NCBI GenBank assembly: GCA_002690215.1
Contig: NZDS01000029.1
Coordinates: forward strand, 6,522-56,082
Direction of reading: 5' to 3'
Origin: Rhodospirillaceae bacterium
GTDB taxonomy: Bacteria; Pseudomonadota; Alphaproteobacteria; UBA2966
Length of the DNA: 49,561 nt
The notes below the pieces were generated by a model that searched no databases, was not told where the DNA came from, and saw nothing but the letters and a program-made list of their open reading frames with translations. Shown here one piece after another: positions 1 through 49,561 of the stretch. Positions within the stretch are counted from its first letter, which is position 1, and each line of letters starts with the position of its first letter. The translations under genes were made by a program, and so were the position numbers.

Positions 1-777
1 TCGGGCTACGGCGACGACGAGCGGGTGAGCCATATGCGGGCCTACGACATGCTGATTCAGGCCGAGGTGGGCCTGGCCTCGATTACCGGAATCCCCGCGG
101 CGCCAGGCCGCGTGGGCGTCTCGGTGGCCGATATTTCCTGCGGCATGTACGCCTGTGGCGCCATCCTCGAAGCCCTGCACGAGCGCCATCGCACGGGCCA
201 GGGCAAGGGCCTCAAGGTCTCGCTGTTCGACGCCCTGGCCGACTGGATGGCGGTGCCGCTCTTGTACCATGCGGCGGGCCGGCCGCCGGAGCGCATGGGA
301 TTGCATCATCCCGTGCTGGCACCCTATGGCGCCTATGCGGCAAAGGGGGGCGAGCTCATCGTGCTGTCGATCCAGAACGCCCGCGAGTGGCAGCGCTTTT
401 GCGCCGACGTCCTGGAAAGGCCGGACCTCGCCGACCACGAACTGTTCCACGACAACCCGGCCCGGGTGACCAATCGCCAGGCGCTGGATCAGGAAATCGA
501 AGCCGTCTTTTCGGCCCAAGACCGCCAGGTGTTGGTGGAGCGTCTGAAACGCGGGCGGGTGGCCTACGGTGCCGTCAACTCACTTGACGATCTTGCACAA
601 CATCCGGCGCTCCGGCTGGTACCGCAGCCCGTCCCGGGCGGCAGCGTAGACGTCGTGGCGCCGCCGGCCCGTGTAGTCGGCGAGCCGCCGGAGTTCGCTC
701 CGATCCCGGAGCTCGGCCAGCACAACGCCGCCATAGCTGAGGAATTCGGCGCCGAAGAAAACGACGCCGCGGAATGA
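1..777 (+). CDS. CaiB/BaiF family (class III) CoA-transferase, C-terminal part
   Basis: The reading frame is open from the first base and begins in the middle of a protein, so the gene starts left of the window. The visible 258 residues match the second half of class III CoA-transferases, which move CoA between carboxylic acids. An SGYG segment is followed by the conserved KAYDxLIQAExGL-like stretch (here RAYDMLIQAEVGL), then by an ALHERHRTGQGKG segment typical of the family, and by the C-terminal block with QNAREWQRFC. The catalytic Asp of the family lies upstream and cannot be checked. The stop codon sits just before a MaoC-type hydratase, a frequent partnership in dicarboxylic acid-CoA metabolism. 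The acyl substrate cannot be deduced. A GTG at position 25 is in frame but lies inside a conserved motif, so it is unlikely to be the start. Confidence 0.9.
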   Translation, partial: SGYGDDERVSHMRAYDMLIQAEVGLASITGIPAAPGRVGVSVADISCGMYACGAILEALHERHRTGQGKGLKVSLFDALADWMAVPLLYHAAGRPPERMGLHHPVLAPYGAYAAKGGELIVLSIQNAREWQRFCADVLERPDLADHELFHDNPARVTNRQALDQEIEAVFSAQDRQVLVERLKRGRVAYGAVNSLDDLAQHPALRLVPQPVPGGSVDVVAPPARVVGEPPEFAPIPELGQHNAAIAEEFGAEENDAAE

Positions 778-797
778 CCGATGACGGGAGATCCGAC

Positions 798-1664
798 ATG
801 AGCGATGCCGCCCTGGTCTACGACGACTGGACCGCCAGCCTCGAGGTGCGGGAGGACATTGCCACCCCCACCATGGTTGGCAATCTCGCCGCCGCCCTCG
901 ATCGCGACGACGCGGTACCGCAGATCGGCGACCCCATGCCCTGGGGCTGGCATTGGCTCTATTTCCCCAATCAGGACCGCCAGTCCGCGGTCGGTGCCGA
1001 TGGCCTGACCATGGACAGCGGCTTCATGCCGCCGGTACCCTTGCCGCGGCGCATGTTCGCCGGCGCCCGCATGCGCTTCCAGCGCCAAGTTCGCCTTGGT
1101 GATCGCATCCGTCGCGAATCCGAGGTCATCAGCATCAAGGAGAAGGAAGGCCGTTCGGGCAAACTGGCCTTCATCACGGTGGGCTACCGGGTTTTCGATG
1201 AAAGCGGCCTCTGCGTCGAGGAGGAACAGGACATCGTGATGCGCGAGGCTGAGGCCAAGCCCGCCACGCCGGCCGCCGCCGAGACCGAGCCGGAGCCCTT
1301 GGCCGACGATTGGCAGCAAGAGATCAAACCCGATCCGGTGATGCTGTTCCGCTTTTCCGCCGTCACCTTCAATCCCCACCGCATCCACTACGACGAGCCC
1401 TATGCCACGGGCGTCGAACACTATCCCGGCCTGGTGGTGCACGGGCCGCTGACGGCCATTTTGCTGCTCGAACTCTGCCGTGATTCAAGTGGCGGCCGGG
1501 CGTTGAAATCCTTCGGTTTTCGGGCCATGCGGCCGCTTTTCGCCACCGCCCCCTTTCGTGTCACCGGCCGTCCCACGGCCGATGGCCGGGGCTGCGACCT
1601 GGCCGCCCTGACACCCGAAGGCGCGCTCGCCATGAAAGCCGAGATCGAGTTCGCGGACGATTGA
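798..1664 (+). CDS. MaoC/FAS1-like dehydratase-domain protein (mesaconyl-CoA hydratase-like)
   Basis: The 288-residue protein resembles the two-hotdog hydratases related to mesaconyl-C4-CoA and itaconyl-CoA hydratases. The N-terminal half carries the PMPWGWHWLYF and MPPVPLPRRMFAG blocks. The C-terminal half carries a MaoC-like segment, FRFSAVTFNPHRIHYD, whose Asn-Pro-His and downstream HGPLTA are the usual hydratase-2 features. An earlier ATG at 774 overlaps the upstream stop. The ATG at 798 was preferred because a GGGAG element sits about 8 bases ahead of it. Adjacency to a class III CoA-transferase suggests the pair activates and hydrates an unsaturated dicarboxylic acid such as mesaconate or itaconate. 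The family is clear; the exact substrate is inference. Confidence 0.82.
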   Translation: MSDAALVYDDWTASLEVREDIATPTMVGNLAAALDRDDAVPQIGDPMPWGWHWLYFPNQDRQSAVGADGLTMDSGFMPPVPLPRRMFAGARMRFQRQVRLGDRIRRESEVISIKEKEGRSGKLAFITVGYRVFDESGLCVEEEQDIVMREAEAKPATPAAAETEPEPLADDWQQEIKPDPVMLFRFSAVTFNPHRIHYDEPYATGVEHYPGLVVHGPLTAILLLELCRDSSGGRALKSFGFRAMRPLFATAPFRVTGRPTADGRGCDLAALTPEGALAMKAEIEFADD

Positions 1665-2140
1665 GCCTATCGGGATTGATCCTGACAACGCCACGCCAAA
1701 AAGAAGCCAGCCCCTATGGGGGCACAGGGGCTGGCTGGAGGGAGGGGCCATCCCATCCCTCTCCGGGGGGGATAGAAAGGGAGGAGGATGCCCTTCGCAA
1801 CGGGGCGAACGTAGCCCCGTATATGGTGGCGCCACGGTCAGGGGGGGATGACCCCGGCGCTGATCTTGCTCGATGGACAACACCACTTCGTGATGTCGAC
1901 CCGATCTTCAGTGTCGCCAGTAGACCACACGATTGTTTCTGCCATATGTCTGTGGTGTATCGGAATTTGATTTTGTTGTTTCTATTGTTGCAAATTGTTA
2001 CAGGCCTTTGACGGCACAATATTGCCGCGAAAAGCATATGAAGGACGCTGTTTTTCGCCCTGGCGGCGGGCCGATCAGCGTGCTAGGCAAGTTGTCCGCC
2101 TTCCCCAAAAGCGCCCGGCTCAAAACAGGAATCCCATGCC
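1665..2140. other. 476-bp intergenic region without a convincing gene
   Basis: No supported coding sequence lies between the MaoC-type gene and the next enoyl-CoA hydratase. The left part is GC-rich and holds a perfect 11-bp inverted repeat at 1705-1736 plus C/G-tract sequence around 1737-1790. The right part, from about 1920 to 2040, is clearly more AT-rich than the surroundings and probably carries the promoter of the gene starting at 2141. A TTGACG occurs at 2008-2013, but no well-spaced -10 box could be assigned. Confidence 0.6.
1705..1736 (+). terminator. Perfect 11-bp inverted repeat, terminator-like hairpin
   Basis: AGCCAGCCCCT at 1705-1715 pairs perfectly with AGGGGCTGGCT at 1726-1736 around a 10-base loop. 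It lies 40 bases after the stop of the MaoC-type gene, where a transcript end is expected. No run of T follows, so it is either a factor-dependent terminator or an RNA-stabilising hairpin. Confidence 0.5.
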
Positions 2141-2953
2141 ATGAGCTATCAGGACATCCTTTACGACAGCGCCGACGGTATCGCCACCATCACCCTCAAC
2201 CGGCCCGACCGGCTCAATGCCTGGACCCGCATGATGGAACAGGAAGTGCGCCAGGCCGTGACCGAGGCCGGCAGTGACGACGGCGTCAAGGTGGTGCTGC
2301 TGACCGGTGCCGGGCGCGGTTTCTGCGCCGGCGCCGACATGGATCTGCTCAGCGCCGTCGACCCGGACAGCGGCCAGGAGCCGCCAAAGACCGCGCCATA
2401 TGAGGCCACTGAGCTGCCTGATTTCCAGACGCAGTATTCCTATTTTCCGGCCACGCCCAAGCCCATCGTCTGCGCCATAAACGGTCCCTGCGCCGGGCTT
2501 GGCCTGGTCATGGCGCTTTATTGCGACGTGCGCATCGCCGGCAGCGACGCCGTCTTCACCACCGCCTTCTCGCGCCGCGGCCTGATCGCCGAGCACGGCA
2601 TCAGTTGGATGCTGCCACGGCTGGTCGGCCACGCCCACGCGCTGGATCTTTTGCTGACGGCGCGCAAGATCGACGCCGCCGAAGCAGGCCGCATGGGCCT
2701 GGTCAACCAGGTGGTGCCTCAGGAGGAACTGGCGGAAGCGGTCAAGGCCTACGTCGACGAACTCGCTACCATGGTCTCGCCGCGCTCGGTCCAGGTGATG
2801 AAGCGCCAGGTCTACGGCGCCCAGTTCCAGACTTTGGCCCAGGCCGTGGCCGACGCCAACGTCGAGATGGTCGAATCCTTCAAGAGTGAAGACTTCAAGG
2901 AAGGCGTGGCGCATTACCTGGAAAAGCGCGCGCCCAACTTCAGCGGGCGCTAG
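2141..2953 (+). CDS. Enoyl-CoA hydratase/isomerase family protein, atypical active site
   Basis: A 270-residue crotonase-fold protein. It has the ITLNRPDRLNAW start, the CAGAD oxyanion-hole loop (about residue 64) and the second oxyanion segment NGPCAGLGLVMALYCDVRIA. Rat mitochondrial enoyl-CoA hydratase uses two catalytic Glu residues. Here the first position falls in AFSRRGLIAEHG and is not Glu, and the second (in LAMEMVL of the rat enzyme) reads HALDLLL, with Asp. Classical syn-hydration is therefore doubtful, and isomerase or hydrolase chemistry is possible. The gene follows an AT-rich promoter region and is 8 bases from a CMD-family gene, so the two are probably co-transcribed. The superfamily is certain; the reaction is not. 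Confidence 0.88.
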   Translation: MSYQDILYDSADGIATITLNRPDRLNAWTRMMEQEVRQAVTEAGSDDGVKVVLLTGAGRGFCAGADMDLLSAVDPDSGQEPPKTAPYEATELPDFQTQYSYFPATPKPIVCAINGPCAGLGLVMALYCDVRIAGSDAVFTTAFSRRGLIAEHGISWMLPRLVGHAHALDLLLTARKIDAAEAGRMGLVNQVVPQEELAEAVKAYVDELATMVSPRSVQVMKRQVYGAQFQTLAQAVADANVEMVESFKSEDFKEGVAHYLEKRAPNFSGR

Positions 2954-2961
2954 GCGGCGCC

Positions 2962-3519
2962 ATGAGCAGGCTGCCCGAGCTGAGCGAAGCGGAACTCGAC
3001 AGCGAGCAGCGCCAAGTGCTCGAGGCCATGCAATCGGGACCTCGCGGCGGTGCGCCGGGCCCACTGGCCATCTGGCTGCAAAGCCCCGGTTTCTGTGATC
3101 CGGCCCAGCAGCTCGGTACCTTCGTGCGCTTCGGCTCGTCGTTGCCGCCCCGGCTTTATGAGATCGCCGTCCTGGTGGTGGCCCAGCACTGGCAAACCCA
3201 GTTCGAATGGTGGGCCCACGCCCGCCTGGCCCGCGAGGGCGGCGTGGCAGCGGCGACCATCGAAGCTATCAAGGCCGGCGAACCGCCGCCCGATTTGGCC
3301 GCGGACGAGCAACTGGTGTACGACCTGGCCATCGAGCTAATTCAGAACCGCCATTTGGACGACGCCCTCTACCGCCGCGCCGTTGATCTTTTGGGCAGCC
3401 GCGCGGTGGTCGAGCTGGTGGGCACGATGGGTTACTACACTCTCGTTTCGATGACGCTGAACGCCTTTGAGGTCGAGCTGCCCGAGGGCGAAGAACAGCC
3501 TTTTCCAAAGCGCACGTGA
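2962..3519 (+). CDS. Carboxymuconolactone decarboxylase (CMD/AhpD-like) family protein
   Basis: A 185-residue, mostly helical protein with the CMD-family core: LPPRLYEIAVLVVAQHWQ followed by EWWAHARLAREGG, the helix pair that forms the active-site pocket. A later segment, ELVGTMGYYTLVSMTLNAF, is also characteristic. The AhpD CxxC redox pair is absent, so peroxidase-partner activity is unlikely. Family members without CxxC include gamma-carboxymuconolactone decarboxylases and many uncharacterised proteins of aromatic or alicyclic catabolism. It sits between an enoyl-CoA hydratase and a glutathione transferase, with 8- and 7-base gaps, indicating one operon. Confidence 0.82.
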   Translation: MSRLPELSEAELDSEQRQVLEAMQSGPRGGAPGPLAIWLQSPGFCDPAQQLGTFVRFGSSLPPRLYEIAVLVVAQHWQTQFEWWAHARLAREGGVAAATIEAIKAGEPPPDLAADEQLVYDLAIELIQNRHLDDALYRRAVDLLGSRAVVELVGTMGYYTLVSMTLNAFEVELPEGEEQPFPKRT

Positions 3520-3526
3520 GGAAGCC

Positions 3527-4150
3527 ATGATCGACCTTTACACCTGGGGGACTTCGAACGGCCGCAAGGCGTCCATCATGCTCGAGGAATGCGGCCTCGA
3601 TTACACCGTCCACCCCATCCACATCGGCCAGGGCGATCAGTTCACGCCCGAGTTCATCGCCGTCAACCCCAACAGCAAGATCCCGGCCATCGTCGACCAG
3701 GACGCAGACGGCGGGCCCTATACGGTGATCGAATCGGGCGCGATCTTGATGTACCTGGGTGACAAGACGGGCAACTTTTTTCCCGTCGAGCACCGCAAGC
3801 GCTACGAGGTCATCCAGTGGCTGATGTGGCAGATGGGCGGCGTCGGGCCCAACTTCGGCCAGGTCCACCACTTTTTGCGATCCGAAGAAGCGCGCAAAGT
3901 GACCTACGGCGTCGAACGCTACACCAAGGAAATGCGCCGGCTATACGGCGTGCTGAATACCCGCCTGGAAGGCCGCGACTTCATCTGCGACGACTATTCC
4001 ATCGCCGACATCGCCACCTTCCCCTGGGTACTGCGCTACGAATGGCAGGAGGTCGACCTGGCCGAATGGCCCAACGTCAAGCGCTGGTTCGATTCCATCC
4101 ACGCCCGCCCTGCGGTGCAGAAAGGGATTACGATTCCCAGCGCGCCTTGA
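3527..4150 (+). CDS. Glutathione S-transferase, YfcG/Ure2p-like
   Basis: A 207-residue GST with the N-terminal thioredoxin-like domain beginning MIDLYTWGTSNGRKASIMLEE. The TSNG motif is typical of the YfcG/Nu-class disulfide-bond reductases, which use Thr/Asn rather than Ser or Tyr next to glutathione. NPNSKIPAIVD supplies the conserved cis-Pro, and ESGAILMYL the glutathione gamma-glutamyl contact (Glu-Ser). The all-helical C-terminal domain includes DYSIADIATFPW, with the conserved folding Asp. The ATG at 3527 was chosen because GAGGAAG stands directly upstream and translation from it gives the family-standard N-terminus. The likely cytosolic role is glutathione-dependent reduction or conjugation linked to the preceding catabolic genes. 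Confidence 0.9.
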   Translation: MIDLYTWGTSNGRKASIMLEECGLDYTVHPIHIGQGDQFTPEFIAVNPNSKIPAIVDQDADGGPYTVIESGAILMYLGDKTGNFFPVEHRKRYEVIQWLMWQMGGVGPNFGQVHHFLRSEEARKVTYGVERYTKEMRRLYGVLNTRLEGRDFICDDYSIADIATFPWVLRYEWQEVDLAEWPNVKRWFDSIHARPAVQKGITIPSAP

Positions 4151-4197
4151 GCTTTCGCATCCGCGCCCCCCAAAGAGGGTGGAAGCCGGCACCAGCG

Positions 4198-4581
4198 CTA
4201 AACCTTCGCCGCGAAAGCCTCGATCTCGATCAGTGCATCCGGCGAGGCCAGACCGGCGACCACGATCAGGGTGGCCGGCGGATCGACACCAAGCACCTCG
4301 TCCCGAGCTGCCCGGAAGGCCGGGATGTGCTCCGTGCTGACGGGGTAGATGACCAGCTTGACGATGTCCTCGGGCGTCATATCGGCCTCGGCCAGGATGG
4401 CTACGATATTGCGAAATGCTTGCGCCGACTGGGCCCCCGCGCCCTCGGCCCAAGTGCCGTCAGGCTTGACGCCGACCTGGCCGGCCAGCACCAGCCAGCG
4501 CGCGCCCGGCGGCACTTCGCAGCCGTGATGATAGCTACCGACCGGCGCGTGAACGGTGTCGGGATTGAAATGACGATTCAT
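4198..4581 (-). CDS. RidA/YjgF/UK114 family protein lacking the catalytic arginine
   Basis: A 127-residue RidA-fold protein with WLVLAGQVGV, AFRNIVAILAEA, DIVKLVIYPV and the C-terminal EIEAFA. In active RidA imine deaminases the PARSxV motif carries the essential Arg (Arg105 of E. coli RidA). The aligned stretch here reads PPATLIVVAGL, with Ala at that position, although the later Glu of EIEA is kept. This places it in the non-RidA (Rid2-7) groups, whose substrates are mostly unknown, and 2-iminopropanoate deaminase activity is not expected. It is convergent with the GST gene and divergent from the MFS gene at 4670. Confidence 0.85.
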   Translation of the reverse strand: MNRHFNPDTVHAPVGSYHHGCEVPPGARWLVLAGQVGVKPDGTWAEGAGAQSAQAFRNIVAILAEADMTPEDIVKLVIYPVSTEHIPAFRAARDEVLGVDPPATLIVVAGLASPDALIEIEAFAAKV

Positions 4582-4669
4582 CTTCTGCCTCCGTTGCTTT
4601 GGCCTTTGGCCTTATGATCGACGGCCTGCCCGATCTTGGCAACCCGCCCCGGAACACAGCCTGATATCC

Positions 4670-5863
4670 ATGTCGCAATCACGCCGCCCCTCGCTCGCCA
4701 TATTGATTGCCGTCACTGCCGTCGGCACCTTCACGCTGAACGCCATTCTGCCCTCGATGCCGGGATTGCAGCGCGCCTTCGACACCAACTATGCCGTGGT
4801 TCAACTGACGCTGACGGTCTACCTCGCCGGCCTGGCCGTGGCCCAGTTAGTCTACGGGCCGCTCTCGGACCGCTTCGGCCGCCGCCCGGTGTTGTTGGCC
4901 GGGTTGGGGATCTTCCTCGCTGGCACGGTGCTTTGTGTGCTGGCTTCAAGCATCGAGACGCTGATCGCCGGGCGCTTGGTGCAGGCCATCGGCGGCGGTG
5001 CCGGATTGGTCATGGCGCGGGCCATGGTGCGCGACCTCTATCCGCCCGAACGGGCCGCCGCCATGATCGCCTATTTGACCATGGCCGTGGTGGTGGCGCC
5101 GACGCTGGCGCCGGTTGTCGGCGGCTTCCTCGACGACTGGTTGGGCTGGCGGGCGACCTTCGTGTTCATTTTGGCGGTCTCCGTCGTGGTCTGGCTGACC
5201 GCCATGGTGTTCGCCCACGAGACCTTGCTCGAGGGCCGCCACCAGGCCGAGTTTGCCAGCTTGTTTCTCTCGTTCGCGCAGCTTTTGCGCAACCGCACTT
5301 TCAACGGCTACGCCTTCCAGGTAGCCTTTATTACTTCCGCCTACTTCGCCTTCATGGGCGGCGCGCCCTACATCATGGTCGACCTGATGGGCCGCTCGCC
5401 AACCGATTTCGGGCTCTATTACGTGATCATCTCGCTGGCCTACATCAGCGGCAACTTCGTCACCGCGCGCCTTGCCCAGCGTGTGGGTATTCCGAGCCTG
5501 GTATGGGCCGGCATCGCCGTCGCGCTGTTTGGCACCGTAGCGCTGGCGGTCGTCGAATTCAGCATCGGCCTGACGCCGCTGACACTCTTTGGCCTGATGT
5601 CCATCGTCTCGGTGGGCAACGGGCTGAGTATCGCCTCGGGCACCGCCGGAGCCATCAGCGCCGATCCCCGCCGCGTCGGTGCCGCGGCCGGCCTGGCCGG
5701 TTCAATGCAGATCGGCTTCGGCGCCATCGCGTCCTACCTGGCCGGCGTCCTGCTGGCCGACAGCGCGGGACCGCTGGTGGTTCTGATCGTCGTCTGCGTC
5801 GCTCTCTCGCTGGGCTCGCACGTCTTGGGGCAACGCCGGGGTCCTGATAGGCTGGCGCCATGA
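4670..5863 (+). CDS. MFS transporter, Bcr/CflA drug-resistance type
   Basis: A 397-residue inner-membrane protein with about twelve hydrophobic segments. The loop between segments 2 and 3 reads YGPLSDRFGRRPVLL, the hallmark MFS motif A, and segment 5 contains the antiporter motif VVAPTLAPVVGGFL typical of DHA1 drug:H+ antiporters. The start SLAILIAVTAVG with LNAILPSMPG matches the Bcr/CflA subfamily (bicyclomycin, chloramphenicol and sulfonamide efflux). The stop overlaps the hspQ start by four bases (ATGA). No strong Shine-Dalgarno precedes the ATG. The subfamily is confident; the exported compound is unknown. Confidence 0.9.
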   Translation: MSQSRRPSLAILIAVTAVGTFTLNAILPSMPGLQRAFDTNYAVVQLTLTVYLAGLAVAQLVYGPLSDRFGRRPVLLAGLGIFLAGTVLCVLASSIETLIAGRLVQAIGGGAGLVMARAMVRDLYPPERAAAMIAYLTMAVVVAPTLAPVVGGFLDDWLGWRATFVFILAVSVVVWLTAMVFAHETLLEGRHQAEFASLFLSFAQLLRNRTFNGYAFQVAFITSAYFAFMGGAPYIMVDLMGRSPTDFGLYYVIISLAYISGNFVTARLAQRVGIPSLVWAGIAVALFGTVALAVVEFSIGLTPLTLFGLMSIVSVGNGLSIASGTAGAISADPRRVGAAAGLAGSMQIGFGAIASYLAGVLLADSAGPLVVLIVVCVALSLGSHVLGQRRGPDRLAP

Positions 5864-6177
5864 ACCAAGGTGAGGCCCGATTTCAGGTTGGCCAGACCGT
5901 CCAACACAAACTCTTCGACTACCGTGGTGTAGTGGTGGACGTGGATCCGGTCTACAGCGGCAGCGACGAATGGTACGAGCGCATGGCGTTGTCGCGTCCG
6001 CCCAAGGATGCTCCCTGGTATCACGTGCTGGTGGACGAGGCGGTGCACGCCACCTACGTGGCCGAACGCAACCTGCAGAACGATCCCAGCACCGAGCCCA
6101 TCCGCCATCCTTTGGTTGACGAGTATTTCTCGGGCCTACGAGACGGCCTCTATCTCAACCGCCAAAAAACCAACTAA
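5860..6177 (+). CDS. hspQ: Heat shock protein HspQ
   Basis: The 105-residue protein matches HspQ (YccV-like). Known features present are F-x-VGQTVQHKLFDYRGVVVDVDP at the N-terminus, the DEWYERMA block, PWYHVLVDE, ATYVAERNL and the final HPLVDEYFSG segment. In E. coli HspQ binds hemimethylated oriC DNA, promotes degradation of unstable DnaA and is a specificity enhancer of Lon protease. The start codon overlaps the stop of the upstream transporter by four bases, so translation is probably coupled. The gene is convergent with the aspartic protease gene and the two stop codons overlap. Confidence 0.95.
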   Translation: MNQGEARFQVGQTVQHKLFDYRGVVVDVDPVYSGSDEWYERMALSRPPKDAPWYHVLVDEAVHATYVAERNLQNDPSTEPIRHPLVDEYFSGLRDGLYLNRQKTN

Positions 6178-6860
6178 CGCTGCAGCGTCAGCACGCCCTC
6201 ACGCACCTCGTAGCGCCCGAGACGCCCCAGGAAACTCATGCCGAGCAACGAATGCTTCATGTCGGCTTGGTTGACCGAAGCCCGCACGTCTTCAAGAGCG
6301 ATGGGCCCGACGGTGACACGGCCGAGCCGTACCGGCGCGCCCAGCACGCTGCCGTTGGCCGTCGCGTAGCGCCGGTCGAATTTGAGTTTGGCCAAATTGA
6401 ATCCCAGACGTTCGGCGTCGGCCGGACTCAGCACCACGTCGCTGGCGCCGGTGTCGACGAGAAAGCGCAGCGAAGTGCCGTCGACCTCGGCCTCGATGAC
6501 GAACTGGCCGCCCTGGCGGGCGACAAAACTGACCGAGTTGCCGGCGACGGAGCCACGATGAGGCAGCAGCTCTGCCTGCAGACGGTGATAGAGAGCCAAG
6601 GCGTCGTGGCGGAGTGCATAGACCGAGACCAGGACGACGCCGATGGCCAGCCAGATCAAGGCCTGGCGCAGCCACTGGCCGGCGGGTGGGCGCTGACGCC
6701 AGGCCGCACCGCTGCCCAGCACGGCCAGCAGCGCCACCAGGTAGACCAGGCGCAACCCGCCCTCCCGATCGTCGAGGGCCTCGGGAAAGCTGAGCACCAG
6801 AAAGACCAGCAGCGCTCCCAGCGCCAGACCGGCCAGCAACAACAACAACCAGCCTCTCAC
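6174..6860 (-). CDS. Membrane-anchored retropepsin-like (clan AA) aspartic protease
   Basis: A 228-residue protein. Three hydrophobic segments fill roughly residues 1-90: WLLLLLAGLALGALLVFLVL, VYLVALLAVLGSG and ALIWLAIGVVLVSVYAL. A soluble domain follows with the aspartic-protease signature FLVDTGASDVVLS (catalytic Asp in DTGAS) and the later LLGMSFLGRLGRYEV, as in the TIGR02281-type bacterial retropepsins. A single D[ST]G motif means it must dimerise to be active. The GTG at 6860 was chosen because it overlaps the upstream MFS stop as GTGA. A longer upstream extension in this frame would be antisense-like sequence over the MFS gene. The substrate is unknown; the domain is predicted on the periplasmic side. 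Confidence 0.85.
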   Translation of the reverse strand: MRGWLLLLLAGLALGALLVFLVLSFPEALDDREGGLRLVYLVALLAVLGSGAAWRQRPPAGQWLRQALIWLAIGVVLVSVYALRHDALALYHRLQAELLPHRGSVAGNSVSFVARQGGQFVIEAEVDGTSLRFLVDTGASDVVLSPADAERLGFNLAKLKFDRRYATANGSVLGAPVRLGRVTVGPIALEDVRASVNQADMKHSLLGMSFLGRLGRYEVREGVLTLQR

Positions 6861-8104
6861 GCCCCGCCCTCCAAGGCGGCGGCGATGGCGCGCCGCCGGC
6901 GCCACAGCCAGGCCAGACCGAGCAGCATCAGCAAGGCCGCTGCGCCCTGGGCGAGCTGCAGGCCGATGAGCTCGGAGGCGGCGCCGATGACCAGGGCGCC
7001 CAAGGCCGGGCCGCCGCGGACGATCATGCCGAACAGGCTGAGCACCCGGCCCCTGAGCGAACCTTCGACCGAGAGCTGCAGCAAAGTTTGTGCGCCGACG
7101 GCGACCAGCAACATGCAAAACGACGCCGCAGCGATGGCTGGTACCGCCAGCCACAGCGAGTCGCTGGCGACGAAGAGCAGGACTGCCGCCACGAGCACCA
7201 GGGTCGAGACCAGGGCGACGGCCGTCAGACCGGCCGGATCGCCGCGCCGAGCCAGCCAGAGGCCGCCAACGGTGGCGCCGATACCGGCGCTCGAGGTGAG
7301 CAACGCCAGGATCTCGGGCCCGCCCTGAAAGACCTGAGCGGCGAAGCCGGGCAACAATTCGGCCAGCGGCCGGGCGCACAGGCTCATCACCACCAACAGC
7401 ACCAGGATGGGCGCGATGCCGGGATGGCCGGCGGCGTAGCGAAAACCCTCGGCGGCGTCACGCAGCAGGCTGCCGCCGGACTTGGCGGCGCCTCTCTCGG
7501 GCCGCAGCCGCAGGCGGCTCAGCACCACCAGGAAGGCGAGGAAGGTGACGGCGTTAGCGGCAAAAGTCGCCTCGACGCCCCAATGCAGGATCACCAGGCC
7601 GGCCAGGGCCGGGCCGATGAAGCGCGAGAGGTTGAAGATGCTGGCGTTGAGGGCCACGGCGGCCGGCATGTGGGGCGGCGGCACCAGGCTGGGAATCAGC
7701 GCCAACCGCACCGGCATCATGAAGGCGGCGACAAAGCCGCCCACCAGGATCAGCAGCAACAAGACCTCGATGTTGATCCAGCCGGCCGCGGTCAGCAAGG
7801 TCAGTATGGCGGCCTGCAGGCAGGCCAGAAGCTGGCCCACCTTGATCAGCTTGAGGCGGTCCCAGCGATCCGCCAAGGACCCCGCCAGCGGCGCGATGAA
7901 GACCGAGGGAAACAGATCGGCAAACGCCATGGCGCCCAGCCAAGTGGGCGATTCGGTGAGCTCCCAGGTCAGCCAGCCGACGCCGACGCGCTGCATCCAA
8001 AACCCGATCAGCGACACCAAGTTGCCCGCCGAATAGGCGCCATAGGTGGGCACCGCCAGGGCGCGGATGATGGGCGCAAAGCCGGAGCTGCTTGCCGAAA
8101 CCAT
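6857..8104 (-). CDS. MFS transporter, DHA3 (enterobactin-exporter/TetV-like) family
   Basis: A 415-residue protein with about twelve transmembrane segments. The pattern YGAYSAGNLVSLIGFWMQ, WLTWELT and APLAGSLADRWDRLKLI is characteristic of the DHA3 family that includes EntS and macrolide/tetracycline exporters; the last element is motif A. The second half (ELLPGFAAQVFQGG, TSSAGIGATVGGL) fits the same family. It overlaps the aspartic protease gene by four bases and is divergent from the UxaA-like gene across 72 bases. The exported or imported substrate is unknown. Confidence 0.87.
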   Translation of the reverse strand: MVSASSSGFAPIIRALAVPTYGAYSAGNLVSLIGFWMQRVGVGWLTWELTESPTWLGAMAFADLFPSVFIAPLAGSLADRWDRLKLIKVGQLLACLQAAILTLLTAAGWINIEVLLLLILVGGFVAAFMMPVRLALIPSLVPPPHMPAAVALNASIFNLSRFIGPALAGLVILHWGVEATFAANAVTFLAFLVVLSRLRLRPERGAAKSGGSLLRDAAEGFRYAAGHPGIAPILVLLVVMSLCARPLAELLPGFAAQVFQGGPEILALLTSSAGIGATVGGLWLARRGDPAGLTAVALVSTLVLVAAVLLFVASDSLWLAVPAIAAASFCMLLVAVGAQTLLQLSVEGSLRGRVLSLFGMIVRGGPALGALVIGAASELIGLQLAQGAAALLMLLGLAWLWRRRRAIAAALEGGA

Positions 8105-8176
8105 GGTCTAGATATACACCAGAGCTCGAATCTGCATAGCGAACCGAGCCCCAGGCCCCGCCCACAGAGAATCCAA

Positions 8177-8467
8177 ATGACCCGAGCCATCGTGCTGCAC
8201 CCCAACGACAATGTCGCCACCCTCCTGGCCGACGGCGAGAGCGGCCAGGACTGTAGGCTCGAGGGTGAGGCGGACGGCACGCTACGCCTGGGAGACACCG
8301 TGGCCTTTGGCCACAAGGTGGCGCTGGCCGACATCGCCGCGGGTGACAAGGTGATCAAGTACGGCGCCCCTATCGGTGGCGCAACCCAGGCCATCGCTGC
8401 CGGCCAGCACGTCCATGTCCACAATGTAACTTCGCACTATGGCATCGCCGAGCCGGAGCAGCGTTAG
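8177..8467 (+). CDS. UxaA/SuyA-type SAF-domain protein (altronate dehydratase small-subunit-like), stand-alone
   Basis: The 96-residue protein is one SAF domain of the kind found at the N-terminus of altronate/galactarate dehydratases or as the small subunit of sulfolactate sulfo-lyase (SuyA). Diagnostic elements are HPNDNVATLL, FGHKVALADIAAGDKVIKYG, PIGGATQAIAAGQHVHVHN and the closing HN segment. The small subunit normally needs a roughly 400-residue UxaA_C/SuyB partner. None is adjacent: the next gene is the convergent fetB, whose stop overlaps this one. Either the partner is elsewhere in the genome or the domain has another role. The domain call is firm; the substrate is not assignable. 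Confidence 0.85.
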   Translation: MTRAIVLHPNDNVATLLADGESGQDCRLEGEADGTLRLGDTVAFGHKVALADIAAGDKVIKYGAPIGGATQAIAAGQHVHVHNVTSHYGIAEPEQR

Positions 8468-9264
8468 CCTACCTTCTCCAGGCGGTCGAGCCGAAGGCGG
8501 TGGCGGCTATCGCAGACCAGGCGGCTGCCACCCAGGGCTGCGGCCAGCACGCCGAACCCGGTGCCACCGGCGATCACGAACATGATCAGGATCTGGTACT
8601 TGACCGCCTCGACGGGATCAACGCCGGCCAGAATCTGTCCGGTCATCATGCCGGGCAGCGACACCAGGCCCGAGATCGACATGGAATTGACAATGGGAAT
8701 GAGGCCGGTGCGATAGGCTTCGCGGCGCGGTACGGTGAGGGCACGGTGGCGATCGTGACCGAGCGCCAGGCGCGCCTCGATGGCCTCGCGCTCCCGCACC
8801 ACGCCCTCCATCAGCGCGTTCAGGGCCAGCGCCACGCCGTTCATGGTATTGCCCAGCACCATGCCAAAGAGCGGCAACGCAAAACGCGCATCGAACCAAG
8901 GGTCGGGCCGAATGGCCGCGGTCAGGGCGAGCAGCGTCACCAGCATACCGGCCGCCATGACGCTGGCCGTTCCCAGGCCGTAGCGCCACGGACCGACCAG
9001 CCGGCGGCGCTGGCGGGCCGTCACCTCGCGACCCGCCACCAGCACCATCAGCAGCGCCGCCAGTGCCGTCCATAGTGGTGTAGCTAGTGCGAACAGCAGC
9101 TTCAGCACCAGGCCCAGCAGCAGCAATTGCACCACCATGCGCAGCCCCGCCACGATGAGCTGCCGGCCGAGCCCGAAGCCGAGTGCCGTCGAGAGCCCGG
9201 CGTTGGCTATCAGCAAGAGCGCCGCCAGGGCCAGGTCGCCGTATCCCAAGGCCAGGAAGGTCAT
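8464..9264 (-). CDS. fetB: FetB-type ABC transporter permease (UPF0014)
   Basis: The 266-residue membrane protein matches the FetB/YbbM family, the permease of an iron-export system in E. coli. It has several hydrophobic segments, GTASVMAAGMLVTLLALT, the conserved LFGMVLGNTMNGVALALN block, EARLALGHDR, and the segment NSMSISGLVSLPGMMTGQI that defines the family. The ATG at 9264 overlaps the FetA stop as ATGA and removes an artefactual N-terminal extension. Together with FetA it should form a two-gene exporter, so iron efflux or oxidative-stress protection is the inferred role. Confidence 0.9.
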   Translation of the reverse strand: MTFLALGYGDLALAALLLIANAGLSTALGFGLGRQLIVAGLRMVVQLLLLGLVLKLLFALATPLWTALAALLMVLVAGREVTARQRRRLVGPWRYGLGTASVMAAGMLVTLLALTAAIRPDPWFDARFALPLFGMVLGNTMNGVALALNALMEGVVREREAIEARLALGHDRHRALTVPRREAYRTGLIPIVNSMSISGLVSLPGMMTGQILAGVDPVEAVKYQILIMFVIAGGTGFGVLAAALGGSRLVCDSRHRLRLDRLEKVG

Positions 9265-9857
9265 TGGCCCAGCTCGCGCAAAAGGCCGCCCTCGAGGCAC
9301 AAGCGGCGCCGGGCCAGGCGTTGGATTTGCTCGACGCTATGGCTAACCAGCAGAATCGCAACGCCCGCCTCCAGGCACTGGCTTAGCAGGCCTTCAACCG
9401 CCGCCATGGCTTCAGGATCGAGCCCCGAGGTGGGCTCGTCAAGCAACAGAACTTGAGGCTCCTGAACCAACGCCCGCAACAGTGCCAGGCGCTGGCGTTC
9501 ACCGGTGGAAAGGCGGGCAATCGGCCACTCCAAGGCCGTCGCCGGCAGCCCCAATTGCGCCAGCATTTGGGCCGGATTCGTGGCATCGTCGAAATGCTCG
9601 CCCACCTCTTCGGCCCACCAGCCGGCATTGGCCGCCAGGTAGGTCACGCGCCGGCGCCAAGCCGGGGCCGGCAGCGCCGACCGCGCCACCCCGGCGCAAA
9701 ATACTTCGCCGGTGTTTTCGTCAAGATCGGCGATGGCCCGCAACAGCAGCGTCTTGCCCGCCCCCGAAGGCCCGCTCAACCCGACGCATTCGCCACCGGC
9801 AACGTCAAGCGTGGCCGGCGCTAGCCCCGGCCGCTGCAATCCCTCAACGCTGAGCAT
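9261..9857 (-). CDS. fetA: FetA-type ABC transporter ATP-binding protein
   Basis: A 198-residue ATPase with Walker A GPSGAGKT (about residues 29-36), an ABC signature reading LSTGERQRLALLRAL, Walker B VLLLDEPTSGLDPEA and the switch His in LLVSHS. The short length and the RRRVTYLAANAGWW segment fit FetA/YbbL. The ATG at 9857 was chosen because GGAGGGGGC stands immediately upstream. An in-frame codon at 9881 is possible but has no ribosome-binding site. The gene leads the fetAB pair with a four-base overlap. Confidence 0.9.
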   Translation of the reverse strand: MLSVEGLQRPGLAPATLDVAGGECVGLSGPSGAGKTLLLRAIADLDENTGEVFCAGVARSALPAPAWRRRVTYLAANAGWWAEEVGEHFDDATNPAQMLAQLGLPATALEWPIARLSTGERQRLALLRALVQEPQVLLLDEPTSGLDPEAMAAVEGLLSQCLEAGVAILLVSHSVEQIQRLARRRLCLEGGLLRELGQ

Positions 9858-9996
9858 GCCCCCTCCGCGATTCGAGCCCACAGTATAGCATCGGCCGCGG
9901 AGGACCAGCCGAGCGTGCCAATCGGCTCCGGAAAAACTAGTGCCGGATACGATTTCCAGGTTGGGATTTGGCCGCCGCTAAATACCCGGTCAAACC

Positions 9997-10794
9997 TCAA
10001 TCGTCGGCAAACTTCGGTGGACGTTTCTCGAGCATTGCTGAAATCGCTTCCTTGTGGTCAGCGGCGTGATGGGCCAAAGCCTGCATGCCGGCCGACATCT
10101 CCAGCAACGTTTCGAATTCGACGCGCTGGCCCTCGCGGATCAGGCGCTTGGCCATGCGCAGCGCATGCGGCGGGTTGACGGCAATGCGTCCGGCCAGTTC
10201 GTTGGCAGCGCCCAGCAGCTCCTCGGGTTCGACCACCCGGGACACCAGGCCGAACTCGAGAGCTGCCTGGGCATCGTAGCGATCGCCGGTGAAGGCCATC
10301 TCCGAGGCCCGGGAGAGCCCCACCGCGCGCGGCAGCAGCCAGGCGCCGCCGTCGCCGGGGATCAGGCCGAGCTTGACGAAGGCCTCGGAGAACAGCGCCT
10401 TGGTCGAAGCGATGCGGATGTCGCACATGGTCGTGAGATCGCAGCCGGCGCCGATGGCCGGTCCGTTGACGGCGGCGATGGCCGGCACTTCGAGACCATA
10501 GAAGGCAAGTGGCATGCGCTGGATACCTTTGAGGTATTTGTTGCGCAGCTCGGCCGGGGTGCCGCCGAATTCGCTGGCCGATTTGTCGATGTCCTTGAGG
10601 TTGCCGCCGGCCGAGAAGGCGGACCCGGCACCGGTCAAGATCACCACCCGTACACCCTGGTCGGCGTTGATGCGGTCGCAATTTGCCACCAGGCCCTCGA
10701 CCACCTCCTCGACCAAGGCGTTGCGCATCTCGGGCCGATCCATGGTCAGAGTGACGACATGCCCCTCTTGTTCATAACGCACCGCATCCGGCAT
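9997..10794 (-). CDS. Enoyl-CoA hydratase family protein
   Basis: A 265-residue crotonase-fold protein with VVTLTMDRPEMRNAL, the SAGGNLKD oxyanion loop, and NGPAIGAGCDLTTMCDIRIA. At the two positions of the catalytic glutamates of rat enoyl-CoA hydratase, the first is Phe (in SEAFVKLGLIPG) and the second is Glu (in RASEMAF). It therefore keeps only one catalytic acid. Such proteins are often annotated enoyl-CoA hydratase but may be isomerases or hydrolases. The ATG at 10794 overlaps the stop of the PNPOx-fold gene as TGATG, with GGAGAA upstream; a second ATG at 10818 lies inside that gene. It is co-transcribed with the upstream gene. Confidence 0.87.
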   Translation of the reverse strand: MPDAVRYEQEGHVVTLTMDRPEMRNALVEEVVEGLVANCDRINADQGVRVVILTGAGSAFSAGGNLKDIDKSASEFGGTPAELRNKYLKGIQRMPLAFYGLEVPAIAAVNGPAIGAGCDLTTMCDIRIASTKALFSEAFVKLGLIPGDGGAWLLPRAVGLSRASEMAFTGDRYDAQAALEFGLVSRVVEPEELLGAANELAGRIAVNPPHALRMAKRLIREGQRVEFETLLEMSAGMQALAHHAADHKEAISAMLEKRPPKFADD

Positions 10795-11456
10795 CAGTTT
10801 TTCTCCATTCCTGTCCATTGGGCTATGTAGTCCGGCAACTCGATGCCGGCTTTGAGATCGGGATCGGGCACGGGCGCCTCGGCCACCAGCTTGACCGGCA
10901 CCGTGCCGGCCCAGACTTCGAGGTCGTAGTCGGGCGCATCGTCGATGGGCGGGCCGGAACGGATCTTGGCCGAGGCCTCTTCGATTTCCATTGCCACCAC
11001 GGTGGTTGCCTTGAGTTCCTTGGCGTTGGCCGGACGGATTTCGGCCGTGCGGCCCGGCATGACGCGCTCGACGAAGATCTCCAGCGCCGCCTCCTTGGCC
11101 GCCTTATCGTTGATGGCCCGGGCCCGGCCGAAGGCCATCACGGAGCGGTAATTGAAGCTGTGGTGGAAGCCGGAGCGGGCCAGCACCAGGCCGTCGAAGT
11201 GGCTCACTGTGAGGCAGGCCGGCAGGCCCTCGGCCATACGCTTGATCATGCGGCTGGCGGCTGAGCCGTGCCAAAAGAGAGTGTCACCTTCGCGCCAATA
11301 GGAAGTCGGCGTCACAAAGGGTTGGTCGTCGAGGACATAGCCGACGTGGCACATGAAACTCGAATCGAGTACGCCATAAATGGTCTCGCGATCGTAGTTG
11401 ACGCGCTTCGGGGCCCGGCGGCCGCGGCTGCGCACCGTCGGCTTGAATTGGCTCAT
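10794..11456 (-). CDS. Pyridoxamine 5'-phosphate oxidase-fold flavoprotein (NimA-like)
   Basis: The 220-residue protein has the split-barrel FMN-binding fold of the NimA/PNPOx-like family. It starts with RVNYDRETIYGVLDSSFMCHVGYV, followed by FVTPTSYWREGDTLFWHGSAASRMIK, a common pattern in which the HGS segment contacts the FMN phosphate. The following ACLTVSHFDGLVLARSGFHHSFNYRSVMAFG block is typical of this group. Relatives reduce nitro compounds or bind F420, FMN or heme. There is no obvious link with the downstream enoyl-CoA hydratase other than the shared operon. The role is unknown. Confidence 0.85.
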   Translation of the reverse strand: MSQFKPTVRSRGRRAPKRVNYDRETIYGVLDSSFMCHVGYVLDDQPFVTPTSYWREGDTLFWHGSAASRMIKRMAEGLPACLTVSHFDGLVLARSGFHHSFNYRSVMAFGRARAINDKAAKEAALEIFVERVMPGRTAEIRPANAKELKATTVVAMEIEEASAKIRSGPPIDDAPDYDLEVWAGTVPVKLVAEAPVPDPDLKAGIELPDYIAQWTGMEKN

Positions 11457-11764
11457 CGGTCTCTCTCCGTCAAATCAGCGGCACAGACTAGCGACAATGG
11501 TTTGGCCAGGAAAGGCGGCGATTTCAGGTCAGCTACGACCGGTCCAGCACGGCCCGTACCCGGGCGGCCAAGTCCTTCTTGCCGAAAGGCTTGGTCAAGA
11601 GCTCGATACCGGCCAGCCATGTCGCCGCTTCCGCAAGCCCTACAGGAGGAGGCAACTCAACAGCCCACCGGAATCTTGTCAAGATTCGCGCCCGGGCACG
11701 GCGCTGGATTTCACACGAGAATTCTGCAAAATAGCCGCAGCGCGATCACCCCAGGACATTCGAG
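11457..11764. other. 308-bp intergenic region holding a gene remnant and the promoter area of the sulfur operon
   Basis: The left two thirds contains the decayed receiver-domain end described separately (11533-11640, minus strand). The right third (about 11660-11764) is relatively AT-rich just ahead of the DsrE-like gene and should hold its promoter. A TTGTCA is present at 11676-11681, but no convincing -10 partner was found. No intact gene is present. Confidence 0.6.
11533..11640 (-). pseudogene. Remnant of a response-regulator receiver (REC) domain C-terminus
   Basis: Read on the minus strand, the segment encodes about 35 residues ending in a stop at 11533-11535. The end reads AGIELLTKPFGKKDLAARVR then AVLDRS. 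The Leu-Leu-x-Lys-Pro-Phe element is the conserved beta5-loop-alpha5 of receiver domains, whose Lys-Pro cis bond is invariant, followed by the amphipathic last helix. It is the typical C-terminus of hybrid sensor kinases and CheY-like proteins. Upstream on the same strand the frame turns into unrelated sequence, and no phosphoacceptor Asp or kinase domain is present. It is interpreted as the scar of a deleted two-component gene. Confidence 0.6.
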
Positions 11765-12163
11765 ATGCCCGAATCCCCGCTCTACATCATGCTCTGCTCG
11801 GCCGAGCACGAAAAAATCCAGATGGCCGCCATGACGGCTTCGGTGGCGGCGGTGTCGGAACGGCCGGTCCAGCTTTTCATCTCGATGGGCGCTATTTTCG
11901 CCTTCGACGGCGAGGCCGACGAGGCGGAGCGCTACCGGGGCGGCGAGATGTCGGATTTGATGAAGGCCAAGGGGGCGCCCGATGCCATCGACCTGCTGCG
12001 CCAGGGGAGGGACTTCGGCGAGCTAACGGTGTACGCTTGTTCGATGGCGCTCGATATCAACGGCTGGGGTGAGGAGCGGCTGGTTGACGGCTTGTTCGAC
12101 GGTGCGCTGGGGCTGACCCGGTTCCTCTCCGACGCCGAAAGCGGCCAACTCATGACCTTCTAG
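11765..12163 (+). CDS. DsrE-like sulfur-carrier family protein
   Basis: The 132-residue protein fits the DsrE/DsrF-like (DsrE2-type) fold. It begins LYIMLCSAEHEKIQMA, continues to VQLFISMGAIFAF, and has the conserved cysteine in VYACSMALDI at Cys92, the position of the sulfur-binding Cys in DsrE and TusD. Proteins of this group accept persulfide sulfur from TusA. The next gene encodes TusA and the third an SQR-like flavoprotein, so this is probably the cytoplasmic sulfur-relay acceptor of the operon. The exact subfamily (DsrE2, DsrE3 or other) cannot be fixed by eye. Confidence 0.82.
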   Translation: MPESPLYIMLCSAEHEKIQMAAMTASVAAVSERPVQLFISMGAIFAFDGEADEAERYRGGEMSDLMKAKGAPDAIDLLRQGRDFGELTVYACSMALDINGWGEERLVDGLFDGALGLTRFLSDAESGQLMTF

Positions 12164-12198
12164 GTTCACGTTGAGCCGCACCGAGGGAGACCCGACCT

Positions 12199-12429
12199 AT
12201 GAGCGAACGCCACAAAATCGACGCCCGGGGCGCCTATTGCCCGGGACCGTTGATGGAACTCATCGCCAAGCTCAAACTGGTCGAGATCGGCGACCAGATC
12301 GACGTCTGGTCGTCCGACAAGGGCTCGTCGAACGAGATCCCCGAGTGGGTGACCAAGGTGGGCCACGAGATGGGTGAAATCACCGAATGCGACGGCTATT
12401 GGAGTGTCGTCGTCATTAAGGCAAAATAG
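12199..12429 (+). CDS. tusA: TusA-family sulfurtransferase
   Basis: The 76-residue protein has the TusA signature Cys-Pro-x-Pro in AYCPGPLMEL, with the persulfide-carrying cysteine at Cys14. The rest of the fold follows: IGDQIDVWSSDKGSSNEIPEW, then a C-terminal VTKVGHEM helix and a final beta strand. TusA carries sulfane sulfur between rhodaneses, DsrE-type proteins and biosynthetic or oxidative enzymes. It lies 35 bases after the DsrE-like gene and 43 bases before the SQR-like gene. This arrangement points to sulfide or sulfane-sulfur oxidation rather than tRNA thiolation. Confidence 0.9.
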   Translation: MSERHKIDARGAYCPGPLMELIAKLKLVEIGDQIDVWSSDKGSSNEIPEWVTKVGHEMGEITECDGYWSVVVIKAK

Positions 12430-12472
12430 CGAAAATCAAAATATCCAAAACACGCAAGGGAGGCACAGGAGT

Positions 12473-13612
12473 ATGGGCAAACAGGTATTGATCGTCGGTG
12501 GCGGCCTGGCCGGCACCATTATTGCCAACGGGCTTTGCCGCCATCTCGGTCAGGAGCTCAAATCGGGTGAGGCCAGCATCACCATGCTGGGCAACACGGA
12601 CACCCACATGTACCAGCCTGGGCTGCTGTACATTCCCTTCGGCCGCTTTCGCGAATCAGAGCTTTTTCGCGACCAGCGCAAAGTGCTCGACCGGCGCGTC
12701 CATTTCCACATCGATGCCGCTACGGCCATTGACGTCGAGGCCAACCAAGTCACTACAGAATCGGGCAAGAGCTATTCCTACGACTACGTGGTACTGGCGA
12801 CCGGCTCGCGCATCCGGCCGGAAAACATTCCCGGCATGGCCGAGGGGGCGCACTGGTTCTATGACCTGGATGGCGCGCGCAAGATGCGCGAGGCACTGGA
12901 CGATTTCGAGGGCGGCAAGATCGTGGTCAACGTCAACGCCCCGCACAAATGCCCGGTGGCGCCACTGGAAGTCAGCTTCATGCTTTACGACTATCTCAAG
13001 AACAAGGGCGTGGGCGACAAGACCGAGATCACCTACACCTATCCCATCGGCCGACTACACGCCTTGGAGCCGGTGGCCGCCTGGACCCAGCCCGAATTCG
13101 ACAAGTACGGCATCAAATACGAGACCTTCTTCAACACCAAAGAGGTCGACCCAAGTGCCAAAACCATCTCCTCGGAGGAGGGCGTGACGCTGGATTACGA
13201 CCTGTTGGTCACCATCCCGCCGCACTCGGGCGCCCAGGTCATCGAAGATTCCGATCTTGGCGCCGGCGGCTGGGTGCCAACCGAACGAGAGACGCTCTTG
13301 CGCGAAGGCTCGACCAATGTCTTCGTGGTCGGCGACACCACCAACATCCCGATCTCCAAGGCCGGCTCGACGGCACATTTCGAAGCCGACACCATCATCG
13401 ACAACCTGTCGTCGCTGATCTCGGAGGGCCGCTGGTCGCGCAATTACGACGGCAAGGTCTACTGCTTCGTCGAAACCGGCATGGACAGCGGCACCTACGT
13501 CTGGTTCAACTACGAGACACCGCCCAACCCGGGCGCGCCCTCACAGATGATCCATTGGTTCAAGCTGGCCTATAACCGGCTCTACTGGCTCTCGGCCAGG
13601 GGTCTTTTGTAG
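12473..13612 (+). CDS. Sulfide:quinone oxidoreductase-like FAD flavoprotein
   Basis: The 379-residue protein has the N-terminal FAD-binding motif VLIVGGGLAGTIIANGL and the second dinucleotide region DYVVLATGSRIRP. It also has the C-terminal FAD contact TNVFVVGDTTNIP, as in SQR and FccB. Two cysteines match the redox pair of the family: Cys160 in PHKCPVAPLE and Cys331 in KVYCFVETG. The third SQR cysteine (around residue 128 in Acidithiobacillus SQR) is not seen, so the pattern is closer to two-Cys FccB or other SQR subtypes. The ATG at 12473 has AGGCACAGGAG upstream and begins at the dinucleotide-binding strand. It probably passes electrons from sulfide or bound polysulfide to quinone at the membrane. 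Confidence 0.87.
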   Translation: MGKQVLIVGGGLAGTIIANGLCRHLGQELKSGEASITMLGNTDTHMYQPGLLYIPFGRFRESELFRDQRKVLDRRVHFHIDAATAIDVEANQVTTESGKSYSYDYVVLATGSRIRPENIPGMAEGAHWFYDLDGARKMREALDDFEGGKIVVNVNAPHKCPVAPLEVSFMLYDYLKNKGVGDKTEITYTYPIGRLHALEPVAAWTQPEFDKYGIKYETFFNTKEVDPSAKTISSEEGVTLDYDLLVTIPPHSGAQVIEDSDLGAGGWVPTERETLLREGSTNVFVVGDTTNIPISKAGSTAHFEADTIIDNLSSLISEGRWSRNYDGKVYCFVETGMDSGTYVWFNYETPPNPGAPSQMIHWFKLAYNRLYWLSARGLL

Positions 13613-13623
13613 GGGTAGAGATC

Positions 13624-14148
13624 ATGACCGATAGCATGATTCCCAACACGCCGCAGGACGAGGTCTCGCGGCTCATGCAGGCGGCCGGCGATGCATTGAC
13701 GGACAGCATGGTCGAACGCCTCAGCATCACCGCCTCCAACGCCCTGGAGGTTGTGGACAAGCTCAACGACGAGGACACCAAGGATGCCATCCTGACGGCG
13801 CTCGACCGCCTCGGCGAATTGCACCGCATAGGCGCTTTGGGCACACTCTTCGACACCGTAGCGCTGCTGCACGCGGCCCGTTCGGCTTCGACCGACAACA
13901 TCGTCGAGCGCCTCTTCACCTTCATCGAGCACATGCTCAACACGGTGGGCAACGAGAACCTGGCCAGCCTGGTCGACGATGCCCGAATGGCGCTCGACGA
14001 GGCGGTGGAGGAAACCGCCAACCGGCCGGTCTCGGGTGGCATGCTGGCCACGCTTTCGATGCTCGGCAAACCCGAATGCCAGCGTGCGCTGCAGTTCATG
14101 CTGTGCTTCACCGACAAGCTGCAAAGCCGCCAGCGCGATCAGGGTTAG
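13624..14148 (+). CDS. DUF1641 family protein
   Basis: A 174-residue, almost entirely helical protein typical of DUF1641. The segment VERLSITASNALEVVDKLNDEDTKDAILTALDRL is followed by LGTLFDTVALLHAARSASTDNIVERL and the final alanine-rich helix. DUF1641 proteins are repeatedly encoded next to SQR-like flavoproteins, DsrE-type proteins and formate dehydrogenase subunits, but no biochemical role is established. It begins 11 bases after the SQR-like gene, so it is the fourth member of the sulfur operon. It might be a membrane-associated partner of the flavoprotein, although no transmembrane segment is evident. Confidence 0.82.
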   Translation: MTDSMIPNTPQDEVSRLMQAAGDALTDSMVERLSITASNALEVVDKLNDEDTKDAILTALDRLGELHRIGALGTLFDTVALLHAARSASTDNIVERLFTFIEHMLNTVGNENLASLVDDARMALDEAVEETANRPVSGGMLATLSMLGKPECQRALQFMLCFTDKLQSRQRDQG

Positions 14149-14182
14149 GGACCCTGACGGCGGCCAACCAGCCCCTTTGCGA

Positions 14183-14212
14183 CGGCCCCGGAGCCTAGCC
14201 GCTCCGGGGCCG
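14183..14212 (+). terminator. GC-rich hairpin ending the sulfur operon
   Basis: Twelve bases at 14183-14194 (CGGCCCCGGAGC) pair perfectly with 14201-14212 around a 6-base loop. The hairpin is 35 bases after the DUF1641 stop and just before the next gene. No T-run follows, so intrinsic termination would be weak. It may instead protect the 3' end of the operon RNA. Confidence 0.5.
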
Positions 14213-14224
14213 GTTACGTTCTGC

Positions 14225-15469
14225 ATGAAGCGCTCTAAAAAAAAGAACCGCATTATCGCCTGGCTGGGCGTCGCCGCGCTGCTGGCGCTGCTGCCGCTGG
14301 TCTTCCGAGCACCCATGGCGCTGCTGGTGCTGAACCAGATGGGCACGGCCATCGTGCTGGCGCTTTCCTACAACATCGTGCTGGGCCGGGCCGGGCTGTT
14401 GTCGTTCGGCCACGCCATCTATTTCGGTCTCGGCGGCTTTGCCGCGGTGCGCCTGTTGGCTGCCTCGGCGGCCGGTGCGGTAGCCGTTCCGGTGCCTTTC
14501 ATTCCGCTGGCCGGCGGCGTTGGCGGCCTGATCTTCGCGCTGACTTTCGGCAGCTTTTCGGTCAAGCGAACCGGTATCGGCTTTGCCATGATCACGCTGT
14601 GCACGGTGGAATTGGTGGTCGCCGCCGGCAGTGTGCTCGGGCGTTTCTACGGTGGCGCCGCCGACCGAACGTTGGCGCCCGCCTTCTTCGGCTTCGATTT
14701 CGCCACCGAGATCGAGGTCTACTATGTCATCGCATTTTGGCTCTTTGCCAGCCTGCTGGCAGCCCGGCGATTTCTGCAAACCCCTTTGGGCCAGATGGCG
14801 GCGGCGGTGCGCGACAATCCCGAGCGTGCCGCCTATGTCGGCTACAACCCGCGCCTGGTACGCCTGCTGGCGTTCTGCGTCGGCGGATTTTTCGCCGGCA
14901 TCGCCGGCGGATTGTTTGCCATCAACTACGAATTCGTCGGCGGCGAGACGATCTCGCTGACGACCTCTTTCCAGATCCTGATGATGGCCTTCATCGGCGG
15001 CATCGGCAGCTTCATCGGCCCGGTGCTGGGCGCCATCATTTTCACTCTGTTGCAGACCGTGGTCTCGAACTACACCGGGCTCTGGATCCTATATTCCGGC
15101 ATTCTCTTCGTCGCCGTGGCGCGCTTTGCGCCGGCCGGCCTGGCCGGCCTCATCGAGATGCACGCCCCAGCTGCTAGGGCTGGGCGGTTGGGCCTTTTGG
15201 TACGGCCTTACCTGGCGGTTGGTATGCCCGCCGCTGTCTGCCTGGCGGCTTGCGTCGGGCTTCTGGAACTCGCCGATCACTGGCGCGACGCCGAAAGCTG
15301 GCAGCTCGAGACATCGCTCTACGGCCTCGTGCTGGACACCGGCGCGCCGCTCGTTTGGCTGGGTTTCGGGCTTGTCGCCGTGGTCGCCTTCGGACTCGCC
15401 CGGCACGGCCTGCCGGCACTGCATGAAGCCTGGCACGCAGCCGTTGTCGAGGATGGAAAATCTAACTAA
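14225..15469 (+). CDS. LivM-type branched-chain amino acid ABC transporter permease, orphan
   Basis: A 414-residue inner-membrane permease of the LivM family. Family features are ALSYNIVLGRAGLLSFGHAIYFGLG near the N-terminus, the cytoplasmic coupling segment AVRDNPERAAYVGYNPRLVRLLAF, and the IGGIGSFIGPVLGAII block. The last 90 residues or so form an extension with two more hydrophobic segments (LAVGMPAAVCLAACVGLLEL and PLVWLGFGLVAVVAFGLA), not part of a usual LivM. The ATG at 14225 was chosen because the upstream extension of the frame is antisense to the hairpin and to DUF1641. No LivH, LivG, LivF or binding protein is adjacent, so its partners must be encoded elsewhere. It may import a substrate for the acyl-CoA genes that follow. 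Confidence 0.85.
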   Translation: MKRSKKKNRIIAWLGVAALLALLPLVFRAPMALLVLNQMGTAIVLALSYNIVLGRAGLLSFGHAIYFGLGGFAAVRLLAASAAGAVAVPVPFIPLAGGVGGLIFALTFGSFSVKRTGIGFAMITLCTVELVVAAGSVLGRFYGGAADRTLAPAFFGFDFATEIEVYYVIAFWLFASLLAARRFLQTPLGQMAAAVRDNPERAAYVGYNPRLVRLLAFCVGGFFAGIAGGLFAINYEFVGGETISLTTSFQILMMAFIGGIGSFIGPVLGAIIFTLLQTVVSNYTGLWILYSGILFVAVARFAPAGLAGLIEMHAPAARAGRLGLLVRPYLAVGMPAAVCLAACVGLLELADHWRDAESWQLETSLYGLVLDTGAPLVWLGFGLVAVVAFGLARHGLPALHEAWHAAVVEDGKSN

Positions 15470-15479
15470 CATTCGTTAG
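15466..15479 (+). promoter_or_regulatory. 14-bp palindrome CTAAC-N4-GTTAG, candidate operator
   Basis: CTAAC at 15466-15470 and GTTAG at 15475-15479 are perfect inverted half-sites separated by ATTC. The site overlaps the stop codon of the LivM-type gene and lies 35 bases before the BadI-like start, in an unusually AT-rich patch. Symmetry and position suit a TetR- or MarR-type repressor controlling the following operon. No such regulator is in the window. Confidence 0.4.
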
Positions 15480-15513
15480 ACATCAGACAATGCAGAGAGA
15501 AAAGATCCCCGCC

Positions 15514-16302
15514 ATGGACACCCAGGACATCATCTACGAAGAGAACGACGGCGTCGCCACAATCACCATCAACCGCCCCAAGGTCTACAACGCCTTTCGC
15601 GGCCGCACCGCCGAGGAGATGCTGCAAGCCTTCAGCAAGGCCGGCTGGGACAAGGGCATCGCCGTGATCGTGCTGACCGGTGCCGGCGGCAAGGCCTTCT
15701 GCACCGGCGGCGACCAATCCGGCGACGAGCACGATGGCCAGTACGCCGGCCGCGGCACCATCGGCATGCCGGTGGAGGAACTGCACAGCATCATCCGCGA
15801 CGTACCCAAGCCGGTGATCGCCAAGGTGCGCGGCTACGCCATCGGCGGCGGCAACGTTCTGGCCACGCTTTGCGATCTTACGTTGGCCTCGGAGAACGCC
15901 ATCTTCGGCCAGGTCGGCCCCAAGATGGGCTCGATCGACCCGGGCTGGGGCACCGCCTACTTGTCCCGTCTGGTGGGCGAGAAGAAGGCGCGTGAGATCT
16001 GGTACATGTGCCGGCGCTATTCGGCCCAGGAGGCGGTAGCCATGGGCCTGGCCAATGCCGTCGTGCCCGATGACGAACTCGACGCCGAGGTCGATCGCTG
16101 GTGCCAAGAGCTCAAGATGCGTAGCCCCACCGCCATCGCCATCGCCAAGCGCTCGTTCAATGCCGACAGCGAGTCCATTCGCGGCGGCGGCGCACTTGGC
16201 CTGCAGGCGTTGAGCCTTTATTACGACACTGACGAATCGCGCGAAGGCGTGACGGCGCTCAGGGAAAAACGCGACCCCGACTTCATGCAGTTCCGCAAAT
16301 AG
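15514..16302 (+). CDS. badI: 2-ketocyclohexanecarboxyl-CoA hydrolase-like protein (BadI/MenB group)
   Basis: The 262-residue crotonase-fold protein strongly resembles BadI, which opens the ring of 2-ketocyclohexane-1-carboxyl-CoA to give pimeloyl-CoA. Landmark segments match what is known of Rhodopseudomonas BadI: INRPKVYNAFRGRT, KAFCTGGDQS, RDVPKPVIAKVRGYAIGGGN, IFGQVGPKMGSIDPGWGTAYL, KKAREIWYMCRRYS and YYDTDESREGVTAL. The catalytic Glu of hydratases is Gly here (QVGPKMG), as in MenB/BadI. The ATG at 15514 gives the standard BadI N-terminus; another in-frame ATG at 15490 is possible. Three acyl-CoA dehydrogenases follow, as expected for alicyclic acid degradation. No BadH (2-hydroxy dehydrogenase) gene is in the window. 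Confidence 0.85.
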   Translation: MDTQDIIYEENDGVATITINRPKVYNAFRGRTAEEMLQAFSKAGWDKGIAVIVLTGAGGKAFCTGGDQSGDEHDGQYAGRGTIGMPVEELHSIIRDVPKPVIAKVRGYAIGGGNVLATLCDLTLASENAIFGQVGPKMGSIDPGWGTAYLSRLVGEKKAREIWYMCRRYSAQEAVAMGLANAVVPDDELDAEVDRWCQELKMRSPTAIAIAKRSFNADSESIRGGGALGLQALSLYYDTDESREGVTALREKRDPDFMQFRK

Positions 16303-16327
16303 AGGTAACGGTTGAGGATCACCGCGC

Positions 16328-17482
16328 ATGGACTTTTCCTTCACCGAGGAACAGCAGGCGATCCGCGAAACTGCCCAGCGTTTCGCCAGGGACCGCATCG
16401 CGCTGGACTACAAAAAGCGTGAGGAAGCAGGCTGCCTCAATCGCCGGACGATGCGCGAGATGGGTGAGCTTGGGTTGATCGGCGCCGATCTGCCCGAGGA
16501 ATATGGTGGCCTGGGGACCGACGCCGTCACCGCCGGCATCGTCATCGAAGCCATTGCGCACGCCGACCTCTCCCTGAGCTACGTGCAGTTGAGCAACGGC
16601 CTGATGGGCAGAATCATTGCCGGGCACGGCCAACCCGAGGTGGCCCGCGAGCTGATACCAAGGATGACCGGCGGCGAGATCATAGTGGGGCTGGGCTTGA
16701 CCGAACCACGCGGCGGCTCCGATGCCGCCGGCCTTGTCGTCAAGGCCAGCCGCAACGGTGAGAACTACGTCCTCAGCGGCGAGAAGACTTCGGCTTCGGC
16801 GGCCGATCAGTCCGAGCACATGGTGGTGCTGGCGCGTACCGGCACGGTCGAACAGGGGGCCGGCGGCGTCACCGCTTTCGTCGTGCCTCTGGACAGCCCC
16901 GGCGTCAATCTGTCGCGCATCGATGACGTGGGCACGGTCGCGATCGGCCGCGGATCGGTCTTTTTCGATGACGTCCAGGTGCCCGAGCGCCTGCGGCTGG
17001 GAGGGGAAGGTGACGGCTTCCGCCTGATCATGAACGGTTTCGACTACAGCCGAGCGCTGATCGGTCTGCAATGTCTGGGTCCGGCACGGGCCTCCCTCGA
17101 AGAGACCTGGGAATACGTCACCCAGCGCCAGGCCTTCGACAAGCCCATCGCCACCTACCAGGGCGTGACCCAGCCGCTGGCCGAGGCCGAGACCTTGATG
17201 GAGGCGGCCCGACTGCTTTGCTACAAGACGCTCTGGCTTCGCGACCGGGGGCTGCCCCACACAGCCGAAGCGGCCATGTGCAAGTGGTGGGTACCTCAGG
17301 TCACCTTCGATATCATTCAGCGTTGCCTGATCACCCACGGCCATTACGGTTACGCCAAAGACCTGCCCCATCAGCAGCGCCTGCGCGACGTGCTCGGCCT
17401 GCAGATCGGCGACGGCACAGAGCAGATCCAAAAGATGGTGATCGCGCGCGAAAAGATCGGCCGCGTCGCAGTCCCCTACTAG
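16328..17482 (+). CDS. Acyl-CoA dehydrogenase, alicyclic acyl-CoA type (tandem copy 1)
   Basis: A 384-residue flavoprotein with the full acyl-CoA dehydrogenase layout. The N-terminal helical domain is FTEEQQAIRETAQRFARD, the middle beta domain has GLGLTEPRGGSDAAG (substrate and FAD contacts), and the C-terminal helical domain ends IGDGTEQIQKMVIAREKIGR. In medium-chain enzymes the catalytic Glu precedes Gly-Thr in this last motif; here the position is Asp362. Overall pattern and neighbours suggest cyclohexanecarboxyl-CoA dehydrogenase or a related enzyme, passing electrons to ETF. It is the most divergent of the three copies (for example YVQLSNGLMGRIIAGHG against QLISNLLGTIV in the others). 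Confidence 0.9.
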   Translation: MDFSFTEEQQAIRETAQRFARDRIALDYKKREEAGCLNRRTMREMGELGLIGADLPEEYGGLGTDAVTAGIVIEAIAHADLSLSYVQLSNGLMGRIIAGHGQPEVARELIPRMTGGEIIVGLGLTEPRGGSDAAGLVVKASRNGENYVLSGEKTSASAADQSEHMVVLARTGTVEQGAGGVTAFVVPLDSPGVNLSRIDDVGTVAIGRGSVFFDDVQVPERLRLGGEGDGFRLIMNGFDYSRALIGLQCLGPARASLEETWEYVTQRQAFDKPIATYQGVTQPLAEAETLMEAARLLCYKTLWLRDRGLPHTAEAAMCKWWVPQVTFDIIQRCLITHGHYGYAKDLPHQQRLRDVLGLQIGDGTEQIQKMVIAREKIGRVAVPY

Positions 17483-17498
17483 CACTCAGGAGCCAATC

Positions 17499-18653
17499 AT
17501 GGATTTCTCCCTCAGCGAAGACCAGATCGCCATTCAGGATACGGCCCGGCGCTTTGCCGCCGATCGCCTGGCGCCCGACTACCAGAAGCGTGAGAACGAA
17601 GGCGGTTTCGACCGGGGTCTCCTGCGGGAGATGGGCGGGCTCGGCCTGATCGGCATCTGCTTGCCCGAGGAATACGGCGGCCTGGAGCAGGACGCCCTGA
17701 CCACCGGCGTGGTCATCGAAGCGATTGCCGGGGGCGATTTCAACGTCAGCTACATCCAGCTCATCAGCAACCTCCTGGGAACCATCGTGGCCGAGCACGG
17801 CCAGCCCCACGTGGCGGCCGAAGTGGTGCCCAAGCTGTGTGCGGGCGAGGAGCTGATCGCGCTCGGCCTGACCGAACCGGGCGGCGGCTCCGATGCCGCC
17901 AATTTGACCGTCAAGGCACGGCGCGAAAACGATGTCTACATCCTTGATGGCGAAAAGACCTCGTGCTCCATGGCCGACCAGTCGCAAGAGATCATGGTGC
18001 TGGCCCGCACCGGCACGGCCGAGGAAAAGGCCCACGGCATTACGGCATTCCTCGCCCGCTTGGACAGCCCGGGCGTCAGCACCGGCCGCTTCGAGGATAT
18101 GGGGACGAAGGTGGTCGGCCGGGGTTCGGTCTTCTTCGACGGTGTCCGCGTGCCCGCCGAAAGGCGGCTGGGCGATGAAGGCGACGGCTTTCGCCAGATC
18201 ATGAACGGGTTCGACTACAGCCGCGCGCTCATCGGGCTGCAATGCATCGCCGCAGCCCAGGCGTCCTTGGACGAGACCTGGGAGTACATTCAGCAGCGTC
18301 AGGCCTTCGGCCAGCCCATCGCCAAATACCAGGGCGTGACCCAGCCCCTGGCCGAGGCCGAGACGCTACTCGAGGCAGCCCGGCTGGTTTGCTACAAGAC
18401 GCTGTGGCTGCGCGACCATGGCATGCCCCACACCTCGGAAGCGGCAATGTGCAAGTGGTGGGCGCCGCAGGTGGCCTTCGACGTCATCCACCGCTGCCTG
18501 ATCACCCACGGCCACTACGGCTATGCCAAGGACCTACCCCACCAGCAGCGCCTGCGCGACGTGCTCGGCCTGCAGATCGGTGACGGCACCGAGCAGATCC
18601 AGAAGATGATCATCTCGCGCGAGAAGATCGGCCGCGTGGCGGTCCCCTACTAA
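17499..18653 (+). CDS. Acyl-CoA dehydrogenase, alicyclic acyl-CoA type (tandem copy 2)
   Basis: Exactly 384 residues, like its two neighbours. It contains SLSEDQIAIQDTARRFAADR, the TEPGGGSDAANLTVKA flavin-binding block, FDYSRALIGLQCIAAAQAS and the C-terminal motif IGDGTEQIQKMIISREKIGR, with Asp362 in place of the usual Glu. It is closer to copy 3 than to copy 1 over the N-terminal and middle domains (shared EQDxxTTGVVIEAIA and ISNLLGTIV). It begins 16 bases after copy 1. Successive dehydrogenations of a cyclohexane ring (saturated to 1-ene to diene) would be one reason to keep several copies. Paralogue-specific substrates are inference. Confidence 0.9.
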   Translation: MDFSLSEDQIAIQDTARRFAADRLAPDYQKRENEGGFDRGLLREMGGLGLIGICLPEEYGGLEQDALTTGVVIEAIAGGDFNVSYIQLISNLLGTIVAEHGQPHVAAEVVPKLCAGEELIALGLTEPGGGSDAANLTVKARRENDVYILDGEKTSCSMADQSQEIMVLARTGTAEEKAHGITAFLARLDSPGVSTGRFEDMGTKVVGRGSVFFDGVRVPAERRLGDEGDGFRQIMNGFDYSRALIGLQCIAAAQASLDETWEYIQQRQAFGQPIAKYQGVTQPLAEAETLLEAARLVCYKTLWLRDHGMPHTSEAAMCKWWAPQVAFDVIHRCLITHGHYGYAKDLPHQQRLRDVLGLQIGDGTEQIQKMIISREKIGRVAVPY

Positions 18654-18683
18654 TAGCCACCTGCGCACTCTCAGGAGGGGTTT

Positions 18684-19838
18684 ATGGAATTTTCCCTCAG
18701 CGACGACCAGATCGCCATCCAGGATACGGCCCGGCGTTTTGCCACCGATCGCCTTGCGCCCGACTACCAGAAGCGCGAAACGGATGGCGGTTTCGACCGC
18801 GACCTGCTGCAGGAGATGGGGGGGCTGGGCCTGATCGGCATCAGCCTGCCCGAAGAATACGGCGGCCTGGAGCAGGATTCCGTTACCACCGGAGTGGTCA
18901 TTGAGGCCATCGCCCAGGGCGACATCAACGTCAGCTACGTCCAGCTCATCAGCAACCTGTTGGGCACCATCGTGACGCAGCACGGCAATCCCGAGCTGGC
19001 CGCCGAAGTGGTACCCAAGCTGTGTTCGGGAGAGGTCTTGATGGCGCTCGGCCTGACCGAGCCCGGCGGTGGCTCGGACGCCGCGAATTTGCGCCTCAAG
19101 GCTCGACGCGAAGACGACGTCTACATCCTCGACGGCGAAAAGACCTCGATCTCGATGGCCGACCAGTCACAGGAAATCATGGTGCTCGGCCGTAGCGGCG
19201 CGACCGACGAGAAAGCCCATGGCATCACCGCCTTCCTGGTGCCCCTGGACGCCCCGGGCATCAGCACCGGCCGCTTCGAGGACTTGGGGGCGACTGTGGT
19301 TGGCCGGGGTTCGGTTTTCTTCGACAGCGTTCGCGTCGATGCCGAGCGCCGCCTGGGCAAGGAGGGCGACGGCTTTCGCCAGATCATGAGCGGCTTCGAT
19401 TACAGCCGGGCGCTGATCGGCCTGCAGTGCATCGCCACCGCCCGGGCCTCGCTGGAAGAAACCTGGGAGTACGTCACCCAGCGCCAGGCCTTTGGCCAGC
19501 CCATCGCCCGATACCAGGGCGTGACCCAGCCGCTGGCCGAGGCCGAGACGCTACTGGAGGCGGCAAGGCTGCTCTGCTTCAAGACGCTCTGGCTGCGCGA
19601 CAACGAGTTGCCCCACACCTCAGAGGCGGCGATGTGCAAGTGGTGGGCACCGCAGGTCGCCTTCGACGTCATCCACCGCTGCCTGATCACCCACGGCCAC
19701 TACGGCTACGCCAAGGACCTGCCCCACCAGCAGCGCCTGCGCGACGTGCTCGGTGCGGAGATCGGCGACGGCACCGAGCAGATCCAAAAGATGGTGATCT
19801 CGCGCGAAAAGATCGGCCGCGTGGCGGTCCCTTATTAG
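18684..19838 (+). CDS. Acyl-CoA dehydrogenase, alicyclic acyl-CoA type (tandem copy 3)
   Basis: Third 384-residue member of the tandem, starting 30 bases after copy 2 behind a strong AGGAGGGG ribosome-binding sequence. Domains and motifs follow copy 2: SLSDDQIAIQDTARRFATDR, TEPGGGSDAANLRLKA, FDYSRALIGLQCIATARAS and IGDGTEQIQKMVISREKIGR, with Asp362 at the catalytic-base position. A small difference next to that site (GAEIGDGT instead of GLQIGDGT) may tune specificity. The strong Shine-Dalgarno suggests this is the most translated copy. It is followed after 12 bases by an enoyl-CoA hydratase, which would hydrate its product. Confidence 0.9.
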   Translation: MEFSLSDDQIAIQDTARRFATDRLAPDYQKRETDGGFDRDLLQEMGGLGLIGISLPEEYGGLEQDSVTTGVVIEAIAQGDINVSYVQLISNLLGTIVTQHGNPELAAEVVPKLCSGEVLMALGLTEPGGGSDAANLRLKARREDDVYILDGEKTSISMADQSQEIMVLGRSGATDEKAHGITAFLVPLDAPGISTGRFEDLGATVVGRGSVFFDSVRVDAERRLGKEGDGFRQIMSGFDYSRALIGLQCIATARASLEETWEYVTQRQAFGQPIARYQGVTQPLAEAETLLEAARLLCFKTLWLRDNELPHTSEAAMCKWWAPQVAFDVIHRCLITHGHYGYAKDLPHQQRLRDVLGAEIGDGTEQIQKMVISREKIGRVAVPY

Positions 19839-19850
19839 GCGGAGGAAACA

Positions 19851-20639
19851 ATGAACGACACGGCAAAGCATGACGTATTGATCGAAACCGAAGGCGGCGT
19901 CGGTGTGGCCATCCTCAACCGGCCGGACAAGTTCAACTGCGTCTCGACGGGTATCGTCAGCGGCCTGATCGGAGCGCTCGAACGATTCGAAGCCGATCCC
20001 GCCATCCGCGTTATGTTGATCCGGGCCAACGGCAAGCAGTTTTGCACCGGTGCCGATCTCGACGAGGTGACGGCGGCGCGCCAGAGCGAGGGCGACTTCC
20101 AGGCTTTTCTCAGCCGCGGCCATGCCATGCTGCGCCGGCTCGAAGCCAGCCGCATGCCTGTCGTGGCTGCGGTGCACGGCCTGGCCCTGGCGGGCGGGCT
20201 GGAGCTGATGATGTCGTGCGACGTGGTTCTGGCCGCCAAATCGGCACGCTTCGGTGACCAGCATGTCCAATACGGCTTGCTGCCGGGCTGGGGCGGCACC
20301 CAGCGCTTGCCCCGCCTGGTCGGACTGCGGCGCGCCATGGAACTGATGTACAGTGGCCGTTGGCTGGATGCCGAGGAGGCCCGGGACTGGGGCCTGGTCA
20401 ACGAAATCGCCGAAGACGCGGCACTGGTCGAGACCGCCATGGAATTCTGCCGCACTCTGGCGTCCCGCAATCCCGAGGGCCTGGGCTGGATGAAACGCCT
20501 GGCACGGGACGGCCTCGAAGGCTCGCTCGACGCCGGCCTGACGCTGGAGGAGGAGAACGCCGCCAAGGCCCAGCTCACGGAAAACACCAGCGAGGGCCTG
20601 GCCGCTTTCAAGGAACGCCGAGTTCCGGTCTTCAAGTAG
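19851..20639 (+). CDS. Enoyl-CoA hydratase family protein
   Basis: A 262-residue crotonase-fold enzyme with VAILNRPDKFNCVS, the FCTGADLDE oxyanion loop and GLALAGGLELMMSCDVVLA. Compared with rat enoyl-CoA hydratase, the first catalytic Glu position is His (in GDQHVQYGLLPGWGG), while the second Glu is kept (in RAMELMYSG). It has the usual GGTQRLPRLVG loop. A GGCGGAGGAAAC Shine-Dalgarno precedes the ATG, and it is the last gene of the BadI/dehydrogenase operon. It probably hydrates the cyclohexene-carboxyl-CoA or open-chain enoyl-CoA made by the neighbouring dehydrogenases. The missing first Glu makes true hydration less certain. Confidence 0.88.
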   Translation: MNDTAKHDVLIETEGGVGVAILNRPDKFNCVSTGIVSGLIGALERFEADPAIRVMLIRANGKQFCTGADLDEVTAARQSEGDFQAFLSRGHAMLRRLEASRMPVVAAVHGLALAGGLELMMSCDVVLAAKSARFGDQHVQYGLLPGWGGTQRLPRLVGLRRAMELMYSGRWLDAEEARDWGLVNEIAEDAALVETAMEFCRTLASRNPEGLGWMKRLARDGLEGSLDAGLTLEEENAAKAQLTENTSEGLAAFKERRVPVFK

Positions 20640-20709
20640 ATGTCAGAGGTCAGTGGTCAGATGACAGAAACCCGATCTCTGAAATCTGACATCTGAAGTC
20701 TGGCATCTA
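20637..20709. repeat. Nested imperfect inverted repeats between convergent genes
   Basis: TAGATGTCAGA at 20637-20647 pairs with TCTGGCATCTA at 20699-20709 (10 of 11). Inside, CAGATGACAGA at 20658-20668 pairs with TCTGACATCTG at 20685-20695 (10 of 11), and further partial GGTCAG copies lie between. Both outer arms contain a stop codon, that of the enoyl-CoA hydratase on the plus strand and that of the MerR-type gene on the minus strand. It looks like a bidirectional terminator built from a repeated GTCAGA/TCTGAC unit, possibly a REP-like element. Confidence 0.6.
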
Positions 20710-21147
20710 AGCTGCGAGCTTCTCCGCCTCGCTCGTCACCTCCTCGAGAATCGGCTGCATGTCGAGGACCAGGGCGAAAGCCAGGCCGTCCTTGCCGCTG
20801 AGCTCGATCAGCGCTGCCGGATCGTCACGGAAAAAGGCCCGCTCGCCATCCGTCATGAGAAAGCGTGCCGGCAGGCGGCCCGGTTCGATGCCCTGCATCA
20901 GCTTGGCATAGGCCGCCTGCACCCGACCCAGCCGGGCCACCGGAATGCCGCGTTCGAGCAGCCGATTTAGGGCGCGCAGCAACACGGCGTCAGCGAAACT
21001 GTACAGCCGTTTGCGCCCCCGCCCGGGATTGGGCCGCACCGAGGGCCGCACGATACCGTTGCGGGCCAGGTAGTCGACCATGGTGCCGCTGCGAAAACGC
21101 CCGAGACGGGCCGCCTCTCCGAGCGTGAAGTACTGCCTGAGCGCCAT
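20707..21147 (-). CDS. MerR-type HTH transcriptional regulator
   Basis: The 146-residue protein begins with a winged-helix MerR-like reading head: YFTLGEAARLGRFRSGTMVDYL followed by GRGRKRLYSFADAVLLRALNRLLERGIPV. This is the usual helix-turn-helix plus wing (R-x-Y-S/T) arrangement. The C-terminal half has no cysteine-rich metal-binding loop, so an organic or acyl-CoA effector is more likely than a metal. An AGGAGGAAAATTC sequence precedes the ATG. The gene is divergent from the acyl-CoA synthetase at 21333, and a perfect 20-bp palindrome lies between them. It is the best candidate regulator of the alicyclic acid genes on both sides. The effector is inference. Confidence 0.8.
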   Translation of the reverse strand: MALRQYFTLGEAARLGRFRSGTMVDYLARNGIVRPSVRPNPGRGRKRLYSFADAVLLRALNRLLERGIPVARLGRVQAAYAKLMQGIEPGRLPARFLMTDGERAFFRDDPAALIELSGKDGLAFALVLDMQPILEEVTSEAEKLAA

Positions 21148-21167
21148 GAATTTTCCTCCTAAGATTC

Positions 21168-21187
21168 CTAGTTCAGCGCTGAACTAG
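21168..21187. promoter_or_regulatory. Perfect 20-bp palindrome, likely MerR-type operator
   Basis: CTAGTTCAGCGCTGAACTAG reads identically on both strands, and with one mismatch the symmetry extends to 26 bp (21165-21190). It starts 20 bases upstream of the MerR-type start codon and lies in the divergent intergenic region before the acyl-CoA synthetase. An AT-rich stretch that could hold the plus-strand promoter follows (21188-21235). MerR-family operators are typically long dyads of this kind, so autoregulation plus control of the divergent genes is expected. Confidence 0.7.
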
Positions 21188-21332
21188 AAATTATTCTCCC
21201 ACAAATACAGATATTTTGCTAGATTATTCACATTCAACGCCGATCAAGAGACGAGCAACCGGCAAGGCGCGCCGGCTCCATCTTTCATCGCTCCGGTTGC
21301 CTGGCATGGTCCGGTCGGTCGATACTGGCGCC

Positions 21333-22946
21333 ATGACCGTGGACAGCCTCAACACCCGGTTCGAAGCTGTCGCGGCGCGAAAGCACGGCGCCGTGGCTCT
21401 GATCTGTGGTGAGCGGGAAATTACCCTCGCCGAGCTCATCGAGGAGGGCCGCCGGGTGGCCGCCGGTCTGGCCGAACGCGGCATCTCGGCCGGCGACCGG
21501 GTCGCCGTCTGGATGCCCAACGCACCTGCCTATTTGGCGTTGCTGCTGGCCTGCGCCCGGCTGGGTGCCATTTGCGTCAACGTCAACAGCCGCTTTCGCA
21601 GCGCCGAGGTTGGCGACATCGTCGGCCGTTCGGGCGCCCGCATGCTGGTTTTCTGGCCGGGCTACCGTGATATTGCCTTTGCCGACATTTTGGCTCAGGT
21701 CGACCCCGAGGTGATCGCCGGGCTCGACGCCGTGGTGAGCTATGGCGAGGAGGACGACGACACGGAAATCACACCGCCGTCGCTGCCCCAGGGCGTGGAC
21801 CATCTGGCGTACGACGAATTGGCGGCAGCGCCGCCCCTTGCGGAAGACCGGGGCGGCCGCAACTGCGGCTTCGCCATCTTCACCACTTCGGGTACCACCA
21901 GCGCGCCCAAATTCGTGCTGCACCGCCAGGCCTCGATCATCGACCACGCCGCCGAGGTGGTGCCGGCTTTCGGCTATGACGCACCTGATACCTCGATCCT
22001 GCTAATGCTGCCGCTGTGTGGCGTCTTTGGCTTCAGCCAGGCCATGGCGGCGCTGCAATCCGGCGCGCCGCTGGTCATGCTGCCGTCGTTCGACGAGGTG
22101 GTGGCGGCCCAGGCCATCCGGCGCTACCAGGTGACGCAATGCAACGCCGGCGACGACATGATCGAGCGCCTGCTGGCGGTCTACGACGACCCCGTGCCCT
22201 TCCCATCGCTTCGCTTCATGGGTTTCGGCGCCTTCAACGCGCCGGCCGAGCAGACGGTTCGCCGTGCCGAGCAGCGTGGCCTGACGCTTTGTGGCGTTTA
22301 TGGCATGAGCGAGGTGCAGGCGCTGTACGCCATTTCCGATCCCTCCTGGCCTGCCGACAGGCGCTCGCAGGCCGGCGGTCTGCTGATCTCGCCGCGGGCC
22401 GAGGTGCGCGTGCGTGACAACGAAAGCGGCGAGCTTCTGCCGCTCGGCGAAACCGGCGAGCTCGAGCTCAAGGGCCCGAGCCTGATGCACGAATACTTCG
22501 AAAACCCTGAGGCCAACCAAAAGACCCTGACCGAGGACGGCTTCGTGCGCAGCGGCGATCTGGGCTTCTTGATCGAAGGGGGGTTCGTCTTCCTCACCCG
22601 CATGGGCGACGCCATCCGCCTGGGCGGCTTCCTCGTCAGCCCGGCCGAGATCGAGGAGGTGGTCGAGGCCCACCCCAGCGTCTCGGCGGTGCAAGTGGTG
22701 GCTGTCGAACACGAGGGCCGCAACCGGCCCATCGCATTTGTTCTGGCCGAAGCGGATTCCGAAGATGCTTTCGACGAGGAAGCAGCCTACGCCTTCTGCC
22801 GCAGCCGCATCGCCAAATTCAAGGTGCCGGAGCGGTTTTTCGCCGTCGACGAATTCCCTGCCACCATCGGCCCCAACGGCACCAAGATCCAGAAGGGCAA
22901 GCTGCGCGAGATGGCGCTCGAACGCTTACAGGGAGGCACAGCGTGA
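21333..22946 (+). CDS. AMP-dependent acyl-CoA synthetase (ANL superfamily)
   Basis: A 537-residue adenylate-forming ligase. The phosphate-binding loop reads TTSGTTSAPKFV (Ser186 onward), with Ala-Pro-Lys at the end instead of the usual G-x-P-K. The A5 motif YGMSE begins at about residue 323, SGDLG gives the Asp that binds ribose, and the A10 lysine is in GTKIQKGKLRE. The ATG at 21333 is preferred over 21306 because it starts the folded region, although neither has a strong ribosome-binding site. It activates a carboxylic acid to its CoA ester; the context suggests an alicyclic or aromatic acid. It overlaps the next gene by four bases (GTGA). Confidence 0.88.
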   Translation: MTVDSLNTRFEAVAARKHGAVALICGEREITLAELIEEGRRVAAGLAERGISAGDRVAVWMPNAPAYLALLLACARLGAICVNVNSRFRSAEVGDIVGRSGARMLVFWPGYRDIAFADILAQVDPEVIAGLDAVVSYGEEDDDTEITPPSLPQGVDHLAYDELAAAPPLAEDRGGRNCGFAIFTTSGTTSAPKFVLHRQASIIDHAAEVVPAFGYDAPDTSILLMLPLCGVFGFSQAMAALQSGAPLVMLPSFDEVVAAQAIRRYQVTQCNAGDDMIERLLAVYDDPVPFPSLRFMGFGAFNAPAEQTVRRAEQRGLTLCGVYGMSEVQALYAISDPSWPADRRSQAGGLLISPRAEVRVRDNESGELLPLGETGELELKGPSLMHEYFENPEANQKTLTEDGFVRSGDLGFLIEGGFVFLTRMGDAIRLGGFLVSPAEIEEVVEAHPSVSAVQVVAVEHEGRNRPIAFVLAEADSEDAFDEEAAYAFCRSRIAKFKVPERFFAVDEFPATIGPNGTKIQKGKLREMALERLQGGTA

Positions 22947-23314
22947 ACCTGGCGGCCCGCTTCGAGCGCCTGCCCGACTTGGTCAACGGCGATAGCGATT
23001 TGCTGCGCCGTGGCCGCTTCCTGACAGTCGATTTCCTGGTTGAGATCGGTGAAGAGGCGTTCCAGGTTTCGGTCGACCAAGGTCGCATCGCGCTGAGCCG
23101 CGGTCCGGCGCTATTGCGCTCGCACTGCTTTTCCATCGCCGCCAGCGAAGCCGCCTGGCAGGCCCACTGGACCGACCCACCGGCGCCCGGCTGGCATGAC
23201 CTGTTTGCCATGACAAAATCCGGCGCCGCCCGCATCGCCGGCGATCTGCAGCCCTTTATGGCCAATCTCCAGTACCTCAAAGACGTGCTGGCAAAACCCA
23301 GATCGGCAATCTGA
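22943..23314 (+). CDS. Small protein, possibly SCP2-like
   Basis: The 123-residue product starts at a GTG overlapping the upstream stop (GTGA), and its own stop overlaps the next ATG (TGATG), so it is translationally coupled on both sides. The sequence LVNGDSDLLRRGRFLTVDFLVEIGEEAFQVSVDQGRIALSRGP followed by SIAASEAAWQAHWTDPPAPGWHDLFAM resembles the beta-sheet lipid-binding fold of SCP2-like proteins. I cannot identify it by a strict motif. A carrier or presenting protein for a hydrophobic acyl group used by the flanking ligase and hydrolase would fit. Confidence 0.7.
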   Translation: MNLAARFERLPDLVNGDSDLLRRGRFLTVDFLVEIGEEAFQVSVDQGRIALSRGPALLRSHCFSIAASEAAWQAHWTDPPAPGWHDLFAMTKSGAARIAGDLQPFMANLQYLKDVLAKPRSAI

Positions 23315-24156
23315 TGGCCGAGCTTGAACCCATTGTCGGGCGCTACCTCAAGCTGGAAATCGAAGGCCGGGCCCAGCGCCTCTATTTCGAGGAGGCGGGC
23401 CAGGGCATCCCCCTGGTGTGCCTGCACACCGCCGGAGCCGACGGCCGCCAGTTCCGCCACCTGATGTGCGACGACGCCGTCACCGAGCACTACCGGGTGC
23501 TGGCCTTCGATCTACCTTGGCACGGCAAATCGAACCCGCCTGTCGGCCACCAGCGCGAGGACTACGAACTCACATCGGCCGGCTACATAGCGATCATTCG
23601 GGCCTTCATCGCGGCGCTTGGGCTGGAGCGGCCGGTCGTTCTGGGCTGTTCCATCGGCGGCCGCATCGTGCTGCATCTGGCGCTCGAGTTCGCTGCCGAA
23701 TTCCGCGCCCTGATCGGCCTGGAGGCGGCGGCGGCGCAACAGCCATGGTACGACACCACCTGGCTCAACCGGCCTGACGTTCACGGCGGCGAGGTTTGCG
23801 CGGCACTAGTCTCCGGCCTCATCGCCCCCCAGGCACCCGACGAGAGCCGCCATGAGACGCTGTGGCAATACAAGGTCTCCGGCCCCGGAATTTTCAAAGG
23901 CGATCTTTACTTCTATCGCGTCGAGCCCGACCCAAGGGACCGGGTCGGTGAGATCGACACCGATGTCTGTCCGCTCTATCTGCTGACCGGCGAATACGAT
24001 TTCTCCTGCGAACCCGGTGACACCCTGGCCACAGCCGAAAGCATCGAGGGCGCCCACGTCGAGATCATGAAAAATCTGGGCCACTTCCCCATGAGTGAGC
24101 ACCCCAAGCAGTTCCGCCGCTACATCCTGCCGGTACTAGACGAAATCCGCGGCTGA
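23314..24156 (+). CDS. Alpha/beta hydrolase
   Basis: A 280-residue alpha/beta hydrolase. The oxyanion strand reads IPLVCLHTAGADGRQFRHLM, and the nucleophile elbow G-C-S-I-G-G places Ser113 as the nucleophile. A C-terminal segment, NLGHFPMSEHP, places His257 as the catalytic base. An Asp in LLTGEYDFSC is a plausible third member. Family relatives cleave C-C bonds (meta-cleavage hydrolases) or esters and lactones. It starts inside the stop of the SCP2-like gene and is 12 bases from the next CoA ligase, so it belongs to the same operon. It may release a free acid that one of the flanking ligases then activates. Confidence 0.88.
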   Translation: MAELEPIVGRYLKLEIEGRAQRLYFEEAGQGIPLVCLHTAGADGRQFRHLMCDDAVTEHYRVLAFDLPWHGKSNPPVGHQREDYELTSAGYIAIIRAFIAALGLERPVVLGCSIGGRIVLHLALEFAAEFRALIGLEAAAAQQPWYDTTWLNRPDVHGGEVCAALVSGLIAPQAPDESRHETLWQYKVSGPGIFKGDLYFYRVEPDPRDRVGEIDTDVCPLYLLTGEYDFSCEPGDTLATAESIEGAHVEIMKNLGHFPMSEHPKQFRRYILPVLDEIRG

Positions 24157-24168
24157 AGGAATTCGACC

Positions 24169-25671
24169 ATGGATATCTCAACCTGGATCGAACGCTGGGC
24201 CGCCTTCGCCCCCGAGCGCCCGGCGCTGCGCTACGCGGGCCAAGATATCTCGTACGCCTCCCTGGCCGAACGTATCGAAAATCTGGCCGGAGCGCTGGCG
24301 GGCCTCGGTGTGGAGCGCGGCGACCGGGTGGCGCAGCTCGGCTACAACAGCCCCGAGATCATCGATCTGTTGTTCGCCTGCGCCCGCCTGGGGGCCATCA
24401 TGGTACCGCTGAACTGGCGCCTGGCCGGGCCCGAAATTGCTTACATCCTCGACGATAGCGAGCCCAAGGTAGTCGTGGCCGAGCCCGATTTCATCGACCT
24501 ATTGGGGGAGTTGCGGGCGGATCGTAAGGGCATTGCCTGGATCGCCTATGAAGGTGCCGAAGACTGGCAGGACTATCGCTCGCTGCTGGCCGGCGCCGGC
24601 GCGCCGCCACGGGACGGCGACCCCGATGATGCGCTGCTGATCGTCTACACCTCCGGCACCACGGGCCGGCCCAAAGGAGCGGTGCTGGACCAGAACGCGC
24701 TATTCCACAACGCCGTCAATGGCGCCGCCGCCTTCGATCTTGGCAGCCAGGACCGCGTGCTTACGGCCATACCCATGTTTCACGTCGGCGGCCTCAACAT
24801 CCAGACCACACCGGCGCTGCATGCCGGCGCCACGGTGACGATCCTGCAGAAGTTCGATCCCGGCGAGATGCTGGCCACCATCGCCCGCGAACGCATCACG
24901 CTGGCCATCGCCGTGCCGGCCATGCTGGTGGCCTTGATCGGCCATCCCAACTGGGGCAAGACCGATCTTTCCAGCCTCAGGTGCCTGACCTCGGGCTCCT
25001 CCACCGTGCCCGACGCCCTGATCACCGCCGTGCTGGCCCGCGACGTAGCCGTCAGCCAGGTCTACGGCAGCACCGAGACGGCACCCACTGTCATCGTCGG
25101 GCTGCCCAGCAAGGATCCCGACAAAGCCGGCTCCTGCGGCCATGCGGCATTGCACTGCCAGGCCCGCATCGTCGACGACGATGGAAACGATGTGCCGGCC
25201 GGCACGGCCGGCGAGATCGTGGTGCGCGGCGCCAATATCATGCGCGAATACTGGCGCCAGCCTGAGGCCACGAGTGAGGCCTTGCGTGAGGGCTGGTTTC
25301 ACACCGGGGACATCGGCCACCGGGATGCCGACGGCGCCTTTTACGTCGACGACCGCAAGAAGGATATGATCATCTCGGGCAGCGAGAACATCTACTCGGC
25401 CGAGCTCGAATTCGTCCTGGCCGAGTGCCCGGAACTGGCCGAATCAACAGTCGTCGCCCGGCCCGACGAACGCTGGGGCGAAGTGCCGGTGGCGGTCGTT
25501 GTCAAGCGCCCGGACAGCGAGATAACGAAAGAAGGGGTCCTCGATCTCTTCGTCGACCGCTTAGCCCGCTTCAAGCACCCCAAGGATGTGATCTTCGCCA
25601 CGTCCCTGCCTCGAAACGCCATGGGCAAGGTGCTAAAGTTCGAGGTCCGCGAGATGGTGCAGAAAGGCTAA
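24169..25671 (+). CDS. Fatty-acid/aryl-CoA ligase (ANL superfamily)
   Basis: A 500-residue, complete acyl-CoA ligase. The phosphate loop YTSGTTGRPKGA lies around residues 160-171, A5 YGSTE at 299-303, the ribose-binding Asp in HTGDIGH, the hinge region DDRKKDMIISGSENIYS, and the catalytic Lys in PRNAMGKVLKFE. All canonical residues are present, unlike the divergent ligase at 21333 and the degenerate domain at 26593. An AAGGAATTCGACC sequence precedes the ATG. It forms acyl-CoA for the dehydrogenase/hydratase/BadI enzymes encoded upstream; the acid itself is unknown. Confidence 0.92.
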   Translation: MDISTWIERWAAFAPERPALRYAGQDISYASLAERIENLAGALAGLGVERGDRVAQLGYNSPEIIDLLFACARLGAIMVPLNWRLAGPEIAYILDDSEPKVVVAEPDFIDLLGELRADRKGIAWIAYEGAEDWQDYRSLLAGAGAPPRDGDPDDALLIVYTSGTTGRPKGAVLDQNALFHNAVNGAAAFDLGSQDRVLTAIPMFHVGGLNIQTTPALHAGATVTILQKFDPGEMLATIARERITLAIAVPAMLVALIGHPNWGKTDLSSLRCLTSGSSTVPDALITAVLARDVAVSQVYGSTETAPTVIVGLPSKDPDKAGSCGHAALHCQARIVDDDGNDVPAGTAGEIVVRGANIMREYWRQPEATSEALREGWFHTGDIGHRDADGAFYVDDRKKDMIISGSENIYSAELEFVLAECPELAESTVVARPDERWGEVPVAVVVKRPDSEITKEGVLDLFVDRLARFKHPKDVIFATSLPRNAMGKVLKFEVREMVQKG

Positions 25672-25676
25672 GCGCC

Positions 25677-26588
25677 TTGGACAACAAGACCAGCAACACC
25701 ATAGATTTCGCCGCCGCCCGGGAAGCCATAAGATCCTATTCGCTGAAGCGCGGCGCCGTGGCTGTGGGCATCTGCGAGGCCGAACTGGTGGAACGCATCG
25801 CGCCGCCGGGTTTCGGACCCCTGGCCATACTGCCTGGTGCGCGTTCGGTGATCTCGATCGGCGTCACCGGCTGCACGCGGGGCACTTGGAAATCCACCGC
25901 CAAGGTCATGACTTTCATCGGCAACAGCGTCGGGCCGATCTACCGCGCCTCGTTCGGACTTTCCTTCTTCATCGAGAAGACGTTTGGCTACCCCTCGATC
26001 TTCGTGCCACCGCACGTCGATCCGGAATACGGCGCTCGCGTTCCCATCCAGAGCCTCAAGCTGCATGCCGAACTGGCCGGCATCGGCGCCCGCTCGATGG
26101 CCGGCGATATCCTGCTGCATCCCGAATATGGCTTGCTCTACTACGGCTCGGTAATCACCGAGATGCCGCTGCCGACAGATCCACCGATGGCCGAGAACCC
26201 CTGCCCGGCCCCGGCCTGCGTCGAGCTCTACCGCCGCCAGGGCCGCACACCGTGTCAAAAGTTCTGTCCCGTCGACTGCCTCAGCGGCACCATCGACGAC
26301 ACCGGCGAGATCGACGAGATGGTTTGCGACATGGCGCGCTGCGCCGAGATGTGCCAGCAGTACGAAAACATGCCCAACATAATCGACGACGCGATCACGG
26401 CGGACGAGGTGCTGGACCGCGAAGAGGCTCTTTACGGCGCCGAAAGCCAGGCATTTTTTTACAAAGTCACGTCTGCCGTCGGCGCCACCCACGCCCAGTG
26501 CTTCGAATGTATGCGCGTCTGCCCGGTGGTCACCGGCGCCCCCCAGGCTGACCCCATCCGTATGGGCGAAGCGGCGCGAAAGGCATAA
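25677..26588 (+). CDS. QueG-like 4Fe-4S protein (epoxyqueuosine reductase/reductive dehalogenase-related)
   Basis: The 303-residue product starts at a TTG six bases after the ligase stop, with AAAGG upstream. No ATG is available before the conserved region. The N-terminal half matches the QueG/RdhA-type core (YSLKRGAVAVGICEAEL, PGARSVISIGV), a fold that binds cobalamin in QueG. Cysteines then cluster between residues 176 and 282: CPAPAC, CQKFCPVDC, CDMARCAEMC and CFECMRVCP, enough for two 4Fe-4S clusters. It is not a true QueG in context. Its place at the head of a corrinoid methyl-transfer cluster suggests an electron-transfer or corrinoid-dependent reductase role. No Tat signal is seen, so it is cytosolic. 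Confidence 0.78.
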   Translation: MDNKTSNTIDFAAAREAIRSYSLKRGAVAVGICEAELVERIAPPGFGPLAILPGARSVISIGVTGCTRGTWKSTAKVMTFIGNSVGPIYRASFGLSFFIEKTFGYPSIFVPPHVDPEYGARVPIQSLKLHAELAGIGARSMAGDILLHPEYGLLYYGSVITEMPLPTDPPMAENPCPAPACVELYRRQGRTPCQKFCPVDCLSGTIDDTGEIDEMVCDMARCAEMCQQYENMPNIIDDAITADEVLDREEALYGAESQAFFYKVTSAVGATHAQCFECMRVCPVVTGAPQADPIRMGEAARKA

Positions 26589-26592
26589 ATCC

Positions 26593-27834
26593 ATGCCCTA
26601 CGGTGTCAGCGAGCGCATGGTCGAGAGCTACGGCGAGGTGATCTGGGACCTCAGCTTGAATATCCAGCGCCGCCGCGGCGACGCCGTGCGCAAGCTCGAC
26701 TTTGCCGCCATCGAGGCCCAGCGCGAAGGCACGGGCCTGAGCGACGCCGAGATCGCCGGCCGCCTGGGCCTGGCACCGGAACAGGTCACCTTCATTCGCG
26801 TGATCAGCGAACGCCGGCGCTTTCGCCGCGACCAGTACCGTAAGCTCTACGCCCTGGGCGGCGGCAAGCGTTACCGCGAGGGCGAGTGGTTTGATCCCGA
26901 CCGCGATCTGACGCTAAGGCCCGAGGCCGTGCCGCTGCGCGATGCCATGACGCTGGCGCCCGAGCGCATCGCAGCCTACACGGCTGCAGGCTTGTGGGAC
27001 GGCGAGACTTTGGGATCGTTGTTGCAACGCCGAGCCGCCGAGGCGAGCGACAGCCCGGCGTTCGTAGGCGACAAGTCGCTCAGCTACGACGCACTCGCCG
27101 AGCGCGTCGCCCAAGCCGCCGGCGCCCTGGCAGCAGCCGGCCTGGGACGCGGCGAAGTCGTGGGAATTGTCAGCGACGATCCGCTCTTCGGCAATCTCGC
27201 CCTACTGGCCTGCGCCTGGTATGGCGCCGTTGCACTACCGCTCTCCCCGGCCCTCGACGGTCGCCAGCGCGCTGCCTTCCTCAGCCTGGCCCGAGCCCGC
27301 CTGGCGCTGGAGGACTATAGCGACCTGGCCGGCGGCGGGCCCTGCCCGCCGCAAGTCCCAAGAGCTCACGCCGCCGACCCCGTGGTGCTGCTAGCTAGCG
27401 GCGAATACCTGGTGCCGCACAGCCACCAGACCCTGCTGGCCGCCGCCCGCGGCCTGGCTGCCCTGGAACCGAACGGTGTGGCAGCGCCTGCCCTGCCTCA
27501 CCTGGCAACTCTGGCCCTGGCAGTGGCGCTGCAGGCCGGGGTGCCGCTGGGTGGTGACAACCTGGTTCTCGAAGAGGACAATCTGCTGCTCGATGGCCAG
27601 AGGATGCCTTTCCTTTCCTGCCCCGAAGCTCCGGCCCTGGCCTGGGGAGATCCACCGCTGGCCCCGCCAGGCGGTGAGCTGCGCAGCGACGGCGAACGCT
27701 ACATCGAAACCCGAGGCCCGGGAGTGGCGCCCGGCTATTACGATAACCCCGTAGCCAGCGCCCGCGCCTTCGACGCCGAGGGCTGGTTCAAAACACCTTT
27801 CAACGGAGATCCAGATGGCCATGACGCCGCGTGA
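26593..27834 (+). CDS. Fusion of an HTH-containing N-terminal domain with a degenerate, truncated adenylation (ANL) domain
   Basis: 413 residues. Residues 1-105 are a charged N-terminal domain with a predicted helix-turn-helix at about 49-72 (LSDAEIAGRLGLAPEQVTFIR). Residues 135-400 resemble the start of an acyl-CoA ligase (PAFVGDKSLSYDALAERVAQ, ACAWYGAVALPLSPALDG). The ATP-binding loop is gone: the aligned stretch reads VVLLASGEYLVPHSHQ. No YGxTE motif exists, and after GYYDNPVASARAFDAEGWFKT the protein stops without the ribose-binding Asp, hinge or catalytic Lys. The end overlaps the next start codon by 20 bases. It cannot be a working ligase; a ligand-sensing or scaffold role is possible. 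I recognise no named family. Confidence 0.75.
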   Translation: MPYGVSERMVESYGEVIWDLSLNIQRRRGDAVRKLDFAAIEAQREGTGLSDAEIAGRLGLAPEQVTFIRVISERRRFRRDQYRKLYALGGGKRYREGEWFDPDRDLTLRPEAVPLRDAMTLAPERIAAYTAAGLWDGETLGSLLQRRAAEASDSPAFVGDKSLSYDALAERVAQAAGALAAAGLGRGEVVGIVSDDPLFGNLALLACAWYGAVALPLSPALDGRQRAAFLSLARARLALEDYSDLAGGGPCPPQVPRAHAADPVVLLASGEYLVPHSHQTLLAAARGLAALEPNGVAAPALPHLATLALAVALQAGVPLGGDNLVLEEDNLLLDGQRMPFLSCPEAPALAWGDPPLAPPGGELRSDGERYIETRGPGVAPGYYDNPVASARAFDAEGWFKTPFNGDPDGHDAA

Positions 27835-28828
27835 ACGTTTTCTCGCCGCCCTGGACGGTCAGCCGGTCGACCGGGTGCCGGTGGCCAACCCCACCTCGAT
27901 CATCACCCGCGGCTTGCAGGAAAAGGCTGGTGTCTTTTTTCCCGAGGCCAACTACGAAGCCGAACCCATGGCCGAATTGGCGTTGGCCGGCCACACGATA
28001 TGCGGCTACGACGCCGTCAGCCCGGCCTTTGGCGCCGGTACGCACGAATCGGCGGCGCTGGGCGTGCCCACACGTTGGGGCGACCGCGACAGCCTGCCGG
28101 CCCAGGAAAAGGCCATCTGGTCGCATCCCGACGAGATCGAGATCCCCGACGATTTCCTCGATCGCCCCTCGGTCAAGTCGGTGATCGACGCCATCCGCCT
28201 GCTGAAAGACGAAGTGGGCGACCGCGTCGCCGTCATCGGCAAGGTGTTCGGCCCCTGGAGCCTGTCCTATCACACCATCGGCTTGCAGAAATTCCTCATC
28301 CAGACCATGAAGGATCCGGGTTTCGTGCATGCCGCGCTGGAGCGCCTGAAACCCATCCCCAAGATGTACGCCCAGGCCCAGATCGAGGCCGGCGCCGACG
28401 CGCTGACCTATGCCTGCCACATCACCGCCGACCTGATCCGGCCCAGCGCCGTACCCGACTACGTGTTGCCCATCCACCAGGAAATGGCGGCCGAGATCGA
28501 TTGCCCGCTGATCCTGCACTGCTGCGGCCGCACCATTGACCGCATCGAGCACTTCAACAAAAACGGCATGGCCGCTTTCCATTTCGAATCGGCCAACGAC
28601 GCCAAGGAAATGCGCGACCAGGCGGACATGGTGCTGATCGGCAACATCAACAACACCAACACCCTGGTTGCCGGTGAGCGCGAAGACGTGCGGCGTGAAG
28701 TCCACTACGCCATAGAGGCCGGCGTCGACATGATCGCCCCGGAATGCGCGGTTCCAGTTACGGCCAAGTTGGAGAACGTCATCGCGGTACGCGACAGCGT
28801 CGACGAGTATTACGACGCACTGCATTAG
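27815..28828 (+). CDS. UroD/MtaA-family cobamide methyltransferase
   Basis: The 337-residue TIM-barrel protein belongs to the uroporphyrinogen-decarboxylase superfamily branch of MtaA/MtbA/CmuA methyltransferases. It starts MTPRERFLAALDGQPVDRVPV, then IGKVFGPWSLSYHTIGLQKFLI. The zinc site of MtaA-type enzymes is present: His235 and Cys237 in LILHCCG, and a third ligand Cys311 in APECAVP. Zinc in these proteins activates a thiol or other methyl acceptor or donor. The arginines and Asp needed for heme-pathway decarboxylation are not recognisable. It lies inside the corrinoid cluster and overlaps the degenerate ligase gene, with GGAG ahead of the ATG. Role: methyl transfer to or from the corrinoid protein; substrate unknown. 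Confidence 0.87.
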   Translation: MAMTPRERFLAALDGQPVDRVPVANPTSIITRGLQEKAGVFFPEANYEAEPMAELALAGHTICGYDAVSPAFGAGTHESAALGVPTRWGDRDSLPAQEKAIWSHPDEIEIPDDFLDRPSVKSVIDAIRLLKDEVGDRVAVIGKVFGPWSLSYHTIGLQKFLIQTMKDPGFVHAALERLKPIPKMYAQAQIEAGADALTYACHITADLIRPSAVPDYVLPIHQEMAAEIDCPLILHCCGRTIDRIEHFNKNGMAAFHFESANDAKEMRDQADMVLIGNINNTNTLVAGEREDVRREVHYAIEAGVDMIAPECAVPVTAKLENVIAVRDSVDEYYDALH

Positions 28829-28839
28829 CGAGAGGCCCC

Positions 28840-29970
28840 ATGGCGGGTGACGATCACATCCTGCTGATCGGAGGCTACGGCAATCTGGGCCGCGGGATCG
28901 CCAGCCTCTTGGCACCCCGCTCCGTGGCACGGATCACCTTGGCCGGACGCAACGGCGATCGCGCGGCTGCCGCGGCCGCGGCCATCAACAAAGATTTACC
29001 GACCGGCCGCGTCGAAGCCCGCTGCCTTGATGTTAGCGATGGCGACGACCTGAAAGCGGCGCTCAAGAGCGTCGACCTGGTCGTGGTCGCCGCCGGCACG
29101 ATCGAGCACGCCGGGAAAGTGGCGGCTGCCGCGCTGGAAGCCGGCGCCGATTACTTCGACGTCCAGCTCTCCTCACTGCAAAAGCACGATGTGCTCGAAG
29201 GCCTGCGCCAGCGGATCGAAAGCGAAGGGCGCTGGTTCGTCAGCGATGGCGGCAGCCATCCGGGCCTACCTGCCGCCCTGGTCCGCCATGCCTCCACCCA
29301 CTTCGACTCCCTCGAAACCGCTCAGGTCGCGATGCTGATGCAACTCGACTGGCGATCGCTGGAATTCTCCCCGACCACGATCGAGGAATTCATCGCCGAG
29401 ATTCGCGATTACCAACCGCTCGTCCTGCAACACGGAAAGTGGCAGGCCCTGGGCTGGCGTGATTTCCGCAGATTCGCCTTCGCTGCACCGTTTGGCGAAC
29501 GCACCTGCACACCGATGTTCCTGCATGAGATGGCCCAGTTGCCATCCCTCATCCCCGATCTCCATGAGACCGGCTTGCACGTCGCCGGGTTCAATTGGTT
29601 CGTCGATTACCTGGTGCTGCCGTTCTCTCTAGCCGCCTTCAAGATCTGGCCCAAATCCCGACGCATCAAGCGTGCCCTCGGCGCACTCATGCATTGGGGT
29701 CTAAAGGCTTTTGCCAAACCGCCTTACGCCATGATCATGGTGCTCGAAGCCAACGGCCGCCGCGCTGGAAGGCCGGCGTCGCTGCGCCTCGAAATAGGCC
29801 ACGAGGACGCATACGTTTTGACCGCCGCAGCGGTAACCTCTTGCCTGCTGCAGAGACTCGACGGTAGCCTCTCCCAGCCCGGCCTCTGGTGTCAGGCCAC
29901 CGTTGTGGACACCGATCGCCTGCTGAACGACCTGCGGGACATGGGCGCCAGCGTCCGCGTCGTCAATTAA
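28840..29970 (+). CDS. Saccharopine dehydrogenase-like NAD(P)-binding protein
   Basis: A 376-residue protein whose N-terminus ILLIGGYGNLGRGIASLL is a Rossmann nucleotide-binding motif. It is followed by LAGRNGDRAAAAAAAI and DLVVVAAGTIEHAGKVAAAALEAGADYFDV, as in the saccharopine dehydrogenase NADP-binding family. The C-terminal half is different from lysine-pathway enzymes and contains a hydrophobic stretch, FNWFVDYLVLPFSLAAFKIW. GAGAGG stands before the ATG at 28840, 11 bases after the methyltransferase stop. It may oxidise or reduce a demethylated product, but this is inference. Confidence 0.82.
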   Translation: MAGDDHILLIGGYGNLGRGIASLLAPRSVARITLAGRNGDRAAAAAAAINKDLPTGRVEARCLDVSDGDDLKAALKSVDLVVVAAGTIEHAGKVAAAALEAGADYFDVQLSSLQKHDVLEGLRQRIESEGRWFVSDGGSHPGLPAALVRHASTHFDSLETAQVAMLMQLDWRSLEFSPTTIEEFIAEIRDYQPLVLQHGKWQALGWRDFRRFAFAAPFGERTCTPMFLHEMAQLPSLIPDLHETGLHVAGFNWFVDYLVLPFSLAAFKIWPKSRRIKRALGALMHWGLKAFAKPPYAMIMVLEANGRRAGRPASLRLEIGHEDAYVLTAAAVTSCLLQRLDGSLSQPGLWCQATVVDTDRLLNDLRDMGASVRVVN

Positions 29971-30028
29971 CCGAGGGATCTGTGTCGCTGCCTGACCTCC
30001 TCAGCCGCCGCCTCTCCCCCCTCTTCGT

Positions 30029-30058
30029 TTGACTCTGTCTGGCCGGCGCGGGTAGATT
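30029..30058 (+). promoter_or_regulatory. Candidate sigma-70 promoter of the corrinoid-protein operon
   Basis: TTGACT at 30029-30034 (five of six to consensus) is followed after 18 bases by TAGATT at 30053-30058 (four of six). A start site would fall near 30065, about 100 bases ahead of the corrinoid-protein ATG. The near-palindromic motif at 30065-30076 then lies right at the transcription start, a good repressor position. Confidence 0.5.
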
Positions 30059-30064
30059 TGGAGC

Positions 30065-30076
30065 CTGATATATTAG
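30065..30076. promoter_or_regulatory. Near-palindrome CTGATATATTAG, copy 1, candidate GntR/FCD operator
   Basis: The 12-mer fits the symmetric pattern CTNATATATNAG and recurs identically at 41015-41026. It stands at the expected +1 of the promoter at 30029-30058. The only regulator encoded between the two copies is the GntR/FCD protein at 37117-37800, so it is the likely binder. Confidence 0.55.
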
Positions 30077-30162
30077 TTGCGCGGAGGCGTACCGGTGGCC
30101 TGGATCGGGGGCGGGCAACCGGCTCCGTAAGGCAAAAAAAGGGCGGAAAAAGGGAGAATCCG

Positions 30163-30798
30163 ATGTCTGTTTCGGACATTTACACGGCGGTTTCGGAGTA
30201 CGACGACGAAAAGGTAACGGAGTTGGTCAACGCCGAAGTGGCAGCCGGCACCGATGTGCAGACCATCCTCAACGACGGCATGATTGCGGCGCTCGACGAG
30301 ATCGGCCGGAAATTCAGCGAGGGCACGCTCTTCGTGCCCGAGATGCTGATGGCCGCCGAAGCGGTGCAGGCCGGTTTGGAGATCATCCGGCCGCTGCTCA
30401 TCGACACCGGCGTCAAACCCGTCGGCTGCGTCGTCATCGGCACCGTCAAGGGCGATCTGCATGACATCGGCAAGAACCTGGTGGCCATGATGCTCGAAGG
30501 TGCCGGCTTCAAGATCGTCGATCTCGGTACTGACGTCGATGCCGACCAGTTCATCGACGCGGCGCATGAGAACGAGGCCGACCTGATCGCTATGTCGGGG
30601 CTGCTCACCACCTCGATGCCCGAAATGGAAAAGGCCGTGGTGGTCATCGACGAGGCCAACAGCACGCGCAACATGAACGTCAAGGTGATGGTCGGCGGGC
30701 CGCCGGTGTCGCAGGACTTCGCCGAACGCATCGGCGCCAGCGGCTACGGCATCGACGCCCCGGGCGCCGTCGATCTGGCCCGCGGCCTGGTTCAATAG
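30163..30798 (+). CDS. Corrinoid-binding protein of a methyltransferase system (MtbC/MttC-like)
   Basis: The 211-residue protein has the two-domain layout of methyltransferase corrinoid proteins. A four-helix cap domain covers about residues 1-85 (EVAAGTDVQTILNDGMIAALDEIGRKFSEG, LFVPEMLMAAEA). A Rossmann-like B12 domain follows with the signature Asp-x-His-x-x-Gly as GDLHDIGKN, where His100 is the lower cobalt ligand. MSGLLTTSMPEM and VMVGGPPVS complete the nucleotide-loop binding site. A GGGAGAATCCG sequence leads to the ATG. It shuttles a methyl group between a substrate-specific methyltransferase (candidates at 27815, 30858 and 41865) and the H4folate methyltransferase at 34122. There is no fusion to a methyltransferase, unlike CmuA. 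Confidence 0.93.
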   Translation: MSVSDIYTAVSEYDDEKVTELVNAEVAAGTDVQTILNDGMIAALDEIGRKFSEGTLFVPEMLMAAEAVQAGLEIIRPLLIDTGVKPVGCVVIGTVKGDLHDIGKNLVAMMLEGAGFKIVDLGTDVDADQFIDAAHENEADLIAMSGLLTTSMPEMEKAVVVIDEANSTRNMNVKVMVGGPPVSQDFAERIGASGYGIDAPGAVDLARGLVQ

Positions 30799-30808
30799 GC
30801 CACACGGC

Positions 30809-30836
30809 GGCCGGCAAGCTGGCCAAGCTGCCGGCC
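30809..30836 (+). other. Intercistronic hairpin after the corrinoid-protein gene
   Basis: GGCCGGCA at 30809-30816 pairs with TGCCGGCC at 30829-30836 around 12 bases. It sits 10 bases after the corrinoid-protein stop, inside the operon. It could stabilise the upstream message and so raise the amount of corrinoid protein relative to downstream enzymes. No T-run follows. Confidence 0.4.
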
Positions 30837-30857
30837 TGAATACTGGAGAAACACGAC

Positions 30858-32015
30858 ATGACCTGGACCCACCGGGAACGCCTGCGCGCGGCACTGAACC
30901 ACGAACAAGCCGACCGCATCCCGATCGACTTCGGCGGGGCCGAGTTCACCTCGATCACGCTGCCCGCCTATGAACGCCTAAAGGCGCATATGGGGGTCGG
31001 CGCGGAAACCCAGGTCATGTCGATCATCCACTCGGCGGCCCATCCCGACGAGAGCATCCTCAAGGAATTCGACGTCGACACGCGCAACATCCAGCCTGGC
31101 GCCTACCAGGGCGGCCATCAGGAATGGGTCGACGATAATCACTACATCGATATGTTCGGCGTCCACTGGAAGCGCACCGAAAAGTCCATGGACCAGCATT
31201 TTCTGCATGTTGATGGGCCGTTCTATGAGGGCGACTTGACCATCGACCGCATCGACGCCTTCGATTGGCCCGACGGAAAAAATCCAGGCCTCGTGGCCGG
31301 CGTGGCCGATCGCGTGCAAGAGATCATGGCAGCCGGCAGCTACGCCCGCGTGCTCTACCTGCCCGGCGGTGTGGTGCACCGCGGCTATGCCATGCGCGGC
31401 TTCGAGAACTATCTTCGCGACCTCTACAGGCGGCCAGAGGCGCTGACCCATCTGATGGACAAGCTTTGCGATTTCTGGGTCGACACCGCCGTCGCCGTGA
31501 TCGAGGCGGCCGGCCCCGAAAACATCGACGCGGTCTATTTCGGCGAGGACCTGGGCACCCAGGAAGGCTGCATGTTCGACCCCGAGGGGATCTACGCCAA
31601 ATCCCTCAAGCCGCGCCACCGGCGCATGGTCGAGACCGTCAAGTCGCGCGCCGACATCAAGATCTGCTTCCATTGCTGCGGCTCGGCCTACCATTTCATC
31701 GACCATCTGATCGACATCGGTGTCGATGCTCTCAACCCGGTGCAGGTGAGAGCCAAGAACATGGAGCCCGAGCGCCTGAAAGAGGAGTTCGGTGACCGCA
31801 TATCCTTCTGGGGCGGCATAGACACCCAACGGACGCTCCCCTTCGGCACGCCCGACGAGGTGCGCCAGGAGGTACGCCACATTATCGACGTACTTGGCAC
31901 GGACGGCGGCTATATCCTCAACAGCGTACACAACATTCAGCCCGAGGTGCCGCCCGAGAACATCGTCGCTATGTTCGACGAGGGCCGCAAACACAGCTAC
32001 GCCCCGGCAAGCTGA
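30858..32015 (+). CDS. UroD-superfamily methyltransferase, His-variant zinc site
   Basis: The 385-residue UroD-fold protein is closely similar to the gene at 41865. It begins THRERLRAALNHEQADRIPIDFGG and contains LNPVQVRAKNMEPERLKEEFGDR and FWGGIDTQRTLPFGTPDEV. The H-x-C part of the zinc site is present at His272 and Cys274 (FHCCG). At the third-ligand position, Cys311 of the MtaA-like gene at 27815 aligns with His358 (SVHNIQPEVPPEN). It follows the corrinoid protein by 59 bases and is probably the substrate-side methyltransferase for it. A heme-biosynthesis role is unlikely given the cluster. Confidence 0.87.
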   Translation: MTWTHRERLRAALNHEQADRIPIDFGGAEFTSITLPAYERLKAHMGVGAETQVMSIIHSAAHPDESILKEFDVDTRNIQPGAYQGGHQEWVDDNHYIDMFGVHWKRTEKSMDQHFLHVDGPFYEGDLTIDRIDAFDWPDGKNPGLVAGVADRVQEIMAAGSYARVLYLPGGVVHRGYAMRGFENYLRDLYRRPEALTHLMDKLCDFWVDTAVAVIEAAGPENIDAVYFGEDLGTQEGCMFDPEGIYAKSLKPRHRRMVETVKSRADIKICFHCCGSAYHFIDHLIDIGVDALNPVQVRAKNMEPERLKEEFGDRISFWGGIDTQRTLPFGTPDEVRQEVRHIIDVLGTDGGYILNSVHNIQPEVPPENIVAMFDEGRKHSYAPAS

Positions 32016-32016
32016 G

Positions 32017-32616
32017 ATGACCGGGCCCCGGCAAACGCTGCTCATCTGCTGCGGCGCCCTGGCCCGCGAAGTCGTGGCACTGGTGCGTGAACAGGGCTGG
32101 GAGCAGCGCATCAAAGTGGAATGCCTGCCCGCCAAGCTGCACATGGACCCCGTGAGCATCCCCGAGGCGGTGCGCCGGAAAATCCAAACCGAGCGCGACA
32201 ACTACGACGACGTGCTGGTGTTCTATGGCGATTGCGGCACCGGCGGCCAGCTCGACGACATGCTCGAAGAGGAAGGCGTCGAACGCATCGACGGTGCGCA
32301 TTGCTACGAGATCTATGCCGGCTCCAGCCAGTTCGCGGCATTGATGAAAGACGAACCCGGCTCGTTCTTCCTCTCCGATTTCCTGGCCCGGCATTTCGAG
32401 CGGCTGGTCTGGCAAGGTCTGGCGCTCGACCGCTTTCCCCAACTGCGCGACACCTACTTCGGCAACTACCGCAAGGTGGTCTATCTGGCCCAGAGCGAGG
32501 ATGGCGAGATGGTCGAATACGCCCGCAAGGCGGCCGACATGCTGGGGTTGGAGTTCGAAATGCGCTACACCGGCATCGGCGGCTATCGGGATTTTCTCGA
32601 AGCCCGCATCGCCTGA
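32017..32616 (+). CDS. DUF1638 domain protein
   Basis: The 199-residue product matches DUF1638: the N-terminal LLICCGALAREVVALV, the hallmark VLVFYGDCGTGGQLDDML, and a C-terminal LGLEFEMRYTGIGGYRDFL. Cysteines in LLICCG, YGDCGTGG and GAHCYEIYAG are conserved-looking and might bind a metal. Genes of this family often accompany corrinoid methyltransferase modules, but no activity is established. It starts one base after the methyltransferase stop (TGAG-ATG), indicating coupled translation. I infer an accessory role in methyl transfer, for example handling a demethylated product. Confidence 0.85.
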   Translation: MTGPRQTLLICCGALAREVVALVREQGWEQRIKVECLPAKLHMDPVSIPEAVRRKIQTERDNYDDVLVFYGDCGTGGQLDDMLEEEGVERIDGAHCYEIYAGSSQFAALMKDEPGSFFLSDFLARHFERLVWQGLALDRFPQLRDTYFGNYRKVVYLAQSEDGEMVEYARKAADMLGLEFEMRYTGIGGYRDFLEARIA

Positions 32617-32665
32617 CCCCGCTAACCACAAAAAGCCAGGCGGATGAAGGCCGGAGGGGCTGAGC

Positions 32666-33130
32666 ATGCGAAGCGCGCGACGCTGGGCGACGCGGCAGGC
32701 CAGATTGCTGGAAGCGGTGTTCGACCTCGTAGACCCCATCCTGCGGGCCCTGCATCCAATCTGGCGGGGAATTGGCTACAAGCGCTTGGAGCGCCCGGCA
32801 GCGGCGATAGAAGCCTTATTCAAGAAGCCGCTGTTCGATTGTCAGATGTGCGGCCGCTGTCAGATTGGCGCCAGCGGCATGACCTGCCCCATGAACTGCC
32901 CCAAAAGTATGCGCAACGGCCCTTGCGGCGGCGTGCGGCCGGACGGCAATTGCGAGATCGAGCCGGCCATGCCCTGCGTCTGGGTCGAAGCTTGGCAGGG
33001 CAGCCAGCGTATGCGTGGCAGCGAGCGCATCAGCGCCCTGCAGCCCGCGGCCGATCACTCTCTGATCGGCACCTCGTCCTGGTTGCGCCACATCCGCGAA
33101 GGCCGCGAGGCGGCGGAGCGCAATGCATGA
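32666..33130 (+). CDS. metV: MetV-like zinc-binding partner of methylene-tetrahydrofolate reductase
   Basis: The 154-residue protein matches the MTHFR C-terminal (MetV-type) domain. The cysteine-rich core runs FDCQMCGRCQ, then GMTCPMNCPKSMRNGPCGG, then GNCEIEP and MPCVW: nine or more cysteines suited to Fe-S or zinc binding. In acetogens MetV forms a complex with MetF and is needed for methylene-H4folate reductase activity. Its stop overlaps the MetF start by four bases (ATGA), supporting a complex here. It is unusual outside anaerobes with methyl-branch C1 pathways. Electron acceptor unknown. Confidence 0.85.
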   Translation: MRSARRWATRQARLLEAVFDLVDPILRALHPIWRGIGYKRLERPAAAIEALFKKPLFDCQMCGRCQIGASGMTCPMNCPKSMRNGPCGGVRPDGNCEIEPAMPCVWVEAWQGSQRMRGSERISALQPAADHSLIGTSSWLRHIREGREAAERNA

Positions 33131-34116
33131 GCGATCCCGGAGCCAGTTATCCGATCCTGCCCGGCCACACTTCCGGCGGCCGGCTCGAGCGTGTGTTGCG
33201 CTCGGGCCGCTTTGCCGTCACGGCCGAGCTCAATCCCCCCGATTCGGCAGATCCCGAAGACACATTTGAGCGCGCTCTGGTGCTATCCCGGGTTTGCGAC
33301 GCCATCAACGCCACCGATGCTTCGGGCGCCAATTGCCACATGTCGAGCGTCGGCATCTGCGCGCTGCTCACCCGGGCCGGCTATTCGTTGGTGATGCAGA
33401 TCTCATGTCGCGACCGCAACCGCATCGCCATCCAGGGCGACGTGTTGGGTGCCGCCGCCATGGGGGTGAGCAACGTCCTCTGCCTGACCGGCGACGGCGT
33501 CGAGGCCGGTGACCAGCCCGGCGCCAAAGCGGTCTTCGATCTCGACTCCATTTCGCTGCTGGAGACCATCCGCTGCATGCGCGACGAAAGCCGCTTTCTT
33601 TCCGGCCGCGCGATTACCAGCCCGCCGCGGGTGTTCCTGGGCGCCGCCGCCAATCCCTTCGCACCGCCCTTCGATTTTCGACCGCTCAGGCTGGCCAAGA
33701 AAGTAGCGGCCGGGGCCCAGTTCATACAGACGCAATACTGCTACGACGTGGCACGGCTGAAGGACTATATGAAGGCGGTGCGCGATCTCGGGCTGGATGA
33801 GCGCTGCTACGTCCTGGTCGGCGTCGGGCCGCTGGCCTCGGCTCGGGCAGCGCGCTGGATCGGCACCAACGTGCCCGGCGTCCACATTCCCGAGAGCACG
33901 ATCGCCCGCCTGGAGGGAGCGGCCGACCAAAAGGCCGAAGGCAAGCGCATCTGCATCGAACTGATCCAGCAGATTCGTGAGATTTCCGGCGTCGCCGGAG
34001 TTCACGTCATGGCCTACCGTCAGGAACACCTGGTGTCCGAAATCATTCTTGAATCCGGCGTGCTGGAAAAACGCCGGCCGGGCTACAGCGAAAAAAATCC
34101 AACCCAAGGAGCATAG
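33127..34116 (+). CDS. metF: Methylene-tetrahydrofolate reductase (MetF)
   Basis: The 329-residue TIM-barrel flavoprotein has FAVTAELNPPDSADPEDTFERAL, the INATDASGANCHMSS segment, MGVSNVLCLTGD (FAD and folate contacts) and QFIQTQYCYDVARLKDYM, the conserved barrel strand of MetF. In this cluster the expected direction is oxidative: methyl-H4folate from demethylation becomes methylene-H4folate for assimilation or further oxidation. The downstream methyltransferase would provide methyl-H4folate. The start ATG overlaps the MetV-like stop. A biosynthetic MetF for methionine is probably encoded elsewhere, but this cannot be checked from the window. Confidence 0.9.
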   Translation: MSDPGASYPILPGHTSGGRLERVLRSGRFAVTAELNPPDSADPEDTFERALVLSRVCDAINATDASGANCHMSSVGICALLTRAGYSLVMQISCRDRNRIAIQGDVLGAAAMGVSNVLCLTGDGVEAGDQPGAKAVFDLDSISLLETIRCMRDESRFLSGRAITSPPRVFLGAAANPFAPPFDFRPLRLAKKVAAGAQFIQTQYCYDVARLKDYMKAVRDLGLDERCYVLVGVGPLASARAARWIGTNVPGVHIPESTIARLEGAADQKAEGKRICIELIQQIREISGVAGVHVMAYRQEHLVSEIILESGVLEKRRPGYSEKNPTQGA

Positions 34117-34121
34117 TTGAC

Positions 34122-35000
34122 ATGACAAAGACCGTTTTGAGCTCACCCAGCAAGGAAGTGGTGATCGGCTTCGATGAGCCCTTCGTCATCATCGGCGAGC
34201 GCATCAACCCGACAGGCCGCAAGAAGCTGGCCGAGGAAATGGCGGCCGGGGATTTGAGCCGCGTCGAGTCCGACGCCCTGGCCCAAATCGAGGCCGGCGC
34301 CCACATGCTGGACGTCAACGCCGGCGTGCCCATGGTCGACGAGGCCGAGTTGATGACCCGCTGCATCAAGCTGGTGCAGGGGCTCACGGACCTCCCGCTG
34401 TGCATCGATTCTTCGGGCGTCGAGGGCCTGCAAGCGGGGCTCGAGGCTTACGACGGCAAGGCCCTGGTCAACTCGGTGACCGGCGAGGAAGAGCGCATGG
34501 AAGCTGTGCTGCCGCTAGTCAAGAAACACGGTGCCGCGGTGGTGGCGATCTGCAACGACGAAAGCGGCATCAGCGAAGATCCCGATGTGCGCTTCGAAGT
34601 GGCCAAGAAGATCGTCGAGCGGGCCGAGGACCACGGCGTGCCGCGGGCCGATGTGCTGGTCGATCCGCTGGTCATGCCAGTGGGCGCCGTCAATCTTTCG
34701 GGGCGCACGGCGCTGGAGATCGTGCGCCGGGCGCGAAATGAGCTGAAGGTCAACACCATTTGCGGTGCCTCCAACGTCAGCTTCGGTCTGCCCAACCGGC
34801 GTGACCTCAACTGCGCTTTCCTCAGCATGCTGATCGGCGCCGGCCTGACCTCGGCCATCGTCAATCCGTTGCACCCCGAGGTCATCAATGCCATCACCGG
34901 GGCCGAGGTTATGCAGGGGTTGGACAATATGTGCATGCGCTGGATCAAGCGCTCGCGCAAGCTGGCCGCAGCAGCCAAAGAGTCGGAAGCGGCTGGCTAA
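34122..35000 (+). CDS. Methyltetrahydrofolate:corrinoid methyltransferase (pterin-binding domain, MtgA/AcsE-like)
   Basis: A 292-residue protein of the pterin-binding/dihydropteroate-synthase fold. Key segments are FVIIGERINPTGRKKLAEEM (the conserved Asn-Pro-Thr-Gly motif), GAHMLDVNAGVP (the Asp-Asn pair contacting the pterin), LCIDSSGVEGLQAGL, ALVNSVTGEEER and GASNVSFGLPNR. The last two motifs match MtgA/AcsE and MetH folate domains. It would move the methyl group from the methylated corrinoid protein to H4folate. It begins six bases after metF with an AAGGAG ribosome-binding sequence. No corrinoid domain is fused, consistent with the separate corrinoid protein at 30163. Confidence 0.92.
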   Translation: MTKTVLSSPSKEVVIGFDEPFVIIGERINPTGRKKLAEEMAAGDLSRVESDALAQIEAGAHMLDVNAGVPMVDEAELMTRCIKLVQGLTDLPLCIDSSGVEGLQAGLEAYDGKALVNSVTGEEERMEAVLPLVKKHGAAVVAICNDESGISEDPDVRFEVAKKIVERAEDHGVPRADVLVDPLVMPVGAVNLSGRTALEIVRRARNELKVNTICGASNVSFGLPNRRDLNCAFLSMLIGAGLTSAIVNPLHPEVINAITGAEVMQGLDNMCMRWIKRSRKLAAAAKESEAAG

Positions 35001-35015
35001 GGCGGGAGCGCCGCT

Positions 35016-36983
35016 ATGGCCGACGACGCCCTGGTCGTTTTCACGCCGTCAGGCAAGCGCGGGCGCTTTGCGCTTGGCACGCCCGTATTGCTTGCGGCGC
35101 GCCAGCTCGGCGTCGACATCGACAGCGTCTGCGGCGGCCGCGGCATTTGCGGCCGCTGCCAGGTCGCTGTCAGCGAGGGCGAGTTCGCCAAGTTCGGGCT
35201 GACGTCAGCGAGCGGAAATCTCTCGCCCTGGAGCGAAATGGAGGAACGCTACGTGGCGCAGCACGGCGCCCTGGATGAGAGCCGGCGCCTGAGCTGTGCC
35301 AGCGAGATCAGGGGCGACTTGGTGGTCGACGTGCCGGCGGCCAGCCAGATCCACCGCCAGATCGTGCGCAAACGGGTCGAGAGCCGGGCCATCGACATCG
35401 TACCGCTGGTCAAGCTGCACTATGTCGAGCTGGGCAAACCTTCGATCGACGACCAGACCAGCGACTTTTCGCGGCTCAGGGCGGCACTCGAGGACGAGTG
35501 GGGGCTTAGCATGAGGGCGCCAGGGCTTGCCTTTTTGCAAGCGCTGCCATGGGCGTTGCGTCAGGGCGACTGGAACGTCACGGTGGCGCTCAGAGAGGCT
35601 GACCATCCGATCGCCGTCTGGCCTGGTTTTCGCGACCAAGCCCATGGCCTGGCGGTTGACGTCGGCACCACCACAATCGCCGCCCATCTTTGCGACCTGC
35701 ACAGCGGCGACGTGTTGGCCGCCTCGGGCGCCATGAACCCGCAGATCCGCTTCGGGGAGGATTTGATCAGCCGCGTCTCCTACCTCCAGCTCAACCCCGA
35801 GGAGGCCGGCACGCTGAGCGCCGTGGTGCGCCGCGCCATTACCGAGCTGGCGGCCGAGACCTGCGTCGAGGCCGGAATAGAGGTCGGCGATATCCTCGAG
35901 GTAAGCTTCGTCGGCAACCCCATCATGCACCACATTCTCTTGGGCCTGGATCCATTGCAGCTCGGGCGTGCGCCCTTTCCGCTGGTCGTGGACGAGGCCG
36001 TGACGGTATCGGCGGACGATCTCGAGCTGGGCTTCCACGCCGGTGCGCAGGCTTATCTGCTGCCCTGCATCGCCGGTCACGTGGGCGCCGACACCGCCGG
36101 GGTGCTGCTCTCTGAAAGCCCGCACAAATCCGATGATCTGGTGCTGATCGCCGACGTCGGCACCAACGCCGAGATCGTGCTGGGCAACAACGAACGCCTG
36201 CTGGCCTGCTCCAGCCCCACCGGCCCGGCCTTCGAAGGCGCCCAGATCGATGCCGGCCAACGCGCCGCGCCCGGCGCCATCGAACGGGTGCGCATCGACC
36301 GCCGGACGCTGGCGCCCCGCTTTAGCGTCATCGGCAGCGAAATCTGGTCCGACGAGCCCGGCTTCGCCGAGGCCATCGCGGGCTTCGGCGTCACCGGCAT
36401 CTGCGGCTCCGGCATCATCGAGGCGGTGGCCGAGATGCATCTGGCCGGCATCCTCGCCGACAGCGGCCTGATCGACGGCAAATCGGCGGCCAACGACCCC
36501 GCCAACAACCCCCACATGGTGGCCGATGGCCGGGTCTTCGCCTACCGCCTCCACAGCGGGCCACCGACCATCGACATCACCCAGACCGATGTGCGCGCCA
36601 TTCAACTGGCCAAGGCGGCGCTTTATGCCGGGGCGCGGTTGTTAATGGACAAGCTGGGTGTGGCCTCGGTCGACCGCATCGTGCTGGCCGGCGCCTTTGG
36701 CAGCTACATAGATCCACTGCATGCCATGGCGCTGGGCATGATCCCCGATTGCCCGCTCGATCGCGTTAGCTCGGCCGGCAACGCCGCCGGCACCGGAGCC
36801 CGCATCGCGCTCTTGAACGGCGACATGCGCGGCGAGATCGAAGAGCTGGTGCGGCGTGTCGAGAAAATCGAGACGGCGGCGGCGCCGGAGTTCCAGGATT
36901 ATTTCGTGGCCGCAATGCCTCTGCCCCACAAGGACCACGAATTTCCCAATTTGAGGCTGGCGTTGGATAACGGGCGGTCTTAG
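35016..36983 (+). CDS. RACE/RamA-type corrinoid reductive activator (2Fe-2S ferredoxin plus ASKHA ATPase)
   Basis: A 655-residue protein. The N-terminal plant-type ferredoxin domain carries a Cys39-x5-Cys45-x2-Cys48-x45-Cys94 pattern for a 2Fe-2S cluster. The C-terminal DUF4445 ASKHA domain has VDVGTTTIAAHLCDL (phosphate loop 1), VSFVGNPIMHHILLG, IADVGTNAEIVLG (phosphate loop 2) and VLAGAFGSYIDP (adenosine loop). This is the architecture of RACo and O-demethylase activating enzymes, which reduce accidentally oxidised Co(II) to Co(I) with ATP hydrolysis. RamA of methanogens has 4Fe-4S clusters instead. It completes the corrinoid operon, 15 bases after the folate methyltransferase. Its presence argues that the corrinoid protein is genuinely catalytic. 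Confidence 0.92.
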   Translation: MADDALVVFTPSGKRGRFALGTPVLLAARQLGVDIDSVCGGRGICGRCQVAVSEGEFAKFGLTSASGNLSPWSEMEERYVAQHGALDESRRLSCASEIRGDLVVDVPAASQIHRQIVRKRVESRAIDIVPLVKLHYVELGKPSIDDQTSDFSRLRAALEDEWGLSMRAPGLAFLQALPWALRQGDWNVTVALREADHPIAVWPGFRDQAHGLAVDVGTTTIAAHLCDLHSGDVLAASGAMNPQIRFGEDLISRVSYLQLNPEEAGTLSAVVRRAITELAAETCVEAGIEVGDILEVSFVGNPIMHHILLGLDPLQLGRAPFPLVVDEAVTVSADDLELGFHAGAQAYLLPCIAGHVGADTAGVLLSESPHKSDDLVLIADVGTNAEIVLGNNERLLACSSPTGPAFEGAQIDAGQRAAPGAIERVRIDRRTLAPRFSVIGSEIWSDEPGFAEAIAGFGVTGICGSGIIEAVAEMHLAGILADSGLIDGKSAANDPANNPHMVADGRVFAYRLHSGPPTIDITQTDVRAIQLAKAALYAGARLLMDKLGVASVDRIVLAGAFGSYIDPLHAMALGMIPDCPLDRVSSAGNAAGTGARIALLNGDMRGEIEELVRRVEKIETAAAPEFQDYFVAAMPLPHKDHEFPNLRLALDNGRS

Positions 36984-37020
36984 AGGCAGCCGCCTGAACA
37001 CAAAAAACACCCCCTCCCTG

Positions 37021-37078
37021 CCCTCCCCCATCAAGGGGGAGGGGAAAAAATAGCTCCCTCCCCCCTTTTGGGGGAGGG
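37021..37078 (-). terminator. Two tandem C/G-rich hairpins; minus-strand intrinsic terminator of the GntR gene
   Basis: CCCTCCCCC (37021-37029) pairs with GGGGGAGGG (37035-37043), and a second copy at 37056-37064 pairs with 37070-37078. Read on the minus strand, the second hairpin comes first and is followed by six T (37050-37045), a standard intrinsic terminator for the GntR-type gene. On the plus strand the pair may end the corrinoid operon. The repeated unit resembles dispersed intergenic GGGGGAGGG repeats. A long G-run at 37081-37097 adjoins it. Confidence 0.6.
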
Positions 37079-37116
37079 TTGGGGTGGGGGGGGGGGCCGC
37101 AGAAATCTGTATCGCC

Positions 37117-37800
37117 CTAAGGCACCGTGGTCTTGGCGGTGAAGCCCTGGGCCCAGTCGAGCAGGCGATCGGAAGCCTGGGCGGCGGCCTCCTCGTCACC
37201 AGCGGCTATGGCCAGCATGATGGCGGAATGGATCGCTGCCGCCTGCGGCATGTCGCCGGCCTGGCGCAGGTGCAACGTCCAGAAACGCCGCGACAGCGCA
37301 TGCAGGGGCGCGATGGCGGCCTCGGCGTAGGCGTTGCGGGCGCATTGGGCGGCGAAGACGTTGAATTCGCGATCCAGTCGCAAAAAGGTGACCTCGTCTC
37401 CCTGGGCGGCGGCTCGGGTCATCAGCTCGGCCATCTCGGAAAAGCGGGCCTTTTCCCCAGGCGTGGTTCGGCGAGCGGCACTGGCGGCAACATAGCGTTC
37501 CAGTTCGCGCCGCACCTCGAGCGCCGCCATTTGCTCGGCTACGCTCATTTCGGTGACCTGGATGCCGCGCCGGGGCATGATGACGACCAGGTGCTCGCGA
37601 GCCAGGCGCTGTAGGGCCTCGCGGATCGGCGTGCGGCCGAGGCCCAGTTGGGCGGCCAGCCCCTGCTCGGTCAGCACCGTACCGGGCTCGACCTGCAACG
37701 AGACGATAAGCTCCTCGACCTTGCGGTAAGCGCGATCGGCAAAGCTCTCCTCGTCCTCGACGACCTCAGGCGTGTCCTGATCCATAGCTCTTTCGCTCAT
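37117..37800 (-). CDS. GntR-family transcriptional regulator, FCD (FadR) subfamily
   Basis: A 227-residue regulator. The N-terminal winged helix is AYRKVEELIVSLQVEPGTVLTEQGLAAQLGLGRTPIREALQRLAREHLV, with the conserved TPIREAL recognition helix. The C-terminal all-helical FCD ligand domain begins EVRRELERYVAASAA and includes LDREFNVF and IHSAIMLAIAAGD. One usual metal-ligand His (in D-x-x-F-H) is Asn here. The ATG at 37800 was preferred; ATG 37785 is an alternative. It lies at the end of the TRAP cluster on the same strand. It is the natural candidate to bind the CTNATATATNAG sites at 30065 and 41015, with the TRAP or methyl substrate as inducer. Confidence 0.87.
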   Translation of the reverse strand: MSERAMDQDTPEVVEDEESFADRAYRKVEELIVSLQVEPGTVLTEQGLAAQLGLGRTPIREALQRLAREHLVVIMPRRGIQVTEMSVAEQMAALEVRRELERYVAASAARRTTPGEKARFSEMAELMTRAAAQGDEVTFLRLDREFNVFAAQCARNAYAEAAIAPLHALSRRFWTLHLRQAGDMPQAAAIHSAIMLAIAAGDEEAAAQASDRLLDWAQGFTAKTTVP

Positions 37801-37832
37801 GCCCAACCGCCCCCCCCGGGGCAAAAGTTCTA

Positions 37833-39155
37833 TCAGTTAAAGCCCAACACCTGGGCCGGCAACCACAGCACCGTCAGCGGAAACAGCGCCACAATGACGA
37901 GAGTGATGATCTGCAATACCACAAAGGGCGTGACGCCTGCGAACATATGCTTGAGCTCGATTTCCGGCGGGCTGATGCCGCGCAGGTAGAAGATGGCCGG
38001 CGCCATCGGCGGCGTCAGATAGCTTGTCTGGATGACGATCAGGAACAGGATGCAGAACCACACCGGGTCATAGCCGAAGCCCTTGACCAGCGGGATGAAG
38101 ACCGGAATGAAGATGAGAAGGATCGAAATCCAATCGAGGAAAAAGCCGCAGACGAAACTGATCAGCAGGAACAAGGCGATGGTCACCCAGGGCGCCATAT
38201 TGGCGGTGGCAATCAGCTGCTCGGTCAGTGCCACCCCTCCCGAGGCCACGAAGACGCCCGAGAACATGCTGCCGCCCAGCAGGATCATCATGATCATGCA
38301 GGTCACCTTGAGGGTCTTGATCAGGGCTTCCTGCAATACCGCGAAACTGAAGGTGCGGTAGATGACGGTAAGGATGACGGCCCCCGCCGCCCCCATGGCC
38401 GCGGCCTCGGTCGGCGCCGCCCAGCCCATCACGATCGATCCCAGCACGGCGAAGATCATGGCTGCCGGCGGCAAGAATGCGACCAGGGTAATCCAGATCT
38501 TTGACCACACGCCGATATCGTCCGACGACGGCGGCAGCCTGGGCCCGGCCTTGGGGTCGATAATGCAGCGCCCCAGTATATAAACCAGGTAAAGGCCGGC
38601 CATGATCATGCCCGGTATGAACATGCCGACGAAAAGATCACCCACCGAGACGTCGGCTACCGGCCCCAGCACGACGACGACAACCGACGGCGGAATGATG
38701 GTGCCAAGCGAGCCGCCGGCGCAGATGGTGCCGGAAATCAGCCCCTTGTCGTAGCCGTAGCGCAACATCACCGGAATGGCGAGCAGGCCAACCACCGTCT
38801 CGGTGGCGCCGATGACCCCCGACGAGGCAGCGAAAATGACGCACATGACGATTGTGCCCAAGGCCAATCCACCGGGCAGTCTGCGGGTCCAAAGATGGAT
38901 GGCCTCGAATAGATTCTCGGCAATGCCGGAGCGTTCGAGCATCGATCCCATGAAGACGAACAGCGGCACCGCCGCCAGCACGAAGTTTGACGCCACGGAG
39001 TCGATCTTCTGGATGAACTGATGAATCACCGCCGTATCGAAGGTGATGAGGCCAAAGACAAAGCCCACACCCATCAGGGCGATGGCCACGTGGACGCCCA
39101 TAAAGAGCAGCGCCAGCACGGCCGGAAACATCAACAGGCCAAGATAATCACCCAT
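37833..39155 (-). CDS. dctM: TRAP transporter large permease (DctM)
   Basis: A 440-residue integral membrane protein with about twelve hydrophobic segments. Signature elements are VPLFVFMGSMLERSGIAENLFEAIHLWTRRLPGGLA, FAASSGVIGATETVVGLLAIPVMLRYGYDKG, LGTIIPPSVVVVVLG and LTPPMAPAIFYLRG, all standard for DctM of the C4-dicarboxylate/TAXI-related TRAP group. The ATG at 39155 overlaps the DctQ stop by eight bases. Together with DctQ and DctP it forms a sodium-driven importer of an organic anion. It is the last transporter gene before the GntR regulator. Confidence 0.92.
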   Translation of the reverse strand: MGDYLGLLMFPAVLALLFMGVHVAIALMGVGFVFGLITFDTAVIHQFIQKIDSVASNFVLAAVPLFVFMGSMLERSGIAENLFEAIHLWTRRLPGGLALGTIVMCVIFAASSGVIGATETVVGLLAIPVMLRYGYDKGLISGTICAGGSLGTIIPPSVVVVVLGPVADVSVGDLFVGMFIPGMIMAGLYLVYILGRCIIDPKAGPRLPPSSDDIGVWSKIWITLVAFLPPAAMIFAVLGSIVMGWAAPTEAAAMGAAGAVILTVIYRTFSFAVLQEALIKTLKVTCMIMMILLGGSMFSGVFVASGGVALTEQLIATANMAPWVTIALFLLISFVCGFFLDWISILLIFIPVFIPLVKGFGYDPVWFCILFLIVIQTSYLTPPMAPAIFYLRGISPPEIELKHMFAGVTPFVVLQIITLVIVALFPLTVLWLPAQVLGFN

Positions 39156-39690
39156 CCGCCGTTGAGCTCCCTGTGCCCCCTGCAGTTTCCAGTTCCCAGC
39201 CACAGAGGAAGTAGATCACCTTGATGGTTTCCATCAGGCCCTGTACGACGAGCAGGCCAAAGCCCGCGAAAAAGGTCATGCGGAAGGGCCAGACCAGCGG
39301 ATTCCAGGCCGATTCGCCGGTCACCTCGCCGATCACATAGGCATCATAGGCATAGCCCCAAAGATCGAGGGTCAACCAGAAGGTCAGCGGCAACAGCAAC
39401 AGCACATAGCTCACCAGATCGACCACTGCCTTGGTTCGCTCATCTAAGTGGGCATAGATCACGTCGATGCGGATGTGGCCGCGTTCGCGAAGCGTGAAGG
39501 CCATGCCCAGCATGAAGTTGGTGCCGGTGGCCATGTAGCCGATCTCGTAGGCCCAGATGGTGGGATCGTTCAGGACGTAACGCGAAAAAACCTCGAAAAC
39601 GGTAGCCAGCACCAGCGGCACGATCAGCCACGCAGCGACCATACCGAAGCTGCCGGTCAAACGCTCGCCAAGCCGCACGAAGGTCAGCAT
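39148..39690 (-). CDS. dctQ: TRAP transporter small permease (DctQ)
   Basis: The 180-residue protein has four hydrophobic segments and the DctQ pattern: VFEVFSRYVLNDPTIWAYEIGYMATGTNFMLGMAFTLRERGHIRIDVIY, with the conserved Arg-Tyr, Glu and the RxDxxY-like element. The ATG at 39690 was chosen over the TTG at 39705, with GGAA just upstream. It lies 90 bases after the binding-protein gene and overlaps dctM. It is required for assembly and transport of DctPQM systems in the inner membrane. Confidence 0.9.
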   Translation of the reverse strand: MLTFVRLGERLTGSFGMVAAWLIVPLVLATVFEVFSRYVLNDPTIWAYEIGYMATGTNFMLGMAFTLRERGHIRIDVIYAHLDERTKAVVDLVSYVLLLLPLTFWLTLDLWGYAYDAYVIGEVTGESAWNPLVWPFRMTFFAGFGLLVVQGLMETIKVIYFLCGWELETAGGTGSSTADG

Positions 39691-39780
39691 GGAATTCCGT
39701 GCCAAGTTTCAGCCGTTACTGGAGTGTTATGGGGGAAAGTGGGGCGCCGGCAAGCGGCGCCCCTCGTTTCACGCTACGGA

Positions 39781-40839
39781 TCAGCCCTTGGTATTGCGGT
39801 AACGCGCCGCGTCTTTCCACAACACGCCGTAGGCCTTCTGGGCTTTCCAGACCTTGGCGAACCACGGGTTCTTGGCCGCCTGATCGTCGCCCCACTTGAC
39901 GGCCATCTTCTTGACTTCCTTCTGAACGCCTTCATCGAGCTCGATGATTTCGTTGCCAGCCTTGCGGTAGAAGTCCAGCGCCTTGGCGTCTTCGTGCCCG
40001 ACCTTGGTCCAGAAATCGATGGTCGTCATCTTGCCGGCCAATTTCACCAGACCCTGATCGCGGGCCGAAAGCTTGCCCCAGGCCGCCTTATTGACGACGC
40101 ACTCGAAGGGCGCGGACGGCTGGTGGACGCCGGGAATGATCACGTACTTAGCGATTTTGTGGAAGCCTACTGAGATGTTTTCATAAAGCGTGCCCCATTC
40201 GGTAGCGTCGATGACGCCACGCTCGAGCGAGGTATAGACCTCGCCGCCAGGCAGGCTGACCGGCGCCGCGCCGAGTTGCTTGGAGATGGCCTGCCAGGCT
40301 CCGGCTGTGCGGAACTTGAGGCCCTTGAGATCGGCCATGGTGCGCACCGCTTTGCGCGAATGCAGGAAGGCTTCGGCCGTGCGGATGCCGCAGGGGAAGC
40401 CGACGACGCCGAATTTCTCGTCGCGCCACTGGGCCCAAAGTTCCTTGCCGCCACCCTCGTAGAGCCAGTGGATGGTGCGCTCCGCATCCATGCTACCGGC
40501 AAAGCTGCCGAAGGCCACGGCCGTGGTGTCCTTGCCCCAGTCGTAGCCCGGCCAGTGATGGCCGACCTGGGCGACGTTGTTCTTCACCGTCTCGGTCACC
40601 TTGAAGGATTTGCCCAGGGTGCCAGAGGGAAAGACCTGAATCTTAATGGCGCCATTTGTCAGCATCTCGACGTTGGCGGCGAATCCCTTGGCGCCGAGTT
40701 CGTGCAGCGGGCCACCGCCCCAGGCGCTGGCCAATTTCCATTTGGTTTCGGCACCAGCAGAGCTGGCACCCGCCAGGATGGCCCCCGAGAGAATGGCAAG
40801 CCCGGCGACCCTGGTCGCAGTCTGAACGTGTCGTTTCAT
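39781..40839 (-). CDS. dctP: TRAP transporter solute-binding protein (DctP family)
   Basis: A 352-residue periplasmic protein. Residues 1-30 form a signal peptide (MKRHVQTATRVAGLAILSGA, cleavage likely after AGA). The mature part starts KWKLASAWGGGPLHELGAKGFA and has the ligand-binding segment LKGLKFRTAGAWQAISKQLGAAPVSLPGGEVYTSLERGVIDATEWGT. That segment contains the Arg that binds the substrate carboxylate in TRAP proteins. The ATG at 40839 has CAGGGAGACAATCC upstream. VSLPGGEVYTSLERGVIDA resembles binding proteins for monocarboxylates or 2-oxo/hydroxy acids, but the ligand cannot be stated. It is transcribed divergently from the dehalogenase. Confidence 0.92.
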   Translation of the reverse strand: MKRHVQTATRVAGLAILSGAILAGASSAGAETKWKLASAWGGGPLHELGAKGFAANVEMLTNGAIKIQVFPSGTLGKSFKVTETVKNNVAQVGHHWPGYDWGKDTTAVAFGSFAGSMDAERTIHWLYEGGGKELWAQWRDEKFGVVGFPCGIRTAEAFLHSRKAVRTMADLKGLKFRTAGAWQAISKQLGAAPVSLPGGEVYTSLERGVIDATEWGTLYENISVGFHKIAKYVIIPGVHQPSAPFECVVNKAAWGKLSARDQGLVKLAGKMTTIDFWTKVGHEDAKALDFYRKAGNEIIELDEGVQKEVKKMAVKWGDDQAAKNPWFAKVWKAQKAYGVLWKDAARYRNTKG

Positions 40840-40992
40840 GGATTGTCTCCCTGTGGACTCAATCTGTGAACCCAATTGTTGCGTCCAATCAAGGCTGGCG
40901 GCACCGCCGCAGCCCTGCCCTCCCCCCCATTGTTCGCCGAACAGACCGCCGAATAGTGAGTTTGCGCGGCGACCTCCCAGGCTCCGCGATTG

Positions 40993-41004
40993 CCCGTATA
41001 CAGG
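40993..41004. promoter_or_regulatory. Near-palindrome CCCGTATACAGG, second candidate regulator site
   Basis: The site follows CCNGTATACNGG, a symmetric element around GTATAC, as reported for VanR-like FCD regulators. Its centre is exactly 22 bp (about two helical turns) from that of the CTNATATATNAG element at 41015, so a protein could contact both on the same DNA face. It lies downstream of the predicted dctP start site. Confidence 0.4.
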
Positions 41005-41014
41005 CATTCGCCGT

Positions 41015-41026
41015 CTGATATATTAG
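41015..41026. promoter_or_regulatory. Near-palindrome CTGATATATTAG, copy 2, candidate GntR/FCD operator
   Basis: Identical over all 12 bases to the site at 30065-30076. It overlaps the -10 region and expected start of the minus-strand dctP promoter. A repressor bound here would block the TRAP operon and could also act on the divergent dehalogenase gene. Confidence 0.55.
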
Positions 41027-41053
41027 GGTATTGGGGTGCTCGGGGGTTGTCAA
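41025..41053 (-). promoter_or_regulatory. Candidate dctP promoter
   Basis: On the minus strand TTGACA (a perfect -35; positions 41053-41048) is followed after 17 bases by TACCCT (positions 41030-41025), which keeps the T1, A2 and T6 of the -10 consensus. The start would be near 41018, about 180 bases ahead of the dctP ATG. Confidence 0.45.
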
Positions 41054-41149
41054 TCAAGAGCCGGATAAGGATCGGCCGAACCCCCGACAAAGGTACCCTG
41101 CGGGCTTTCGGCGCGGCCGTCCGAGGCTCGGCGGACAAGAGAGGCAGAT

Positions 41150-41836
41150 ATGGCTGAGGCGACCATCCAGAACGTCGGCGCCTGCGTTTTCGACGCTTAC
41201 GGCACCCTTTTCGATTTCAACGCCGCGACAGCCAGTTGCCGCGACGCGCTCGGCGACAAGGCCGCACCGCTGTCGGCCGCCTGGCGCGACAAGCAACTGC
41301 AATACACCTGGCTACGCAGCCTGATGGGCAAACACGCCGATTTCTGGCAGGTCACCGGCGAAGCCCTCGACTACGCCATGGATTCACTCGATCTCGATGA
41401 TCCTGCGCTGCGCGACAGGTTGCTCAACTGCTACCTGGAACTCGAGGCCTTCGCCGAGGTGCCCGAGACGTTGGAACGGCTGAAATCCGGCGGCCTCAAG
41501 ACCGCCATCCTGTCCAACGGCTCGCCCCAAATGCTGGCGGCGGCGGTCAAAGGCGCCGGCATCGGCGATTTGCTCGATGCCGTGCTGTCGGTCGAAGAGG
41601 TCGGCGTCTTCAAGACCCACCCCAGCGTCTACCAGCTCGCCGTCGATTGGTTGGGTGGCGCGGCCTCGGAGATCTGCTTCCAGTCTTCCAACAGTTGGGA
41701 CGCCTATGCCGGCTCGGCCTTCGGCTTCCAGGTTGTCTGGGTCAACCGCTACGGCCAAAAGCCCGAGCGCATGCCTGGCCAGCCCAACGCCGAAATCACC
41801 ACTCTCGCCGACCTGCCGCCATTGCTTGGCCTCTGA
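41150..41836 (+). CDS. (S)-2-haloacid dehalogenase, type II (L-DEX-like, HAD superfamily)
   Basis: The 228-residue protein has all residues of L-2-haloacid dehalogenases. These are the nucleophile Asp15 in CVFDAYGTLFD, halide/carboxylate Arg46 in WRDKQLQYTWLRSLM, Ser122-Asn123 in LSNGSP, Lys155 in FKTHPSVYQ, and the Ser179/Asn181/Asp184 set in SSNSWDAYAG. Such enzymes convert L-2-haloalkanoates into D-2-hydroxy acids and halide. An AGAGAGGCAGAT sequence precedes the ATG. It is divergent from dctP and followed by a UroD-type methyltransferase. A TRAP system importing a 2-halo- or related carboxylic acid for this enzyme is a reasonable inference. Confidence 0.93.
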   Translation: MAEATIQNVGACVFDAYGTLFDFNAATASCRDALGDKAAPLSAAWRDKQLQYTWLRSLMGKHADFWQVTGEALDYAMDSLDLDDPALRDRLLNCYLELEAFAEVPETLERLKSGGLKTAILSNGSPQMLAAAVKGAGIGDLLDAVLSVEEVGVFKTHPSVYQLAVDWLGGAASEICFQSSNSWDAYAGSAFGFQVVWVNRYGQKPERMPGQPNAEITTLADLPPLLGL

Positions 41837-41864
41837 TACGGGAACGAATTACAGGAACAGAACA

Positions 41865-43001
41865 ATGAGCGAAATGACCTCCCGGGAACGCATCCTCGCC
41901 GCCCTCGAACGCCGGCCCACCGACCGTACGCCGATCGATTTCGGCGGCGGCATCGCCACGACCATCTATTTCACGGCCTACGAGCGCCTGCGCAAGCACC
42001 TCGGCATCACGACAGAACCTGGGACGGCGGTGGCGCGCTCACGCACGGTGATCCCCGACGACGCCATCCTCGAGCGTTTCAACGTCGACACCCGCTTTCT
42101 CGGTCTGGGCGCCTACCAAGGCGGCGTCGGCAAACGCATAGACGACGACCACTTCATGGACGAATGGGGCACGACCTGGGAGAAACGCGACACCCACCCC
42201 TACATCAACGTCGACGGCCCCTTCTACAACAAAACCCCCGACATGGCCGATCTCGAGGCCCACGACTGGCCCGATGCCGACAATCCGGGCTACTACGAAG
42301 GCCTGCGTGAGCGCGCCCAGAAGCTCCATGACACGGGCTGCGCCGTGATGCTCAACCTGCCCGTCGGCGTCGTCCACGCCTGCCAGTTCGTACGTGGTTA
42401 CGGCGATTGGCTGATGGATCTGCACCGCCATCCCGAATACACGGCGCGCATGATGGACATCATCGCCGACCATTGGGTCAAAGTGGCGCACAACGCGCTG
42501 GACGAGGTCGGTGACCTGGTCGATCTGGTCTTTTTCGGCGACGACATGGCGACCCAGCAGGCCACGCTCTTTAGCCCCGACATCTACCGCAAATTGGTCA
42601 AGCCGCGCCACGCCCGCATGTTCGGCGCCGTCAAGGACCGCGGCGCCAAGCTCACGTATCATTGTTGCGGCTCGGTCGAAGCTTTGTTCGAAGACCTCAT
42701 CGAAATGGGCATCGACGCCTTCAACCCGGTGCAGGTGGCGGCCAAGAACATGGAACCGGCCGGCCTAAAGCAGAAATATGGCGACCGGCTGACCTTCTGG
42801 GGCGGTATCGACACACAGCATGTGCTGCCCTTCGGCACCCCCGACGAGGTGCGCGAAAACGTCCGCCACATCATCGATACGCTAGGCGCCGGTGGCGGCT
42901 ACGTGCTCAACGCCGTGCACAACATCCAGCCCGACGTACCGCCCGAGAACGTCGTCGCCATGTTCGAGGAGGCGGCCAGCTACCGCGGCGCGGCGAACTA
43001 G
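41865..43001 (+). CDS. UroD-superfamily methyltransferase, His-variant zinc site (paralogue of 30858)
   Basis: A 378-residue UroD-fold protein with TSRERILAALERRPTDRTPIDFGGG, LNPVQV-type FNPVQVAAKNMEPAGLKQKYGDR and FWGGIDTQHVLPFGTPDEV. It is a clear paralogue of the gene at 30858, with the same variant zinc site: His266 and Cys268 in YHCCG, and His352 (AVHNIQPDVPPEN) in place of the third Cys. The ATG at 41865 has ACAGGAACAG upstream and lies 28 bases after the dehalogenase stop, so it shares its transcript. It may deliver methyl groups from a second, TRAP-imported substrate to the corrinoid protein at 30163. Confidence 0.87.
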   Translation: MSEMTSRERILAALERRPTDRTPIDFGGGIATTIYFTAYERLRKHLGITTEPGTAVARSRTVIPDDAILERFNVDTRFLGLGAYQGGVGKRIDDDHFMDEWGTTWEKRDTHPYINVDGPFYNKTPDMADLEAHDWPDADNPGYYEGLRERAQKLHDTGCAVMLNLPVGVVHACQFVRGYGDWLMDLHRHPEYTARMMDIIADHWVKVAHNALDEVGDLVDLVFFGDDMATQQATLFSPDIYRKLVKPRHARMFGAVKDRGAKLTYHCCGSVEALFEDLIEMGIDAFNPVQVAAKNMEPAGLKQKYGDRLTFWGGIDTQHVLPFGTPDEVRENVRHIIDTLGAGGGYVLNAVHNIQPDVPPENVVAMFEEAASYRGAAN

Positions 43002-43019
43002 TTAGCGGCGCCGGCGGAT

Positions 43020-43334
43020 ATGTCCGTCCACGACGCCAAAGAACGCCTGGCCGGGCTCGATAGCGAAAGCGCTCTGGCCCGGGTGACCGCGTTGTTCGAC
43101 CAGATCAGTGACGCTACGGACGTGCACGCCGCGGCAGCCCTGCGGGACGCACTCGAGGCAGCCGCCGACTTTCTGGCTGGCGACTACGACGAGGGAGCCA
43201 AAGCCCGGTTGCGCGAATTGGTGACGACCCGGCAACGCTCCTTGTTGGCGGTGGCAGACGGCAATGTGAGCCACGAAAAGGCGCTCACCCGGCAACTGAT
43301 GGCCGAGATGCTGGCCGGGTTCGGTCGCCGCTAG
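43020..43334 (+). CDS. Unrecognised 104-residue helical protein
   Basis: I do not recognise a family. The product is predicted mostly alpha-helical, rich in Ala, Leu, Asp and Glu, with no cysteine-based motif, signal peptide or transmembrane segment (for example ALEAAADFLAGDYDEGAKARLRELV). It begins 18 bases after the methyltransferase gene and has the same base composition as its neighbours, so it is probably the last gene of that transcript. No ribosome-binding site stronger than GGCGGAT is seen. It could be a small partner of the methyltransferase. Confidence 0.55.
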   Translation: MSVHDAKERLAGLDSESALARVTALFDQISDATDVHAAAALRDALEAAADFLAGDYDEGAKARLRELVTTRQRSLLAVADGNVSHEKALTRQLMAEMLAGFGRR

Positions 43335-43344
43335 TTCGAACTTC

Positions 43345-44166
43345 TCAACGCCCCATGAAGCCGCCGCCGCTCTCGCCGGTCAGAGCCACGAAAACCATCC
43401 AGACCAGGCCCAGCAGGATCGGCTGGTGCAGCAGGTAGATGGCCAGGGCGTTGCGCCCACCCCAAGCGAGAAAGCCAATCAAAAGGCCGGCCGCGCCGGC
43501 GGCCGGGCCGGCGGCTGGGCGCCAGGCCAGCCAGGCCGGTGGGCCCTTGGCGAATAACAGCCGGCCCAGGGCCAGGCCGGCGATGACGGCTGAGAACCAG
43601 GGGAAGATCGGTACGTAGTCGTTGGTTGGCGGCCACTCCTTCACCAGCCCCAGCCACCACAGCCAGGGCACATCCAGAGCGGGAGGGGTGAGGAAGGAGG
43701 GTGCCGCCAGCACCGCCAGGCCGAGTACGAACAAGAGCCAATAGGGCGCTCTGAGCAGCGGCAAAATCAACACGCTGGCCACGGCGATCGAATGCAACAC
43801 GCCGAAAAAGATCCAGGTCTGAGGGTAGGCCACCCAGGTCGCCAGGCTGACCAGCGCCGCGCCGCCACCGACCAGAGCCAGGCGCTTCACCAACTTGACC
43901 GGCTGCACGCCGCGGGCATAAGCCGGCACCAGGCTGACGCCGACGATGATAAGAAAGCAGGTCGGGATGAAGGAGCGAAAGGCGAGCCAGAAGATGCTGT
44001 CGTAAAGTGGCACCATAACCAAGCGGTAGGCCGTCAGATCCCAGGCCAGGTGGTAGGCCACCATCATCAGGATGGCGACGCCGCGGGCGGCATCGAGCAG
44101 CAATAGCCGCGAGGCCGCACTCGGGTGCAGCGCCGGCTCGACCCAATCCTCGGCGCGCGTTGTCAC
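43345..44166 (-). CDS. DUF1624/heparan-alpha-glucosaminide N-acetyltransferase-like membrane protein
   Basis: A 273-residue protein with about seven to eight membrane segments. The first segments, RLLLLDAARGVAILMMVAYHLAWDL and SFIPTCFLIIVGVSL, match the DUF1624 (HGSNAT-like) family, where the His of AYHL is a candidate catalytic residue for acetyl transfer across a membrane. Further elements are FFGVLHSIAVASVL, YVPIFPWFSAVIAGLALGR and the C-terminal GRNALAIYLLHQPILLGL, all family features. The GTG at 44166 overlaps the methyltransferase stop. The substrate is unknown; acylation of a cell-envelope sugar is plausible. Confidence 0.8.
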   Translation of the reverse strand: MTTRAEDWVEPALHPSAASRLLLLDAARGVAILMMVAYHLAWDLTAYRLVMVPLYDSIFWLAFRSFIPTCFLIIVGVSLVPAYARGVQPVKLVKRLALVGGGAALVSLATWVAYPQTWIFFGVLHSIAVASVLILPLLRAPYWLLFVLGLAVLAAPSFLTPPALDVPWLWWLGLVKEWPPTNDYVPIFPWFSAVIAGLALGRLLFAKGPPAWLAWRPAAGPAAGAAGLLIGFLAWGGRNALAIYLLHQPILLGLVWMVFVALTGESGGGFMGR

Positions 44167-44783
44167 GCGGCACGGCCCTTCTGCGCCACGATGTGGAAGA
44201 TGTGCCAATGCTTGGGGGTGCCACGCGGTGTGACGGAATCGTCTTCCTCCTCGCGGAAATGTTCGACTTCGAGCCCGGCCAACATTTCCTCGGCCTCGTT
44301 GCGCTCGAGGTGGGTGATGCTGGGATCGCCGACCCAGTCGTCGTTGGGGCCGAACCAGTGGCCGGAAAAGCGGCCACCGGGCTTGAGCGAGGCTACGATG
44401 CGGCGCCAGGTGGCATGGAAGTCGGCGGCCGGGCACAGCGGCAGCGCAAAGCTCGAGTTGACCAAGTCGACCTCAGGCCAGCGCGCCCCCGCAAATCGCG
44501 AAACCAGGGTCTGGAGCTCACCCACCGGCGGCAAATCAGGCCGCTCGGCAAGGCCGGCAACGGCGCTTTCCTGGGCGTCGACGGCCAGCACCCGCCAGCC
44601 GCGCCGCAGCATCTCGACGGTATCGCGGCCGTTGCCGCAGCCGAGGTCGACGGCGAAGCCGGGCTCCCGCCCCTCGTCTTCGAAGCGATCCAGCGCGAAC
44701 AGCAAGGTCTCGCGCGGCGGCCGGGCACCGGTCTCCTGGTAGTAGCGCTGCCAGCGCTCGGCTTTGCTCGTTTCGGTCGCCAT
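44163..44783 (-). CDS. Class I SAM-dependent methyltransferase
   Basis: A 206-residue methyltransferase with SAM motif I FAVDLGCGNGRDTVEML, motif II VLAVDAQESAVAGL and the later VDLVNSSFALPLCP and LKPGGRFSGHWFG blocks. The protein is shaped like TehB/thiopurine-type small-molecule methyltransferases. It overlaps the DUF1624-like gene and is divergent from the FMN oxidase gene (112 bases between). The substrate cannot be told from the sequence. Confidence 0.85.
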   Translation of the reverse strand: MATETSKAERWQRYYQETGARPPRETLLFALDRFEDEGREPGFAVDLGCGNGRDTVEMLRRGWRVLAVDAQESAVAGLAERPDLPPVGELQTLVSRFAGARWPEVDLVNSSFALPLCPAADFHATWRRIVASLKPGGRFSGHWFGPNDDWVGDPSITHLERNEAEEMLAGLEVEHFREEEDDSVTPRGTPKHWHIFHIVAQKGRAA

Positions 44784-44895
44784 GGCGCCGGATTGTGGGC
44801 CGCGGCGCCCCTGCCCGCAAGCGCCAACCGGGCTTGTTGTTTCCCGCCGCGAAGGATGCCAGAGTCGCCGGCTGGCATTTCAGGGAGCACCACCG

Positions 44896-45987
44896 ATGGC
44901 GCAGCAAGATCCGACCGAAAACCCCATCCAGTCTATGCTGACGCTGCAGGAGATCGCCATGGCGGCGCGGCAAAGCATGGACCCAATGATGTGGGATTTC
45001 GTCTCGGGCGGTGCCGAATCGGAAACCACGCTCAGGCGCAACCGCCAGGCTCTCGACCGCCTGGCCTTCAGGCCCCGGGTGCTGCGCGATGTTCTGGACG
45101 TCGATCCTTCGACCACATTTCTCGGCTGCGACCTGCGTATCCCGGTGTTCTTCGCGCCGGTGGGGCTGATGCAACTGATCTGGCCCGACGGCGGCATCGC
45201 CAACCAGATCCGGGCCGCCGAGAGCTTCGGCATTCTGACCATGAAGAGCTGTATCAACGAGCCCGAAATCGAGGACGTGGCGGCGCTCTCACCCGGCCGC
45301 ATCGCGTTCCAGCTCTATGTGCGCGGCGATGCCGACTGGGTCGATGCCCAAGCCCAGCGCGCCGTCGATGCCGGCTGCCAGGGGTTCTGCTTGTGCGTCG
45401 ACCTGGCCCGCTACGGCCGGCGCGAACGCGACCTCCTCAATGGTTTCGTGCTGCGCCGGTATTCGCCCATCGACGAGTCCACCGCGCTGGCCCAACTCGA
45501 CTGGGCCACCGTCGACCGCCTGCGCACCAAGCTCGACATGCCCATGATCATCAAGGGCATCGCCACCGCCGAGGACGCCCGCCTGGCCGTCGAGCATGGC
45601 GTCGACGTGATCTACGTCTCCAACCACGGCGGCCGCCAGCTCGACCACAACCGCGGCTCGATCCAGATGCTGGGCGAGATCGTCGAGGCCGTCGGGGACA
45701 AGGCCGAAGTGGTCATCGACGGCGGCTTCATGCGCGGCACCGACATTCTCAAGGCGATCGCGCTGGGTGCCCGCGCGGTGGGTCTGGGCAAGCTTCAGGT
45801 CTGGGCCTTGGCGGCCGGGGGCGAGGCGGCGCTGGTGCGCTGCTTGGAGATCCTGGAAGAGGAAATCATCACCGCCATGGGGCTTCTGGGAGTCACATCG
45901 CTTGGTCAACTAGACACTTCGTACATCACCGCGGTCGAGCCGGTCAGCGAGCCCGGCATCACCAGCTCCTACCCCCGCTTCGAATGA
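44896..45987 (+). CDS. FMN-dependent alpha-hydroxyacid oxidase/dehydrogenase
   Basis: A 363-residue TIM-barrel flavoprotein of the glycolate oxidase/lactate dehydrogenase family. Active-site elements visible are MMWDFVSGGAESETTLRRN, FFAPVGLMQLI, FQLYVRGD, MIIKGIATAEDA (FMN-binding Lys), the catalytic His-Gly-Gly-Arg motif VSNHGGRQLD and DGGFMRGTDILKAIALGARAVGLG. It converts 2-hydroxy acids to 2-oxo acids. This is notable because the dehalogenase 3 kb upstream would produce 2-hydroxy acids. The ATG at 44896 has CAGGGAGCACC ahead. It overlaps the next phosphatase gene by four bases. Confidence 0.9.
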   Translation: MAQQDPTENPIQSMLTLQEIAMAARQSMDPMMWDFVSGGAESETTLRRNRQALDRLAFRPRVLRDVLDVDPSTTFLGCDLRIPVFFAPVGLMQLIWPDGGIANQIRAAESFGILTMKSCINEPEIEDVAALSPGRIAFQLYVRGDADWVDAQAQRAVDAGCQGFCLCVDLARYGRRERDLLNGFVLRRYSPIDESTALAQLDWATVDRLRTKLDMPMIIKGIATAEDARLAVEHGVDVIYVSNHGGRQLDHNRGSIQMLGEIVEAVGDKAEVVIDGGFMRGTDILKAIALGARAVGLGKLQVWALAAGGEAALVRCLEILEEEIITAMGLLGVTSLGQLDTSYITAVEPVSEPGITSSYPRFE

Positions 45988-46625
45988 TCAACTGCGTCTT
46001 TTTCGACAACGACGGAGTGCTGGTCGACACCGAGCGCCTCTACTTCGAAGCCAACCGCCAGACCATGGCCTCGCACGGCGTCGAGCTCAGCCGCCAGACC
46101 TACGTCGACTATTTCCTGCGCCAGAACCTGGGCGCCTGGCATTTGCTTTCGGAAACCGGCTATTCGATCCGCAGCATCGAAGACCTCAAGACACAACGTG
46201 ACGCGCTTTACGCCGCCCTCTTGCGCAGCGAGGATATCGAGATCCCCGGCGCCGAAGCCGTGCTGGCGTCGCTGCATGGTCGCCAGACCATAGGCATCGT
46301 GACCAGCTCGCACCGTGACCACTTCGCCATCATCCACGGCCGCACCGGCTACGAGCGCTACTTCGATTTCGTCATCAGCGGCGACGACTGCAAGAACACC
46401 AAACCCGACCCCGAACCCTACCGCCGCGCCCTCGAACGCGTGTCCTGTCCGGCCACCGAATGCCTGGTCATCGAGGACAGCGAGCGCGGTTTGTTGGCCG
46501 CCAAGGCGGCCGGCATCAAATGCTGGGTGATCCCGACGGATCTCAACGCCGGGTCGGATTTCTCCCGCGCCGATGCGGTGCTGGGTTCGCTCAGCGAAAT
46601 TCCCGAACGCCTGGCCCACGATTAA
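45984..46625 (+). CDS. HAD-superfamily hydrolase, subfamily IA phosphatase (phosphoglycolate phosphatase-like)
   Basis: The 213-residue protein carries the four HAD motifs: CVFFDNDGVLVDTE (nucleophile Asp and general acid Asp), VTSSHRDHF (motif II Ser), NTKPDPEPYRRAL (motif III Lys) and CLVIEDSERGLLAAKAAG (motif IV acidic pair). The cap domain after motif I is of the helical C1 type, as in PGP/beta-phosphoglucomutase enzymes. Its start overlaps the alpha-hydroxyacid oxidase stop as ATGA, so the two are translationally coupled. A joint role in glycolate-type metabolism (phosphatase then oxidase) is inference. Confidence 0.88.
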   Translation: MINCVFFDNDGVLVDTERLYFEANRQTMASHGVELSRQTYVDYFLRQNLGAWHLLSETGYSIRSIEDLKTQRDALYAALLRSEDIEIPGAEAVLASLHGRQTIGIVTSSHRDHFAIIHGRTGYERYFDFVISGDDCKNTKPDPEPYRRALERVSCPATECLVIEDSERGLLAAKAAGIKCWVIPTDLNAGSDFSRADAVLGSLSEIPERLAHD

Positions 46626-46630
46626 CGCGT

Positions 46631-47182
46631 CTAATCTTCGTGCCAATCAATCGGGCCGAGGCTGCCCACCACCTCGATTTCCTTGTCGCTGTCCTGCTCG
46701 CAGAAAACGATCAGGTTCTGGCTCTCGTGGCGGGCGTTGGGAACGACGATCCCGTCGGCGCCGAGAAAAAAGCAGGCCTCGGCGATCTCCTGGGATCGCG
46801 GGTATTCGGTCGCCTTGTCGGCGTAGTAGGACAGGCCATAGCCGCCGGTGTTCATGCCGATCGCCTGTAGCGCCGCGAGGTCATCGAAGAAGATCGAGGC
46901 GGACAGACGCAGGTGGAGTTCGAACACCTCGTAGCGCACCTTCGAAGGCGGCAAAGGTTGGCCCCGGAAGAGATGGAAGCGCCGTTCCGCAATCGCACCC
47001 TCCCGGGTCAGTGAAGTGTAGAGAACGTCGAACGTGCGATCGTCCCAACGTCCGCCAGCGCGCCAACATTCCGTCGGATCTCGCCCCTCGCGCGCGGAGC
47101 GCCACACCGTTCCGACAAAGGGTGCTAGCGCCAGACTCTCGACGGCATCGAGCAGAGCACCATCCCGGACAGTCGCAGCCAT
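46631..47182 (-). CDS. RES-domain toxin (NAD+-targeting)
   Basis: A 183-residue RES-domain protein. The likely catalytic set is visible: Arg28 in TVWRSAREG, Arg45 in AGGRW, Tyr55 in VLYTSLT and Glu66 in GAIAERRFHL. Serine-rich strands such as RLSASIFFDD and the TGGYGLSYY segment complete the fold. RES toxins such as MbcT and ParT degrade or modify NAD+ or ADP-ribosylate targets. The ATG at 47182 starts two bases after the antitoxin stop. The gene order antitoxin-then-toxin and the short gap are standard for RES-Xre modules. Confidence 0.87.
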   Translation of the reverse strand: MAATVRDGALLDAVESLALAPFVGTVWRSAREGRDPTECWRAGGRWDDRTFDVLYTSLTREGAIAERRFHLFRGQPLPPSKVRYEVFELHLRLSASIFFDDLAALQAIGMNTGGYGLSYYADKATEYPRSQEIAEACFFLGADGIVVPNARHESQNLIVFCEQDSDKEIEVVGSLGPIDWHED

Positions 47183-47184
47183 GT

Positions 47185-47535
47185 TCAGAGATAGACGTCC
47201 GCGTCCAGTCGATCGAGAATCTTGAGAACCTCTTCTGATCGGTCTTCGTGGATCAGATCTATCGCCCGTTCCCCGTTCAGCTGCGGGTGCCGGGCGTAGA
47301 GCCAAGCTCGAATCTCCTCGGCGCCGTAATACTCGTCCAGGCGCATGACCACGTAATGAAGATCGGAAAGCACGAGCTGCGCCCGCGGATGCGGAGTCTT
47401 TCGGCCCTGGGACCAGCGGGAAACTGTGGCCTTCGAGACGTCGGTGAAGTTGGCAATGTCGGTTCCCCTGAGCCCGCCCGTCTGGCGCAGATCGCTCAGG
47501 AAGCGAACGACGGGCCTTTCCACCATGAAGCTCAT
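47185..47535 (-). CDS. Xre/MbcA/ParS-family antitoxin (HTH plus DUF2384)
   Basis: A 116-residue protein with an N-terminal Xre-like HTH (LRGTDIANFTDVSKATVSRWSQGRKTP). The C-terminal antitoxin domain is VVMRLDEYYGAEEIRAWLYARHPQLNGERAIDLI, the DUF2384 motif that plugs the RES toxin active site. GAGGACGGC precedes the ATG. The perfect 8-bp inverted repeat at 47614-47643 upstream is its probable operator. It neutralises the RES toxin and, with it, represses its own promoter. Confidence 0.9.
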   Translation of the reverse strand: MSFMVERPVVRFLSDLRQTGGLRGTDIANFTDVSKATVSRWSQGRKTPHPRAQLVLSDLHYVVMRLDEYYGAEEIRAWLYARHPQLNGERAIDLIHEDRSEEVLKILDRLDADVYL

Positions 47536-47613
47536 GCCGTCCTCACTGAAGGGCGGCGTCGGGGCCGTCGCGCAGGCGCTGGGATTACGTAACTGAACAT
47601 CATTTTATCCTTC

Positions 47614-47643
47614 TTGTTTCAAAACAATAGTCGCCTGAAACAA
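47614..47643. promoter_or_regulatory. Toxin-antitoxin operator: TTGTTTCA-N14-TGAAACAA
   Basis: The two 8-base arms (47614-47621 and 47636-47643) are perfect inverted copies with centres 22 bp apart, suited to two HTH dimers on one face. On the minus strand the inner arm is directly upstream of a TAAAAT -10-like box (47607-47602) in an AT-rich patch. Binding would block RNA polymerase, as expected for autoregulation of the RES-Xre pair. Confidence 0.65.
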
Positions 47644-47755
47644 AAAGATCAACAATGCATGGTATTACAGAGTCAGACTCCGTTTTGCCGAAGGCTCCGA
47701 ACTGTGATCACCACAACAACGTCCCCCCGCCCAGACGGGGATGATGGGTAGGGTG

Positions 47756-48610
47756 CTAGGGGACGTAATCGAACCAGAACGCCTCATCGCGGCTCACCAC
47801 ATGGCCGATGGAAGGTGACGGAAAATGCGCGGTCATGACCAGATCGCCGTTGTCGGCGTGGCTCTCCAGAAACTTCCGCCGGGTCTGGCGGGCCAGGTCG
47901 GGGTCGCGGTCGAAACGCGGGCTCCATTCGGGGTGGAGGCATTGGATGGGGCTGTGGATGAGATCCCCGCACATGGCGCCGCGCTGGCCTTGCGAAGCCA
48001 GGTTGATGGCCACGTGGCCCTTGGTGTGGCCGGGTGTGGGCTTGAGCCAGACCTCGTCGTCGAGCTGGTAATCCATATCTACCAGCACGCCCTGGTCGGC
48101 CTCCATGATGGGCAGGACGTTTTCCTGGAAAACGGAACTGTTGCTGCGTTCTGAGGATTCGTACTCGGGCCGCGAGAAGACATATTTGGCATTGGGGAAC
48201 GTCGGCACCCAGCGGCCGTTTTGGTAGCTGGTGTTCCAGCCACAATGATCGACGTGCAGGTGGGAACAGAAGACGTAATCGATCTCGTCCGGGCTCATCC
48301 CGGTGGCCCGCAAATTGTCCATCCAGGTCGTCTGGCGCCGGTCCTTCCAGCCGGGCATGCCGTCGTAGGACTTGTGGTTGCCGACGCAGGTGTCGATGAC
48401 AATGGTGTGGCGGCTGGTGCGCACCAAGTAGGACTGCACGGGGATGATGATGACGCCGTCCGGAGTGAGTGCCTTGGGCTCGAGCCAATGGCGGTTGGCC
48501 TCGACGTCCTCGGGCGTGGCGTCAGAGAAGATCTCCAACAAGGGCAGAAAGGGGTCCTCGGTCTCGACGACACGGTGGATCTCGATGTCGCCCAGGCGAT
48601 AGGGATTCAT
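47756..48610 (-). CDS. MBL-fold metallo-hydrolase
   Basis: A 284-residue metallo-beta-lactamase-fold protein. The metal-binding motif His-x-His-x-Asp-His is present in FCSHLHVDHCGW, followed by a His in PTPGHTKGHVAINL, an Asp in MCGDLIHSP and a terminal His in MTAHFPSPSIGH. This is the complete set for a dinuclear zinc or iron site. The pattern matches quorum-quenching lactonase-like and related hydrolases of the AttM/AidC type. The ATG at 48610 starts just before the stop of the upstream enoyl-CoA hydratase ends. The substrate is unknown; a thioester or lactone is plausible. Confidence 0.88.
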   Translation of the reverse strand: MNPYRLGDIEIHRVVETEDPFLPLLEIFSDATPEDVEANRHWLEPKALTPDGVIIIPVQSYLVRTSRHTIVIDTCVGNHKSYDGMPGWKDRRQTTWMDNLRATGMSPDEIDYVFCSHLHVDHCGWNTSYQNGRWVPTFPNAKYVFSRPEYESSERSNSSVFQENVLPIMEADQGVLVDMDYQLDDEVWLKPTPGHTKGHVAINLASQGQRGAMCGDLIHSPIQCLHPEWSPRFDRDPDLARQTRRKFLESHADNGDLVMTAHFPSPSIGHVVSRDEAFWFDYVP

Positions 48611-48611
48611 T

Positions 48612-49403
48612 TCACTTACCGCGATAGACGGGCTGACGCTTTTCGCTGAAGGCGTTGAGGCCTTCGAGCACGTCGGCCGAGTTGGCATGCGCTTCCCAGA
48701 TCTTGATCTCGGCGCGCTGGGCCGAAACCAGCGAAGCATCGCGGCTGTCGGCCACCAGTTCTTTCATGCGCCGCAGGACCAGTGGGCTCTTGGCAGCCAG
48801 GCGCTCGGCCAACTTGGTGGTTGCCTCTTCGAGCTGGTCGTCGGGCACCACCTCGTTGACCAGGCCCCAGTCGTAAAGCGTCGCCGCCGGCAACAGCTCG
48901 CCGGTGTAAAGCAACTGCTTGGCCCGGGTCGGGCCGATCTTCATGGGCAGGTGCACGGTGCCGCCGCCGCCGGGAATGACGCCGTAGTTGGAGTGGGCAT
49001 CGCCGATGCGGGCGCTTTCCGCCGCCACCACCAGATCGCAAGAAAGAATAAGTTCCAGCCCACCGGCTGCGGCAATGCCATTGACGGCGGCGATGATCGG
49101 CGTGTTGCAGGCTTCGATGCGGGCAAAAGCGCCGGATGCGACCTCGAAAAAGTGCCTGACCGCGTTGGGATCATCTGAGTTCATCACCTTGAGTACGTTC
49201 TTGAGATCGGCCCCGGCGCAGAAGGCGCGGCCTTTGCCAGTGATGACGATGACCCAGACGTCCTTGTCGGCATCGGCCGCGGCGACAGCGGCCGGCAGCT
49301 CCGCCAACAAGCTGCCGTTCATGGCGTTGAGGGCGTCGGGTCGGTTGAGGGTGATCCAGGCGACCTGGCCGCGCGTCTCGTAAATAATACTTTCGTAATT
49401 CAT
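48612..49403 (-). CDS. Enoyl-CoA hydratase family protein, atypical active site
   Basis: A 263-residue crotonase-fold protein: VAWITLNRPDALNAMN, FCAGADLKNVL, NGIAAAGGLELILSCDLVVAAESARIGDAHSNYGVIPGGGG. At the two Glu positions of rat enoyl-CoA hydratase it has His (in DAHSNYG) and Gln (in RAKQLLY). Both catalytic acids are thus missing, and a role as a thioesterase, isomerase or dehalogenase-type crotonase should be considered. GGAGGAGGAGCGGG stands in front of the ATG. It leads the MBL-fold hydrolase gene, with which it shares a transcript. Confidence 0.88.
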   Translation of the reverse strand: MNYESIIYETRGQVAWITLNRPDALNAMNGSLLAELPAAVAAADADKDVWVIVITGKGRAFCAGADLKNVLKVMNSDDPNAVRHFFEVASGAFARIEACNTPIIAAVNGIAAAGGLELILSCDLVVAAESARIGDAHSNYGVIPGGGGTVHLPMKIGPTRAKQLLYTGELLPAATLYDWGLVNEVVPDDQLEEATTKLAERLAAKSPLVLRRMKELVADSRDASLVSAQRAEIKIWEAHANSADVLEGLNAFSEKRQPVYRGK

Positions 49404-49495
49404 CCCGCTCCTCCTCCACTAGGGTCGGCGGGAGGTTAGCCCGCATTTATCACCGGGTCACGGCCTGCGTCGCACCCAGGTGATGTGATCCGCAA

Positions 49496-49542
49496 GGAAA
49501 AGGCCGAAGAGCGTAGTGGGACTACGCCCTTCGGCCTTTTCC
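49496..49542. terminator. Strong 47-nt hairpin, probable bidirectional terminator
   Basis: GGAAAAGGCCGAAG (49496-49509) pairs perfectly with CTTCGGCCTTTTCC (49529-49542). After a single mismatch a further 7 bp (49511-49517 with 49521-49527) close on a GGG loop. TTTT in the descending arm on either strand makes it a good intrinsic terminator. It lies upstream of the minus-strand gene at 49403, so it most likely ends a gene beyond the right edge. Confidence 0.7.
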
Positions 49543-49561
49543 GTAGCGGGCGCGCAGCTGG

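What the first reader, a model, noticed from the sequence alone, without database searches (positions are those of the whole stretch)
26593..27834. HTH plus dead adenylation domain fused in one protein
The ANL domain has lost the ATP phosphate loop, the A5 motif, the ribose Asp and the entire C-terminal lid, yet the frame is open for 413 codons and the gene keeps tight spacing in the operon. An HTH-like segment lies at residues 49-72. The end overlaps the next methyltransferase start by 20 bases. A pseudoenzyme acting as an acyl or acyl-CoA sensor would be new.
Basis: partly seen in the sequence, partly recalled or inferred. Interest (0 to 1): 0.6.

Follow-up and report, generated by a model that had tools for sequence, protein, structure and literature searches.

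The report
HTH protein with dead ligase half
A bacterial gene joins a small helix-turn-helix domain, always found next to an uncharacterised iron-sulfur protein gene, to a CoA-ligase that looks intact in its relatives but has lost its catalytic parts here and in three kin genomes; it looks like an old, still-maintained pseudoenzyme rather than a demonstrated sensor.

Summary
ORF 26593-27834 (413 aa) has an HTH-like N-domain (1-105) and an ANL domain without P-loop (A3), A5, A7 Asp, A8 and A10/lid; its end overlaps the UroD gene by 20 bases. Relatives change the reading. Beyond the window's family every fusion complete enough to judge (7 read in full, 5 more by P-loop) is an intact N::ANL ligase, as is a same-genus paralog. 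Only four genomes of two genera carry the dead form: one clade (100/100), in frame, window vs G001 omega 0.21 over residues 106-413. So it descends from a ligase, but is not recent local decay. The N-domain is the constant part: every copy checked (over 20) lies directly behind a remote QueG/RdhA-like Fe-S gene; in 385 genomes both occur in the same 11; 105-127 aa N-only versions exist. An intact ligase sits directly before the Fe-S gene in all four dead loci. Most likely the N-domain is the Fe-S protein's partner and the ANL half a non-catalytic remnant. An acyl or acyl-CoA sensor is unproven and disfavoured: the region that forms the substrate and nucleotide pockets is largely deleted. DNA binding is untested.

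The parts
26593..27834 (+). the ORF: HTH-like N-domain fused to degenerate ANL domain, 413 aa
26593..26907 (+). N-domain (residues 1-105), conserved partner domain of the Fe-S protein; found alone, or fused to intact or dead ANL
26737..26808 (+). HTH-like segment (residues 49-72)
27019..27327 (+). remnant of the ANL N-terminal subdomain (residues 143-245), omega 0.18
27388..27435 (+). degenerate P-loop position (LLASGEYLVPHSHQTL)
27673..27801 (+). remnant of the A6-A7 region (residues 361-403), A7 Asp lost
25668..26588 (+). QueG/RdhA-like Fe-S protein, 306 aa, 8 family-invariant Cys; invariant upstream neighbour of the N-domain
24169..25671 (+). intact stand-alone acyl-CoA ligase just upstream of the Fe-S gene; a 50% identical counterpart sits there in the G002 and G004 dead loci too
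27815..28828 (+). UroD/MtaA-type methyltransferase, overlaps the ORF by 20 bases
20707..21147 (-). divergent MerR-type regulator at the head of the gene run; a conventional regulator candidate

Best explanation
The protein is a pseudo-ligase derived from a fusion family. The N-terminal HTH-like domain is the dedicated partner (subunit, or redox-coupled regulator) of the QueG/RdhA-like Fe-S protein encoded just before it. An ANL acyl-CoA ligase was fused behind it in the wider family; in the window's family the fused ligase lost ATP binding, adenylation and thioesterification, probably because a stand-alone ligase (24169-25671 in the window) sits next to it. What remains is kept in frame, most likely as a non-catalytic structural or interaction piece of the Fe-S/N-domain complex. 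Shown: architecture, intact relatives, single dead clade, Fe-S pairing, purifying selection between window and G001. Inferred: physical partnership, loss of activity, and the role of the remnant.
For: N-domain and Fe-S protein found in the same 11 of 385 genomes, with all 13 close copies adjacent; divergent 113-127 aa N' proteins directly follow tandem Fe-S genes at 36-38% identity; N-only 105-aa proteins follow Fe-S genes in G002 and G004. Seven fusions outside the window's family read in full have all motifs, and the P-loop is intact in every fusion of the f67 order that reaches it. Dead clade monophyletic. Intact ligase before the Fe-S gene in 4 of 4 dead loci and intact same-subfamily ligases elsewhere in those genomes. 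omega 0.21 over residues 106-413, CI 0.15-0.29; neutral drift at this divergence would leave no stop in only about 0.2-4% of simulations.
Against: In G002 vs G004 the dead ANL parts are only 39-48% identical while the N-domain is 88%, the Fe-S protein 93% and the adjacent ligase 88%, which looks like weak constraint. Intact ligases of other kinds also lie upstream of the Fe-S gene in several intact-fusion loci, so the replacement idea is only a correlation. No interaction data exist, and adjacency does not prove a complex. Only two lineages of dead forms are known.
Confidence: 0.5

Rival explanations
1. BzdR-like regulator: the HTH binds DNA and the dead ANL domain binds an acyl or aryl ligand, controlling the catabolic or methyl-transfer genes.
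For: HTH-like helices and basic N-domain in the window (pI 9.8); purifying selection on the ANL remnant; BzdR is a proven HTH plus enzyme-derived benzoyl-CoA sensor (PMC3602430); acyl-CoA metabolism genes nearby.
Against: Pocket-forming segments and lid deleted; HTH-region charge is variable and negative in N-only members; recognition-helix residues Q64 V65 I68 R69 E73 invariant across the family, unusual if operators differ; the gene lies inside a gene run headed by a divergent MerR regulator; intact ligases carry the same N-domain.
Confidence: 0.17
2. Slow erosion: the ANL half is functionless ballast tolerated behind an essential N-domain, on the way to an N-only gene.
For: Fast divergence of the dead ANL parts in G002/G004, which keep different leftovers; graded lengths 508, 472, 413, 406 aa; N-only forms exist.
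Against: omega 0.21 (0.15-0.29) over residues 106-413 in window vs G001, similar to intact neighbour ligases at 0.175 and 0.29; all indels in frame; no stops in four lineages. The 20-base overlap with UroD could itself preserve the frame end.
Confidence: 0.28
3. Assembly or sequencing artefact (frameshift or truncated gene).
For: The genome is a fragmented draft, 245 contigs.
Against: Same architecture, stop position and overlap in an independent genome at 83% identity, and related dead forms in two more.
Confidence: 0.01

Closest known systems
BzdR (Azoarcus), HTH-XRE plus shikimate-kinase-like benzoyl-CoA sensor (PMC3602430)
   Same: N-terminal HTH-like domain fused to an enzyme-derived domain
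   Different: Other enzyme fold; BzdR keeps a ligand-binding fold with Walker A and binds benzoyl-CoA, whereas here the pocket region is mostly deleted and the gene is paired with an Fe-S gene
ANL superfamily acyl-CoA ligases (Pfam PF00501/PF13193; PRK06187, FadD3-like)
   Same: Residues 143-245 and 361-403 derive from this family; sister fusions are intact members
   Different: A3, A5, A7 Asp, A8, A10 and lid lost
QueG / reductive dehalogenase superfamily (TIGR00276, TIGR02486; partner protein)
   Same: Remote sequence similarity and 8 invariant Cys (enough for two 4Fe-4S clusters) in the upstream partner
   Different: Scores far below the family cut-offs

Membership tests
ANL adenylating enzyme (active) | P-loop A3 (S/T)SG(S/T)(T)GxPK | tested here: not met
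   ASGEYLVP at the position
ANL adenylating enzyme (active) | A5 (Y/W)GxTE and A7 Asp | tested here: not met
   A5 deleted; SGD to TPF
ANL adenylating enzyme (active) | C-terminal lid with A8 and A10 Lys | tested here: not met
   absent in all four dead members
ANL adenylating enzyme (active) | common ancestry with ANL | tested here: met
   PF00501 E 3e-15; intact orthologous fusions
HTH DNA-binding regulator (BzdR-like) | HTH domain | tested here: inconclusive
   weak profile hits only and low-confidence model
HTH DNA-binding regulator (BzdR-like) | effector-binding domain with intact pocket | tested here: not met
   about 125 residues between A2 and A6 lost
HTH DNA-binding regulator (BzdR-like) | specific DNA binding | not testable with these tools
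   needs EMSA or DAP-seq
QueG (upstream partner) | score above the TIGR00276 cut-off (200 bits) | tested here: not met
   18.9 bits for the window protein

The most novel reading that the evidence does not exclude
An undescribed two-gene system: a QueG/RdhA-like Fe-S protein with an obligate HTH-like partner that recruits, or was fused to, acyl-CoA ligases, in which one clade turned the ligase into a conserved non-catalytic module, possibly a redox-responsive regulator of corrinoid or acyl-CoA metabolism.
Probability: 0.25. Interest if true: 0.7.

Novelty: new variant of a known kind. Interest (0 to 1): 0.5.

Why it matters
No curated Pfam or NCBIfam model covers the N-domain, and the Fe-S protein scores far below any family cut-off; their near-perfect pairing gives a testable handle on an uncharacterised branch of the QueG/dehalogenase superfamily. 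The series from intact fusion (about 650 aa) through partly decayed (508, 472 aa) to the 413/406-aa form, with N-only (105 aa) proteins alongside, is a compact natural record of an enzyme turning into a non-enzyme.

Tried and rejected
N-domain and Fe-S protein against plasmids: no match. N-domain against a 398-genome phylum sample: none beyond the window's own. The search for related loci in genome contigs returned only ordinary ligases matching the A6-A7 region. Full-length AF2 model unusable (pLDDT 38); family alignments were not sent to the structure tool because its rules list only other locus sources, and no Foldseek search was run on the low-confidence models. No Rfam element in the window. 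Literature searches for ANL pseudoenzymes or HTH-ligase fusions found nothing in the held library. Artefact explanation rejected by the ortholog. A general link to methyl transfer was rejected: the corrinoid cluster next to the gene was seen only in the window's genus.

Full report
Observation. The ORF is exactly as described: 26593-27834, 413 aa, ending 20 bases inside the UroD/MtaA gene at 27815. Pfam sees only the first quarter of AMP-binding (residues 144-239); NCBIfam ligase models add residues 361-402. Aligned with the intact same-genus paralog, A3, A5, the A7 Asp, A8 and A10 are lost and 304 of 543 ligase columns remain.

Relatives. A same-genus genome (G001) has a syntenic ortholog of 406 aa at 83% identity with the same overlap, and separately an intact 648-aa N-domain::ANL paralog. 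In 385 genomes of the class the N-domain occurs in 11 (G001 was not in that sample). Outside the window's family it is fused to an ANL ligase: seven read in full are intact with all motifs, two (G021, G757:C22) are cut by a contig end and cannot be judged, and in the order of G079 ten of eleven genomes carry the N-domain; all nine of their retrieved fusion stretches that reach it show an intact P-loop. The dead forms (413, 406, 508, 472 aa) occur only in G000, G001, G002 and G004 and form one clade (100/100 on Fe-S plus N-domain; 84/98 on ANL), with the intact G001 paralog as sister at 84-96% bootstrap. N-only proteins of 105 aa exist in G002 and G004.

The constant partner. In all 14 retrieved loci the gene directly upstream is a homologue of the 306-aa Fe-S protein 25668-26588. 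Searching the same 385 genomes with that protein returns the same 11 genomes, 13 of 13 close copies adjacent to an N-domain. More distant Fe-S paralogs (36-38%), in tandem, are followed by a 113-127 aa N' protein that the N-domain profile recognises. The Fe-S family has 8 invariant cysteines and remote similarity to epoxyqueuosine reductase (PDB 5d08 E 1.2e-4; TIGR00276 matched by 14 of 15 members far below cut-off). In three f67 loci examined the order is RdhA-like gene, ligase, Fe-S, N::ANL; Pfam or NCBIfam confirmed the RdhA-like gene in two of them (L045, L046), and in L047 it is inferred from the same position and size.

Selection. Window vs G001: omega 0.11 for the N-domain and 0.21 (0.15-0.29) for residues 106-413, against 0.13 for the Fe-S gene and 0.175 and 0.29 for two intact neighbour ligases. 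Neutral simulations at comparable divergence leave no stop in 0.2-4% of runs. G002 vs G004 instead shows strong conservation of N-domain and Fe-S protein but 39-48% identity in the dead ANL, so constraint on the remnant is uneven.

Mechanism. The data favour an N-domain that works with the Fe-S protein, with a ligase half that became dispensable where an intact ligase lies directly before the Fe-S gene (4 of 4 dead loci) and others of the same subfamily lie elsewhere. Whether the pair is an oxidoreductase, a corrinoid-linked activator or a redox-responsive regulator is open. A BzdR-type acyl-CoA sensor (PMC3602430) is the nearest functional precedent but is disfavoured because the pocket-forming region is mostly deleted; which segments form the pockets is taken from general knowledge of the ANL fold, not from a structure of this protein.

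Limits.

Noticed in passing
window 16328-19838: Three tandem similar acyl-CoA dehydrogenase genes (384 aa each); the syntenic G001 locus has a single copy, so a lineage-specific expansion or loss.
   Followed up: partly
window 27815-36983: Corrinoid methyl-transfer cluster: UroD/MtaA, B12-binding corrinoid protein, second UroD, MTHFR, pterin-binding methyltransferase and RACo activator.
   Followed up: partly
L065-L070, L092-L098: Tandem Fe-S, Fe-S, N' (113-127 aa) genes, with a PaaK-like ligase-looking reading frame alongside in L065 and L066 (recognised by eye, not by a family search): a divergent stand-alone version of the Fe-S plus HTH-like pair.
   Followed up: partly
L045, L046, L091: RdhA-like (reductive dehalogenase family) genes upstream of the Fe-S/N-domain pair; the L045 protein passes the TIGR02486 cut-off, L046 matches PF13486, L091 was recognised by eye from its C-terminal end.
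   Followed up: partly
window 22943-23314: 123-aa protein without any Pfam or NCBIfam match, 77% identical in G001, between a ligase and a hydrolase gene.
   Followed up: no
window 32644-34116: MTHFR-like protein with about 170 extra N-terminal residues without a Pfam match.
   Followed up: no
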